Assembly: GCA_907163375.1 (NCBI GenBank)
Contig: CAJQUW010016138.1
Span: forward strand, 667,524-731,523
Direction of reading: 5' to 3'
Source: Prostheceraeus crozeri
Taxonomy: Eukaryota; Platyhelminthes; Polycladida; Euryleptidae
Length of the DNA: 64,000 bases
The notes beneath the pieces were generated by a model. It worked only from the letters and a program-made list of their open reading frames with translations. It was not told the DNA's origin and ran no database searches. Within the stretch, counting starts at the first letter, position 1, and each line of letters begins with the position of its first letter. Positions 1-64,000 of this stretch are shown piece by piece. Both the position numbers and the translations under genes were made by a program.

Positions 1-705
1 TTTTTGAGCCAGACCAACATTAAGATGTTCAGATTTCAGAATTCTTTTGATTTTATGATTGATGTTGTCAGAGATAAAAGGAATTCTCAGGTAGCATCTC
101 TCATTGCCTAAAGGTTGAAGTCTTCGCCGTCTTCTTGAGTTGTTGTTAACTTTCGTTCTGTTAATGAACCTTGTTGGATAATCATTCAATTTTAAAACGT
201 CATCAAACTTTTGTAGATAATGTTGCCTTTTGTTATTATCAGTACATCCTTCTGCTATTCTGTTACTTTCATTCTTAATTATTGCGACTTTTGTTGAGCT
301 TGAAATATTTGAGTGATAATTAAGAAATAAATTTTTCTTTGAGCCTTTCTTGTAAAATTCAAATGATACATTGTTGTCTTTTGTTGATACTGTAAAGTCC
401 AGCAGACTCAAATCACTTTCATGCTGTGGGAGTTCCATTTCGAATTTGATGTTTTCATTTTGGTGTTGAGAATGGTTTGGAATTCAACCGCAGCTTCTTT
501 GTCTTTCGCGAAACAAAAGCAATCATCAACATACCTTTCGAATGGTATGCACGTGTTGTAAAGCTTGTCGTTCAATATTATCCATAAAAAGCACAGCCAT
601 CAAACCAGAAAGAGGGGAGCCCATAGGCAGTCCTTTGATTTGTTTGAATATTTGATTCTCAAATGTAAAATATGTATTTCCAAGGATCACGTGTAACAAT
701 TCGCC
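1..705 (-). pseudogene. Penelope-like reverse transcriptase fragment
   Basis: Reverse-strand translation shows GLPMGSPLSG followed by RYVDDCF, the finger/palm and catalytic (YVDD-type) motifs of Penelope-like reverse transcriptases. The enzyme would copy element RNA into DNA at a chromosomal nick. At least one frameshift separates the two motifs and another follows, so no long ORF survives. The C-terminal part, where a GIY-YIG nuclease would be expected, lies off the left edge of the window. Family assignment rests on motif recognition; a related copy with better preserved domains lies at 30145-31741. Confidence 0.6.
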
Positions 706-1129
706 TATTTGTTACCAATAACCAATTACCACCAATACCAACGATACAATAACCAACGACACCACCACCTCCATACAACGACCCTTGAAATTTTCTATTC
801 TTTCGCAACAGTTGTAGAACTTTGCCCACAACGCATCATCCCAATTGCCATTCCTCTGGTAAAGTTATCGTGCACCATTTCATAAGTCAAACCTGGTCAG
901 CAGTAGATGGTGATTCTGTTCAACTTCTAGCTGTTACTGTGATCAATATCAAATTTTGAAATTTGATAGTCCTATATCATTTCCCTTATCATATGGAGTT
1001 CAATGGTAATACATAGAAAGCGAGATATCATCTCAAACCATAGAAAAAAATGAAACAAACTTCCATTCAAGTCAATGATAGTTGGTTTCATTATTTATGT
1101 CAGCGAGTATATTATGGGTCAGAATAGAT

Positions 1130-2417
1130 GAATTGAAAGAAGAGTCCGGAAGATTGACTTGCAGAACTTACAAAATTATAAAGACTATTATTCCAACCGA
1201 CAAACAATTGTCAATTGTTAAAGAAGTTCATCGACAAATCAATCAAATCAGTGCATAAAAGCAGCGCTTTTATTGGCCAAGAATGTAGGAAACAGTGACC
1301 GCTGTCATAGATTCCTGTGAAATGTGTTGTCGAGAAAAAAATAAGTATGCAAGAAATAAGGCTCCGCTAGTCAGCACGAAAACAGGTGAAGCATTTGAGC
1401 GAAATACGGTTGATATTACGGGACCTTTCCGAGTCACTGCGACAGGAATCCTTGGCATTGTAGATCATTTTTCCAAATTTTGCTAGCTAATACCAATAAA
1501 AGTTGTAAGGCCAAAACAGTAGCAAGGAAAATGTTTGACAATTGGATTTCGTTATTTGGTGCACCGCTCGAAATCATCAGTGATAACGAAACATCCTTTA
1601 AGAACTCATGGAAGACGCAATTGTGCAAACTTATGGGCATAAAAGAAGCATTTTCCATTCCTTATTATCCAAGAGCCAACGGATTAATTGAGAGCCTTTT
1701 TTGGAACAGCAAAAAGTGTGATCAAACTCATAATGCAGGATCAGAAATGTTGTTGGGATGAAGCTCTCTCTGTAGCCAATTATGCATTGAGAAATGTTAT
1801 CAACAAAGCAACTGGATTTGCGCCATATGAAATCTTATTTGGCAAGAGGGCACGATTACCTTTTGACTGGCAGTTCAGGAATAGTTTCTCCAACACAGAT
1901 CAATGCGAAGACAATACAGCATTGAGTGATTATGTTATCGTTTTGAGACGAAATATCAAGGAAATAGAAAATAAAGTGAGGAGAAAAATTGACAATCGAA
2001 ATTCAAAAGCAGGCAGAGTACTACAATAAGAACATTCTTGAAGTAAAATTAAATGTTGGTGATGTGGTATTAGTGCGCGAAAATAGAAAAACCAAAAGCT
2101 TGGGTAAAAACAAATACCACGAACCTTACATGATAAAGAGAAAACTGGGAGAATGGACTTATGAATTATACAATCACAACACGCAAGACGTTTTTTGGAG
2201 AAGTCATAATCAAATTAAAAGATATCATACAACGATAGATGCCAATAGTGAAAAATCAACAATAGATGGTGGTAATGAGAATACAGAAAACAGACGTATG
2301 TCAAACACATTCAATGAACCTGAGGAAAGTAAGGAAGCAAATATCGAATGTCAGAGTTCAACAAAGTCATCGGTTTCCTTGGCGAGCGATTCGAAGGCAA
2401 TGCTTCCTGTAAGGTAA
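1130..2417 (+). pseudogene. Gypsy-type retrotransposon integrase, frameshifted
   Basis: Overlapping frames give a degraded zinc-binding N-terminus (CEMCCREK near 1315-1340), a core domain with acidic residues in VDITGPF (near 1410), SDNETSFKN (near 1580) and NGLIES (near 1680), then EILFGKRARLP and a C-terminal module (VGDVVLVRE ... HEPYMIKRKLGEWTYEL, about 2055-2180). This order is that of Gypsy integrases, which insert retrotransposon cDNA. At least three frame breaks and an early stop make it non-functional. No reverse transcriptase or LTR of this element was recognised nearby. It is not part of the pPolB elements, which lie outside it. Confidence 0.7.
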
Positions 2418-2497
2418 AGCAATCGAGAAAGGATTGCAACCAAAAGATGCGGTATAGATGAATAACCTCGGGAAGGGTAGAGATGTTGTATTCGTGA

Positions 2498-2812
2498 ATG
2501 GTTGGCCTCCACATGTTGTTGATGCAACATCCATGCTTGCAGAAGACGACTTGTGGATATCTTGGGTTGCATGTGTTCTCGTCATCTTTTTGTCTGTTGA
2601 ATTTGAATAGGAATTGGAGCATTGATAAATATTGATATATAAATATATAAATATATTTAATATATTACTATATTAATATATTACTATATAAATCATTGAA
2701 TAAATATTGCTTGTTGTCATCAAGTGTGTTCACTTCAATAATGGCACCATCTTCTGCAAGCATGATGCTGCATCAACAACATGTGATGGCCAACTATCCA
2801 CGAATACAGCAG
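2498..2812. repeat. Inverted repeat, two arms of about 65 bp
   Basis: The plus-strand sequence at about 2498-2560 recurs inverted at about 2746-2812, with roughly 85-90% identity by eye. The spacer (about 2630-2700) is a TATATTAA-rich low-complexity stretch. The arms may come from a fold-back insertion or from two copies of one fragment in opposite orientation. Confidence 0.6.
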
Positions 2813-3283
2813 CAAGGTTGCGCAAATTCGAGAGTTGTCGCTTGATATTTTTGGTAGTCATGAGCTTATGCTTGACATAAGTCATAACAATAGTTTTCAT
2901 TTTGGAGCGGACTCTATCCAATTCATCATTATTCAAAACATTCAGAGACTGAATCTTATTATAAGTAACCTCTGCATCAGTTTTAACTGCTAAAGAATTG
3001 ACTCGATTAGGCCAAGACATAGAAAAACCCAGCTCAAGGGCAGATTTTTCCTCGGCACTTAAATTGTGCTTAGACAGATTAATTGCGTTGCTGCGAGGTG
3101 TTTTATCAAACTGGCTGGCAGGTATCTGAGCTTTTTCAGCAATGTCCACTTTTTGTCGAGGCAGGACTGTCTTTTTTGCATACTAGATTTGTTGAAATGT
3201 CGAAGAATGGCTTCCACACCACGCCATTGAGAATCAGAATACTTCTTCTTCTCCGCTTCAATCTCCTTCTCGAGGTCTTGCAA
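2730..3283 (-). pseudogene. Penelope-like element N-terminal region
   Basis: Two overlapping reverse-strand frames (3059-3283 and 2730-3149) encode a basic, helical segment followed by INLSKHNLSAEEKSALELGF, matching the conserved 'INLS..LS..E...L..GL.F' block upstream of the Penelope-like reverse transcriptase as I know the family. The expected 'ADKG' block does not follow; the frame runs into the inverted-repeat arm at 2746-2812 and then the Gypsy insertion. One frameshift lies between the two pieces. Confidence 0.5.
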
Positions 3284-3359
3284 TTCCTTGGTAGCTTCTT
3301 GAATTTGTTTGGATAACGCCTTGTCTTGAGATCTGTAGAATAACCTGTTATGTTGTCGC

Positions 3360-5783
3360 AGGTGTTAGGGACACTTCATTTCTTCCATATTGTTTGCAAT
3401 GTTAACAAGATCTTCTAATATATTGACATACCCTAAGGCTTTTGTTGCATCAGCATAAGCAGACCATCGAGGCAGACTGATAGAATTAACCACTGGAGTT
3501 GATAGCAACTCAGTCAGGAGCTTCCAACAATGGAGTAATGATGCGCTGAAGAACGTGTATATCTTCTGAACAAGATTAAAGAATGATGTCGCTTCCGGGA
3601 TGCAGTTAGCTTATTCCTTGTCTGCAAGATTGGGGAAATGGTCAAAGCATGGAACGAAATATGTCGTAGAACAATCACGTTTGAGTAGCGCTTGAACTCC
3701 TTTATCCTGGTTGAGAAGCCGAAATATTGGTCGATGAAATTAAAGATGCATTTTATAGCTTGTTTGCAATTTCTCGCATTTTGATAAAATACTGCTAAAA
3801 GAAGCTTTCAATATCTTATCTAATCTATGCCGGTAAAGGGTTTGACCTGTCAAAACCCAATAATAAGTGCAGGCAGAAAATCTGAGTGTTTAAAAAGTAA
3901 TTTTCGAGCATTTCCTTCTGAAACTTCTAATATTTTTCCTATGCTTCATCGATAATCAATTCAAAAATCAATCTATGATACCCGAAAGTGTATATTCAAC
4001 TTGTTGCTATGTTGCAATTTTCTGGCTTACGCAAACCGTCAGTCATTCAGTAGTGAATAAATGTCGCAAAAAACATTGCAAAGTTATTCAGCCAGTTATT
4101 AATGATAATGTGATGTCTGCAAGCATTTCATATTGACTCCTTCAGATTCTCTAAAACACTTACAAACTTGTAGATGTACTCGCATTCGTACCTGCTACTT
4201 CTCATTTCTGTCAAACTACAACATCGGTTTCTGTGAAGAAAACAGAGGAGGAAATTTCATCTTATTAATTTGTTTCTCGTAAAGCCAATGTGTTCCCCTT
4301 CTGGGCTGTCGAACTACAGACAGTAAATTATAGAGAAACTTTTGTCTCCAAACAATTATTTGGAAACTAAATTAATCAAGTGAGATTGCTTTCGTTCTAA
4401 ACATGCATTTATATATAATCAAAAGGGAATAAAATTAGTCATTATTTCTTGTTAATGCACATCTACTTTCTAACTAAATTTGCAATTAATCTTTCTATAT
4501 TGAATGTTTTGTAAATTCAATGTTTAGCAAATAGCATGACATCAATGTCAAAGGCTTTTGGTAATTGCAATGGAATAAGTCATAACATGTTGTTCTTCGA
4601 TGCATAGCTATCGGACATCTCTCATGCGAGTGCTGAGTTTGTTGAACGCAATAAAGCGACTTTTCCTTATCGTTTTACGAAATGTTCCTCGCTCTGTCGA
4701 TTAAGCTCTAATATTTGAAATACTAGGACGTCATTTTTTAAGATTAATGACACGATGATAGATAAATGAGTGGTCAGTGGTCAGTACATGCATTGAGTTT
4801 AATTAGTCCCCTTCAACTACTCGGCTACAAATGTCTAAAAAAATTCGATTCTTCTACTCCGCTACAAACATCAGAAAAGTAATCTGATTCCACTGCTCTG
4901 CCACAAATTTCAAGAAAGTGGTCCACTTCTACTACTTCGCTACAAATTTCAAGAAAAATTTGATATGATGTTAGAAACAATCAGGCATGTTTTGATGTTA
5001 AACAATTACAATTGATATTGTAGTGAATGCTATGCGGTATTATTTCATTGATACCGTACCAGAACCGGCAACAATCGCCCTGCTGAATTAAAGGCCACTA
5101 TCTATGCATGTAGCCAGAAGCTTCCACACACTTCTACCTGTGCATGAAAAACTTCCACACATTCCATTGTGCACGCATTCACTGCAAGCATAGCACGTAC
5201 GCACGCATTCGCTATGCGGCCTCGGCTGTACGACTCGTTGATGCTTTCAAAATCTAGGCATGATTGATATACTATATGCAAAATTTTTCGGTCAGCATTC
5301 ACAGACCATCTTCAGGTAAAAAAAGAAATTCATTAAAGGGTTAGTAGTGCTATGTGAGCAATTCAAACATAAAACATAGCTTAGCTTAATTTGAGTAGGG
5401 ACTGCAAGAAAGGATAGGCAAAATGATTGACATCAATGAAATATTAAGCTGAATGATGATGATGATATGCGACAGGTAGTACTGGGCTACAATTTACCAA
5501 TAGCAATAGAAATTGACCTGACTAGTAGTTTAGGTAAGAGTACAAAAATATATAAAGAATAAGGGAGGTAACTGCATAAAGGAGGGTTAGTGGAAAACAA
5601 ACTGTATAGCGGGGAATTTTCGCGGCGCTAAAATTTTGCGAATTGGTAAAACGTACATTTCGCGAGTTTTAATGTTCGCGAATACGTCAGAATTTTCATT
5701 TCACTACCAAAGTCGTGATATAATAGCAAGGGCGCATTACTAATGATATTATGACAGTTGATGTGTACTGGCATCAATAACTA
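3360..5783. other. Gene-free stretch
   Basis: No convincing coding region was seen on either strand; the few short ORFs have no recognisable motifs. It contains a small minisatellite at 4805-4962. At about 5600-5690 there is a stretch rich in short inverted words built on TTCGCG (for example TTCGCGGCGC and TTCGCGAGT), which looks like a decayed short interspersed or MITE-type repeat. Confidence 0.5.
4805..4962. repeat. Minisatellite, about 46-bp unit, 3-4 copies
   Basis: The phrase ACTACTCGGCTACAAATGTC and variants (ACTCCGCTACAAACATC, CTGCTCTGCCACAAATTTC, ACTACTTCGCTACAAATTTC) recur roughly every 45-55 bp, each followed by AAGAAA and GATT/CCACT variants. The copies are diverged, so the array is old. 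Confidence 0.6.
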
Positions 5784-5923
5784 TTTAATAATAATAATAA
5801 TTTATTCCGACAAAATATGATGATACATGGATAATTTTGACATGATTTACATGAATGATTTTTGCGGAAAACGCAGAAATGGCCAAAAGGCACTTACGTT
5901 CTGCGTAGGAAAACATTCAAACA

Positions 5924-8905
5924 TTAGAATTCACAATATTGAGTCAGATTTGCTTGGTGCAGCCGTTCTTTAAATGCGTTGATAGAGGGCGCATGGACAG
6001 TGTCATCAGGTAGACCATTCCAAATAGGACAAATACGTAAGAAGAATAATATGTTGCGTGAAGACTTATCATGTCCATCGATTTTGCATCTTACTTGACA
6101 TGGATTCCGTGCTTGCGATCTTGAGAGATATGGATTTGAGATTCGTACAAAGTATTTATCAAAATCGAGATCGACGAGGTTGTGGTAGAGCATGTACATA
6201 AAACATAAGTCCGAAATTATTCGCCTGTGCTCTAGTGAGTACAAATCGAGTAAACGAAGGCGGTCAGAGTATGAAGTGTAAGAAATATTCAATCGTTTAC
6301 AGACAGATCGGCTGAAAAATCTCTGAACTCGCTCAATCTTCATAATATCTTTTTGTAAGACTGGTGAAAATACTGGACTAGCATATTCGAGCAGAGACCG
6401 AACAAAAGATTTATATGCTTGTACCATCACTGAAAGATTCGATGTAACAAAGGATTTCAGTGGACAAACTGATCTGGAGTATGCCTTGGCGGAAATCTTG
6501 CTACAATGATCACTCATTTTCAAGTCCGATGTCAGGTGTATACCAAGGTCATTGGTGGAGTCAGAAGATGGAATAACTCGACCAAACATTTTGTAGTCAA
6601 AGCTCGTCTTATTTCGTAGACCTACAGATAAACACTGAGATTTTTCAGGAGAAATAATTAGTTGCCATGAATTGAACCACTTTTCCAGACTACATAACGT
6701 TGCTTGCAATGAGAACGACATATCATTTTTGGTACAAGGAGCGTACAGCTTTACATCGTCTGCAAATATCTGTATCTCAACGTCATCTTCCAGGCAGTCG
6801 ACAATGTCATTTAGGTAGAGGACAAACAAAATCGGACAAAGTACTGTACCTTGAGGAATGCCGCTTATCACAGGAACTTCTTTTGAATATACACAATTCA
6901 CTTTCACCATCTGTGTTCGACCTGTAATAAATGACTTTATCCAATTGTATACTTCTTCATAAATGCCATACTTTTGCAATTTGAATAATAGTTTTCTGTG
7001 AGATATTCGATCAAAGGCCTTCGAAACATCCAGGTAAACACAATCAACATGATTACCTTGCCAACGGGCATCAGACCAATCGTAAATGGTATCGAGTAGT
7101 TGAGTTGTTGTGGAGCGTCTACTTAGGAAAGCGTGTTGTTTAGCAGATATTAAATTGTGTATTGTCAAATAGTTGGTGACATCTTCAACAATTATTCTCT
7201 TCATGACCTTGCAAGAGTTGGAAGTCAATGAAATAGGCCGATAATTTAAGGGAGATGTAGCGTTTCCTTTGCTTTTAAAGGTTGGTCGTACGTAAGAGCA
7301 TTTCCATTGTTTTGGTAGTACACCCTGATGCATGGAGACTTCAAACAAGATAGATAAAGGTACACATATGACATCAGCAATCTGGCGCAATAACATAGCG
7401 GGAATATCATCAGGTGTCAGGGAAAGTTTAGCAGGTAATTGTTTGATAGCCTTGAATACTTTTTCAGCAGTGAATGATACTGTCCTTAAACATTGATCAT
7501 GAATATTACGTGCAGATACGATCGGAAGAACGTTATCGTCTACAGTGAAGCTGGAAGAAAAATAGTTACTGAAAATCTCAGGAGTTGGTGATGGTGAAGA
7601 ACAAAGTGAACCATCTGACATCGCTATGTGTGTGAAATCATTGTTGACTGAGTCCTTTGATTTGATATATGAGAATATTTGTTTCACGTTGCCTGTTGAA
7701 ATCACTTTTGCTTCATTTTGCCTTGCCACCATCCGAACAGCCTCATCATACTCCTTTGCTACTTGTCGATATTTCAAAGTATTTTTCTTGTATAATTTTT
7801 GCTTTTTTGAAAGAAGTTTACGTAGAACTTTGGGCATTTTTGGTGAATTACGGTAGGGGATGAAAGATGGGATGCATAGGTCCTTAACCTCATCAATCAC
7901 GGTTTTAAACTGTGTCCACATGTCCTCTATATCACAGTATTCAGTTAGCAAAGTTGACCAATCATACGAAGCAATATGATGCCGAAAAAGGACATAGTCA
8001 GCGTCCCTGTAATTAAGTTAACGATCTGAATTAGGTCTACAAGTATGCATCGTATCATGTGTTGGTGGCATAAAGATTGAAAATGATACTGCAGAATGAT
8101 CACAGTTGCTGTTAAAGGGCTCAACGACATCACAAGAGAGCAAAAGGTCAGGTCTGTTTGTTAAAACCAGATCAAGTATAGCATCATTTCTGGTGGGATA
8201 AAGAACTTGTTGATGTAAATCATTTTCGACGAGAGATTGTAGGAACATGTCATGAGTAACATCACCGAACGAATTAGGAACAGACCAACAGATCTTGGGA
8301 AAATTTAGATCACCGGATATGAAAATAGGATTGTCACAATCCATCAATCGTTTCAATACTTCATTTAACAGTGATACCCTTTCGGCTGTAGTATTTGGTG
8401 GATTGTATATCACAATAAGTCGATATGTAGTATGCTTTATAAACTTTATATCAATGCAAGCTATGTCAACACCAGGCAGACACGTGAAGTCCACGCCAGA
8501 AATACAGAATTTATTTCGATATATAATGGCCACTCCACCATATCCATCAGGACGATCATATCGATAGAATAAATAAGGTTCACCCCCGGTTAACACGCCA
8601 TCAGATATTGAAGAACGCAACCATGTTTCAGTTATCAGTACGAAGTCATAGCGGTCGTAACGTAATAATGCAAGAAGATCGGGTAATTTGTTATTGATAG
8701 ACCGGGCATTGAATAAGTAAAGTTTCATGGACGAGCAGGTAAAGTTAGTCAGGTTATTTTCAGACGTGGAATACTCAGAATCTGAATTAGAAGACTCAAT
8801 ACAAATGGTAGTGGGACAGGAATGCGAAAGGGTTGAATATAACGGAGACAAAAAGTTACCAGAGGCAGGGTAGAATCTTTGAACAATGGCCAAATAACAA
8901 AGCAA
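5924..8905 (-). pseudogene. LINE ORF2: APE endonuclease plus reverse transcriptase, one in-frame stop
   Basis: One frame runs from 8905 to 5924, broken only by a TAA at about 8018-8020. The N-terminal half is an exonuclease-endonuclease-phosphatase domain: LFNARSINNK, LITETWL, GGVAIIYR, FISGDLNFP and the catalytic-type SNCDHSAVSF. The C-terminal half is a non-LTR reverse transcriptase: NYRPISLTS, DVSKAFDRISH, GIPQGTVLCP and the active-site IFADDVKLY. The product nicks target DNA and primes reverse transcription there. About 990 codons is a normal ORF2 length for CR1. The single stop suggests a fairly young copy. The C-terminal region (about 6000-6400) shows the usual helical thumb segment. 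Confidence 0.9.
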
Positions 8906-8926
8906 ACAGCAGTTTGATGCAAGTTG

Positions 8927-9142
8927 TCAGAACAATTGATTGACCACTTGAATTTCATCAATGATGGCTCTGTTCTTAAACAATCTGCCATTTCTAATGC
9001 GAATCTCATCAGTAGGCAAAGAATCCTGCTTGATCGCCTTTATTTTATCTTTCAGGTGTTTCTCTTCTTTACGCATAAGGAAAGTTAAATCCTTATTAAT
9101 GTAAATAGTTCCGAAAGCGTGTTTGAAAAAAGCATCATCTCG
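8927..9142 (-). pseudogene. LINE ORF1, C-terminal part
   Basis: The minus strand continues the ORF1 frame broken at 25835 and reaches a stop at 8927-8929. It encodes IYINKDLT and a lysine/glutamate-rich helix (RKEEKHLKDKIKAIK), the C-terminal pattern of L1/CR1 ORF1 RNA-binding proteins. ORF2 begins about 20 bp further on. Its separation from the N-terminal part is caused solely by the element A insertion. Confidence 0.8.
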
Positions 9143-12100
9143 AGTAGTAATCCCATCCCAGACGCAAGGAGAGTGCGGTGCAGTGATGAGTCATCATGCT
9201 GACTCAGCCCCCCTGGAAGGAAGGTGAGGGAGAAAGCCAAGGATGTGCTGGCAGGAATGGGTCCGAGAGGAGGAAACTGTTCCCTACCCCCCCCCCCTCT
9301 GGAAGGAAGGAAGGAGTTTTCCAGCAAGGGGTGGAAGGAAGGCGGTAGGAATATGGGAAGGATAGAGTGAGGAAAGGGTGGGTTTTGATGGTGTTGTGAT
9401 CAGAAAAGTCGGAAATCGTCAGGAAGGAGGGTTCGGATGTGAAAGTGGAGTTCAGATGTGGAATCTACGTGAAATTTTGGGTGTGGGAAGAGGGCAGGAA
9501 GAGTGATGAGGCAAGGGGTAGAATCTCTGAAAACGGTAGAGTTGGAAAAAGGCGGGTTTTGGTGGTTTTGGGATGAGAAAAGTCGTTTTTCGGGCAGAAG
9601 GAGTGCTCGGATGGGAAAACGGAGGCCAGATTCGGAATCTATGTGAATTTTTGGAAGTTAGGAAGGATGTTTCCAGCGAAATCGGAGAGAAAAAATTTTG
9701 AGGACGTCCCCCCCCTTCTGCCAAACTTCCAACTTTGGTGTTAGAAATCGTAGAAAGTCGTGCAATAGCTCATTTAAAAGCCAAGAGTGAGAAAAATGCA
9801 GTGGAAAGCTTAGTTTGGACTACTTTTCCTGGGTTTAGGGAGGAAAATGGCAGGAAAACCGTCAGAGTTGGAAAAGTCGGGTTTTGGAGGTTTTGGGATG
9901 AGAAAGTCCATTTTTCGACATGAAGGAGGCCTTGGATGGGAAAACGGAGTGCAAATTCGGACGTTTTGACCAATTTTGGGTCTAGGAACTTCTTCCCAGC
10001 TCAATCGGAGAGAAATAGTTCTGACCTCCCCCCTCTCGGCAGCGATCTTCCAACTTTGGTTGTAGAGATCGTAGACAGCCGTGGAATAGCTCGTTTGAAA
10101 GCTGGGAGTGAGACAAATTCAGTGGAAACCATGGCTTGTTCCACTCTACCTTCGTTTAGAGGTGAGACGTCATTGAAAATTTTTCAACATTTTTCCGAAA
10201 AACGACAGTTAGAATTTTTACGAAAATCGCTCTAGGGGGTGAAGCAAGCCTCGGACGGGAAAACAAAGACCAGATTTGGAATCAGAGTCAAATTCTGCAT
10301 CCAGAGGGTGAGTTTCAAGTCAATCGGAGAGAAAAAAATTTTCAACATTTTTCCGAAAAACGAGTTAGAAATTTTGCGATGGCTGTGGGCTGTAGAGCCA
10401 AAACGAAGCATCGGATGGGAAAATGGAGGGCAGATTCGGATTCAGCGTCAAATTCTACATGGCATTGGTGAATTTCCAACTCAATCGGAGTACTAGAACC
10501 GGGGAGAGACGGGTTTTAAGTTTTTGGATGATGGGTATTGAGTCATCAGCTGATCGCCACAAACTATATAAGTGGAAACTCTGCTTGTGGAAATCAGTTT
10601 TCCTCCCGACTGGGTTGGGGTAGGTGAACTCCGGAGCTCCGATAGCATTGGAAATCCGATAGCATTGGAAATCTGAAAAACCGGGTTTCCGTAGGACACC
10701 GACTTAGAAAATTTCATTGCTGAACTTAGCTAAGCCGTCAGACTTAAAGGTTCGCCAGGAGATGGCCTTCATCTCCAGGCCATAAAAGACTCCAAAACTT
10801 TAAAGGCTTGCAACTTTGCTTCTACAAGTCCGTTTGACTTGATTCAAAAAAGGTTCGGTCGCTTTTGACCTGCCCTAAGTGATAGACTTGCTAAAAAGTT
10901 GAAAATTTTAAATTCACTAGTTTTGGAGGTTTTCTGGGGTGTTCGACCCTGCTGAAGTCAACTAAAGGATTTGCAATGATGTCTGAGCCAGTCTTCTCAT
11001 GTCATCTGATACAAGCGAGCAAGACACGGAGAGTTTTGCTGTAATATTCCACTGACAGGGTGTTCCTTCGGGACGGCGGATGATGCCGTAGTGATAAGTG
11101 TGGCAAGGGAGTGTGTCATAGTTTAAACCGAAACCGCTGGGGCAACTCATGTCTCATGTTGGGCATTTGACACAGCCCTCAACGTAGCACTTTGAACGCC
11201 AATCGGTTGAGTCTTAACTATCTTGTCATGGGTGGCCTCTAAGCATCTCCATTGCAAAACGCTTGTGAATCAAGCTCTCTACGGCTTGCTATCAAGCTGA
11301 TCAAAGTCTGTCAACCTCTTACCAACTCCACCGGTTTTCATGTCTGGCTATCAAGTCATGGACGGTGCAAGTCACGGAGATTTTCAGTGTCATACTTCCT
11401 GTGGGTGGGCGTTCTTTCGAGACAGCGGTGAAGTCCGTAGCGATGAGTACTGCACGGGACGTTGGCAATTGTTATCCTTGTGAAACCTCCCTGCGTCATG
11501 TTTGCAAGTGGTTGCCTATCGTCTCAACGTTGTACTCTGACCGCCAGGGCGACATTTAGCTATCTGCCACAGGTTACCTCATAAAATTTCCATTGCACGT
11601 GTCTCCCGACAGTCGGCCAACCATGCGAGAATGAACCATCAGTTCTTTTAAGAACTGTCTCTATCACGGAGACGAAATGTTGAATGGAATGAAATGGGAG
11701 GGCATTCATGCGCCACACGCAACACATCACAGACATCTCTCTTCGCTAGTGAACAAGCTCTTGTCATTGTCGTCAGAAACTTTATCATGTTGTACAAAAG
11801 TTTTACTGCAACACAGGTTGATGTATAGTTAGAAAGTTTGGTCATCGAAGGTTTATTCGTAAATCTAGTCAGAAAGTGTATCATGGTTTGTAAAAGCAAA
11901 GTTAGTGTAGTCAAAATAATTTTACTGCGACACACGTTTGTGAAAGTAAAGTTTGATCATCGAAGGTTTATTCGTGAGTATCGTCAGAAAGTGTATCATG
12001 GTTTGCAAGCGTTAGTGTAGTGAAATAGTTTTACTGTGACACACGTTTGTGAAAGTAAAGTTTGATCATTGCAGTTTTATTCGTAAGTCTAGTCAGAAAG

Positions 12101-12529
12101 TGTATCATGGTTTGCAAAAGTTTTACTGCCACACAGGTTGATGTATAGTTGGAAAGTTTGATCATGGCGTTTTATGAAACACAAATGTCATAAAATGTTA
12201 GCGTTGGTGCAGTGAAATAGTCTTTTACCGCGACGCACGTTTGTGAAAGTTTGATCATTGAAGTTGTACGACTGACCGAACTCACCACAGCACTAGAAAG
12301 TTTTATCGAAAAGGTTTTACTGCACAGTGTAGATTGTCTTGTAACTTACTTTCACAGTGTTAGAAAGTTTTATTGGAGACAGTTGTCAACTGTTCCCTTA
12401 TTAGAAAATTCAAACTTCATGACTGTTAGATTAGCTTCATCAGGTTTACTAAAAGCAGTCTTGTACTGCAATGAGACTGAGAGTTTAGAATGTTATATGA
12501 AAACAGTGTTCACCACAGCACTAGAAAGT
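9143..12529. repeat. Element A left inverted arm
   Basis: This arm matches 22891-25834 in reverse. The outer about 1.3 kb (9143-10500) consists of G-rich, repeated modules with GGAGAGAAA and CAGAGTTGGAAAA words and runs of C (for example 9290-9297). It holds an inward TATATAAG box at 10565-10572, paralogous structured-RNA candidates near 11062-11110 and 11410-11459, a histone-like hairpin at 11641-11656, and a degenerate array at 11830-12250. Short ORFs here have no motif support and are regarded as chance. Confidence 0.85.
10565..10572 (+). promoter_or_regulatory. Inward TATA box in the TIR
   Basis: TATATAAG is followed about 55 bp later by a GGTAGGTGAA splice-donor-like site (10619-10628). 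The mirror copy is at 24872-24879 (minus), and related boxes are at 32433-32440 in element C and about 59082-59089 (minus) in element B. A promoter inside each TIR pointing inward would transcribe the element from either end. Confidence 0.5.
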
Positions 12530-12561
12530 TTAGCACAACACAAGTGTCATGAAAAAATACT

Positions 12562-13014
12562 TTATTTAGTTTTTGATTTAACATCATTGAAACCCTCTTT
12601 ACTAATAACAATGACAATATGGTTTATTTTATTCAGAAGCAAATGATCACCGTAACCATGAAGGTTGTCCATCCGAGAAATAATCTTCCGCAGATGTCGT
12701 GTATAAAACTCAGAAGCATCAGTAACACATTCTTGTCCATAGGAACGAAATTGAAAGTCAACACTTTCCGCTACTTCACCTTGTGGAAAATGAGTGTAAT
12801 TGACATGTGCAATTAAGTGAGCCTTGATGAGACTGTCTTTGAAATAAGATATCAACTCCGTAAATATTTCTCGTGTGTAGTCTAAACATGCTTCCAATTC
12901 TGTCTCCTCCCTTTGAAACTCAAGGATGTAATCTTGTATTAAGCCTCCGAAGCACTCTTGATGAAAACGAATCGTGCAATCATCATGTTTCAATGTATTG
13001 ACTTCAGGTGCCAT
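12562..13014 (-). CDS. X-domain protein, copy 1 (element A)
   Basis: This intact ORF of 150 residues has no family name I recognise. It contains TIRFHQECFGGLIQDYILEF, an acidic helix, IKAHLIAHVNY, FQFRSYG, EFYTRHLRKIISRMD and LLLNKINHIVIVI. The same order (GxIxDYxxxF, KxxLxA, FxSY, FYxRHxxKIxxRxD, LLxxxIxHIxI) occurs in four other ORFs in these elements and, more weakly, in the pPolB N-terminal half. It lies head to head with pPolB, whose TATA box is at 13152. A small beta-alpha replication accessory protein is possible, but that is inference only. Confidence 0.75.
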   Translation of the reverse strand: MAPEVNTLKHDDCTIRFHQECFGGLIQDYILEFQREETELEACLDYTREIFTELISYFKDSLIKAHLIAHVNYTHFPQGEVAESVDFQFRSYGQECVTDASEFYTRHLRKIISRMDNLHGYGDHLLLNKINHIVIVISKEGFNDVKSKTK

Positions 13015-13151
13015 GGTTGAGTCTATTGCTAAACAACATTTTTGCCCAACACGATTTCAATAACTTGTTACAAATGTGTGCGCACATCGGGAACTCTAGC
13101 TCGTCTGTGATTGGACGAGAGGTCTCATCCATTCACCGCTTAGGAAAATCT

Positions 13152-13159
13152 TATAAAAG
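13152..13159 (+). promoter_or_regulatory. TATA box of the pPolB transcript, element A
   Basis: TATAAAAG lies about 50 bp before a splice-donor-like ACAAGGTGAGC (13197-13207), implying a short non-coding first exon and a leader intron before the ATG at 13645. The same arrangement is mirrored in element B, with CTTTTATA at 54944-54951. Confidence 0.65.
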
Positions 13160-13322
13160 GCAGTGCACCAGCTCTGTTCTTCACATCTATCTTTCACAAG
13201 GTGAGCGTCAGTGAGCTCCTGCTATCAGGTTGTTTTGACTTGTTATCAAGTTGAATAGTCTCTTGCTATCATATCTTTTGCTCATAAAGCATATCATTGC
13301 TGTAATACCTCCTTTGCTCGAG

Positions 13323-13370
13323 CGTTCCTTCGGGACGGCGGGTACTGCCGTAGAGGGATTGCGTTGCACG
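13323..13370 (+). ncRNA. Candidate structured RNA motif in the pPolB leader
   Basis: The sequence GTTCCTTCGGGAC forms a UUCG-capped hairpin with one bulge, followed by a CGG-N6-CCG hairpin and a conserved GTAG/GATNNGTG stretch. Paralogous versions occur at 11062-11110, 11410-11459 and 62987-63039 in this family, with the mirror in element B at 54748-54797. It lies in the predicted leader intron of pPolB. Function unknown; see the findings for the covariation. Confidence 0.45.
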
Positions 13371-13644
13371 GGTTGTTCGTCGTTTGTTAGACCAAAGCCT
13401 CTGAGCCATTGCTCATGTTGGGCGTTCGACTTCATACTCAACGTGATGCTTTCTCTCGCCAGGTCAGAGTACTTTAGCCATTCGACAAAGGTTAGTCTTT
13501 ATGATATGGAGTAGAGTGAAATGTAATGCATTAGATGTGACTTCAATGATTGTTCCCAAACGTTGACTAGGCAAATGAAAAGATTTTCATCGTTCCTTTT
13601 CAGTGATTGAAGTCTTACAATTAATCATTTGCAATCGTTTAAAA

Positions 13645-16600
13645 ATGGAATTCAACAAAGTTGAGAATCATCGCATTGCTGCTGAGATGGAGAAAGCCAC
13701 CATCGAGCAATGTAAGTATTTGTATCAAGGTTGACTCTATTACTAACATCACTAGGGTAGACATCCTTATTAAAATCAAGAGCCCCTCCCTTATTTTGTT
13801 CATGTTTAAACCGAATCCAAATTTTACCTCTGCTTATCTTTGCTGTCATTCTTTTTCAGTGCATGAATGTATTCGTAATGGGGAACCCGTCCCCCAAGGA
13901 GCAATCGGGGAAGCCTATGAGCGGCTTGGCAATTGTAAGCATCTCTAACATCTCATGTTTAGACTATTTCAGATCCTCTGCATTATCCTTGTCTCATTAT
14001 CTAATCTCTCTTTTCTCTCTACAGATATGGCGAAGATGAAAAAGTGGGAAGAAGCCGCGTGGCAAAGATTCGAAGCCGATTTTCCGGCCCTACCTTCCCG
14101 CTCATCTACCTCCGCCCAAGGTGCGACCCCTTTCTTGGGCATTGTCATCGCCCCACCTCCACCGCCACCAGCTCCGGTACCTGCACCCGTCTTTGTTACA
14201 GTCCCTGCTCCTCGTCAACACGTCCCTCCAACACCGAAGCCCAGGACTCTTCCACCCTCGGCTCGCGTCCCTCTCCTGCCTCCTCCGCGTCCATCGTTGC
14301 TGCCGGAGATCAAGTCTTTAGATGGTAAGTACTCGTGATTGGGAAAAGGGGGGATAAGACTTCAAACTTGAAATGTTGATCATGTTACTAATCTCCTTTC
14401 TCTTTTTCTCAACAGATCTGGTGGTCTACCTCCTGGAAGGCGACGTTCCCTCCCGTGACGTCATCATCCCTGCATCACCACCACCACCTGCAGCGGCCGA
14501 CCTCCCTCTCCTCTCCATCAAGTCTGTGGAGAGACTGTTGGAGCAGGAGGAGTTAGAGATAGTGGGAGAGGAGGAAGGTGTGAGGGAGAGAGAAGGACCT
14601 ACGGCTCGACAGCTCAGCTGTCCAGACTGTGGGCAGGTTTTCGCGAGGCCATTCTCCCCTCGGCGGCACCGGCATTCTCGCTGCCCAAAAGCGAAAGGAG
14701 AACTGGAGAAGACACGCCGACCTATTCCTCAACGGCCCAAGTGTGAAGGTTGTGGACGCACGTTCTACAACAACACCAACTTGCGAGTCCACATCGAAGG
14801 CGGTTCCTGTGACAGTGTGAGGCAACCACCGACAACAACAGGTAGGAAGCATCCTTCATCGCACGTTGGCTTTTCCTGTTCTTCGTGTCAGAAGACCTTT
14901 CCTACAGAGTTTGTTCTCTCTTCGCACACACTCAGTCACACTCATCCCACTGAGCTTTACACTGACAACAACGTCACTCTAAGTCTGAGCAAGTTTTCCC
15001 TTGAGAGGCTCGTTCGCGACTATGAGTTAGAAAGCTCTGAACCTGTGCAAGACATTCATCCTTTCTTGATGAATAATATGGGCTTAATTCATCAAATGTT
15101 GACCAGCTTGGATAGACTTTTACTCAAAGGCATGTTCTATCTCACTGCTCGTTTCAATAAGGTAGATAGTAGCACGGGAGAAGTAGGGTCTACTGTGACC
15201 ATTACGATAGCCTCCTGTGCTGCTGATCTCATAGGTGATGTAAACGAGAGGATAGAGAGACATGCGACATATCTCGTCAGCAACTTACATAAATTTAATG
15301 ATGAAGATAGCGGTCTGGTTTTTGATGGGATAGAGAAAGTAGACATTAAGATCAATCTTTTAGAAAATTTGCAAGGGAGTGGTTGTTTCACCCTCCCCAA
15401 AGCACTAGCTAGCAAAAAGGCTGTCATCAATGTAGAGTGTCAGTCCCAGTGTTTCAAGTATGCCGTCCTCTCCATTCTTCACTATAATGATATAAGTGTG
15501 CATCGTGAACGAATCACTCACTATCGTGAATGGGAGGATGAGCTTAACTTTGACGGGTTAGATGTCAACACATTAGATTTTAAAGGCATCGCCCAATTTG
15601 AAAAACTCAACAACATTAAGATCGTCGTCCATCTCTGGGAAAAAGGTCTGAAGGGCGCTAGGTATAACAACCGCCAAAGTAACCTCGACCGGGTTGTCAA
15701 TCTTCTCCTAGTCTATAGCGACAACCACCCAGAATGGCATTATTGTGGCATTCCTAAAATTTCAAAGTTATACCATCATCAAGCAACCTATAGGGATAAT
15801 TTTTATTACTGTGATCGCTGCACACGGCGTTTCACATCTAAACCATATTTTGAACAGCATTACGAGTGGTGCTCTCGGGGTAAACTTCAAATGGAAGTCA
15901 TGCCCAAAGATAAATTTTGTAGGTATGAGGAAAACGGCAATGAGCTCAGTCCCATATGTACCATCTATGCGGACATTGAATGTTATATTGAACAAGAAGA
16001 CCTAAGTCATGAGCCAGCAGCCATTGCCTGTTATGAAGTTTGGCATCCATATTATAGGAATCAAAATAAAATGCATGTGTGGCAAGGCGAGGAGTGCGTT
16101 GAAAACTTCCTCAACTTTTTAGATAGGAAAGCCCGTTTTCATCAACGGTATGAAACGGAGCTGACTAGGAAACCCATGTGCCTCACAGAAGCCGATAAAG
16201 TCAAATTTGATAGGACCACGGAATGCCCCCGCTGCTGTTCATCCTTTGATGGTCAGCAACATAAGCAAGTGAGGAACCTTTGCCATCTCAGTGGTAAATT
16301 TAGGTCTGCCTTATGCAGTAAATGCAATATGAAACTTAGGCTCAAACGGCGAACGCTCCATGTCATCTTTCATAACTTTAAATGTTATGATGCCCACATC
16401 ATCATTCGCCATGGATTTGGTAAAATGAAATCCTGCTCTTCTAAAGTGATTGCACAAAGTAAGGAAAAATTTATGTGCATCACTGCTAAAGTCCAAGTCG
16501 ATAAGACGAAGGAGGGGAAGCCTATCTTCCATGACATAAAGTTTCTAGACAGTTTCCAGTTTATGTCTTCTTCCTTAGCAGCGTTGGCTAATAATTTAGA

Positions 16601-18455
16601 AACACTTCCCCTCACTCAACATTTAAAGAAAGACTATCCCAACATGAGTGAAAGGGGTGTTTCTTAATAGTTATTTTAGTTCAATGGAGACATTGAAGGC
16701 GACATCCCTTCCATCAATCGATAAATTTAAAAATGATTTGACGGGTGAGGACTGTTCGCCGAAAGAATATAGGCATGCAGAGCAAGCATGATTAGAATAT
16801 AGGTGTCGCACTTTTGGTGACTATATGCTTGCCTACTTAAAATTAGACGTCTATCTGTTGGCTGACGTGTTTGAGACTTTTAGGAAAGTCACATTAGAAC
16901 AGGACGCCTTAGACCCCGTCCATTTTGTTAGTCTGCCGGGTCTGTCCTATCAGTCAGCCTTCGAGATGACGAAAGAGATAATGCATTTACTGCAAGATGC
17001 AGAAGTGTATACATCATTTGAACGTGGTATTAGGGGTGGCTTAACATTTGTCAACAAACATGATGTCAACAGCACCCAAGACATAGGATCGACCACGCAT
17101 TTAATAGACATAGACCAGAATAATTTGTATTGGAGTGCACTCTCCAAGCCTTTGCCACAGTCTGACTTCCAATGGGTAGAGCCCCATGAAATTAAACACT
17201 TCTCCAATCCAGCACACATCATGGCACTGGGAGATGAGGCCGACATAGGTTATTTATTTGAAGTCGACCTCATCTATCCAGACTGTATTAAGAATAGGAC
17301 CGTTGATTTTCCTCTCGCACCCGAATCTGGCATAGTCAGTCCAGATATGTTCTCTCCCTTTATGGAAGAACACAATAAGAAATATGAGGCGGAAAATCAC
17401 TTACACTACAAACCCACTAGGAAGTTGTTGCTCACCCAATTGAACAAGCAGCATTATATCGTGCACTATTCCATCCTCAAATTCTATCTAGGTATGGGGA
17501 TACAACTTGACAAAGTCCATCGCGCAATCCAGTTTAGGCAGAAGCCCTTTCTAAAACCGTATATAGAATTTAATAGCAAGAAACGGCCTGAATCCAAGAG
17601 TCCTTTCGAAAAGGACTTCTTTAAATTTAAGAATAATGCCCTCTTTGGTAAAACCATGGAGGATGTAAGAAAACGCATGGACTATCGTTTAGTGACTGAT
17701 CCGGAAACGAGTATCAAGTTATGTCGCTCGCCGTTGTTTTGCCACCATGATGTCATTTCCGAAGACCTCACTGGTCTTAAAATGTTAAAATCTAAAGTAG
17801 AACTTTGCAAGCCCATTTATGTCGGTCAAGCTGTCTTGGATCACTCCAAGTTAGAAATGTACAAGTTGTTTTACCACACCTATAAAACGTGTCCATTGAT
17901 CCAACATGTGGAATTAGTAGGAGGTGATTCAAACAGCTTCTTCCTAGCTTTGACAACCACTAGCCAAGTCAAGCAGGAACACATTTCAAAATATTTAGCA
18001 CCCAAGTTTGATAGTTCCAACTATCCCACTGACCATCCGCTTTACTCTACCTCAAATAAAGCGAAGCTTGGCTGCTTCAAGGATGAGTGTGCCGGCAAAC
18101 AGATAGAGGAGATGATCTTGCTTCGTCCCAAGATGTACTCCATGAAACTAAAATCCTCAGAGCTTTCTATAAAACGGGCGAAAGGCATCTCGAAGTCAAT
18201 CGTTAGAAAAATGACACATAGGGACTATCAAGATGCCCTAGATTCACTTAAATTAAAAAAGTAGAAATGACCATTTTAAAATCTCAGTCGCATCAAGTCA
18301 GAACAACGACGTTTAGGAAACGAGGTCTCTCAGCTTGGGAAGACAAGCGATGCTGGATGAGTCCTAATCACTCATTACCGTACGGCCATCCAGACACTCA
18401 TCTACCTCCACCCAAAAGACAGAAACTTTCTCCTCCTCCGTCCGGCGATGTCTGA
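13645..18455 (+). pseudogene. Protein-primed DNA polymerase B, element A copy (4 exons, disrupted)
   Basis: Predicted exons are 13645-13711, 13860-13934, 14025-14324 and 14416 onward; all three introns are GT-AG and phase 1. Domains in order: acidic/proline-rich leader; C2H2 fingers (CPDCGQVF, CEGCGRTF, CSSCQKTF, 14620-14940); X-domain-like region (14980-15365); Cys-containing peptidase-like region (15390-15760); another finger (CDRCTRRF); exonuclease motif YADIECY (about 15966); endonuclease VII-like CPRCCSSF ... CHLSGKF (16225-16330); FHNFKCYDAHI; palm motif NLYWSALSKPLP (about 17120); NNALFGKTME (about 17635); motif C, here GDSNS instead of DTDS. A frameshift near 16650, a stop near 16790 and a one-base loss near 18250 break it. 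The family copies linear DNA from a protein primer. Confidence 0.9.
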
Positions 18456-18599
18456 TGATGAATGCTTCCTCTCTGTTGTGGTTGATGTATTGCTTTTTCG
18501 CTCCATGGCGTTTTCTATGGGGCGTTGTGAGTGAGTGCCTTGTAACATGCGTCCAACTCCTGATGACAGCATATCATCGATGGGGCATCCAGTGCCTTT

Positions 18600-18715
18600 A
18601 CTGACTTTGTTTTGTCCCTGTACAGTTTCCGACACATCAGTGACTTTGTTTTCTCCCTGCATATCAGTGACTTTGTTTTCCCCCTGCACATTAGTGACTT
18701 TGTTTTCTGATACCA
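18600..18715. repeat. Short tandem repeat GTGACTTTGTTTTC, after pPolB
   Basis: The phrase CAGTGACTTTGTTTTCTCCCTG recurs about every 21-24 bp, four to five times. Element B has the reverse-complement equivalent at 49325-49415 (GGAGAAAACAAAGTCACTC). It lies just downstream of the polymerase in both copies. Confidence 0.65.
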
Positions 18716-18829
18716 TTAGTATTAACGATGTGTGAGTGTGGTGAAATGTCTTTTATTCAATAACATATCATGTGAAGACTGTCTCGTTTTTCTTTTGACA
18801 TAAAGATGGGATTCTCACTCAATAGATAG

Positions 18830-20700
18830 AAGTAAAAGTTTCGATCATTTTGTAAGATGGGTAGGGTTAGAAATAAAGTTGATGATTGTAAAGTTAGAAA
18901 TAAAGTTATAACCACATCACTGTTTGTAAGATTGGTGAAATATAAATGAAGTCAGAATCACTTCACTGTTTGTAAAGTTAGAAATAAAGTTGACGTTTGT
19001 AAAGTTAGAAATAAAGTTGATGATTGTAAAGTTAGAAATAAAGTTATAACCATATCGCTGTTTGTAAGATAGGTGAAATGTAAATGAAGTCAGAATCACT
19101 TCACTGTTTGTAAAGTTAGAAATAAAGTTGACGTTGTAAATTTAGAAATAAAGTTGATGATTGTAAAGCTAGAAATAAAGTTATAACCATATCACTGTTT
19201 GTAAGATAGGTGAAATGTAAATGAAGTCAGAATCACTTCACTGTTTGTAAAGTTAGAAATAAAGTTGACGTTTGTAAAGTTAGAAATAAAGTTGATGATT
19301 GTAAAGTTTTAACCATATCACTGTTTGTAAGATAGGTGACATATAAATTAAGTCATAACCATGTTAGAGTTTGTAAAGTTACAAATAAATTTGACGTTTG
19401 TAAAGTTAGAAATAAAGTTGATGATTGTAAAGTTATAACCATATCACTGTTTTCAAGATAGGTGAAATGTAAATGAAGTCAGAATCACTTCACTGTTTGT
19501 AAAGTTATAAATAAAGTTATAACCATGTCGCTGTTCGTTAGATAGGCGAACTATAAAATGAAGTCAGAATCACTTCACTGTCTGTAAAGTTAGAAATAAA
19601 GTTGACGTTTGCAAAGTTACAAATAAAGTTGATGATTGTAAAGTTAGAAATAAAGTTATAACCATATCACTGTTTGTAAGATAGGTGAAATGTAAATGAA
19701 GTCAGAATCACTTCACTGTTTGTAAAGTTAGAAATAAAGTTGACGTTTGTCAAGTTAGAAATAAAGTTGATGATTGTAAAGTTATAACCATATCACTGTT
19801 TTCAAGATAGGTGAAATGTAAATGAAAACAGAATCACTTCACTGTTTGTAAAGTCAGAAATAAAGTTACAACCATGTCGCTGTTTGTAAGATAGTCGAAA
19901 TATAAAATGAAGTCAGAATCACTTCACTGTTTGTAAAGTTAGAAATAAAGTTGACGTTTGTAAAGTTAGAAATAAAGTTGATGATTATAAAGTTAGAAAT
20001 AAAGTTATAACCATATCACTGTTTGTAAGATAGGTGAAATGTAAATGAAGTCAGAATCATTTCACTGTTTGTAAAGTTAGAAATAAAGTTGACGTTTGTA
20101 AAGTTAGAAATAAAGTTGATGATTGTAAAGTTATAACCACATCACTGTTTGTAAGATAGGTGAAATGTAAATGAAGTCAGAATCACTTCACTGTTTGTAA
20201 AGTTAGAAATAAAGTTGACGTTTGTAAAGTTAGAAATAAAATTGATGATTGCAACGTTGTAACCATATCACTGTTTGCAAGATAGGCGAAATATAAAATG
20301 AAGTCAGAATCACTTCACTGTTTGTAAAGTTAGAAATAAAGTTACAATCATGTCGCTGTTTGTAAGATAGTCGAAATATAAAATGAAGTCAGAATCACTT
20401 CACTGTTTGTAAAGTTAGAAATAAAGTTGATGATTATAAAGTTAGAAATAAAGTTATAACCATGTCACTGTTTGTAAGATAGGTGAAATGTAAATGAAGT
20501 CAGAATCACTTCACTGTTTGTAAAGTTAGAAATAAAGTTGACGCTTGTAAAGTTAGAAATAAAATTGATGATTGCAACGTTGTAACCATATCACTGTTTG
20601 TAAGATGGGCGAAATATGAAATGAAGTCAGAATCACTTCACTGTTTGTAAAGTTAGAAATAAAGTTGATGATTTGAAGTCATAACCATGTTAGAGCTTGT
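18830..20700. repeat. AT-rich tandem array, about 138-bp higher-order unit
   Basis: Units contain AGTCAGAATCACTTCACTG followed by two to three copies of GTTTGTAAAGTTAGAAATAAAG, then ATAACCATATCACTGTTTGTAAGATAGGTGAAATG. About 13-14 higher-order units are present, with local losses. The same array in element B (about 48850-49160, inverted) has only about two units. It lies between the 3' end of pPolB and the TBP-like gene. It is not CRISPR: there are no unique spacers, and the sub-repeats are internally related. Confidence 0.85.
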
Positions 20701-20759
20701 AAGTTATCATCCTCACCAACGAATGTAACATCATGAAAATTTCTTCGGCTTAGGAAACA

Positions 20760-21120
20760 TCAACCTCTTTGCTGACTCATGCCTATAAATAGCTCTGACT
20801 CATGAGGTGGTAAGGCGCCAGTCATACGAATCTAATCAGTCTTGTTCAACCTTTTCACCAACACGTGTGTGGGCGTGTCATTCAACATCGGTGACCCCTC
20901 ACGTCAGACAGCGTGACCTTTTCACCGACATGTGTGTGTGTGGGCCTTATTTATCAGACAAAGCGATGGCGCCTCACGTCAGACAGCGTAACCTTTTCAC
21001 CGACAAGTGTATGGATATCATTTCATGTCTATGAATGGCACTGACTCATCATAAAGTGATGAACCTTGTTGATGACCTTTTCACCGACAAGTGTGTGGGT
21101 GATACTTCATTGCGATGACT
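20760..21120. promoter_or_regulatory. Intergenic block with repeated ACCTTTTCACCGACA words
   Basis: The words CCTTTTCACCGACANGTGTGTG and CCTCACGTCAGACAGCGTRACC each recur two to four times, and a CTATAAAT box sits at 20783-20790. A mirrored version in element B spans about 48350-48790. No coding frame is convincing. A shared regulatory or origin function is possible but unproven. Confidence 0.4.
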
Positions 21121-21123
21121 CAT

Positions 21124-21366
21124 TCAAAACACATCATGTGATTGACACGAGTCTATTAACTGTGACTCATACAGATAACGCATTAAAGATTTAACAATGT
21201 CAGCTACTTTACTGATATCACGTAAACCAGTCATGATACAATGTCCGTTGTGAAACACTGCAATATGTACAGGATGCCACTTCCGAATCAGAGCAGCAGG
21301 AAAGAGTTCAGTTTCAAAAAATATATAATGACTACTGGTTTTAATGTTGGCTAGATTCACTAACAT
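21124..21366 (-). CDS. TBP-like protein, second half (element A)
   Basis: An ATG at 21366 opens an 80-residue ORF with MLVNLANIKTS, then FETELFPAALIRKWHP, HIAVFHNGHCIMTG and a final helix. This follows the second repeat of TATA-binding protein step by step: the ELFPGLIYR strand, the LIFVSGKVVLTG strand pair, and the C-terminal helix. Two DNA-intercalating Phe positions appear kept (F in LFP and in AVF). It is out of frame with the first half because of a 43-bp tandem duplication. It could be made as a separate half protein or be a broken second repeat. Confidence 0.8.
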   Translation of the reverse strand: MLVNLANIKTSSHYIFFETELFPAALIRKWHPVHIAVFHNGHCIMTGLRDISKVADIVKSLMRYLYESQLIDSCQSHDVF

Positions 21367-21724
21367 CTTCAATTTTACTGGTTTTAATGTTGGCTAGATT
21401 CACTAACATCGTCAATTGAACAGGCACTACTATGTTCTTCAATGTCGGGGGACTGAGGCGTAGATGAGGCATGAGTGTTCGCATTTTCTTGACGACTTCG
21501 TAACACATGGACTGCATTACGAAATGAGAAAGGTTTCCTAGGACTTGGATTTTGCCGCAGCGGAAGATTTGAAGATTTCGACCGTTGCTCATGCGAATGA
21601 CCAACATTTGTGGACGGCCGCGATGATAGACTGAATCGGGAAGATGGGTGTGCAACTGTTCTAAATCGATGTCTCTTCCGAGATTCATTTCACGCATGGC
21701 GTTGATGATGCGGATGGGGAGCAT
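21341..21724 (-). CDS. TBP-like protein, first half (element A)
   Basis: This 127-residue ORF begins MLPIRIINAMREMNL. The pattern IDLEQL ... VYHRGRPQMLVIRM, NLQIFRCGKIQVLGNLS and a long helix matches the first TBP repeat (N..T.NLG, YNPKRFAAVIMRI, LIFSSGKMVCTGAKS). The last 14 residues are an artefact of the 43-bp duplication at about 21365-21410, which shifts the frame before the second repeat. TBP bends TATA DNA and recruits polymerase II initiation factors. The gene has its own TATA box (reverse) at 21760-21767. Confidence 0.8.
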   Translation of the reverse strand: MLPIRIINAMREMNLGRDIDLEQLHTHLPDSVYHRGRPQMLVIRMSNGRNLQIFRCGKIQVLGNLSHFVMQSMCYEVVKKMRTLMPHLRLSPPTLKNIVVPVQLTMLVNLANIKTSKIEDVSESSQH

Positions 21725-21769
21725 GATTCATAAATGACATGAGGGTTGAGTGAACTTCCCTTTTATACT

Positions 21770-22027
21770 TTTCTCATGAGGGTTTTGGTATCACGATGTA
21801 GCAGTGATCATTATGTAGAATCATCTCTTGAATGCGAATAAATACAATGCCGTCTCCCAAACTAATCACACGCAAAGAGTTGGATAGGATAGCGCGATAC
21901 AACCTTCGTAGTTGAACGCGATCTAGAGTTATCTGAAGTTCACGTTTCGTATCATGAAATGTGACACACCGACGCTTCCATGATCCATGGAACTATGCTG
22001 ATAATTTCCATATGATCATGATTTAAA
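21770..22027 (-). pseudogene. Small ORF upstream of the TBP-like gene (element A)
   Basis: It is equivalent to the N-terminal part of the ORF at 47455 in element B (ITL..., GDGIVFIRIQ, MILHNDHCYIVIPKP) but has stops at about residue 9 and after IPKPS. No family was recognised. Nucleotide conservation between A and B is high here, and the TATA box of the TBP-like gene falls inside its 3' end, so part of that conservation may be regulatory. Confidence 0.4.
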
Positions 22028-22029
22028 CC

Positions 22030-22670
22030 TGAGTGAAGAATGTCATGCCTAAGAAAGAAGGAGAGAGTAATGATCATCTAGCTAAGCTGATGACAGACGT
22101 TCATATTACACAGTTCTCCTTTATTTCTGGTAAAATAGTGGTGACACTTTTGTGTTTCACTTCATCTAGCAGGTTGATTTTTATCTCGCACATAATGTTT
22201 CCTAACTCATATGCATTCGATTTACAACAAGTTGTTATGTGTATACTTGTATGCTGTCGATGCAGAGTGCAAACACGCTGTCTTTATTTACAAAACACAC
22301 GCAGTCAATTTGATAAAGGCAAACAACACATTTAGTAAAGCTGGTAACGAGTGTGACATTTCACAAAACTTTTTTCAACGTTCATTAAGTTTCACAACAG
22401 CATGTCAAAGACTTCTTACAAAATTTATTTCAACATTTGCGTTTAGACTTTTAAGCGACCATGTGCTTCACGCATTCTACACGAGCGGTTAACGCATGTG
22501 ATATAAATCCCTAAATCCAATCGTAGAGGAGCCTATCCTTGGATGATGGACTTAACGACCCACATGTTTCAATGTCATGGAATACACACTCAACGTTTGT
22601 GACAAGACTTTACCCGGTTTTATAAAACATTCAATACTTATTCCTATCCATCTCACTTTTTATATCCAAC
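22030..22670. other. Unassigned stretch in element A
   Basis: Two overlapping plus-strand ORFs (22033-22335 and 22211-22492) are open but show no motif and no counterpart in element B. The only clear link to B is at the left edge, where CCTAAGAAAGAAGGAGAGA matches the reverse of 47410-47430. The rest is AT-rich unique sequence. Confidence 0.4.
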
Positions 22671-22850
22671 ATGTTAAACTTAGACTTGGTTTCAACCACT
22701 CAAGTCGTCAAAAACTTGAATGCGTTGTCTAATATTCAATTCATTCTGTACACAGATTCGTTTTACTTCACATCCAAAGTTGATGACTACCTAACACACG
22801 TGTTCACTCAGAATTTACACTTCACTGTTTGTGAAAAGACTGTCACATAA
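22671..22850 (+). CDS. Short unknown ORF, 59 residues, next to the right arm
   Basis: An ATG lies about 50 bp after a TTATAAAAC box (22618-22626), the same spacing as other genes of the element. The product begins MLNLDLVSTTQVVKNL and has hydrophobic, aromatic-rich strands. The ORF stops about 40 bp before the inverted arm begins, so it may be the stump of a longer gene cut by the arm duplication. It has no match in element B and no recognised family. Confidence 0.3.
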   Translation: MLNLDLVSTTQVVKNLNALSNIQFILYTDSFYFTSKVDDYLTHVFTQNLHFTVCEKTVT

Positions 22851-22890
22851 AACATTTTACACACTGCAGTCCGGATCTCAACTAAAGATA

Positions 22891-25834
22891 AACTTTCTAG
22901 TGCTGTGGTGAACACTGTTTTCATATAACATTCTAAACTCTCAGTCTCATTGCAGTACAAGACTGCTTTTAGTAAACCTGATGAAGCTAATCTAACAGTC
23001 ATGAAGTTTGAATTTTCTAATAAGGGAACAGTTGACAACTGTCTCCAATAAAACTTTCTAACACTGTGAAAGTAAGTTACAAGACAATCTACACTGTGCA
23101 GTAAAACCTTTTCGATAAAACTTTCTAGTGCTGTGGTGAGTTCGGTCAGTCATACAACTTCAATGATCAAACTTTCACAAACGTGCGTCGCGGTAAAAGA
23201 CTATTTCACTGCACCAACGCTAACATTTTATGACATTTGTGTTTCATAAAACGCCATGATCAAACTTTCCAACTATACATCAACCTGTGTGGCAGTAAAA
23301 CTTTTGCAAACCATGATACACTTTCTGACTAGACTTACGAATAAAACTGCAATGATCAAACTTTACTTTCACAAACGTGTGTCACAGTAAAACTATTTCA
23401 CTACACTAACGCTTGCAAACCATGATACACTTTCTGACGATACTCACGAATAAACCTTCGATGATCAAACTTTACCTTCACAAACGTGTGTCGCAGTAAA
23501 ACTATTTTGACTACACTAACTTTGCTTTTACAAACCATGATACACTTTCTGACTAGATTTACGAATAAACCTTCGATGATCAAATTTTCTAACTATACAT
23601 CAACCTGTGTTGCAGTAAAACTTTTGTACAACATGATAAAGTTTCTGACGACACTGACAAGAGCTTGTTCACTAGCGAAGAGAGATGTCTGTGATGTGTT
23701 GCGTGTGGCGCATGAATGCCCTCCCATTTCATTCCATTCATCATTTCGTCTCCGTGATAGAGACAGTTCTTAAAAGAACTGATGGTTCATTCTCGCATGG
23801 TTTGCCAACTGTCGGGAGACACGTGCAATGGAGATTTCATGAGGTAACCTGTGGCAGATAGCTAAATGTCGCCCTGGCGGTCAGAGTACAACGTTGAGAC
23901 GATAGGCAACCACTTGCAAACATGACGCAGAGAGGTTTCACAAGGATTACCATTGCCCACGTCCCGTGCAGTACTCATCGCTACGGACTTCACCGCTGTC
24001 TCGAAAGAACGCCCACCCACAGGAAGTATCACACCAAAAATCTCCGTGACTTGCACCGTCCATGACTTGATAGCCAGACATGAAAACCGGTGGAGTTGGT
24101 AAGACGTTGACAGACTTTGATCAGCTTGATAGCAAGCCGTAGAGAGCTTGATTCACAAGCGTTTTGCAATGGAGATGTTTAGAGGCCACCCATGACAAGA
24201 TAGCTAAGACTCAACCGATTGGCGTTCAAAGTGCTACGTTGAGAAGTGTGTCAAATGCCCAACATGAGACATGAGTTGTCCCAGCGGTTTCGGTCTAAAC
24301 TATGACACACTCCCTTGCCACACTTATCACTACGGCATCATCCGCCGTCCCGAAAGAACACCCTGTCAGTGGAATATTACAGCAAAACTCTCCGTGTCTT
24401 GCTCGCTTGTATCAGATGACATGAGAAGACTGGCTCAGACATCATTGCAAATCTTTTAGTTGACTTCAGCTGGGTCGAAAACCCCAGAAAACCTCCAAAA
24501 CTAGTGAATTTAAAATTTTCAACTTTTTAGCACTACGTATGAAATTTTATTAGTAGTCTATCACTTAGGGCAGGTCAATAGCGACCGAACCTTTTTTGAA
24601 TCAAGTCAAACGGACTTGTAGAAGCAAAGTTGCAAGCCTTTAAAGTTTTGGAGTCCTTTATGGCCTGGAGACGAAGGCGAACCTCGTGGCGAACCTTTAA
24701 GTCTGACGGCTTAGCTGAGTTCAGCAATGAAATTTTCTAAGTCGGTGTCCTACGGAAACCCGGTTTTTCAGATTTCCAATGCTATCGGATTTCCAATGCT
24801 ATCGGAGCTCCGGAGTTCACCTACCCCAACCAAGTCGGGAGGAGAACTGATTTCCACAAGCAGAGTTTCCACTTATATAGTTTGTGGCGATCAGCTGATG
24901 ACTCAATACCCATCATCCAAAAACTTAAAACCCGTCTCTCCCCGGTTCTAGTACTCCAATTGAGTTGGAAATTCACCAATGCCATGTAGAATTTGACGCT
25001 GAATCCGAATCTGCCCTCCATTTTCCATCCGATGCTTCGTTTTGGCTCTACAGCCCACAGCCATCGCAAAATTTCTAACTCGTTTTCCGGAAAAATGTTG
25101 AAAAATTTTCAACGACGTCTCACCTCTAAACGAAGGCAAAGTGGAACAAGCCATGTGTACCACTGAATTTTTCTCACTCCGAGCTTTCAAACGAGTTATT
25201 GCACGACTTTCTACGATCTCTACAACCAAAGTTGGAAGATCGCTGCCGAGAGGGGGGAGGTCAGAACCTTTTCTCTCCGATTGAGCTGGGAAGAAGTTCC
25301 TATACCCAAAATTGGCCAAAACGTCCGAATTTGGCCTCCGTTTTCCCATCCGAGCACTCCTTCTGCTCGAAAAATGGACTTTCTCATCCCAAAACCACAA
25401 AAACCCGCCTTTTTCCTACTCTACCGTTTTCAGAGATTCTACCCCTTGCCTCATCACTCTTCCTGCCCTCCTCCCACACCCAAAATTTCACGTAGATTCC
25501 ACATCTGAACTCCACTTTCACATCCGAACCCTCCTTCCTGACGATTTCCGACTTTTCTCATCACAACACCATCAAAACCCACCCTTTCCTCACTCTATCC
25601 TTCCCATATTCCTACCGCCTTCCTTCCACCCCTTGCTGGAAAACTCCTTCCTTCCTTCCTTCCAGAGGGGGGGGGGTAGGGAACAGTTTCCTCCTCTCGG
25701 ACCCATTCCTCCCAGCACATCCTTGGCTTTCTCCCTCACCTTCCTTCCAGGGGGGGGGCTGAGTCAGCATGATGACTCATCGATGACTTATCACTGCACC
25801 GCACTGTCCTTGCGTCTGGGATGGGATTACTACT
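22891..25834. repeat. Element A right inverted arm
   Basis: Reverse complement of the left arm, ending in TTACTACT next to the ATCTCG duplication. It is shorter than the left arm, with indels in the outer modules and a different homology break around 24530. The mirror features are present: TATA box (reverse) at 24872-24879, structured-RNA candidates near 24350 and 24000, and hairpin at 23765-23780. In element B the corresponding position carries genes, so this arm appears to be a copy of the left arm. Confidence 0.85.
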
Positions 25835-26332
25835 ATCTCGGATAACCTTCTGACCATACAGCATATTCTTTCTGACGAAACCATCGGCAAACGTAACCTT
25901 TATAGGTCGTGAATGACCGTTTCTAGTTTGTCCAAGCCGATAATACGAGGAAATGAACTCAGGTTTAAAACCCTCGTCAATAGTTTTGCATATCCATGTC
26001 AACTTTTCAATGTCTGTTGTGAAAACATCATCATCGAATTCACATGAGTCTGATTCTGAAACACCATTAAATATCAGATTGTATTTTCGCTTCTCGGATT
26101 CAATCTTTTCGATCTGAGTTTGTTGAGTCGTAATGATTTCTTTTACTGTTGTGAAATCTATGTCTAATCTGACCTGTTCAGATTGTATGTTATTCAGACG
26201 TGCCTCTATCATAGATATACGTTCAGCAAGAGCGTCGAAACGTGCAATGATTCGTGCTTCCGAGCGAAGAATCAATTGTTCTACTTCGTCCAACTGAAGA
26301 GATGTTTCGGAGCCAGATCGTGTCTTCGGCAT
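25835..26332 (-). pseudogene. LINE ORF1, N-terminal part (coiled-coil RNA-binding protein)
   Basis: The ORF starts with MPKTRSGSETS and has a heptad-rich coiled coil (about residues 15-85), then an RRM-like core (KYNLIFNGVSES ... YYRLGQTRNGHSRPIKVTF), the layout of ORF1 proteins that coat LINE RNA. The genuine frame ends at the ATCTCG duplication; beyond it, codons belong to the TIR of element A. Total length when the insert is ignored is about 235 residues. Confidence 0.8.
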
Positions 26333-26954
26333 AGCGTTACTGTTGTTAGTCCAATCTTTCAGAAGATCAATCTTGAAAGGTCAAACGTGTACAGTCACGT
26401 GACAGGAAATCTATAATCGGTGAAAGTTTGGCGAAGATAGTGTCACCAGAGCTGATTCTTAACAGCTGATTCAATGTACAGCAGACAAAACCTACCGCCA
26501 CAAACAGTCTTCGATCGCAAACAGACAATGGTAGAAAGTGAGACACTTCAGATATCAATCGATGACAATAACGGAAAGAGCTTGGCTTGGCGATTATGGC
26601 GACGCGATGAATAGGACAGACTGAGCTATTTATAGCGACACGATGGACACTGAGGAGATCCAAATCAAGTGCTTCCAAACCACTACTACTGCGATGAAAT
26701 GAGTGAAATTCAGGAACGTGTAACCAAAAAGCCAAAAAACAGCGAATTCCAACGCAGATATCAGTAGAAGATGTAAACGAATCACTTAGTAAGATGCGGC
26801 GCAAGACGACAAATCCACAGATCCAAAATTCAACGCAAATAACCTCGAGCAATCCAGCACAATTTCAGTAAATCTGCGCACTGTGTCAGGACAAGAGAGA
26901 CACACGACCAGCAACGACCACAGTTGATTGTACAATTGATACAATTTTATCGAT

Positions 26955-28290
26955 TTGGGAAGTTGCTGGCAAATTAAATTACTATTGGGATCCTACGCTT
27001 TCTTATCACGTGTACGGTTATCGATGTATCAGTGTCAACGTCGAAAGTCAGGAGTCACGGTCTGCCAACAACGTCGAAATACAATACCTAGGTGGCTGAA
27101 AAAACTTCCAAGTGCACCAGGTTTACCAGATTCCAACAATGAAGCAACACCTGAGAAATCTGCTCTCTATGCCGCTGCAAATGCTGAAATCTTGGAAGTA
27201 GCGGAAGTAGTTTCACTTGAGTGTTCGCTGAGTACCAGGCAGAAGAGGAAACGGGAACAGTATGGCACCTACTCACCGGAAGACCGCCTAAAATTGGGTA
27301 AGTACGGTGCTGAACATGGTGCTAGCAGAGCTGCCAGGAACTTCTTTACTTCGAATAAGAAGACCGATGAGTCCACCACACGAACCATGATCAAAGAATA
27401 CAAGAAGCAGCTAGCGATTACTAGCAATTGTGATGAAGAACTTTCCTGTCTTCCCGCACCTAAGCGTGGCCGATCCTTGTTCTTGGGAGAGGTATTGGAT
27501 ATGAAGGTCACAGCTCACCTTATCGCAATCCGTAACTCAGGTGGTGCGGTGAACACAACAATCATTATTGCCACTGCCAAGGGCATACTCAAGCATTTGA
27601 ATGAGGGTCTCCTAAATGAACTTAGTGGTCACATTAGCCTAACAAAAACCTGGGCGAATTCGATAATGAAAAGAATGGGTGGACACAGAGAAAGGACATC
27701 AAGGAAGGCCGAGGTGTCATTGAACCTGACAAATTCCTTGGTCTCAAGGAAAGGTACTTGATCTCTATCTCAAATTTGGTGACATAGCGCAACATTCCAC
27801 CTTCACTCATTATCAACTTCGACCAGACCGGAGTGAACATCGTCCCTACATCCAATTGGACTCTCCATCCAACCAGATGCAGCCAGGTACCGGTGGCAGG
27901 TATCGATGACAAACTTCAAGTGACCATGGTCCTTGCCGACACACCATCAGGTCATCTTCTTCCACCTCAAGTTGTGTACCTGGGTAGAACCAGTCGCTGT
28001 CAGCCTTCAACTTCCCAGATGATTAGAATATGACCCATACGCCGAATCATTGGAGCAATGAAGAAAACACCATCGAATTTATTGAGAACATCCTGAAGCC
28101 TTACTTCGAGGAGCAGGGGATGGAACTCAAACTGGACCTTTCTCACCCAGCCCTAGTCATCTTGATTGCTTTCGCTGCGCATCGGACGGAGAAAGTGAAG
28201 AAGCTCGGTCATGGTCTGTGCAATCCTGAAACCTCGGTCGTGACGGTCGTGTTCATGCTGTCTCTCGCGTGGTAATTCGGTTTTGCTGGA
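26955..28290 (+). pseudogene. pogo/Tigger-like DDE transposase remnant
   Basis: The first frame (about 27090-27761) has a helix-turn-helix region (YSPEDRLKLGKYGAEHGASRAARNF without a break) and a second DNA-binding region ending in HISLTKTWANSIMKRM. Further frames give the catalytic domain: INFDQTGVNIVP, QVPVAGIDDKLQVTMVLA, HLLPPQVVYLGRT and, near 28170, FAAHRTE. The family cuts and pastes DNA at TA sites. Frameshifts near 27760 and 28015, a stop near 27790, and loss of the acidic residue expected before FAAHRTE show it is dead. Terminal repeats were not located. Confidence 0.75.
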
Positions 28291-28665
28291 ATATTGTGGT
28301 TCATATCTGTCGGATCCTGATAAAAAATGTACCGTTTACTTCATTGTGCTCTTGGCAATACATTTCTGCCATCAGTTTTGGTTTCGGTTTGCTGGACGTT
28401 CAGTTTTGGAGTGATTTACTTGCTGTGTTTCCCCTTGGCTGATAACTGTTCAGTCCGCCAAAACTTTGTCAATCGAGCAAGCACTTCATCTCTCGGTGCG
28501 TTACTCCGTTGAAATTTCAAAGGTTTTGGAATATTCGCAAGATAATATTTCAGTTGACAGCAGTCGGCGTGGTGCTTCGGTAGCAGTTCGGATTTGTATA
28601 CTGAAGCAACGAGGTTCGAGTCCGTATACCAACATTTTTTGTGATTCATCGTTTCGGCATTTATT

Positions 28666-29282
28666 ATGTTTCAGCGCGATTCTAAAGCTGATTTATGTAG
28701 CGATGCTAATATCGATTGTCCTAAATGCAAAGCTCATATCCTTAGAAATGAATACTTTCAATGCTCAATTTGCAAGAGTAAATATCACAAGAAGAAAGAT
28801 TGCAGTGGGATTCCTGCGAATGTCCTGAAAGCCTGCAATGGAATTGATCAGGCCATCCTCATCTGTGAAATGTGTAGGCGTTGTGATTTCTCCATGCTTT
28901 TGCGACGCATACAAATACTAGAGGATAAGTTGGATGCTTTATCGAAAATTGATGACAATCGTTAAGTGCCGTCCGTAGAATCCATAATCTCTGATGCTGT
29001 TGTTGAGACAGTTACTGAGTTGCAAGAAATTGAGAAAAAACCAGACAATGTAATCATTTTTGGTTTAAAGGAGTCGGACTCAAGTGATAACGCCACAGTC
29101 GCTGATATAACAATGCTCCGAGATTTAGCTTCGTCTTTGAATATCCCAAATTTTGAGGTTCAATCCTGTTTTTGACTTGGTAGGAAAAGTAGTCCTCATC
29201 TAAGGCCGATAAAAGTAACATTACCAAACCGCGACTAGAGGTCTAAATTGTTGAGTGAAGTAAAGCGTTTGAAGTTCATGAA
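28666..29282 (+). pseudogene. LINE ORF1 with PHD-type finger, interrupted by element C
   Basis: It encodes a PHD-like zinc finger (CPKCKAHI ... CSICKSKYHKKKDC ... CEMCRRC) and a coiled coil; after a stop at 28963-28965 the frame continues with KKPDNVIIFGLKESD and a degraded LGRKSSPHLRPIKVTLP. This is the ORF1 layout of CR1-type LINEs. The frame is cut where the TIR of element C starts (about 29283). About 330 bp upstream (28330-28660) has no gene and is probably its 5' leader. Confidence 0.7.
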
Positions 29283-29771
29283 AGTAATCCCATTGCAAGG
29301 CGAAGGACAAATGTGCAGCGACTCATCGCTGCTGACTCAGCCCCCCTCTGGAAGGGAAGGAAGTGGCCAAGGATGTGATGGAAAAGATCGGACCGAGTGG
29401 AGTTCACGTCTCCTGTTAGGAAAGTGTAGGTTTTGGATGTTTTGGGATGAGAAAGGCCATATTTCGGGCTGAAGGAGTGTCCGGATGGACAAACTTTCCA
29501 ACTTTGGTGGTAGTGATCGTAGAGAGTCGTGCCCTAGCTCTTTTGAAAGCTGAGACTGAGCAAAATTAAGTGGAAAGCGAGTGACTTTAAGATTTTAGGA
29601 ATCTCCGAAAAACGACAGAGTTAGAATGTGCAGGTTTTGGAGGTTTTGGGATGAGAAAGGTCATATTTCAGGGTTAAGGAGTGTCCGGATGGACAAACCG
29701 AGGCCAGATTCGGACTCTACATGACATTTTACAGCGGCAGGGTGATTTTCAAGTCAATCGGAGAGAAACAG

Positions 29772-31716
29772 TTGTTTGAAATAATGAATCTTTATTCATT
29801 GCAATAATTTCTAGGGAGTCCGCAAAACAGATGTTCGCTTTTTTCGATCGTTTATTGTCGAGATCTTTCGACCGTTCTACACGATCATCGTCAGGAAAGT
29901 GACAAGAAGCAACTTACATGAGAACTGTTAGCCAAGTTCTAACAGCTTGAAACACAGTTGAAGACACAAAGAAAAAAATAACTCTGAAGTCTCAAAATAA
30001 AAGATAAGATATGCTACTGTACAAAAATAATAAGTTAGACGCTAAAACCAGAAATTAAAAAAGAGAGCCAAAACTTCCACGAATCGCACAAATGATGCTT
30101 AGTCTTGTTCTGCGACTGAAGACGATGAGACCACAGTGACTCCTTCACACTCGCCTTCTCCAACCCGGCTCCTTGTCCACTATCTCCATCTCACTCACTG
30201 CTACACAATGGTTCGCCTCCACTGCGTGCTGCGCCACTTCCGATCGGAGTACATCCATATTGCGAATTGAACGCTGATGCTCTTTCTGTCTTTCTTCCAG
30301 TGGGCGATGGGTCTCTCCCACATACATCCAATCTCACCCTTCTTCTCCTCACGGAATCTTGTAGACTGAACCCAAGATCTTGGCTGGTTCAGGTCTCTTC
30401 TTGACCAGAAGTGAGCAAAGAGTTGATGTTGGTTTCATGGATGCGCTAAAATCAACTTCCCGAAGAATCAAGGCGATCTTCTCTGACACTCCCTTTACAT
30501 AAGGCATCGAATGCCTTACTCGTCACTCATTCACATTGCCATCCATCGTTGAGTCAGCACAGCGCCACCAACGTTCGATCTCAGCATCACCATACCCATT
30601 GCTCCTGAGTGCTTTCGTCACATGCAGCTTCTCTTCTTCCACGTTATCAGGCGAACAGACTAACTGAGCTCGGTTAGAAAGGGAACGTACTAGACCTTTG
30701 AAGACGCTGCGAGGATGCGAAGACTCCCGATGTAGATAGCAATCGCTGTGAGTGATCTTTCGGAAAACAGAGAACGTAAAACCTGTCGTTCCGCGTAAAA
30801 TGCACACATCCAGAAAAGATATACGTTGTTGACTTCTATTTCCTTGGTAAAGCAAATCGAGTCGCTTAAACCATTAATAAACGAGATAAAGGAGTCCAAC
30901 CTCCATCAGAATGAGGCCAAACTAACAATATGTCATCCACATATCTCACCCACACGCTGGGTATTTGAAGTCCACCAGAAAGAGCACTGTCCATGGCCAA
31001 CTTTTCAAAGTGAATCATAAAGAGGTTCGCGGCGACTGGGCCTAGGCTACTTCCCATAGAGACACCCAACTTCTGACTGAAGATATCCTTTCCAAAACGA
31101 AAATAGCTGGATGAAAGAACCATTTTGGATAAAGTAATAATTTCTTCCACCGATAACTTCGTCCGCTCCGACAAGGAGTCATCCTGTCTAAGCAACGAAC
31201 CAAATACTACAATTGTCTCCTGTAATGGCACGTTCGTGAATAAGGATTCAACATCCAAAGAAACCAAATAACCATCGGTCGGATTGAGGTGTTCCAATTT
31301 CCTGAGAAAATGAGATGAATTTAAAATGAAAGACTCGGCCTCTGTAACGAACGGCTTCATTATATCTGCCAATCTCCTTGATATAGATGATCAAAGACTT
31401 TCCCTCATGCAAACAATAGGTCTCATTGGAACTCCTGGTTTGTGAACCTTTGGAAGGCCAAAAAAATCAGGCATCTGGAAATAAGTCGGACAGAGGTGAA
31501 GTAATTCACTCCTTGTCATCCTGCCATCATTTGCAATGTCACTCAAATAGCGATGTAAGTCTTTTCTCAGGTTTTCACCAGGATCTTTGTTCAGCTTCTC
31601 ATAAGGCCCATTGTTGATCAAGGTCGTCAACTTCTCCATGTAAACCGCTCTATCTAATACCACTGTGGCATTCCCTTTGTACGCTTTGTCAGAGGAGAGA
31701 AAAAGTGCTGACTCCA
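29772..31716 (-). mobile_element. Penelope-like element inserted in the TIR of element C
   Basis: The TIR sequence breaks after GGAGAGAAACAGTT and resumes at CCCCCTCTGGACAGTG, as expected from A and B. The insert encodes, on the minus strand, a Penelope-like reverse transcriptase followed by a GIY-YIG nuclease. The boundaries are estimated from where TIR homology stops, to within about 20 bp. Confidence 0.75.
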
Positions 31717-31741
31717 TCCCCCCTCTGGACAGTGACTTCAA
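30110..31741 (-). pseudogene. Penelope-like reverse transcriptase plus GIY-YIG endonuclease, frameshifted
   Basis: Reverse-strand pieces in order: 31741-31391 (YKGNATVVLDRAVYMEKL, CPTYFQMPDFFGLPKVHKPG, PMRPIVC); 31372-30866 (YLVSLDVESLFTNVPL, GVSMGSSLGPVAANLFM and the catalytic WVRYVDDILLVW); 30855-30523 (RISFLDVCI); 30327-30145 (MYVGETHRPLEERQKEHQRS, the GIY-YIG nuclease in Penelope form). The protein would nick DNA and reverse transcribe at the nick. Frameshifts near 31390, 30870 and 30400 break it. About 540 codons in total, somewhat short for the family. Confidence 0.85.
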
Positions 31742-33549
31742 TCTTGGCTTGTAGGGATCGCAGAGAGTCGTGTGATAGCTCGTTTGAAAGCTAAGAGTGC
31801 GACAAATTCACTGGACGAAACGGCTTGTCTCTACGTTCCTTTGTTTAGGTTTGAGAGCGAAATGTTGATTTTTGGAAAATCGCGAAAAAACGACAGAGTT
31901 AGAATTTTAAGAAAATAGCTCTAACTTTTGAACGCGGCATTGTATAAGAAATCTGAGACCAGATTTGGAATCCTCGTGACATTTTACACCCGAGTAGATG
32001 GGTTCTGAGGGTCGTGGGAGGGAGTGAAATAAAATTTTGAATTATGTATCGAATTTTTTGATTTTTGGCGATGAATAGCGGGGGATTGGAAGTGAGTAAA
32101 GACGTCGGGTTTCTTTTAGTGGAAACACCGCACTTTGTTCTCAAGGATCCTACATTTTCAGATCTGTGGAAGGCTTCGTTTCCAAATGAGAGCTTGTTTG
32201 AAATTGAATTTTTACACATTTTCCAAGATTTTGGATACTTTGAAAAAATGACTGTTTTTTTCAACTCGGCTTATGGTGATCGTAGAGGGTCGAGGGATGG
32301 CTTAAATGAAAGGTGAGAGCGAGAAAACGTGACTGTCAAAATTTGAAGTCAATCGGAGCTCTAGAACCGGAGATAGAAACGTTTAAAGTTTGGAAAAGAG
32401 AACAAAGGCCACATCAGCTGATGTACGAATCCTATATAAGCTGGGAACCGAATGAGAAATCTCATTAAGACGAGAGATTGTCAGAGGTAGGTCGTCTCTC
32501 CAGAGCTCTGATGATAGCATCGGAAGTTCCAAAATCAACCGACTTAGAAAATTTCATTGCTGATATCAGCTAAGGTGTCAGACTTATAGATTAGGCAGAC
32601 TGCTTGTGATCACTTTGATCAAATAAGTCAAATACTTATAAACGGTGTATCTTCGGTTCTAGTGCGCCGTTTGAGTTGATTCGGCTATTGATCAGACCTA
32701 TATTTACAGACCACTTATAAAATTTCATAAGTAGTGCTAAAAAGTTGAAAAATTTAAATTCGTAGTTTTTGAGGTTTTATAAGGTTTTCAAACCTTCTGA
32801 TTTCAATACAGCCATTTATAAAGTTTCAGAGGCGAGCTTCGGCTCGAGACTTGTTTCCTGATGTAAATAACTCCACCGATTTTCATGTCAAAATCGGGGT
32901 CCGGTTACCAACACAGTGATATGACGCACGCTCTGTCCGTGGGAGGTTGGATTTAAGAGCCGAGGCCTTGGAGTCGGGATAAGATCCCCTGTGAGTAATG
33001 CCTGCAACGAATTCATCAGCTTAGCTTGTCTATCCTCAAGTATTGAATGACATATTAGTTGGATTTTAAAAATGATTGTCCATAGATTCAAGAGCTTAAC
33101 GCCTAAACGGTTGCTATCAAGTCACTGTGAAATCAGGCCTTTGTGAAATCTCGTCTAACCTCAGTAACTCAGGGTTGGCAACGTCTATCGTTTGTCATTG
33201 TCACTTGGTAAAAATGAGAGGGTTACTGCAGGCATTGACGTCAAAACTTTTCGCGTCATAGGGTAACCAGTCTTTGTGTTGGGAGTTGGTTACTGAAAGC
33301 ACGGTTACTGCCGATGCCCATATTTGGTAAAACCACTGTTGTCTTGTCAAACGCGTGGCCAAATAAGGAAGGTCTGAATCATGGCTTTGTGCTCACTGAG
33401 TATATAAACCGCGTCTTTTCTCTCAACTTCATTCCTGTTTCAAGTTGCAAGACGAACGGTGAGTGCTCTGAAAAAGTTTGCTAAGAAGCTTTAAGTTTTA
33501 TAAACTAGAAATCAATCGTTTGCTAGCAAACGTTTGCGAACAAGCCTTA
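31717..33549 (+). other. Element C left arm, leader of the coiled-coil gene
   Basis: TIR modules continue to about 32400, then an inward TATATAAG (32433-32440) and a motif with the palindrome GCTGATATCAGC (32561-32572) also found in B (reverse, near 58980). The 32880-33330 stretch matches 58350-58670 of element B in reverse. TATATAAACC at 33401-33410 and a donor-like ACGGTGAGTGC (33458-33468) mark the start of the coiled-coil gene, whose ATG is at 61655 after a leader intron now holding 28 kb of insertions. Confidence 0.65.
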
Positions 33550-33611
33550 AGGCCGGTTCTCATTGCAAACGTTCACCGCTCTACCGCCGAGTGGGATGAA
33601 GTATTAGTTGC

Positions 33612-34991
33612 ATGTTAATTTGTAGAACATGTGAGTTAACTGATAAGGATGTCAAAATGAAAGTTGATGGATGTTCTAATTGCATACCGCACCGCTCAAG
33701 TGTTCACATTGACTGCAGTGCCACCGCCGACTACATGGCTTCGAGAAATCTCCGTTTGCTTCTTTTGCTACGCTTGAGAAATAAGTACTCAAAGCAACGT
33801 CGACGATTTTGGGTGCGTCAAATATTTCGCAGCAGAGAAGAACTTGGTGAATTCCGCCTGTTCATGGAAATGCACAAAACTGATGAGGAATATTTCTTCA
33901 AGTACAAACGCATGAGTCCTCGACGATTTGACAATCTTTTGAAACTGGTTGAGCCATTCATTACTCACGATGGGCCAAGAAAAGCTATTTCGCCAGCTGA
34001 GAGGCTTGCTGTGTCCTTAAGATTTCTTTCAACCGGAGACTCACAGCAAACAATCGTGATCAGCTATCGACTAGGTCGATCAACCGTGTGCAACATCATC
34101 AACGGGACATCGGTTGCAATATTTGAAGCATTAAAGGACAATTTCCTGCAACATCCTTCCTCAACTGATTTTGAAAATATTGCGAGTGACTTTTGGAATT
34201 TGTGGAACTTTCCATTATGTTGTGGAGCTATAGATGGCAAACATTGTCTCATCCAAGCCCCCAAACTGAGTGGTAGTGAATATTTCAACTACAAAAAGAC
34301 ATTCAGTGTTGTGCTCCTTGCAATTGTGGACGCCAAATATCGCTTTACTGTTGTCGATGTCGGATCTCCTGGACGGATTAGTGATGGAGGAGTATTGAAA
34401 AATTCCGAAATTTACAATCACTTGGAATCTGGAAATTTTGGTTTACCAACTGCAGCGAATTTGCCAGGTAGTGATGCAACAAACTCCCATGTTCTAGTTG
34501 GGGATGAGGCGTTTCCCCTCTCAGAGTACATGATGCGACCTTTCCCTGGAAAACAGGACTCATTTGAAAAAAAGATTTTCAATTATAGACTGTCAAGAGC
34601 GCGTCGTGTGGCTGAGAACGCTTTTGGCATATTGACCTCAAGTTGGAGAATTTTCAAGCGTCCTATTATTGCCCAGCCAGAGAGAGCCATCAATTTTATC
34701 AAGGCCACATGTGTGCTTCACAATTTCCTTTCAAAGACTGATATCACTGCAGGATCAAATGCTCTTTACTGTCCACCAAGCTTTGTGGATGCTGAGAACA
34801 ATCAAGGAGAAATCATTCCCGGTCAATGGAGAGAAGTGACATCTGGTGACAGTAATATGATCCCAATTCAACCTGCTTACAGCAGAGCAAAGAAACAAGG
34901 AGACGAGGTGAGAAAAAAATTCTCGGACTACTTCTCAACAGAGAGCGGATCAGTTTCATGGCAAGCGGACTATGTTCAAAGACTCCATTAA
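33612..34991 (+). CDS. Harbinger (PIF-type) DDE transposase
   Basis: Intact ORF of 459 codons; the catalytic domain includes CCGAIDGKH (first Asp), DVGSPGRISDGGV (second Asp), VGDEAFPL and RARRVAENAFGIL (Glu), all in the expected order and spacing for the DDE_Tnp_4 / PIF-Harbinger family. A helix-turn-helix-like segment (ERLAVSLRFLSTGDSQQTI ... YRLGRSTVCNII) precedes it. It cuts and pastes the element at TTA/TWA targets together with the MADF partner. The likely start could be the Met at 33735 (MASRNLR) rather than the ORF start. The ORF is uninterrupted, so the protein could still be active. Confidence 0.9.
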   Translation: MLICRTCELTDKDVKMKVDGCSNCIPHRSSVHIDCSATADYMASRNLRLLLLLRLRNKYSKQRRRFWVRQIFRSREELGEFRLFMEMHKTDEEYFFKYKRMSPRRFDNLLKLVEPFITHDGPRKAISPAERLAVSLRFLSTGDSQQTIVISYRLGRSTVCNIINGTSVAIFEALKDNFLQHPSSTDFENIASDFWNLWNFPLCCGAIDGKHCLIQAPKLSGSEYFNYKKTFSVVLLAIVDAKYRFTVVDVGSPGRISDGGVLKNSEIYNHLESGNFGLPTAANLPGSDATNSHVLVGDEAFPLSEYMMRPFPGKQDSFEKKIFNYRLSRARRVAENAFGILTSSWRIFKRPIIAQPERAINFIKATCVLHNFLSKTDITAGSNALYCPPSFVDAENNQGEIIPGQWREVTSGDSNMIPIQPAYSRAKKQGDEVRKKFSDYFSTESGSVSWQADYVQRLH

Positions 34992-35516
34992 CTGTATTCA
35001 AGTCGTGTAGTAATTGCAGTTTATTGATGACTCTCATGCTAGTTGATGTTTCATAGTTTCATTGTACCAATGCAATACAGTGATATCATGACAAACATGT
35101 GCTCTTGTTGTGGTAACTAAAAATAGAAACAGAAACAGAGCGAATAGCGAAAACAGCTGATTTTTATATCCCAAAGTTCAATGACCGCTTACTGACTGAC
35201 TTCAGTCCGCTCAGTCGCCGCATTTTGCCACATTGATCACTGCATCATATGCTTTCATTTTACTATTTAATTTACTGATCATGTGTCTTTTTTCAGAATG
35301 TGTTCCACCATTCTGAACACAGACAATGCCCCATGCTGTGAATTCTGTGCCAATAAGGCTGCCAATCTTGAAGTGAAAACTTAAAAATGACAAATACAAA
35401 CAACATTTTAATTTCACGTTGCCACTGCAGCTTTACCTTTCTGAGAAAAAACAGTGACTCGCTCATGGTACACTATCAAAGTCTAGTAAGTCAAAGAAAT
35501 CAACTGGTACTGAAAG

Positions 35517-36068
35517 TCATTCAAACACTTCATGTGCCTCAAGCAGAACACCAAGGATCCTCTTCCTGGCCCACAATTGTTGTTTGGAATTTAACTCGCG
35601 AAGCTCAGATGTAACGTAGTTCCCAAAAGTCACACAAATGTCCTTGGGTTCGTGATCCTTCGCGATCTCGTCAAGAATTGCCTGATCAACCGCCGAAACT
35701 TTAGCACTTCCTGGTCTGCGGCGCTTGGGTGCAGGTTCTGAGGACTTCTCACTATTCATCTCGACGCATAGGCCTATGTCCGAGTCAACTTCCTCCGTAT
35801 CTGCAGAATTTTGGGCGAGGGAGTAAAATGTCTTGCGTGGCTTCAGAGTGTCTCTGAGGAATTCGAGCGACTTGAAGTAGGCGCAACGCTCCGATTTCGT
35901 TGCTCCTGATCCGCTTCTCTCTTGCTGCTTTTGCTCCTTTATCTTCTTCGCAAAAGTGTCTCGTAGATTCTTCCACTTTTTCTTTGCCTCCTCGATGCTG
36001 ATGTCCACCTCTTCTGAAACCTTCTTCCGAATATTCTCCTTCAGCAGTTGGTCTTTGTATTGAGGAGA
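35517..36068 (-). pseudogene. Harbinger MADF/Myb-like protein, C-terminal part
   Basis: The frame begins SPQYKDQLLKENIRKKV and includes AKKKWKNLRDTFAKKIKEQK and ERCAYFKSLEFLRD, the core of a MADF (Myb/SANT-like) DNA-binding domain; a nuclear-signal-like PAPKRRRPGSAK follows. This protein helps Harbinger transposase enter the nucleus and bind DNA. Its first exon-equivalent is 25 kb away at 61250-61334, separated by the Chapaev-like insertion at the GAGA duplication. Confidence 0.85.
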
Positions 36069-36610
36069 CACGGTGCTTGGAAATTGACTTCAACATTGAA
36101 AAAATTGTCCATAAAATCTGAAAATTGATTCTAAATCAAAATTTTGTGCTAAAAACGAATATGATTTCAAAAAAATCGTGCAACGAGCTCTTAAAAAAAT
36201 AATTGACTTTTTTTGATCAGTATTGATCTGATTAATTCGCAGTGATTGATTTAGTATATTTGTACTTCTGTGATGTCATAATAGTGCAATATATGCAAAT
36301 TAACCTGGCAGGAAACGAATATGATATCCAAAGCATCATAACTACAGCCGATTTTACTTTTCGGATGAGCTATTGATCAATATCGATCTGATTGATTGAT
36401 TAATGATCGATTACACGATATGGAATATTAAAATGTTTAAAATGATGATTAGATGTAAGATTATGACGCAGAAAACGAATATGATATCCAAAATATCATA
36501 ACTGCAGCAGACTACAAGTTACATATTAATTATTGATCAATATCGATCTGATTGATGGTGATTGATTTGCCTTAGAATACGAATATATCCTCTACACATA
36601 GGTTGGTATG
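36069..36610. repeat. Chapaev-like left TIR with repeated internal units
   Basis: The TIR contains three diverged copies of a roughly 130-bp module with AACGAATATGATATCCAAA.CATAACT.CAGC and TATTGATCAATATCGATCTGATTGAT (about 36310, 36475 and 36640). The same modules occur inverted at 60770-61249. Confidence 0.7.
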
Positions 36611-37439
36611 TTTTAGAATGGTGAATATGATTATGTCGAAAACGAACATGGTGTTAAAATGTATGATAACTGCAGCAGAGTATAAGATACAGACTAGCTT
36701 CAGATTTCTTCAGGTGTCGTCTTTTCGGTTTCACACTTATGTAAGTATAGTAATAATATGTGGAAACAGCGCTACCACGAATCGACAAAGCAGAACAATA
36801 GAACTGTTTCTGATGAGGACAGTATGACGCACGCACACAATGATGTTTGTCATGCCGTGTGACTAATCGATGATCATTCGATTATTCTATTCGATAGCTG
36901 CTGTCGTATTGAAGCCAGTCTGATCGAAGCATTAGTCTTTCTCATTCTTCATTCGTTTGACGTTATGGCTCATGCTCATCATGCATCAACTCACAAGGAA
37001 TGTTTGCAAAAGGTTTGCTTGATAGGTTTCAATAAATGTGGCAAGGACAATCGATGTATCACAGACAGGCAATACAATTTGATTTTCGAGTTTGTTTTCC
37101 ATGGATTTGATCGCGATGACTGGAGAATACTATATGTGGAACATGTCGATTGGTTTTGGGTGAGTACACCAATGGCAAATTTACTCGTAAATTGAGTGTA
37201 TATGATCATAGTGAGGTTGGTCGGCATCAATATCATACCAGGTCAAGATATACAAATTGTGACTGTCTTGTTTGTACTACAGTCCGTTTCATAAAAAGTG
37301 GATCATCCTAAAATTTGACTAAATAAAACATAAGTATGATACAGAAAGCATTTTTCATGTTATTTCATGTCCCTAATATATATTTAAATGTCCTTATATA
37401 ATCTGATAAGCTATGATGCAGTAACGGTTCTTAAGAAGC

Positions 37440-37710
37440 TAATATTTTGTGGCCCTAGCCTTATTGTCAATGACATTACCAATTCGTCTAGGCATTGATT
37501 CGATGATATCGTTGATTTTTGACTGATCTAACTTTCTCCACTCTCTTTTTAAAAGTGACGTAAGTTGTGATACGCCATCTGTAGGTAGCAGTGAACGACG
37601 AACGTTACGTTTTAGAATACTCCATACATTTTCTATGGGATTCAGATCAGGAGAGCGAGCTGGCCAAGATAATGTCTTAAGCCCTAATTGAGACTTGCAT
37701 AAGTTGATTC
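37440..37710 (-). pseudogene. Tc1 transposase, outer copy, 3' part
   Basis: Minus-strand sequence equals the end of the Tc1 transposase gene (SDLNPIENVW region and the following helices), cut off from 39304 onward by the inner Tc1 insertion at TA. Confidence 0.8.
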
Positions 37711-37712
37711 TA

Positions 37713-39335
37713 CAGATTGTTTCATAAAAAATGGATCACCGTTAAACATCGCCTTAACTTCAACTTTGTCTAACTCCGCCAAACTTGAACGAATTTCTCT
37801 GAAATTTGGAAGATATGTCAGTTGTGCTTACTAATATCATTGTTGGAAATTTCAAGCATGAATAGTGAGTTGTTTTCCTGTTGTAGATAAAAAAAGTAGT
37901 AGATAATTTGATCTTCATTTAGCAATGTTACACAAAATCATACCTCACTCTTATAAAATTACATTTGTTTCCTTTGTTATGTAATATGTTGTTCTACAAG
38001 CCAAAAGCTATCAAGCAAAACAAAAATAAAGAAAATCGGTCAGTCAGAGCCAGTATAGCACCATTATTCATCAACAATAATGTAACTGCTACATGTGATT
38101 AACTGGACTTCATGTTCCATAGCTTCCTGACTTCGTTGCGGTGGTGTTGGCAGCACTCCTGATTGCTTTCAGCTAGAAATCTTTCTCTTACCGGTTGAAA
38201 ACAATACAAAGCACAAATGAACAATAGCGAGATCGCATTCACAAAAGGCAAAGTGTCAGCCTTGCTAGAACTAGGGTTTTCTTTGCGAGCTACAAGCAAG
38301 CGACTAAATGTCCCTTACACAAATGTTCATCGATGGCATAATGATGATTTTCGACTCTGTCGTAACGAGGGCTCTGGCCGTCCACGCAAAACATCCAAAC
38401 GTAGAGACCGCCTAATTTTGAGATTTGTTAAAGTTGATCCAAGTCTCTCGTTAACTGAGATGGCTGCACTAGACTCGTCTATTCTAAGTCCACTATTTGT
38501 AGAAGACTTATTGAGTCGAATTTCAAGAGCTGTAAGAGGCCCTCTCAGATCGAATTATCAGATCAGCATACAAAAAGACGTCTCAGATGGGCAATGAGTC
38601 ATTGTCACTGGCGAAATCAATGGGATCGGGTTGTCTGGTCTGATGAGGCATCAGTCCGTCTGAAGGATAGTGATGGTCGATCGAGATTATGGATAAAATC
38701 TGATCAGGAAATTCCGAGACATTTACATCGTCCCCGGGTACAAGGTGGTGCGACTCTACTGATTTGGGCTGGCATTTGGACCAATGGCCGCTCTGAACTT
38801 TACATACAGCAAGGAACCATAAATTCTGAATGCTATGTGAATGTTTTACGAATGAACATTGGCCAAATGACAGATCAACTTGGTGATCCGTCGACTTGCT
38901 TATTTATGGATGATAATGCTACGTGTCACAGGAGTAGTAGAGTCAACTTATGCAAGTCTCAATTAGGGCTTAGGACATTATCTTGGCCAGCTCGTTCTTC
39001 TGATCTGAATCCCATAGAAAATGTATGGAGTATTCTAAAACGTAACGTTCGTCGTTCACTGCTACCTACAGATGGCGTATCACAACTTACGTCACTGTTA
39101 AAAAGAGAGTGGAGAAAGTCAATGCCTAGACGAATTGGTAATGTCATTGACAATAAGGGCAGGGCCACAAAATATTAGCTTCTTAAGAACCGTTGCTGTA
39201 TCATAGCTTATCAGATTATATAAGTACATTTAAATATATTAGGGACATGAAATAACATGAAAAATGCTTTCTGTATCATACTTATGTATTATTTAGTCAA
39301 ATTTTAGGATGATCCACTTTTTATGAAACGGACTG
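37713..39335 (+). mobile_element. Inner Tc1 element (1623 bp)
   Basis: It begins CAGATTGTTTCATAAAAAATGG and ends CTTTTTATGAAACGGACTG, flanked by TA at 37711-37712 and 39336-39337. It is closely similar to the outer copy but inverted relative to it. Confidence 0.9.
38217..39178 (+). pseudogene. Tc1 transposase, inner copy, frameshifted
   Basis: Two frames (38217-38597 and 38594-39178). N-terminal paired-type helix-turn-helix: ALLELGFSLRATSKRLN, then the linker GRPRKTSKRR and a second HTH. The catalytic triad is seen as WSDEASV, FMDDNATCH and SDLNPIENVW; 34 residues lie between the second Asp and Glu, the DD34E spacing of Tc1. One deletion at about 38500 (relative to the outer copy) and a frameshift near 38590 break it. 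Confidence 0.85.
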
Positions 39336-40076
39336 TACTACTCCTGTGACACGTAGCATTATCATCCATAAATAACCAAGTCGATGGATCTGTCATTTGG
39401 CCAATGTTCATTCGTAAAACATTCACATAGCTTTCAGAATTCATGGTTCCTTGTTGTATGTGAAGTTCTGAGCGGCCATTGGTCCAAATACCAGCCCAAA
39501 TCAGTAGAGTCGCACCACCTTGTACCCGGGGACGATGTAAATGTCTCGGAATCTCCTGATCAGATTTTATCCATAATCTCAATCGACCATCACTATCCTT
39601 CAGACGGACTGATGCATCATCAGACCAGACAGCCTGATCCCATTGATTTCGCCAGTGACAATGACTCATTGCCCATCTGAGACGTCTTTTTGTATGCTGA
39701 TCTGATAATTCGATCTGAGAGGGCCTCTTACAGCTCTTGAAATTCGACTCAATAAGTCTTCTACGAATAGTGGACTTAGAAATATACGAGACTAGTGCAG
39801 CCATCTCAGTTAACGAGAGACTTGGATCAACTTTAACAAATCTCAAAATTAGGCGGTCTCTACGTTTGGATGTTTTGCGTGGACGGCCAGAGCCCTCGTT
39901 ACGACAGAGTCGAAAATCATCATTATGCCATCGATGCACATTTGTGTAAGGGACATTTAGTCGCTTGCTTGTAGCTCGCAAAGAAAACCCTTAGTTCTGG
40001 CAAGGCTGACACTTTGCCTTTTGTGAATGCGATCTCGTTATTGTTCATTTGTGCTTTGTATTGTTCTCAACCGGTA
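39304..40076 (-). pseudogene. Tc1 transposase, outer copy, 5' part
   Basis: The minus-strand ORF from 39981 has RATSKRLNVPYTNVHRW, GRPRKTSKRR, the intact second HTH missing from the inner copy, WSDDASVRL and FMDDNATCHRS, where the inner Tc1 interrupts it; the upstream Met region (to about 40050) is shifted by a one-base change near 39985. The 3' part lies at 37440-37710. Confidence 0.85.
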
Positions 40077-41956
40077 AGAGATAGATTTCTAGCTGAAAGC
40101 AATCAGGAATGCTGCCAACACCACCGCAACGAAGTCAGGAAGCTATGGAACATGAAGTCCAGTTAATCACATGTAGCAGTTACATTATTGTTGATGAATA
40201 ATGATGCTATACTGGCTCTGACTGACCGATTTTCTTTATGTTTGTTTTGCTTGATAGCTTTTGGCTTGTAGAACAACATATTACATAACAAAGGAAACAA
40301 ATGTAATTTTATAAGAGTGAGGTATGATTTTGTGTAACATTGCTAAATGAAGATCAAATTATCTACTACTTTTTTATCTATAACAGGAAAACAACTCAAT
40401 ATTCATGCTTGAAATTTCCAACAATGATATTAGTAAGCGCAACTGACACATCTTCCAAATTTCAGAGAAATTCGTTCAAGTTTGGCGGAGTTAGACAAAG
40501 TTGAAGTTAAGGCGATGTTTAAGGGTGATCCATTTTTTATGAAACAATCTGTATTTCCAAAACTAATGCATCAGTCAGTTCTAAGAATTCCAGGTTAACA
40601 TATATCAAACCCAATCCAGGAAGACCATCAACACAAGAGAAAAGTAGTAGCTCCAGACCAACCAGCTTGAAACTTTGCAGCTTGTGCTTATCAGACATAG
40701 GTAGGAGAATGACACACAACTGCTCTCGTTCCGGAGCTCTGACGAATGTTAAGCAATTACTGAATTCGGCGGAAAAGATTAAGAAATTGCCAGAACAAGT
40801 TGTGCACTCTTACATTCAAGAGTCTCATGATGATGACTTCTTGCTGACATCGCCTAAAGGCGGCCGTCCCTTGAAGCTTTCCCGAGGAATTACGGACGAT
40901 TTCAATGCTCGGGTTTCGTGTCAGAATATTACCAATATTCTATCTGAAATGAATTTGAGCAACCGTCAATCTTTGAAATTGCGCCATGAGCTGAGAAGAG
41001 CATCAACCAAAATTGAACCGAATTTGGAAGCCCACTTGTATGCTACCGATCATTGTTTTGATGACTACTTCACGTTAAAAATGATTGATTTCTGTGTCAT
41101 GGAGCAAGATGTTGTAAAAGGTGTAGAGCTTACTCCTGCTGTTGTCTGCAAAGATGTACGACAGTTAATTGATTTCATACTTGAAAGGAGAGGCATAGAT
41201 TGTGGTGACTACTACATCAAAATTTACATTGACGGTGGAGGCTCTTTCCTCAAAATTTGTTTGTCAGTTTCTGATAAAAACTACAATGAGTGATATAAAG
41301 ACACAGGAGTGAAGCATATTTTCTAGTCGTTTTATCTGAAAATGTACAAGAGAATTATCCAAATAATTTAAAACTATGGGTATCAGCAAATTTGAACGAT
41401 CTGGATTTTAGCAATGAGAAATTGACAATTTCATGTGATCTCAAACTTGCGAATTGTTTGCTTGGACTGATGTCCCATGGTGTGACTTTTCCCTGCCGCT
41501 GGTGCACGGCAAGGAAAGATAGTTTGCATGTGTCTGGTCAGGCACGCTTATTTCAGTCAATTCATGACTCGTTTTGGTCTTATCACGGAAAATGCCGAGA
41601 CAAAAAGATGGCTAAGCATTATGAAAATGTGATACATCCGAGTATAATCAAATGCAGTGATCTCGGAATAGATGTGATACAAGTCATACCACCTCCGGAA
41701 TTACATTTACTGCTCGGAGTTGTGAATACACTCTTCAAATATATGTCCAAAATTTGGCCGCATTCAATGGCGTGGAGCGAAAGATTGCACATTGAAAGGA
41801 AATCCTACCATGGTGGCTCTTTCTCTGGAAATTCCTGCATGAAACTCCTTTCTAATATTGACTTGCTCCAATGAATGTGCCCATTGCATTGTCTGCCATA
41901 CGTCAAGGCCATTCGATGTTTTTCAAAGGTAAGCAAGCAATTTGTGTTATTATGTT

Positions 41957-43090
41957 AGTAGTAACCCCATCCCAGACGCAAGGACAGTGCGGTGCAGTGA
42001 TGAGTCATCATGCTGACTCAGCCCCCCCCCCTCTGGCAGGAAGGTGAGGGAGAGGGTCAAGGATGTGATGGAGGAATGGGTCTGTGAGGAGAAAACGGGC
42101 CCCACCCCCCCTCTGGAAGGAAGGCAGGAGTTTTCCAGTTAGGAGTGGAATCTCGGAAGGGAGAAGGGGTGGAGTGGTAGAGTTGAAAAAGTCAGGTGTT
42201 GGAGGTTTTGGGATGAGAAAGGCTGGAATTCGTCAATAAGGAGGGTTTGGATTGGAAAGTGGAGTTCAGATGTGGAATCTACGTGAAATTTTGGGTTGGG
42301 AAGGACGGAAGGAGGAGTGAAGAGGCAAGGGGTGGAATCTTTGAAAACGTCAGAGTTGGAAAAGGTAGGTGTTGGATGTTTTGGGATGAGAAGGTCCATG
42401 TTTCGGGCAGAAGGAGACCTCGGATGGGAAAATGGAGTGCAGATTCGGAGTCTACGTGAAATTTTGGGTTAGGAAGGATGTTTCCAGCAAAATCGGAGAG
42501 AAAAAGTTCTGACCCCCCCCCTCTGCAACGATCTTCCAACTTTGGTTGTAGACATCGTAGAAAGTCGTGCAATAGCTCATTTGAAAGCTGAGAATGAGGA
42601 AAGTGAAGTGAAAACCTCAGTTTGGACTAATTTTCTTGGCTTGAGGGAGGAAAATGGCAGGAAACGTCAGAGTTGGAAAAGGCAGATGTTGGAGGTTTTG
42701 GGATGAGAAAGTCCATTTTTCGGGTGGAAGGAGTGCTCGGATGAGAAAATGGAGTGCAGATTCGGAGTCTACGTGAAATTTTGGGTTAGGAAGAATGTTT
42801 CCAGCAAAATCGGAGAGAAAAAGTTCTGACCCCCCCCCCCGGCAACAATCTTCCAACTTCGGTTGTAGACATCGTAGAAAGTCGTACAATAGCTCATTTG
42901 AAAGCTGGGAGTGAGACAAATTCAGTGGAAAACATGGCTTGTTCGTATCTGCCTTCGTTTAGAGGTGAGACGTTATTGAAAATTTAGGACCTTGGCGAAA
43001 AACGACAGAGCTAGAATGTTTATGAATATCGCTCTAGCGGGTGAAGCAAGCCTCGGACGGGAAAACAGAGACCAGATTTGGCATTAGCGT
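41957..43090. repeat. Element B left TIR, with an internal duplication
   Basis: It matches 59140-59961 in reverse. It is longer than the right TIR because a module containing AGGAAGRATGTTTCCAGCAAAATCGGAGAG occurs twice (about 42474 and 42785). C runs at 42022-42030, 42511-42519 and 42831-42840 are G-quadruplex candidates on the minus strand. Confidence 0.85.
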
Positions 43091-43146
43091 GCCATGTTAC
43101 ACGTGTATGTCATTCATGCTATGTCTCCGAAGTGAAAGGAAGAAAG

Positions 43147-43569
43147 ATGACAGAAGCAGTAAAGTTTACGAATGAATTTTGTTCACTACGTTTTCATCGA
43201 CAAAGTCTTCGTGGTGTGATTAGGGACTACATCATCTCCTTTCATCATGAAAAGGCAGACTTCGAATTTGCTATCGCTAAAGGTTACTTCGCTTTCCAAC
43301 AGCTCATGGACAGTTTGATGAATAAAGATGTGAAAGGACGATTAGTTGCAGAGATCGAATTTGAGAAAGTGACTGATGAACATGTAGGTGAACGTGTAGT
43401 GTTTCATTTTGCATCCTATTCTGCAGAGACGATACATGATCCCAAAGATTTCTATCAGCGACACATGGCAAAAATTGCATCTCGACTAGATTCATTTCAT
43501 GAGCATGGATCTAACTTACTCCTATGTCACATAAAACACATTCATATTCAACTCAATGTGTTAAACTAG
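43147..43569 (+). CDS. X-domain protein, element B copy 1
   Basis: The ORF is open from 43078, but the Met at 43147 (MTEAVKF) is chosen because homology to the other copies starts there. The 140-residue product has LRFHRQSLRGVIRDYIISF, VKGRLVAEIEFEKV, VFHFASYSAE, FYQRHMAKIASRLDSF and LLLCHIKHIHIQLNV, colinear with the copies at 12562-13014 and 45793-46152 and with part of pPolB. The frame is intact. Function unknown; the repeated use of this domain beside and inside the polymerase suggests a replication role. Confidence 0.75.
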   Translation: MTEAVKFTNEFCSLRFHRQSLRGVIRDYIISFHHEKADFEFAIAKGYFAFQQLMDSLMNKDVKGRLVAEIEFEKVTDEHVGERVVFHFASYSAETIHDPKDFYQRHMAKIASRLDSFHEHGSNLLLCHIKHIHIQLNVLN

Positions 43570-43707
43570 ATTTGACTACAAGATTTGGGAAAAGCATTCA
43601 TGAGTCAGACGTCCGCGTGCCTCCTTTTCCCTGCCGCAACGAAGTCAGGGGAGAAACGGAGGTCTCTGATTGGCTCTCATAGTGTCAAGTGTGGATTCGC
43701 AGGAGAC

Positions 43708-43715
43708 TATAAAAG
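43708..43715 (+). promoter_or_regulatory. TATA box for the 43.8-kb transcript
   Basis: TATAAAAG; the sequence after it resembles the other leaders of the family, with a donor-like CAAGTGAGTG at 43831-43840 giving a short non-coding first exon. Confidence 0.6.
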
Positions 43716-43842
43716 CAGACGTCTCCCCATTTTCTCTTCATTTCATTCTCTTGACTTGGAAAGCGTGTGTGACTTGCTGAAGCCATTCTCCCCTCTCAAC
43801 TTTGTCTGATCAATCCTGTTTGCAAATTTACAAGTGAGTGTC

Positions 43843-44073
43843 ATGACTGTCTGGCCTAAACCTTACCAGCATTTTAGAAGAGAGACGCAGGAGAGTGTGT
43901 GGCCGATGATTGTACAAGCATATTTTGTTGAACCATCGCCACCACCGCCTCCACCACCTAGACGCTTTACCTTTAAGTCTTTTAGGGAATTGAAACTCAA
44001 TTCGGGTCCTAAGCCCAAGACATTTAATTTACTGGACGATGACGAAGACTTAGACTTTGGTGATAAGCTTTAA
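43843..44073 (+). CDS. Small proline-rich acidic-tail protein
   Basis: 76 codons from the ATG at 43843. It has a WPKPYQHFRRE start, a run of prolines (PSPPPPPPPRR), RRFTFKSFRELKLN and an acidic end (LLDDDEDLDFGDKL). No family recognised. It starts just after a possible splice donor (43834), so it would be made from unspliced RNA, and its stop is followed 20 bp later by a histone-like hairpin (44094-44109). That fits two alternative products: unspliced/hairpin-ended (this ORF) or spliced to 44191 (beta-rich protein 1). Confidence 0.45.
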   Translation: MTVWPKPYQHFRRETQESVWPMIVQAYFVEPSPPPPPPPRRFTFKSFRELKLNSGPKPKTFNLLDDDEDLDFGDKL

Positions 44074-44093
44074 ATCATGTGAACGCCCCAAAA

Positions 44094-44112
44094 GGTCCTC
44101 TTAAGGGCCACC
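44094..44112 (+). terminator. Histone-type 3' hairpin candidate
   Basis: GGTCCT-CTTA-AGGGCC-ACC: a 6-bp stem with one G-U pair and a 4-base loop, preceded by CCCCAAAA and followed by ACC, as in replication-dependent histone mRNAs. It lies 21 bp after the stop at 44073. Confidence 0.5.
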
Positions 44113-44196
44113 TCATATGTCGCTGCTAAGCTAAGGATTTTCTTTTCTCTGATGATCATGAATGTACTTAGTGGTATTCTTTCGTTACAGACTGCC

Positions 44197-44882
44197 ATGG
44201 CCATGAATCCTACTCCTACTGCTGCATCACTGAATCCTCAACATCTTGAGCTGTTGAATCCGAAAATTGAAAAGGTAATTTACGGCTATCCTACCTACAA
44301 ACAACAAGTGCGCTACAACGGTGTTCGACTCTATCTTCAAACGCCGGCTGTATACTTACCAAAAGTGGATACGCAAGTAAATCGTTGCGGTCAAACCTGA
44401 GTATTCCTATTGATAACTGATTGCGTCAACAGCTTGACATTCTAGACGACGTTGTGAGGCAAAAGGCTCTTATTCCTACTGAACTATTAAAGTTGTGGCC
44501 AGAAAAGAAAACTTCTTATTATAAACCATTGTATCGCGGCACTCGCTGCTATGTTTTACAAAGCAAGTATTGTAAAGTCACTTCAGGAGTGACAGTTGAA
44601 CAGTCAGTTGAAACAGAATTGTCATCGCTAGGTGCAGGCTTTTATTCCTTTCATATTGAGGTACCTGCTGTTTATGTGGGACCTCATCAATCTGACGGTA
44701 ATTTGATTTCTCTCAATTTGCGCATTGCTCAAATTCATCATCAACCTGAGTTAACAGGACTTGATCACATTGAGAAAGTCATTGATTCTTGTGTCAAAGA
44801 GTGTCAAGAACCTGTCACTAAACCTAAACGTCGTCGTCGCACATCAAAGAAAGATAGTGCTACCACCAAAGAGAAATCTTAA
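44197..44882 (+). CDS. Beta-rich protein 1 (possible ssDNA-binding protein), 2 coding exons
   Basis: Exon starts after TTCGTTACAG (44190). Coding 44197-44376, GT-AG intron 44377-44432, then 44433-44882; the frame is kept across the junction. About 209 residues: N-terminal strands (KQQVRYNGVRLYLQTPAVYLP), middle strands (YKPLYRGTRCYVLQ), the signature LGAGFYSFHIEVPAVYVGP ... LISLNLRIAQI, and a basic tail (KPKRRRRTSKKD). Paralogous to the protein at 46728. Strand-rich form with a basic tail fits an OB-type single-strand DNA-binding protein, as expected beside a protein-primed polymerase, but this is inference. Confidence 0.65.
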
Positions 44883-44883
44883 G

Positions 44884-45033
44884 TATTGTAATCAGTTAGT
44901 ATGTAGTGAATGTGGAAAACGCGGCCTTGCGCGTTATGTTCAAATAAAACATTGTCATCATGTTGTATGTATCTTTTGTTATGTAAAGGACAGACATCCT
45001 TGTAAAGTTCCTGCTCAATGTATTATTTTGTAA
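44884..45033 (+). CDS. RING-like zinc-binding fragment
   Basis: The frame reads LVCSEC, 13 residues, CHHVVCIFC, then HPCKVPAQC. The C-x2-C ... C-x-H-x2-C-x2-C part matches the RING order; the last pair is spaced C-x5-C rather than C-x2-C. It follows directly after the stop of beta-rich protein 1 in another frame, so it may be an alternative last exon of that gene rather than an independent gene. If a true RING, it would be a ubiquitin ligase component. Confidence 0.4.
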   Translation, partial: YCNQLVCSECGKRGLARYVQIKHCHHVVCIFCYVKDRHPCKVPAQCIIL

Positions 45034-45088
45034 TGAAGTCTTTTTGATAATGTAGGTTGTCATCTTCATAGACAGTGAGAGAACACCC

Positions 45089-45619
45089 ATGCAGGAATTG
45101 AGTGCTATTGCAATGAGAGAAAGTGATCAAACTGTTGCTAGTGTATATCATAGATTTGCCCACTGTCCTCCACACAAAGACGAATGGTCACGACGTCATG
45201 TGCATGGACTTGATCCTTCTATTTTGATTCATATTGGATTTGTAAATGAAACGTATTTGATAAGTGATTTCAAACGGTGGCTGTCAGGTTTTCATATTGT
45301 TAAAATATTAGGAAATGATTCTGAACGAGAAGCAACAACACTTCAGTTGCACATTGATAATCTATATTTACCATGTTGGGTAGATCGTGTAAGAGAAGAC
45401 TATCATATGCATTGTGATCAAAAGAAGTTTAGAGATGAAATGATTTTTGACATGGCAATATGTTTCGTTGAGAGACATCACCTGTACAGACCACCATCCC
45501 ATTGTAATACTAGAAATAAAGCTACCTACATTGCAAAATTCTCTTCACGCTGGCATTGTAGTCTCTATGACGTTTATGAACTGTATCGATATTATTGTCA
45601 ACAGCATGGGTCTATGTAA
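45089..45619 (+). CDS. Unknown conserved-looking protein, 176 residues
   Basis: Intact ORF beginning MQELSAIAMRESDQ. Features: GLDPSILIHIGFVNETYLISD, KILGNDSE, LYLPCWVDRV, and a His/Cys-rich C-terminal half ending in SLYDVYELYRYYCQQHG. Well-formed alternation of hydrophobic strands and helices and normal composition suggest a real enzyme-like domain. I do not recognise the family. The element A arm duplication removed it, so no second copy exists here for comparison. An AATAAA-type signal (GAATAAAC) follows at about 45700. Confidence 0.6.
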   Translation: MQELSAIAMRESDQTVASVYHRFAHCPPHKDEWSRRHVHGLDPSILIHIGFVNETYLISDFKRWLSGFHIVKILGNDSEREATTLQLHIDNLYLPCWVDRVREDYHMHCDQKKFRDEMIFDMAICFVERHHLYRPPSHCNTRNKATYIAKFSSRWHCSLYDVYELYRYYCQQHGSM

Positions 45620-45792
45620 AACATGTTTTTATTCTTTGTGAATGAATGATGATCATTGTATGAAGTGTATTCTGTACTTGTGAATTTTGTCTGGTGTTGA
45701 ATAAACTTACAGTGGAACATGATTGTTATTTCTGTTTTATTCATAGTGGAAGTCATTGAAGCAATGTGAAATCTATAGTTACAACGTTTATG

Positions 45793-46152
45793 ATGGCGCA
45801 TCGTACCTTAAGTAACCACATGTGTCATTTGACACTTGATCAACAAGGATTCGATGGATTTTTACAAGATTGGAAACTTACATTTAAAATGAAGATGAAT
45901 GATATGAAAGTAGTGCTCACTGAAAGCCTTCCTCTCTTCAAAAGATTGATGGAGAGTTTACAACCTCAAGATGTGAAGGGTAGACTCGTTGCTTATATAG
46001 AATTGAAAGATTTGCAAAAACCACTTCGTTTTGGATCTTATTGCACAGAATGGATTACTCTTAGTGATCAATTTTATGGTCGTCATATGGAGAAAATTAT
46101 GGAGAGACTGGAAGAGCCGTGGAAAGAAATGCATACGTTGTTAAACATATAA
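45793..46152 (+). CDS. X-domain protein, element B copy 2
   Basis: The ORF starts at the ATG at 45793 or earlier in frame at 45766. It has LDQQGFDGFLQDWKLTF, VKGRLVAYIEL, RFGSYCTEW, FYGRHMEKIMERLEEPW and a shortened C-terminus (MHTLLNI) lacking the last strand. It shares VKGRLVA with copy 1, its closest relative here. Intact frame. GCAATAAAG at about 46216 may be its polyadenylation signal. Confidence 0.7.
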   Translation: MAHRTLSNHMCHLTLDQQGFDGFLQDWKLTFKMKMNDMKVVLTESLPLFKRLMESLQPQDVKGRLVAYIELKDLQKPLRFGSYCTEWITLSDQFYGRHMEKIMERLEEPWKEMHTLLNI

Positions 46153-46259
46153 TGATTCAACTGAGTGTGTTTACATTCACGACTTTGTTTGATGCGCGAC
46201 ACATTGTGTAGATGCAATAAAGATTTCTTTTCACTGAGTATTTTGTAATGGTGTATAGA

Positions 46260-46525
46260 GCAACATGAGTCATTGCGCTTTGTGCATTACTATCAGGCTC
46301 TTTGTTAGATAAGTGAATGCGTCTTTGTTCGAGAAAAGGGGCGTGTCACAACATGAGTCATTGCGCTTTGTGCATTACTATCAGGCTCTTTGTTAGATAA
46401 ATGAATGCGTCTTTGTTCGAGAAAAGGGGCGTGTCACAACATGAGTCATTGCGCTTTGTGCATTACTATCAGGCTCTTTGTTAGATAAATGAATGCGTCT
46501 TTGTTCGCTAGAAGGGGCCTGTCAC
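46260..46525. repeat. Tandem repeat, about 88-bp unit, 3 copies
   Basis: CAACATGAGTCATTGCGCTTTGTGCATTACTATCAGGCTCTTTG recurs at about 46261, 46350 and 46437, nearly identical, ending with GGGGCGTGTCA. It lies just upstream of the promoter of beta-rich protein 2 and could hold repeated regulatory sites (TGAGTCA is an AP-1-like word). Confidence 0.8.
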
Positions 46526-46675
46526 TCAAGTCTTTGTGAGGACTAGAACGACTTTGTAAGAGGGAAGGTTTCCACCCACGCAGTCAAAAGTTCATGTGCG
46601 ATAACTCTTTGTCACATAACAAAGACAGGGAAAACGAGAAAAGGGAAACGTATGTGATTGAGAGCTAGGGCTGCT

Positions 46676-46682
46676 TATAAAG
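46676..46682 (+). promoter_or_regulatory. TATA box of beta-rich protein 2
   Basis: TATAAAG lies 52 bp before the ATG at 46728. An upstream ATG at 46698 would be only 22 bp from the box, probably before the transcription start, which is why the later start is preferred. Confidence 0.6.
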
Positions 46683-46727
46683 CGGACGACTGAGCTCATG
46701 GCAATCATTTTCGTCCTTGCGCTAACC

Positions 46728-47294
46728 ATGCAGTTGCTCGAAGCCATCAACTCCTCTGCTCTCGCACTGGGTACACTGAACTCCCTTACTTTAGCATCGG
46801 GTAAAAATGCTTTCAATCAAAAGATAACTCATCATGGAGAAGCCGTGACCATAAAAACTCCAAGTCATCGGATAGATTATCTGAAGGTTATGTCAACAAA
46901 GTATGGACTGGCCGTGTGTGTGCCGTTAGACTATTGGACACGGTTACAATTCAATACTCTTGAAACAGTCCTGAAAGAAAATCTCACCATTCCCAAAGAA
47001 ATTGTTCGACACAATGGGAAGCGGCCACAAGTTCCCATCATGGAAAGACGATACATGTATGTTCATATGGATAGACACTGTTTCATCATCTTTGAAAAGG
47101 AGGGCAGCGAATTCGACTTACTCAATTGCAAACCACTCCCCATATTGGGAAAAGGATTCTACTCCTTGGAAATTAAAATTCAAACCATCTACATGGGTCC
47201 GCGCAGGGACGGAAAGTTGTTTACGTTGAATCTCTATCTTGTCTCCATCACCTTTAAAAATGATGTCCATGTTGATGATGATCAACTACAGTAA
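46728..47294 (+). CDS. Beta-rich protein 2, paralogue of the 44197 gene
   Basis: About 188 residues from the ATG at 46728 (MQLLEAINSSALALGTLN). Strand-rich middle (GLAVCVPLDYWTRLQFNTLE), YMYVHMDRHCFIIF, and the signature LGKGFYSLEIKIQTIYMGP ... LFTLNLYLVSI shared with beta-rich protein 1 (LG.GFYS..I....VY.GP...G.L..LNL....I). It lacks the basic tail and ends in an acidic VHVDDDQLQ. The apparent signal peptide of the longer ORF comes from a start that the TATA position argues against. A hairpin lies 30 bp after the stop. Possible single-strand DNA-binding protein. Confidence 0.65.
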   Translation: MQLLEAINSSALALGTLNSLTLASGKNAFNQKITHHGEAVTIKTPSHRIDYLKVMSTKYGLAVCVPLDYWTRLQFNTLETVLKENLTIPKEIVRHNGKRPQVPIMERRYMYVHMDRHCFIIFEKEGSEFDLLNCKPLPILGKGFYSLEIKIQTIYMGPRRDGKLFTLNLYLVSITFKNDVHVDDDQLQ

Positions 47295-47323
47295 CACTCT
47301 CCACACACTGAGAACGCACCATC

Positions 47324-47366
47324 GGTCTTTGAGACCACGGCCTAACGGCCACCGTATCAAGAAAGA
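47324..47366 (+). terminator. Histone-type 3' end candidate: hairpins plus CAAGAAAGA
   Basis: GGTCT-TTG-AGACC hairpin (47324-47336), a second GGCC-TAAC-GGCC hairpin with ACC after it, and CAAGAAAGA at 47358-47366. CAAGAAAGA is the classic histone downstream element of sea urchin genes, to which U7 RNA pairs. The cluster begins about 30 bp after the stop at 47294. Confidence 0.45.
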
Positions 47367-47454
47367 AAATGTACACTCACCATGCCACACATGAACATGA
47401 CTCTCTCTCTCTCCTTCTTTCTTAGGCATACCCTTCTTCACTCAGGTTTTAATC

Positions 47455-47745
47455 ATGTGGAAATTGTCAGCATGGCTCCAAGTATCATGGAAAAGTCAGT
47501 GTGTTACATTTCATGATACGAAACGTCAACTTCAGATAACTCTAGAACGCTTTCATCTACGAAGGTTACATCGCGCTATCCTATCCCACTCTTGCCGTGT
47601 CATTAACGTAGGAGACGGCATTGTATTTATTCGCATTCAACAGATGATTCTACATAATGATCACTGCTACATCGTTATTCCAAAACCCTCATGGGAAAAG
47701 TATAAAAGGGAAGTTCACTACATCCTCATGTATTTTGTGAGTCAT
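47455..47745 (+). CDS. Small unknown ORF before the TBP-like gene
   Basis: MWKLSAWLQVSWKS starts about 97 residues of strand-rich sequence (ITLERFHLRRLHRAIL, GDGIVFIRIQ, HCYIVIPKP). The frame stays open over the TBP-like gene, but the part beyond about 47745 is taken as chance, being proline/serine-rich and out of frame with that gene. In element A the equivalent is broken. The TBP-gene TATA box lies within it. No family recognised. Confidence 0.35.
47701..47708 (+). promoter_or_regulatory. TATA box of the TBP-like gene
   Basis: TATAAAAG lies 43 bp before the ATG at 47744 and is conserved in element A (21760-21767, reverse). Confidence 0.65.
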
Positions 47746-48127
47746 GCTCCCCATCCGCATCATCAACGCCATGCGCGAAATGAATCTCAGAAGAGACATC
47801 GATTTAGAACAGTTGCACGCCCATCTTCCCGATTCAGTGTATCATCGCGGTCGTCCGCAAATGTTGGTCATTCGCATGAGCAACGGTCGAAATCTTCAAA
47901 TCTTTCGCTGCGGCAAAATCCAAGTCCTAGGAAACCTTTCTCATTTCGTGATGCAGTCCATGTGTTACGAAGTCGTCCAGAAAATGCTAGCACTCATGCC
48001 TCATCTACGCCTCAACCCCCAGACATTGAAGAACATAGTAGTGTCTGTTCAATTGACGATGTTAGTGAATCTAGCCAACATTAAAACCAGTAAAATTGAA
48101 GATGTTAGTGAATCTAGCCAACATTAA
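47744..48127 (+). CDS. TBP-like protein, first half (element B)
   Basis: Nearly identical to the element A copy (21341-21724): MLPIRIINAMREMNL, VYHRGRPQMLVIRM, NLQIFRCGKIQVLGNLS. This is the first repeat of a TBP saddle, including one of the two intercalating Phe positions (IF before the CGK turn); the other is replaced. The same 43-bp duplication (first copy 48058-48100, second 48101 onward) takes the frame into a stop after the linker. Confidence 0.8.
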   Translation: MLPIRIINAMREMNLRRDIDLEQLHAHLPDSVYHRGRPQMLVIRMSNGRNLQIFRCGKIQVLGNLSHFVMQSMCYEVVQKMLALMPHLRLNPQTLKNIVVSVQLTMLVNLANIKTSKIEDVSESSQH

Positions 48128-48326
48128 AACCAGTGATCATTGTATATTTTATCAAACTGAACTCTTTCCTGCTGCTCTGATTCGGAAGTGGCATCCTGTA
48201 CATATTGCAGTGTTTCACAACTGACATTGTATCATGACTGGTTTACGTGATATCAGTAAAGTAGCTGACATTGTTAAATCTTTAATGCGTTATCTGTATG
48301 AGTCACAGTTAATAGAATCGTGTTAA
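48102..48326 (+). pseudogene. TBP-like protein, second half (element B), one stop
   Basis: It starts with the ATG created in the second copy of the duplication (MLVNLANIKTS) and continues QTELFPAALIRKWHP, HIAVFHN, then a TGA where element A has Gly, and CIMTG. The change is a single base (GGA to TGA), so this half is a recent pseudogene; in element A it is open. Confidence 0.75.
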
Positions 48327-48349
48327 TCACATGATGTGTTTTGAATGAG

Positions 48350-48790
48350 TCATCACAATGAACTATCGCCCACACACTTGTCAGTGAAAAGGTCATCAAC
48401 AAGGTTCTTCGCTTTATGATGAGTCAGCGCCATTTATAGACATGAAATGATGTCCATACACTTGTCGGTGAAAAGGTCATCAACAAGGTTCATCACTTTA
48501 TGATGAGTCAGTGCTATTTATAGACATGAAATGATATCCATACACTTGTCGGTAAAAAGGTCACGCTGTCTGACGTGAGGCGCCATCGCTTTGTCTGATA
48601 AATAACGCCCACACACACACACATGTCGGTGAAAAGGTCACGCTGTCTGACGTGAGGCGCCATCGATGTTGAATGACACGCCCACACACGTGTCAGTGAA
48701 AAGGTTGAACAAGATTGATTAGATTCGTATGACTCGCGCCTTACCACCTCATGAGTCAGAGCTATTTATAGACATGAGTCAGCAAAGTGG
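48350..48790. promoter_or_regulatory. Intergenic block with GTCGGTGAAAAGGTCA repeats (element B)
   Basis: Mirror of 20760-21120 in element A: TTGTCGGTGAAAAGGTCAT and GGTCACGCTGTCTGACGTGAGGCGCC recur two to five times, interleaved with ATTTATAGACATGA. There is no coding frame. Its placement between the TBP-like gene and the polymerase 3' end is the same in both copies. Confidence 0.4.
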
Positions 48791-48849
48791 TTGATTTTTC
48801 CCAAGCCGAAGAAATTGTCATGATGCTACATTCGTTGGTGAGGATGTTC

Positions 48850-49160
48850 ACTTACAAACTCTAACATCGTTTTGACTTTATTTTATACTTTACCTATCTT
48901 GCAAATAGTGAAATACTTATGACTTCATTTTATATTTCACCTATCTTACAAACAGCGACATGGGTATAACTTTATTTCTAACTTTACAATCATCAACTTT
49001 ATTTCTAACTTTACAAACGTCAACTTTATTTCTAACTTTACAAACAGTGAAGTGATTCTAACTTCATTTATATTTCACCTATCTTACAAACAGCGACATG
49101 GTGATAACTTTATTTCTAACTTACAATCATCAACTTTATTTCTAACCCTACCCATCTTAC
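48850..49160. repeat. Short version of the AT-rich array (element B)
   Basis: About two units of the array seen at 18830-20700, inverted (CAACTTTATTTCTAACTTTACAAACG; TTCACCTATCTTACAAACAGCGACATGG). Confidence 0.75.
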
Positions 49161-49554
49161 AAAATGATTAAAACATTTGCTTCTGTCTAATGAGTGAGAA
49201 TCCCATCTTTATGTCAAAAGGAAAACAACACAGTATGTACATGATATGTTATTCATCAACACAACCGATTTTCATCACAGCCACATGCAGTTAATACTGA
49301 TGGTAGCAGAAAACAAAGTTTTTATGGCTCACATCACCGGAGAAAACAAAGTCACTCATGTACAGGGAGAAAATAAAGTCACTCATGTGCAGGGAGAAAA
49401 CAAAGTCAGGAAAAACCAGTTGATATGTAAGTCATGATATGAAGTGATTAGGAGTTGGACGCATGTTCCAAGGCACTCACTCACAACATCCCATAGAAAA
49501 CGCCATGGAGTAAAAAGCAAAACATCAACCACAATAGAGAGGAAGCATTCATCA

Positions 49555-52500
49555 TCAGACATCGCCGGACGGAGGAGGAGAAAGTCTCTGTCTCTTGGGT
49601 GGAGGTAGATGAGTGTCTGGATGGCCGTACGGTAATGAGTGGTTAGGACTCATCCAGCATCGCTTGTCTTCCCAAGCTGAGAGACCTCGTTTCCTAAACA
49701 TCGTTGTTCTGACTTGATGCGACTGAGATTTTAAAATGGTCATTTCTACTTTTTTAATTTTAAGTGAATCTAGGGCATCTTGATAGTCCCTATGTGTCAT
49801 TTTTCTAACGATTGACTTTGAGATGCCTTTCGCCCGTTTTATAGAAAGCTCTGAGGATTTTAGCTTCATGGAATACATCTTGGGACGAAGCAAGATCATC
49901 TCCTCTATCTGTTTGCCGGCACACTCATCCTTGAAGCAGCCAAGCTTCGCTTTATTTGAGGTAGAGTAAAGCGGATGGTCAGTGGGATAGTTGGAACTAT
50001 CAAACTTGGGTGCTAAATATTTTAAAATGTCTTCCTGCTTGACTTGGCTAGTGGTTGTCAAAGCCAGGAAGAAGCTGTCTGTATCACCTCCTACTAATTC
50101 CACAAGTTGGAGAAGTGGACATGTCTTAAAAGTGTGGTAAAATAACTTGTACATTTCTAACTTGGAGTGATCCAAGACAGCTTGACCGACATAAATGGGC
50201 ATACAAAGTTCTACTTTAGATTTTAACATTTTAAAACCAGTGATGTCTTCGGAAATGACATCATGGTGGCAAAACAACGGCGAGCGACATAACTTGATAC
50301 TCGCTTCCGGATCAGTCACTAAACGATAGTCCATGCGTTTTCTTACATCCTCCATGGTTTTACCAAAGAGGGCATTATTCTTAAATTTAAAGAAGTCCTT
50401 TTCGAAAGGATTCGTGGATTCAGCCCGTTTCCTACTATCAAATTCTGTATACGGTCTTAGAAAGGGCTTCTATCTAAACTGGATTGCGCAATGGACTTTG
50501 TCAAGTTGCATCCCCATATCTAGATAAAATTTGAGGATGGAATAGTGCACGATATAATGCTGCTTGTTCAATTGGGTGAGCAACAACTACCTAGTGGGTT
50601 TACATTTTAAGTCATTTTCGCCTCACATTTCTTATTGTGTTCTTCCATAAAGGGAGAGAACATATCTGGACTGACTATGCCAGATTCGGGTGCGAGAGGA
50701 AAATCAATGGTCCTATTCTTGATACAGTCTGGATAGATGAGGTCGACTTCAAATAAAAACCTATGTCGGCCTCATCTCCCAGTGCCGTAATGTGTGCTGG
50801 ATTGGAGAAGTGTTTAATTTCATGGGGCTCTACCCATTGGAAGTCAGACTGTGGCAAAGGCTTGGAGAGTGCACTCCAATACAAATTATTTTGGTCTATG
50901 TACATTAAATGCGTGGTCAATCCTATGTCTTGGGTGCTGTTGACAACATGTTTGTTGACAAATGTCAAGCCACCCCTAATACCACGTTCAAATAACGTAT
51001 ACATTTCTGCATCTTGCAGTAAATGCATTCTCTCTTTCGTCATCTTGAAGGCTGACTGATAGGACAGACCCGGCAGACTAACAAAATGGACGTGGTCTAA
51101 GACGTCCTGTTCTAATGTAACTTTCCTAAAAGTCTCAAACACGTCAGAAAACAGATAGACGTCTAATTTTAAGTAGGCAAGCATGTAGTCACCAAAAGTG
51201 CGACACCTAACTTCCAACCATGCTTGCTCTGCATGCCTATAATCATCCAGCGAACAGTCCTCACCCGTCAAATCATTTTTAAATTTATCGATGGACGGAA
51301 GGGATGTTTCTTTCAATGTATCCATTGAACTAAAATAACTATAAGGAAACACCCCTTTCCGTCGTATCAGACTATCACTTATGTTGGGATAGTCTTTCTT
51401 TAAATGTTGAGTGAGGGGAAGTGTTTCTAAATTATTAGCCAACGCTGCTAAGGAAGAAGACATAAATTGAAACTATCTAGAAACTTTATGTGATAGAAGA
51501 CAGGCTTCCCCTCAGCGGTTTTGTCGACTTGTACTTTGGCAGTGATGCACATAAATTTTTCCTTACTTTGTGCAATCACTTTAGAAGAGCAGGATTTCAT
51601 TTTACCGAATCCATGGCGAATGATGATGTGAGCATCATAACATCTAAAGTTATGAAAGATGACGGGCAGCGTTCGCCTTTTGGGCCTAAGATTCATATTA
51701 CATTTACTGCAGAAGGCAGACCTAAATTTACCAATGAGATGGCAATGGTCCCTCACTTTCTTATGTTGCTGATCATCAAAGGATGAACAGCAGCGGGGAC
51801 ATTCCGTGGTCCTATCAAATTGAAGTTTATCGGGTTCTGTGAAGCACATGGGTTTCCTAGTGAGGTCCGTTTCATACCGTTGATGAAAACGGGCTTTCCT
51901 ATCTAAAAAGTTGAGGAAGTTTTCAACACACTCCTCGCCTTGCCACACATGCATTTTATTTTGGTTCCTATAATATGGATGCCAAACTTCATAGCAGGCA
52001 ATGGCTGCTGGCTCATGACTTAGGTCTTCTTGTTCAATATAATATTCAATGTCCGCATAGATGGTACATATGGGACTGAGCTCATTGCCGTTTTCCTCAT
52101 ACCTATAAAATTTATCTTTGGGCATGACTTCCATTTGAAGTTTACCCCGAGAGCACCACTCGTAATGCTCTTCAAAAATGCTTTTGATGTGAAACGCCGT
52201 GTGCAGCGATCACAGTAATAAAAATTATCCCTATAGGTTGCTTGATGATGGTATAACTTTGCAATTTTAGGAATGCCACAATAATGCCATTCTGGGTGGT
52301 TGTCACTATACACTAGGAGAAGATTGACAACCCGGTCGAAGTTACTTTGGCGATTATTATAGCTAACCCCCTTCAGACCTTTTTCCCAGAGATGGACGAC
52401 AATCTTAATATTATTCAATTTTTTAAATTGGGCGATGCCTTTAAAATCTAATGTGTTGACATCTAACCCGTCAAACTTAAGCTCATTCTCCCATTCACGA

Positions 52501-54467
52501 TAGTGAGTGATTCGTTCACGATGCACCCTTATATCATTGTAGTGAAGAATGGAGAGGACGGCATACTTGAGACACTGGGACTGACACGCTACATTGACGA
52601 CAGCCTTTTTGCCAGCCAGTGCTTTGGGGAGGGTGAAACAACCGCTCCCTTGTAAATTTTCTAAAAGATTGATTTTGATGTCTACCTTCTCTATCCCATC
52701 AAAGACCAGACCGCTGTCTCTTTCATTAAATTTATTTAAGTTTCTGACGAGATAGGTCGCATGTCTCTCTATCCTCTCGTTTACATCACCTATCAAATCA
52801 GCAGCACAGGAGGCTATCCTAATGGTCACAGTGGACTCTACTTCTCCCGTGCTACTGTCTACCTTATTGAAACGAGCAGTGAGATAGAACATGCCCTTAA
52901 GTAAAAATCTATCTAATCTCGTCAACATTTGATGAATTAAGCCTATATTATTCATCAAGAAAGGATGAATGTCCTGCACAGCTTCAGAGCTTTCTAACTC
53001 ATAATCGCGAACGAGCCTCTCAAGGGAAAACTTGCTCAGCCTTAGAGTGACAGTGTTGTCAGTGTAAGGCTCAGTGGGATGAGTGTGACAGAGTGTGTGC
53101 GAAGAAAGAACAAACTCTGTAAGAAAGGTCTTCTGACACGAAGAACAGGAAAAGCCAACGTGCGATGAAGGATGCTTCCTACCTGATGACGTTGGTGGTT
53201 GCCTGACACTGCCACAGGAACCGCCTTCGATGTGGACTCGCAAGTTGGCGCTGTTGTATAACGTACGTCCACAACCTTCACATTTGGGCCGTTGAGGGAT
53301 GGGTCGGCGTGTCTTCTCCAGTTCTCCTTTCGCTTTTGGGCAGCGAGAATGCCGGTGTCGTCGAAGGCAGAATAGCTTTGCGAAAACCTACCCGCAGTCC
53401 GTACAGCTGAGTTGTGGAGCTGTAGGTCCTTCTCTCTCCCTCAACCTTCCTCCTCGAGTGCAATCTCCTCTCCCACTATCTCTAGCTCCTCCTGCTCCAA
53501 CAATCTCTCCACAGACTTGATGGAGAGGAGAGGGAGGTCGGCCGCTGCAGGTGGTGGTGATGCAGGGATGATGACGGGACGGGAGGGAACGTCGCCGTCC
53601 AGGAGGTAGACCGCCAGATCTGTTGAGAAAAGAGATTGGTAACATGATCATCATTTCAAGTTTGAAGTCTTATCCCCCTATTTCCCAATCACGAGTAGTT
53701 ACTATCTAATGAATTAATCTCCGGCAGCAAGGATGGACGCAGAGGAGGCAGGAGAGGGACACGAGCCGAGGGTGGAAGAGTCCTGGGCTTCGCTGTCGGA
53801 GGGATGTGGTGACGAGGAGCAGGCACTGGCACAGGGACTAGCACAGGGACTGGCAAAGGGACTGGCACAGGGACTGGCGCAGGGACTGGCACAGGGACTG
53901 ACACAAGGAGCGGAGCAGGCGATGGAGGTGGGGCGATGACAATGCCCGAGAGAGGGGTCGCACCTTGGGAGGAGGTAGATGGGTGAAAGGTAGGGCCGGA
54001 AATTCAGCTTCGAATCTCCGCCTCGCGGCTTCCTCCCACTTCTTCTTCGCCATATCTGTAGAGAGGAAAGAGAAATTAGATTAGAGGCTGCGGAGATAAT
54101 AATGATAGAGTGTAAGCTATACGGATAAAGAAGTGCTAAAACATGACATTCCAACTCGCATAGGTGAGGATACTTACACTTGCCAAGTCGCACGTAAGCT
54201 TGCCCGATTGCTCCTTGGGGGACGGGTTCCCCGTTACGAATACATTCATGCACTGAAAAAGAATGACAGCAAAGATGAGCAGAGGTAAAATTTGGATTCG
54301 GTTTAAACATGAACAAAATAAGGGAAGGGCACTTGATTTTAATGAGGATGTCTACCCTAATGATGTTAGTAATAGAGTCAATCTTGATACAAATACTTAC
54401 ATTGCTCGATGGTAGCCTTCTCCATCTCAGCAGCAATGCGATAGTTCTCAATTTTTGTCAATTCCAT
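49555..54467 (-). pseudogene. Protein-primed DNA polymerase B, element B copy (4 exons, disrupted)
   Basis: Exons on the minus strand: 54467-54401, 54252-54178, 54055-53703 and 53619-49555, matching element A in phase and, for the first two, in length. Fingers, X-domain-like and peptidase-like regions lie at 53600-52170; exonuclease and endonuclease VII-like parts (VRDHCHLIGKF, closer to consensus than in A) at 52134-51448; palm (DQNNLYWSALS) near 50880; motif B region and motif C GGDTDSFF (about 50068-50091) at 50355-49555. At least four frame breaks (near 53430, 53240, 52160, 51460 and 50600) disable it. Unlike A, the catalytic motif C is intact and the basic C-terminal tail (to 49555) is in frame. 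Confidence 0.9.
53820..53905. repeat. 12-bp coding repeat in pPolB exon 3 (element B)
   Basis: GGGACTGGCACA repeats about seven times, adding Pro-Val dipeptides to the proline-rich linker (PVPVP type). Element A has a shorter, non-repetitive PPPPAPVPAPVF stretch here, so the expansion is specific to B. Confidence 0.7.
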
Positions 54468-55088
54468 GGTAGATAGTCGATTGCAGATTACGCTAGCAGA
54501 TTTCAATCACTGAAACGGAAAGATGAGAATCGTTTCATTTGCCTAGTCAACGTTTATCATGGGAACAATCATTGGAGTGACATCTAATGAATTACATTTC
54601 ACTCTACTCCATATCATAAAGACTAACCTTTGTCGAATGGCTAAAGTACTCTGACCTGGCGAGAGAAAGCATCACGTTGAGTATGAAGTCGAACACCTAA
54701 CATGAGCAACGGCTCAGAGGTTTCGGTCTAACAAACGACGAACAACCCGTGCAACGCAATCCCTTTACGGCAGTACCCGCCGTCCCGAAGGAACGCTCGA
54801 GCAAGGGAGGTATTACAGCGATGATATGTTTTATGAGCAGAAGATGTGATAGCAAGAGACTACATGAAAACAACCTGATAGCAGGAGCTCACCGACACTC
54901 ACCTTGTGAAAGATAGATGTGAAGAGCAGAGCTGGTGCACTGCCTTTTATAAGATTTTCCTAAGCGGTGAATGGATGAGACCTCTCGTCCAATCACAGAC
55001 GAGCTGGAGTTCCCGATGTGCGCACACATTTGTAACAAGTTATTGAAATCGTGTTGGGCAAAAATGTTGTTTAGCAATAGACTCAACC

Positions 55089-55516
55089 ATGGCACCTGAA
55101 GTCAATACATTGAAACATGATGATTGCACGATTCGTTTTCATCAAGAGTGCTTCGGAGGCTTAATACAAGATTACATCCTTGAGTTTCAAAGGGAGGAGA
55201 CAGAATTGGAAGCATATTTAGACTACACACGAGAAATATTTACGGAGTTGATATCTTATTTCAAAGACAGTCTCATCAAGGCTCATTTAATTGCACATGT
55301 CAAGTAGCGGAAAGTGTTGATTTTCAATTTCCTTCCTACGGACAAGAATATGTTACTGATGCTTCTGAGTTTTATACACGACATCTGCGGAAGATTATTT
55401 CTCGGATGGACAACCTTCATGGTTACGACAATCATTTGCTTCTGAATAAAATAAACCATATTTTCATTGCTATTAGTAAAGTGGGTTTCAATGATGTTAA
55501 ATCAAAGACCAAATAA
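55089..55516 (+). pseudogene. X-domain protein, element B copy 3, deleted
   Basis: The first 72 codons are almost identical to the element A copy (12562-13014). A deletion of about 25-28 bp after IAHV shifts the frame and brings a stop (55305-55307); the rest of the domain (FYTRHLRKIISRMDN) is still legible in another frame to about 55516. Confidence 0.75.
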
Positions 55517-55889
55517 AGTATTTTTTCATGACACTTGTGTTGTGCTAAACTTTTTAATGCTGTGGTGAACACTGTTTTCATATAACATTCTAAACTCTCA
55601 GTCTCACTGCAGTACAGAACTGCTTTTAGTAAACCTGATGAAGCTAATTTAACAGTCATGAAGTTTGAATTTTCTAATAGGTAAAAATTTGACAACTGTC
55701 TCCAATAAAACTTTCTAACACTGAAAGTAAGTTACAAGACAATCTACACTGTGCAGTAAAACCTTCTAAAACTTTCTAGTGCTGTGGTGAGTTCGGTCAG
55801 TCATACAACGTCAATGATCAAACTCTATTTTCGCAAACGTGCGTCGAGGTAAATTATTTGACTACACTGACGCTTACATTTTATGACAT

Positions 55890-56635
55890 GTGTGTTTCAT
55901 AAAACGTCATGATCAAAGTTTTCCAACTATACATCAACCTGTGTTGCAGTATAAACTTTTGTACAAACCATGATACACTTTCTGACTAGACTTATGAATA
56001 AACGTCATGATCAAACTTTCTAACTATACATCAACCTGTGTTGCAGTATAAACTTTTGTACAAACCATGATACACTTTCTGACTAGACTTATGAATAAAC
56101 GTCATGATCAAACTTACTAATTATACATCAACCTGTGTTGCAGTATAAACGTTTGTACAAGCCATGATACACTTTCTGACTAGACTTATGAATAAACGTC
56201 ATGATCAAACTTTCTAACTATACATCAACCTGTGTTGCAGTATAAACTTTTGTACAAGCCATGATACACTTTCTGACTAGACTTATGAATAAACGTCATG
56301 ATCAAACTTTCTAACTATACATCAACCTGTGTTGCAGTATAAACTTTTGTACAAACCATGATACACTTTCTGACTAGACTTATGAATAAACGTCATGATC
56401 AAACTTTCTAACTATACATCAACCTGTGTTGCAGTATAAACTTTTGTACAAACCATGATACACTTTCTGACTAGACTTATGAATAAACGTCATGATCAAA
56501 CTTTCTAACTCTACATTAACCTGTGCTGCACTATAAACGTTTGTACAAACCATGATATACTTTCTGACTAGACTTATGAATAAACGTCATGAACAAACTT
56601 TTCTAACTATACATTAACCTGTGCTGCAGTGAAAC
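55890..56635. repeat. 97-bp tandem array, about 8 units
   Basis: Units start CGTCATGATCAAACTTTCTAACTATACATCAACCTGTG and run through GATACACTTTCTGACTAGACTTATGAATAAA, at about 55906, 56003, 56100, 56197, 56294, 56391, 56488 and 56585. They are nearly identical, showing recent expansion. Older, fewer copies are in the element A arms (11830-12250; 23170-23600). Confidence 0.85.
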
Positions 56636-57981
56636 CTTTGTACAACACTGACAAGAGCTTGTTCACTAGCAAAGAGAGAAGTCTGTGATGTGTTGCGTGT
56701 GGCGCATGAATGTCCTCCCTTCATTCCATTCATCATTTTTCTTCCCCTCTGCATTCCATATCCGAAGATATGTATCTGGCTTGGGACCACTTTAGCTGCA
56801 TTAGACGGTTGGCCCTTAAAAGAGCCCATGGGTCGTTCTCCGTCCAAAGACACTCTCACTTCTGCAAAAACTCTGAAAGAAAAAGAATATGAGATTAGAG
56901 GCGGCAAGGAAATGATCATGTTGAAGTAACTTAGTGGCAACTTCTTCCGAACTATTCGGACGACGAAGTCCTCCAGCTCTCCAGTGATGTTCAACTTCAT
57001 ATGTAGGCACCGGACTCCGTCGCCCTCATAGCATGTCTGTGTCGAATTGGGGTCGTCAGTGATTGTGGGGATGTCACAGATGTTGTTTTCAAAGAGGGGA
57101 AGATGGACTTCATACACTCTTCTTTTTCTACTCTTCAAACACTCATGCAGTCGCTCAACTTCACCTGCGAACCTCTTATTTATGTCCTTCACTTCCTCCG
57201 TCTCCTTCACCACGCTTCGCATCCGCTCTATCTCTTCATCCTTCCTCGACAAACTCGCTTGCAAACTCTCCACCAAACCTGCCTTCCTCATCAACTCGCT
57301 CCTTTCCGCCATCCATTCCTTCTCCTTCTTTCTCATACTCTCTAACTCTTCCCTCGTTGCCCTATACCCCTCAACCTTCGCCACCTGCTCTTCATTCTCC
57401 TTCAAAACTTTTCTATTTACACTTTCCAAACCCATCACACGATCCTTCAACCTAACAAATGCCTCCGTATCACACCCCTCTTCCCGCCGTGGCGATGACG
57501 CTGACATCGGTTTACCCACTTCCTCACCCTCCCCCTCCAGATCACCGATATCCCCAAACAAATCCTTAATCACCTTATCCAAATCAACATCATCCTTCTT
57601 CTTCATTTCCGCTCTCAACTCAACTTCCTCACTCGAACTCTCATCACTCGCCTTCGTCACCACTTTCTCCCCAACCACGCCCTCAATCGTTGCCACCGCC
57701 TTCCTCACCTCTTCCATTTCCAACAACTCTCCCTCAAACCACGTCTTGAACCCCTTCTCTCCGATAGTCCCACTCTCACACTGCACATGCGCCTTGATAA
57801 ATTCTGCCTCATCCCCCATCACACATACCCGACAAGACACACACAACCTCAACATCACTTTCCTCTCATGGCCCATCGTCCCCTCTTTAGCTTTTAAATG
57901 CTTCTTGAGCTCACTCCCTCTGGCAATCTCGCCGCAACTGCATTTGCCCACTAGCATCTTGGCGTTGCTCGGTTTCGTCAT
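56614..57981 (-). CDS. Zinc-finger/coiled-coil protein (element B)
   Basis: The ATG at 57981 follows a leader intron (acceptor TCTTTACAG). N-terminus: KCSCGEIARGSELKKH and CVSCRVCVMGDEAEFIKAHVQC, a paired Cys/His finger region. Then an acidic linker (DESSSEEVEL) and a long heptad coiled coil (about residues 170-290, EEQVAKVEGYRATREELES type). C-terminal domain: TCYEGDGVRCLHMKLN. The open frame runs to 56614, but an acceptor-like TTTTTCTTTCAG near 56880 and the homologue at 61655 suggest the coding part ends near 56930. Family unknown. The opposite strand is also open but lacks motifs. Confidence 0.65.
   Translation of the reverse strand: MTKPSNAKMLVGKCSCGEIARGSELKKHLKAKEGTMGHERKVMLRLCVSCRVCVMGDEAEFIKAHVQCESGTIGEKGFKTWFEGELLEMEEVRKAVATIEGVVGEKVVTKASDESSSEEVELRAEMKKKDDVDLDKVIKDLFGDIGDLEGEGEEVGKPMSASSPRREEGCDTEAFVRLKDRVMGLESVNRKVLKENEEQVAKVEGYRATREELESMRKKEKEWMAERSELMRKAGLVESLQASLSRKDEEIERMRSVVKETEEVKDINKRFAGEVERLHECLKSRKRRVYEVHLPLFENNICDIPTITDDPNSTQTCYEGDGVRCLHMKLNITGELEDFVVRIVRKKLPLSYFNMIISLPPLISYSFSFRVFAEVRVSLDGERPMGSFKGQPSNAAKVVPSQIHIFGYGMQRGRKMMNGMKGGHSCATRNTSQTSLFASEQALVSVVQRFHCSTG
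56811..56826 (-). terminator. Histone-type hairpin in the coiled-coil gene 3' region (element B)
   Basis: On the minus strand: GAACGACCCATG, then GGCTCT-TTTA-AGGGCC and AACC. It corresponds in position to 62814-62827 in element C (GAACGAACCATCA before a related hairpin). Confidence 0.5.
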
Positions 57982-58230
57982 GATAATTCTGTAAAGATAG
58001 AGTAAAATTTGATGGCAAGTGTTTATAGGATACTACTTGCTGATATGCATTGAAAGACTAAGTCATCAAACATTTGACAGCAAACGTTGGAATAAAATCG
58101 TCAACCAAAGTTAAAGAGTATGATTCCTAGCTTTATCCTAAATCCCAAAGTTTGATAGCAAACCTTGTCAGAGCACTCAACGTTCGTCTTGTAACTTGAA
58201 ACAGGAGTGAAGACTAGAGAAAAGTCGCGG

Positions 58231-58238
58231 TTTATATA
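58231..58238 (-). promoter_or_regulatory. TATA box of the coiled-coil gene (element B)
   Basis: GGTATATAAACCGCG on the minus strand matches TATATAAACCGCG at 33401 in element C. A donor-like GTTGAGTGC follows about 55 bp later. Confidence 0.6.
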
Positions 58239-58269
58239 CCCAGCGAGCACAAACCTATGATTCAGACCT

Positions 58270-59140
58270 TCCTTATTTGGACATGCTTTTAACTTGACAA
58301 CAGCAGTTTTACTATGTATGGGCATCGCGAGTCACCGTGCTTTCTGTTACCAACTCCCAACACAAAGACGGATTCCCCTATGACGTGAAAAGGTTTGACG
58401 TCAATGCTTGCAGTAACCATCCCATTTTTACCAAGTTACAATGACAAACGATAGACGTTGCCAACCCTGAGTTACTGAGGCTAGACGAAGAAGGCCTGAT
58501 AGTAAGCCAGCAAGCGTTTGGGTGTTAAGCTCTTGAATCCGTTACAGGCATTACTCAGAGGGGATCTTATCCCAACTCCAAGGCCTCGACCCACAAATCC
58601 AACTTCGAGCGAACAGAGCGTGCGTCATATCACTGTGTTGGTATCCGGGCCCCAGTTTTGACATGAAAACCGGTGGAGTTATTTACAAGAGGAAACGACC
58701 CAAGTCACAGAGACTCATAAACGACTGCTTTTTATTCAAAAACTTTAATTATTGTCATAAAATATGAATTTAAATTTTTCAGTATTTTAGTACTACTCAT
58801 AAAACGTTTATAAGTAGTCTGTCACCTACAGCACAGCAAGAGCTGTCGAATGTTTTTTGAATCAAGTCTAAAGGACTTGTAGAAGCAAAGTTATAGCCGT
58901 TTGAAGATTTCGGCCTACTATCATCAAATGGTCAGTCATGCTATACTGACTAACCTATAAGTCTGACACCTTAGCTGATATCAGCAATGGAAAGTCAGAA
59001 GTCCGATATCGGAACTCAAGAGAAACGACTTACCTGCAGTCAGTTTCTCAACTTAGTGAAATTCCTCTCACGATCCCGTTCTTATATACCCTGTGAATAT
59101 GCAATCGATAAGAGGGGGGGGTCAAAACATTATTTGTCAC
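58270..59140. other. Element B right-arm leader region without a gene
   Basis: It is colinear (reverse) with 32440-33380 of element C. It includes a GCTGATATCAGC palindrome motif near 58975 and no long ORF with motif support. Confidence 0.5.
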
Positions 59141-59961
59141 AAATTTGACGCTGATTCTAAATCTGGTCTCTGTTTTCCCGTCCGAGGCTTGCTTCACCCA
59201 CTAGAGCGATTTTCATAAACATTCTAACTGTGTCGTTTTTCGCCAAGGTCCCAAATTTTCAATAACGTCTCACCTCTAAACGAAGGCAGATACGAACAAG
59301 CCATGTTTTCCACTGAATTTGTCTCACTCCCAGCTTTCAAATGAGCTATTGTACGACTTTCTACGATGTCTACAACCAAAGTTGGAAGATCGTTGCAGAG
59401 GGGGGGGTCAGAACTTTTTCTCTCCGATTTTGCTGGAAACATCCTTCCTAACCCAAAATTTCACGTAGACTCCGAATCTGCACTCCATTTTCCCATCCGA
59501 GGTCTCCTTCTGCCCGAAACATGGACCTTCTCATCCCAAAACATCCAACACCTACCTTTTCCAACTCTGACGTTTTCAAAGATTCCACCCCTTGCCTCTT
59601 CACTCCTCCTTCCGTCCTTCCCAACCCAAAATTTCACGTAGATTCCACATCTGAACTCCACTTTCCAATCCAAACCCTCCTTCATGACGAATTCCAGCCT
59701 TTCTCATCCCAAAACCTCCAACACCTGACTTTTTCAACTCTACCACTCCACCCCTTCTCCCTTCCGAGATTCCACTCCTAACTGGAAAACTCCTGCCTTC
59801 CTTCCCGAGGGGGGGTGGGGACCCGTTTTCTCCTAACGGACCCATTCCTCCATCACATCCTTGACCCTCTCCCTCACCTTCCTGCCAGAGGGGGGGCTGA
59901 GTCAGCATGATGACTCATCACTGCACCGCACTGTCCTTGCGTCTGGGATGGGGTTACTACT
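59140..59961. repeat. Element B right TIR
   Basis: Reverse complement of the left TIR with a single module, ending TTACTACT before TATGTT. An outer-promoter-like TATATA lies just inside at about 59082-59089 on the minus strand. Confidence 0.85.
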
Positions 59962-60769
59962 TATGTTGATACCGTTAGATGTTTTTTCGATGTTTTTGAC
60001 TTCCGATGTTTTCAGAGGTATGTAATTTGTTTTATACATTATGTTTATGCGATTACTAAGATGCAATACCTAGTCCAAACTCTAAACTTTATTTCGAAAT
60101 TCATCTCTACTACATCACCAATATTTTCAGAGCTCATTATTTCATAAGCAATTTCGTGAACCTTTTCAGCGAAGCCTCACTAAAAACTGCACTGGTGTAT
60201 ATGTAGCCTTTTATTCACTTTACAGGTTGTTGAATCATGCTTCGGATGGTAGCTGAAGTCATCCTACCTCGAAGACATCAACAACTTCAAAATGGCATAC
60301 ATTGATTTGGATGTCAACGTGACGCCCAAAGTACATGCCGTTATCAACGAAAGAAGGTGCGAGATTCAACGAAGAATTGGGACGATGTTCAGAACAAGCA
60401 GGAGAGTCAGTCCATCATGATTTCGCAAAGACCTGGGAAAACTATAAGTTAAAGTCCCTGTCTCATCCTGAATATGGCAATTCGCTGAAACGAGCTGTAC
60501 GTGCATACAATGGTCGCCATCTAGTAAACTTATAGACTAAAATCAAATCTTCTTTGTCCGGCTGATATAGTATACCCAGGACTTCACTTCTTCTAATTAT
60601 ATGAGCTCAATTAAGATTGTCATTTTTTCTTTCATGGTCATTAGTTCGACATAATATCTTTTGTCTTCTACCGGTATAACATACATGTAGTTTTCCATAT
60701 AGTAATGAACATTACAAACATACCAATATACCATGATAGCATAGCAAAAATCACTTTTAATCAATCAGA

Positions 60770-61249
60770 TCGCCATTGATTAATAATTAATATGTAACTT
60801 GTAGTCTGCTGCAGTTATGATATTTTGGATATCATATTCGTTTTCTGCGTCATAATCTTACATCTAATCAACATTTTAAACATTTTAATATTCCATATCG
60901 TGTAATCGATCATCAATCAATCAATCAGATCGATATTGATCAATAGCTCATCCGAAACGTAAAATCGGCTGTAGTTATGATACTTTGGATATCATATTCG
61001 TTTTCTGCCAGGTTAGTTTGCATATTATATTGCACTATTATGACATCACAGACGCACAAATCTACTAAATTAATCACTGGTAATCAATCAGATCAATACT
61101 GATCAAAAAAAGTCAATTATCTTTTGAAGAGCTCGTCGTACGATTTTTTGAAATCATATACGTTTTCAGCACAAAATTTTGATGTAGAATCAATTTTCAG
61201 ATTTTATGGACAATTTTTTCAAGGTTAAAGTCAATTTCCAAGCACTGTG
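60770..61249. repeat. Chapaev-like right TIR
   Basis: Reverse complement of 36069-36610 with about 90% identity by eye, ending in GCACTGTG directly before the GAGA duplication. Confidence 0.7.
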
Positions 61250-61334
61250 GAGATCTCTAGTTATATAAATATTCAAATTGGCCCACTGATTCAATCAGTT
61301 TTTCAACAATTATGCTTTCTTCCATGACTTTCAT
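61250..61334 (-). pseudogene. Harbinger MADF protein, N-terminal piece
   Basis: The minus-strand frame starts near 61334 or 61325 and reads EKLIESVGQFEYLYN, a stop codon, then RSP up to the GAGA duplication, where the frame continues at 36068. This is the first helix of a MADF domain. The TAG within it would truncate the protein even without the insertion. Confidence 0.7.
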
Positions 61335-61654
61335 CGCTCTCTCTGCCGCTGAGAATGGGACTGATCTCCTAACCTAAGCGGTGGAGCGAGCGGCAGCTAC
61401 AAATTCCCTTATCACACAAATTTGCAGCTGCCCGAAGACGTGCAATTACACGGACAATTTTCTCTGACATGAGGGGCAAGATAGAGGAGATAAGACTTCG
61501 GTCAGAGAGTTCAGCGGTGAAGCTGAGCGGCAGAACGGTGGCAATGTGAATCGGCCTTTAGAGTTTTATAAACTAGGAATCAATCGCTTGCCATCAAGCG
61601 TTTCCGGACTTTTAAATCGATAGTCATTCTATTTCATCTTTCCTTTTACAGATC

Positions 61655-62719
61655 ATGGGAGGTAACAGCAAATTTCTATTTAAAAAGTGCTCGTGTGGCG
61701 AGATCAAAAGGAGTGTTGAATTCAAGAGACATATCAACAAGTTTAAGGATGCTCCCCTAAAACATAGAGAAATAGACGTCGTTTCCGGCTGCGAAACATG
61801 GCTCAAATTCCTAAAAGGTAAAGGACATGCAGAATTTTATGAAACTCATTTGAAATGTCCAGTGAAGAAGGTTGTTAATTATACAACTTCTGACATCGGC
61901 AAAACCATCATGTCTTATTCTAATCAACATATGGTTGATTTGGATGCAGCTTTACAAGATGCAATCGACGCTATCGTTGAACGTCCCATGCCAAGTGCCA
62001 GGGCACCCCCCTCATCCAATGAGTCCGGTGACACCTCAGATGAATCTGACTCTGAGGAAGTTGTCGTAAAGACAAAACCAGATGCGGCTACAAAACCGAT
62101 AATGCATTCCTCCCCCAACAAACCGAAGGGGATTAAAGTCTAGACAGAAAACTGGAATAAAGATGAACAGGCTGCAAAAATCGGTCAGGAATTCGCAATT
62201 ACAAAATTGAAAGACGAGTTGAGCAGGTATAAAAATGAATGTGCATCTCTTAGAGAGGAAAATTTCCAACTCAAAGGCCAAATTGATGAAATAAAAAACC
62301 TGAAGAAACAGGTCATCAACTTGGAATCATTCCGCGAGCGAGCGCTGGCTAGCGAGAAACGAGTCAGTGAGCAAGTCGAATGTATTAAAAATGTAGAATC
62401 TCAAGAACAGACACTCAAACTGCAAATTGAGCAGGTAAAAATGAACCTGGCTGAAGTCAAAGATACAGTCGCAAAGGAGAGGAGAACAAAGTTACATCTT
62501 CCAGTTGTTAGCAGTCGCATAGTTGACGACATAATTTCAGAAAGCGAAGATCTTGACTGTACTTTTGAATGTTATGAGGGAGCGATAGCGGAGATGCGTT
62601 GCCTACACATCTCCATTAAGCATGATGGAGAAATCAAACAACTACGACATCGCAAACGGAAGTTACCCAAGAAGTATTTGGCTCACCCTCCACCAGCGAA
62701 GGGGTCACGAAAGGTCTAA
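61655..62719 (+). pseudogene. Zinc-finger/coiled-coil protein (element C), one in-frame stop
   Basis: Acceptor TCCTTTTACAG at 61641-61651, then ATG at 61655. The frame runs to 62719 with one TAG at 62141-62143. N-terminus KKCSCGEIKRSVEFKRH, C-x-H pairs (ETHLKC), acidic linker (NESGDTSDESDSEE), coiled coil (62207-62490) and C-terminal FECYEGAIAEMRCLHISIKHDGE, colinear with the element B protein. About 354 codons. The leader intron was invaded by Harbinger, so the promoter now lies 28 kb away. Nuclear or DNA-associated function is possible from the finger; no enzyme motif seen. Confidence 0.75.
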
Positions 62720-62813
62720 GTGAATATGCTAAGTTAATATTCATCTCTATCAGTTGAATAAAAATTCATCCTTTTTCCTTCTATTTTTCAGATATAACGT
62801 GAACGAACCATCA

Positions 62814-62830
62814 GCCCTCTTAAGGGCCAC
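62814..62830 (+). terminator. Histone-type hairpin after the coiled-coil gene (element C)
   Basis: GCCCT-CTTA-AGGGC followed by CACC and preceded by GAACGAACCATCA, after a 3' UTR intron-like acceptor (TTCTATTTTTCAG, 62779-62791). Confidence 0.5.
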
Positions 62831-62986
62831 CATGGGGCAAGACATGATAGTACCTCCTCGCGGTTTGCCCTGGACAGGCTTCGGTCTGACTAAATCTATC
62901 ATATAAATTAAAGCATCAAGTTGTATCAGTCAAATTTAACGGTGCATGGCACGGAGAACTTCGGTATGATACTTCCTGCTGATGGG

Positions 62987-63039
62987 CGTTCTCTTTTGAA
63001 ACGGCGGTGAGACCCGCAGTGATAAGTGCCGCATGGGGT
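62987..63039 (+). ncRNA. Candidate structured RNA motif (element C)
   Basis: GTTCTC-TTTT-GAAAC hairpin, then CGG-TGAGAC-CCG and CAGTGATAAGTG. It is the diverged homologue of 11410-11459 and 11062-11110, with a further match downstream (GGGCGAC at 63112). Confidence 0.4.
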
Positions 63040-63184
63040 AGAGACTTCCTTAATCCGACCCTCCGAACGGTGTGGTCGTATTTCCTCGACGTAGCGCTTT
63101 GACCGTCATGGGCGACATTTAGCCATCTGTCACAGGTTTCCTTATAAATTCTCCATTGCATACGTTATCTGAGAATGAATCATG

Positions 63185-63203
63185 AGTTCTCTTAAGAACT
63201 ACC
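63185..63203 (+). terminator. Histone-type hairpin (element C, second)
   Basis: AGTTCT-CTTA-AGAACT-ACC, preceded by GAGAATGAATCATG. Equivalent hairpins in element A are at 11641-11656 and 23765-23780. Confidence 0.45.
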
Positions 63204-63740
63204 TCTTCCATAGAGGCTAAATGATGAAGGGATGAAACGGGAGGGCACTCTTGCGCCACACGCAAACAGATACATCTTCTCTCTTCACTAACGCATCAAG
63301 CTCTTCAGACCTCATACTCAGTTAAATAACGACTGGAAAACGTTGTTCATAACTGCAATGTATATCGTAGGTTTCCCGAACTACTCAAGGACTACTCAAG
63401 GAGGCTACTCAAGGGGGGGGTCGTCACTTCCCGAACGCAACTTGTCTTTTATCAAGACTAAAGATAGAAAAATGTTCCTACATCGGTACCGCAGTGTTTA
63501 TCAGTACCGCACTGTGTTTCATAGGGTTTATAAATTAAGAAGTCCTGTGGTGTTTTACTTCTTCACACATTACGAATGTAGAAACCTATCTCACATGAAA
63601 ATGCAATGTGTAGAAACAGAATCTTAATGTCAAAACCAAACTCACAACAAACTGTAATGTGCAACACTAGAAACTTGAAACATAAATAATAACAAGCATG
63701 ATGGCAGTGAAGTAGAAACGTAAGTGCTGTCAACATTTTA

Positions 63741-64000
63741 TTAGGTTGAGTCCAATTTAGTTTTGGAAATAGCAATGAGAATATAGTTTATTTTATTCAG
63801 AGTCAAATGATCACGATAATCATCAAAGTTTTCCATCCGAGAGATAATCTTTTGCATACATGTATGTCGCGTAAAACACTCACAAGCATTCACGGAACTA
63901 ACATATTCCGGTCTATAGGAAGGGAACTGAAAGTTAACGCTTTCCAGTTCTTCATGTTTGTTGAAATGGAGATAATTGATATCTACAGTGAGACGAACCT
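63741..64000 (-). CDS. X-domain protein (element C), cut by the window edge
   Basis: The minus-strand frame open to the window edge ends at a stop at 63741-63743. It shows NFQFPSYRPEYV, CFTRHTCMQKIISRMENF and LTLNKINYILIAIS, colinear with residues 55-150 of the element A copy. The N-terminal part is outside the window. No break is seen in the visible part. Confidence 0.7.
   Translation of the reverse strand, partial: VRLTVDINYLHFNKHEELESVNFQFPSYRPEYVSSVNACECFTRHTCMQKIISRMENFDDYRDHLTLNKINYILIAISKTKLDST

Follow-up and report, generated by a model that had tools for sequence, protein, structure and literature searches.

Polinton-type mobile elements in the genome of the flatworm Prostheceraeus crozeri carry a gene that, by homology and predicted fold, encodes a TATA-binding protein (TBP). 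In a tree, these TBPs form a separate clade, and their residues look like one near-ordinary half joined to one rewritten half. The explanation that we favour, at somewhat better than even confidence, is that this is an ancient, element-specific TBP with which Polintons run an early-late switch, host TBP acting first and the element TBP acting on late genes. As the preliminary description proposed, the element TBP may thereby control RNA polymerase II initiation.

The window, that is, the whole stretch of DNA analysed, comprises 64,000 nt of assembly GCA_907163375.1 (contig CAJQUW010016138.1, positions 667,524-731,523, forward strand). Its main features, in window coordinates, are as follows.

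9143..25834, + strand: element A, of the same family as B, 16.7 kb, with inverted terminal repeats; duplication ATCTCG at 9137-9142 and 25835-25840.
41957..59961, - strand (reverse of A): element B, Polinton-type, 18.0 kb; duplication TATGTT at 41951-41956 and 59962-59967; ends AGTAGTAACCCC.. on both strands.
43078..43569, + strand: ORF1, like the pPolB-associated N-terminal domain by eye; a similar ORF occurs in complete Polintons.
44421..45619, + strand: ORF2 and ORF3, function unknown; no Pfam match passes the cut-off, and complete Polintons have ORFs that look similar by eye.
46698..47294, + strand: ORF5, function unknown, no Pfam match; also present in locus L011.
47701..47708, + strand: TATA box TATAAAAG of the TBP gene of B, 43 nt upstream of the TBP start; counterpart in A at 21767 (- strand).
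47744..48127, + strand: first repeat of the TBP gene of B, a clean 127-aa frame (47744-48124) with the whole first repeat; PF00352 E 6.3e-12.
48102..48326 (start approximate), + strand: second repeat of the TBP gene of B, in another frame, with one stop; resembles the second half of the intact relative P0001 by eye.
21341..21724 (frame 21724-21344), - strand: first repeat of the TBP gene of A, 127 aa; PF00352 E 1.4e-11.
21122..21267, - strand: part of the second repeat of the TBP gene of A, in another frame, stop-free; PF00352 E 0.016, below cut-off.
49555..53243 (- strand) in B and 14373-18264 (+ strand) in A: pPolB, in several frames; polymerase motifs by eye.
5924-8905, 33612-34991 and 37711-40553: further mobile DNA, judged by eye to be a LINE, a PIF/Harbinger-type nuclease ORF and an inverted Tc1/mariner-like pair, respectively.

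Elements A and B both end in AGTAGTAAYCCCATCCCAGACG with 6-bp duplications alongside, and the terminal repeats of B (41957-43090 and 59961-59148) are 94-97% identical. The 6-bp target duplication, 5'-AG ends and inverted terminal repeats of A and B are also found in C12605, a locus elsewhere in the genome. These ends and duplications, together with relatives that hold a full Polinton gene set, bear out the assignment of the TBP gene to a Polinton-type element in the preliminary description. Besides pPolB and TBP, the window elements contain several small genes, and the subset of their ORFs that was scanned yielded no gene for an integrase, ATPase, protease or capsid protein. An Endonuclease VII-like motif (PF02945) is present in the pPolB of a complete relative (E 8e-7) and, slightly under cut-off, in that of a window-type copy (E 7e-5), while DNA_pol_B_2 is absent from the Pfam matches listed for the scanned ORFs. 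We propose that the window elements are reduced Polinton relatives with a decayed TBP, in which no structural genes were found.

Several further observations concern the window itself. By eye, ORF1 and ORF7 (12562-13014), two small stand-alone genes, are alike and both resemble the pPolB N-terminal region. In element A, a tandem-like satellite with spacings of 126, 349 and 323 nt lies between TBP and pPolB (18866-20748), about where complete relatives hold their structural genes; in element B, a 97-bp tandem array (55902-56645) has matches in both terminal repeats of element A. By eye, the ORFs at 56614-57981 (no Pfam match) and 61655-62143 are related: both show a CSCGEI motif close to the start, along with a coiled-coil-like region, and the second is perhaps a sign of a third element fragment at the end of the window. 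At L011 (G000:C5529:268400-275400), a different, AT-rich adintovirus-like element lies beside or within a window-type Polinton, with a Pox_A32-type ATPase (E 1.9e-5), a pPolB by eye and further ORFs.

The preliminary description read a two-repeat TBP plan in both window copies. The sequence blocks that it named are present, and both first halves score above the curated Pfam cut-off, that of copy B at 45.6 bits against 22.9; the frames, on the other hand, are broken. The second repeat is out of frame with the first in A and in B, neither copy is a single open frame, and in B an in-frame stop sits within the VFHN.HCIMTG block of the second repeat. Hence, both window copies are disabled. Taken alone, the second-half pieces (n=3) gave a sole Pfam match, the subthreshold one to a 47-aa piece of copy A; neither of those from copy B (40 and 33 aa) had any.

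Intact relatives give a fuller picture. A database search with the first half from the window returned three intact proteins of 160-179 aa, 94%, 59% and 50% identical, all three of which match PF00352 above the curated cut-off. The closest, P0001 (179 aa; 94% identity across 91% of the query), matches it over two stretches at E 3.9e-22. In public data, 324 relatives at E<=0.01 were picked up with a profile built from the three proteins, and PF00352 is present in every one of the best 120. Structure prediction was carried out on the intact P0001 rather than on the broken window copies, and its model is a full TBP saddle formed from two repeats (pLDDT 95.7). Compared with the PDB, the model has 44 matches at E<=0.001, every one of them a TBP, in agreement with the saddle foreseen in the preliminary description. 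In BFVD, its best match is the TBP of Heterosigma akashiwo virus (E 1.5e-10), and identity among the 50 matches listed is 6-17%.

The same 2.05-Gb genome holds many TBP copies, intact ones of about 180 aa among them. In a scan with the window protein, the best 150 of 8,338 candidates were scored, most with an open frame of about 180 aa; in a scan with PF00352, 150 of 10,982 candidates were scored, and all 150 lie above cut-off. Copy counts refer to scored candidates only. Among the PF00352 rows that were inspected, two lie in the host TBP gene (C9306) and two in a TRF2-like gene (C3829). From the latter comes L122 74-427 (G000:C3829), which we take, by a motif, to be a fragment of a host TRF2/TLF-like gene and which was entered in the tree described below.

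About 19.5 kb was examined around TBP genes of other types in this genome, and at C12605, C13101 and C13735 the TBP gene stands alongside a Polinton gene set: pPolB, two longer ORFs, TBP, protease, capsid protein, small capsid-like protein, integrase, a 230-aa ORF and an ATPase-like gene. We call these relatives complete in the sense that the gene set is present, not that every gene is intact; the pPolB of C12605, for example, is in pieces. C12605 itself spans 327275-348587 (21.3 kb); its terminal repeat is perfect over 143 bp, its ends are AGTAGAAGG and its duplication is TGTGAA. Pfam supports the integrase (rve E 1.4e-13, chromodomain 1.5e-7), and the rve type is present at all three loci. 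A C48 (Ulp1-type) protease is found in C12605 above cut-off (E 7.1e-5) and in C13101 below it (E 0.0011), and the match to the Pox_A32 packaging ATPase is weak (E 0.07 and 0.021, both below cut-off). The two longer ORFs, of at most 516 and 465 aa and shorter in broken copies, are capsid-type by eye only, and the copies scanned did not match any Pfam family. For the capsid protein, 408 relatives were found at E<=0.001. One of these, P0127, is 72% identical to the capsid protein of C12605; its model (pLDDT 84.2) has 103 BFVD matches at E<=0.001, and many of the 50 listed are named capsid proteins, so that a major capsid protein of the double-jelly-roll type is predicted through this model. Apart from this, R9XLG5, an uncharacterised protein of Cotesia sesamiae Mombasa bracovirus, is 27% identical to the Polinton capsid model (E 3.7e-28) and is perhaps a Polinton relic in the bracovirus.

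The TBP gene adjoins the structural block in complete Polintons. Among public contigs of at least 5 kb, 8 of the 27 listed TBP relatives share the exact contig size of a listed capsid relative, against 0.15 such pairings expected from shifted lengths. If equal size is taken to mean one contig, TBP and the capsid protein occur together in public contigs.

DNA-face and stirrup residues, whose roles we take to be those in published TBP structures, were counted in yeast TBP numbering over 122 proteins (the best 120 of the 324 relatives plus two from this genome). On the C-terminal DNA face, N159, V161, F190, P191 and F207 are kept in 122/122 and T215 in 120/122; since L205 is Ala in 112/122, this half is not wholly canonical. 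The N-terminal DNA face keeps F116 (122/122) and N69 (108/122, with 12 gaps). At its other positions, Gln replaces both L114 and V122 in every protein, T124 is Leu, Met or Phe in every protein, F99 is Pro in 119/122 and V71 is Met in 108/122. Thus, three of the four intercalating Phe residues (F116, F190 and F207) are kept throughout, a number that the preliminary description had judged from the window copies, and F99 is lost in 119 proteins. The TFIIB stirrup is kept as well, with E186 in 117, E188 in 121 and L189 in 109 of the 122.

In a tree of 52 rows, the 28 element-type TBPs (26 of 28 database proteins and two of this genome) group as a single clade with support 100/100, and the branch leading to it is 2.54 changes per site long. 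Outside it fall the TBP and the TRF2-like fragment of the host, three further eukaryotic TBPs, 11 from archaea and 8 viral ones from IMG/VR; the long rows among these (three viral ones and TRF2) are of unsure placement according to a warning of the tool. Rows were hand-picked for spread, avoiding near-duplicates and stop-containing rows; the viral rows are 8 of 11 translations (12 loci), none of them the TBP of white spot syndrome virus (WSSV), and the archaeal rows are 9 of 15 translations (80 loci) plus two PDB chains. The comparison with host TBP, TRF and viral TBPs that the preliminary description had named as a check gives the element TBPs a clade of their own, with the viral side represented by the 8 IMG/VR rows.

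The TBP substitutions look like those of purifying selection. Estimates of dN/dS are 0.18-0.49 between subfamilies and 0.10-0.61 within them (45 pairs of 10 sequences, 7 pairs saturated), values that are biased down by the picking of sequences on protein score and that include 4 partial frames among the 10. For window-type TBPs, dN/dS is 0.17-0.37 in 6 pairs, and TBP seems to be kept in window-type elements without late genes.

Promoter boxes were compared in three gene sets. TATAAAAG (once TATAAAAAG) stands 43-47 nt upstream of the TBP start in three subfamilies, between which protein identity is 41-54%, and TATAWAWR occurs within 75 nt upstream of the TBP gene in 3/3 gene sets and of no other gene in them. 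The looser TATAWA is found in C12605 before PRO (-52) and the small capsid-like gene (-51), and in element B at 46676, 22 nt upstream of ORF5. In a decayed fourth subfamily (C7976 / L114), there is no TATAWA within 120 nt of the assigned TBP start. The suggestion that TATA boxes precede the element's genes thus holds in strict form for the TBP gene itself, fails in that form elsewhere, and in looser form extends to PRO, the small capsid-like gene and ORF5.

A second kind of box stands before other genes. The top upstream 6-mers are AAGCAA in C12605 and ATGCAA in C13101 (MCP left out of the latter gene set), each before 7/14 genes. This AWGCAA box was discovered and counted in the same data, which is covered by a control in which the best-6-mer search was run on random placements; 0 of 1000 trials per subfamily did as well. 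TTAAGCAA and TATGCAAA are examples of these boxes. In 13 of the 14 box genes a site lies on the sense strand at -29 to -47 from the start codon; that of cap516 lies only at -10. The box genes of C12605 are cap514, cap461, MCP, the small capsid-like gene, INT, ORF234 and a basic-protein gene; ORF199, TBP, PRO, ATPase, a second basic-protein gene, ORF1 and ORF2 are without it. Those of C13101 are cap516, the second capsid-type gene, ORF208, the small capsid-like gene, ATPase, a basic-protein gene and ORF1, while pPolB, ORF118, TBP, PRO, INT, ORF230 and ORF3 are without it. INT and MCP (the latter outside the C13101 set) have the box in C12605 only, and ATPase and ORF1 in C13101 only. The longer pattern YWAWGCAA precedes 4/14 and 6/15 genes, numbers reached in 2/5000 and 0/5000 shuffles, with one antisense match each. 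The AWGCAA box is carried by two independent subfamilies only: it is upstream of 0/8 window-type genes and of none of the 11 listed ORFs of the decayed C7976 type, and in the adinto-like element of L011 a relaxed pattern precedes 1/4 genes. CTATGCAAAT is similar to the octamer bound by POU factors and TTxxGCAA is similar to a C/EBP site, so a host factor could also read the box.

An early-late switch run by the element's own TBP would work as follows. Host TBP would first transcribe the element's TBP gene through the canonical box (early). The element TBP would then bind the putative late AWGCAA box: the 5' TWAW part would be read by the canonical C-terminal half of the protein, and the GCAA part by the rewritten N-terminal half, in which Gln, Gln and Leu replace Leu114, Val122 and Thr124. 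The kept TFIIB stirrup would recruit host TFIIB and RNA polymerase II to the capsid, packaging and integrase genes (late). When TBP sits on its box, the C-terminal half contacts the 5' half and the N-terminal half the 3' half; a box made of TWAW and GCAA therefore fits a TBP with a near-ordinary C-terminal and a changed N-terminal half, a fit that is a correlation only. Late genes alone do not explain the TBP of window-type elements, in which no such genes were found and which yet show the low dN/dS given above. The wider claim is that an animal and environmental Polinton lineage has a private TBP whose N-terminal half was re-engineered from A/T to GCAA and which runs an early-late switch, making it the first transposon-borne general transcription factor with altered core-promoter specificity. 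For this claim, our confidence falls a little short of even.

Other readings of the same data have to be weighed. Recent capture of a host TBP or TRF2 gene, or chance resemblance, deserves almost no credence: the profile E-values and predicted fold speak against chance, the four members compared are only 20-25% identical to host TBP, and recent capture is contradicted by the element TBPs forming, with 26 database relatives, their own clade apart from host TBP and TRF2. In a reading close to that of the preliminary description, the protein is a stand-in with ordinary TATA specificity, used where or when host TBP is limiting (in certain tissues or stages). The TBP fold and most of the C-terminal face are indeed kept, the canonical TATA before the TBP gene in three subfamilies would allow self-activation, and the looser TATAWA precedes two further C12605 genes and ORF5 of element B. 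However, within 75 nt of the genes in the three sets the strict box is confined to the TBP gene, and positions 99, 114, 122 and 124 of the N-terminal face differ in 119-122 of the 122 proteins; we consider a stand-in unlikely.

The kept stirrup on a protein with a changed DNA face could also suit a decoy, which would sequester host TFIIB or other partners and lower host transcription without a promoter of its own. The new residues of the DNA face are conserved, which points to a changed specificity more than to its loss, and a positioned box is present upstream of other genes, so that a decoy seems distinctly improbable. A DNA-bending protein for element replication, packaging or target choice, with no part in transcription, would accord with reduced window-type elements that seem to keep TBP beside pPolB in the absence of late genes. 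Against it stand the kept TFIIB surface and the position of the TBP gene next to the structural block in complete Polintons, and we regard it as rather improbable.

To our knowledge, TBP is absent from the Polinton gene set. In keeping with the preliminary description, we found no account of a TBP in a Polinton-type element among the papers listed from the open literature, which takes in few subscription papers and no preprints; 'TATA', 'transcription factor' and 'TFIID' were not found in two papers on Polinton-like viruses (PMC10120064, PMC7805220). Excerpts of other papers describe a TBP of the WSSV type (PMC4506587), TBP genes in algal elements that putatively derive from mirusviruses (PMC10675990) and giant virus TBPs (PMC12085832, PMC11464507). 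In the abstract of PMC7805220, most double-stranded DNA viruses of eukaryotes are regarded as descendants of Polintons.

A TBP in Polintons shows that a small virus-like element, in which no RNA polymerase gene was seen, can carry a core initiation factor, and it offers a simple means of keeping early and late genes apart in the nucleus. With one DNA face near-canonical and the other rewritten, this natural TBP is also a ready test of how TBP reads DNA, in a family that is large (324 relatives in public data at the threshold used here).

Compared with known systems, the elements resemble Polintons/Mavericks, adintovirus-like animal elements included, in their 6-bp duplications, 5'-AG ends, inverted repeats and pPolB (by eye), and, in the relatives, in the chromodomain integrase, Ulp1-type protease, ATPase-like protein (a weak match) and capsid protein; unlike known Polintons/Mavericks, they carry a TBP gene. 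The protein shares with cellular TBP, eukaryotic and archaeal, the whole saddle of two repeats, most of the C-terminal DNA face and the TFIIB stirrup, but is only 20-28% identical to it (four members), with a rewritten N-terminal DNA face and a clade of its own. As with the TBP-like proteins of NCLDV and WSSV, a mobile or viral genome has its own TBP; in contrast to that likeness, identity to large-DNA-virus TBPs is 6-17% over the 50 fold matches listed, and the 8 IMG/VR TBPs, three of them long-branched, fall outside the clade. Animal TRF2/TLF is a TBP paralogue with changed promoter choice, and in this respect the element TBP would be like it, whereas the host fragment L122 is 17-23% identical to the element TBPs and lies outside their clade.
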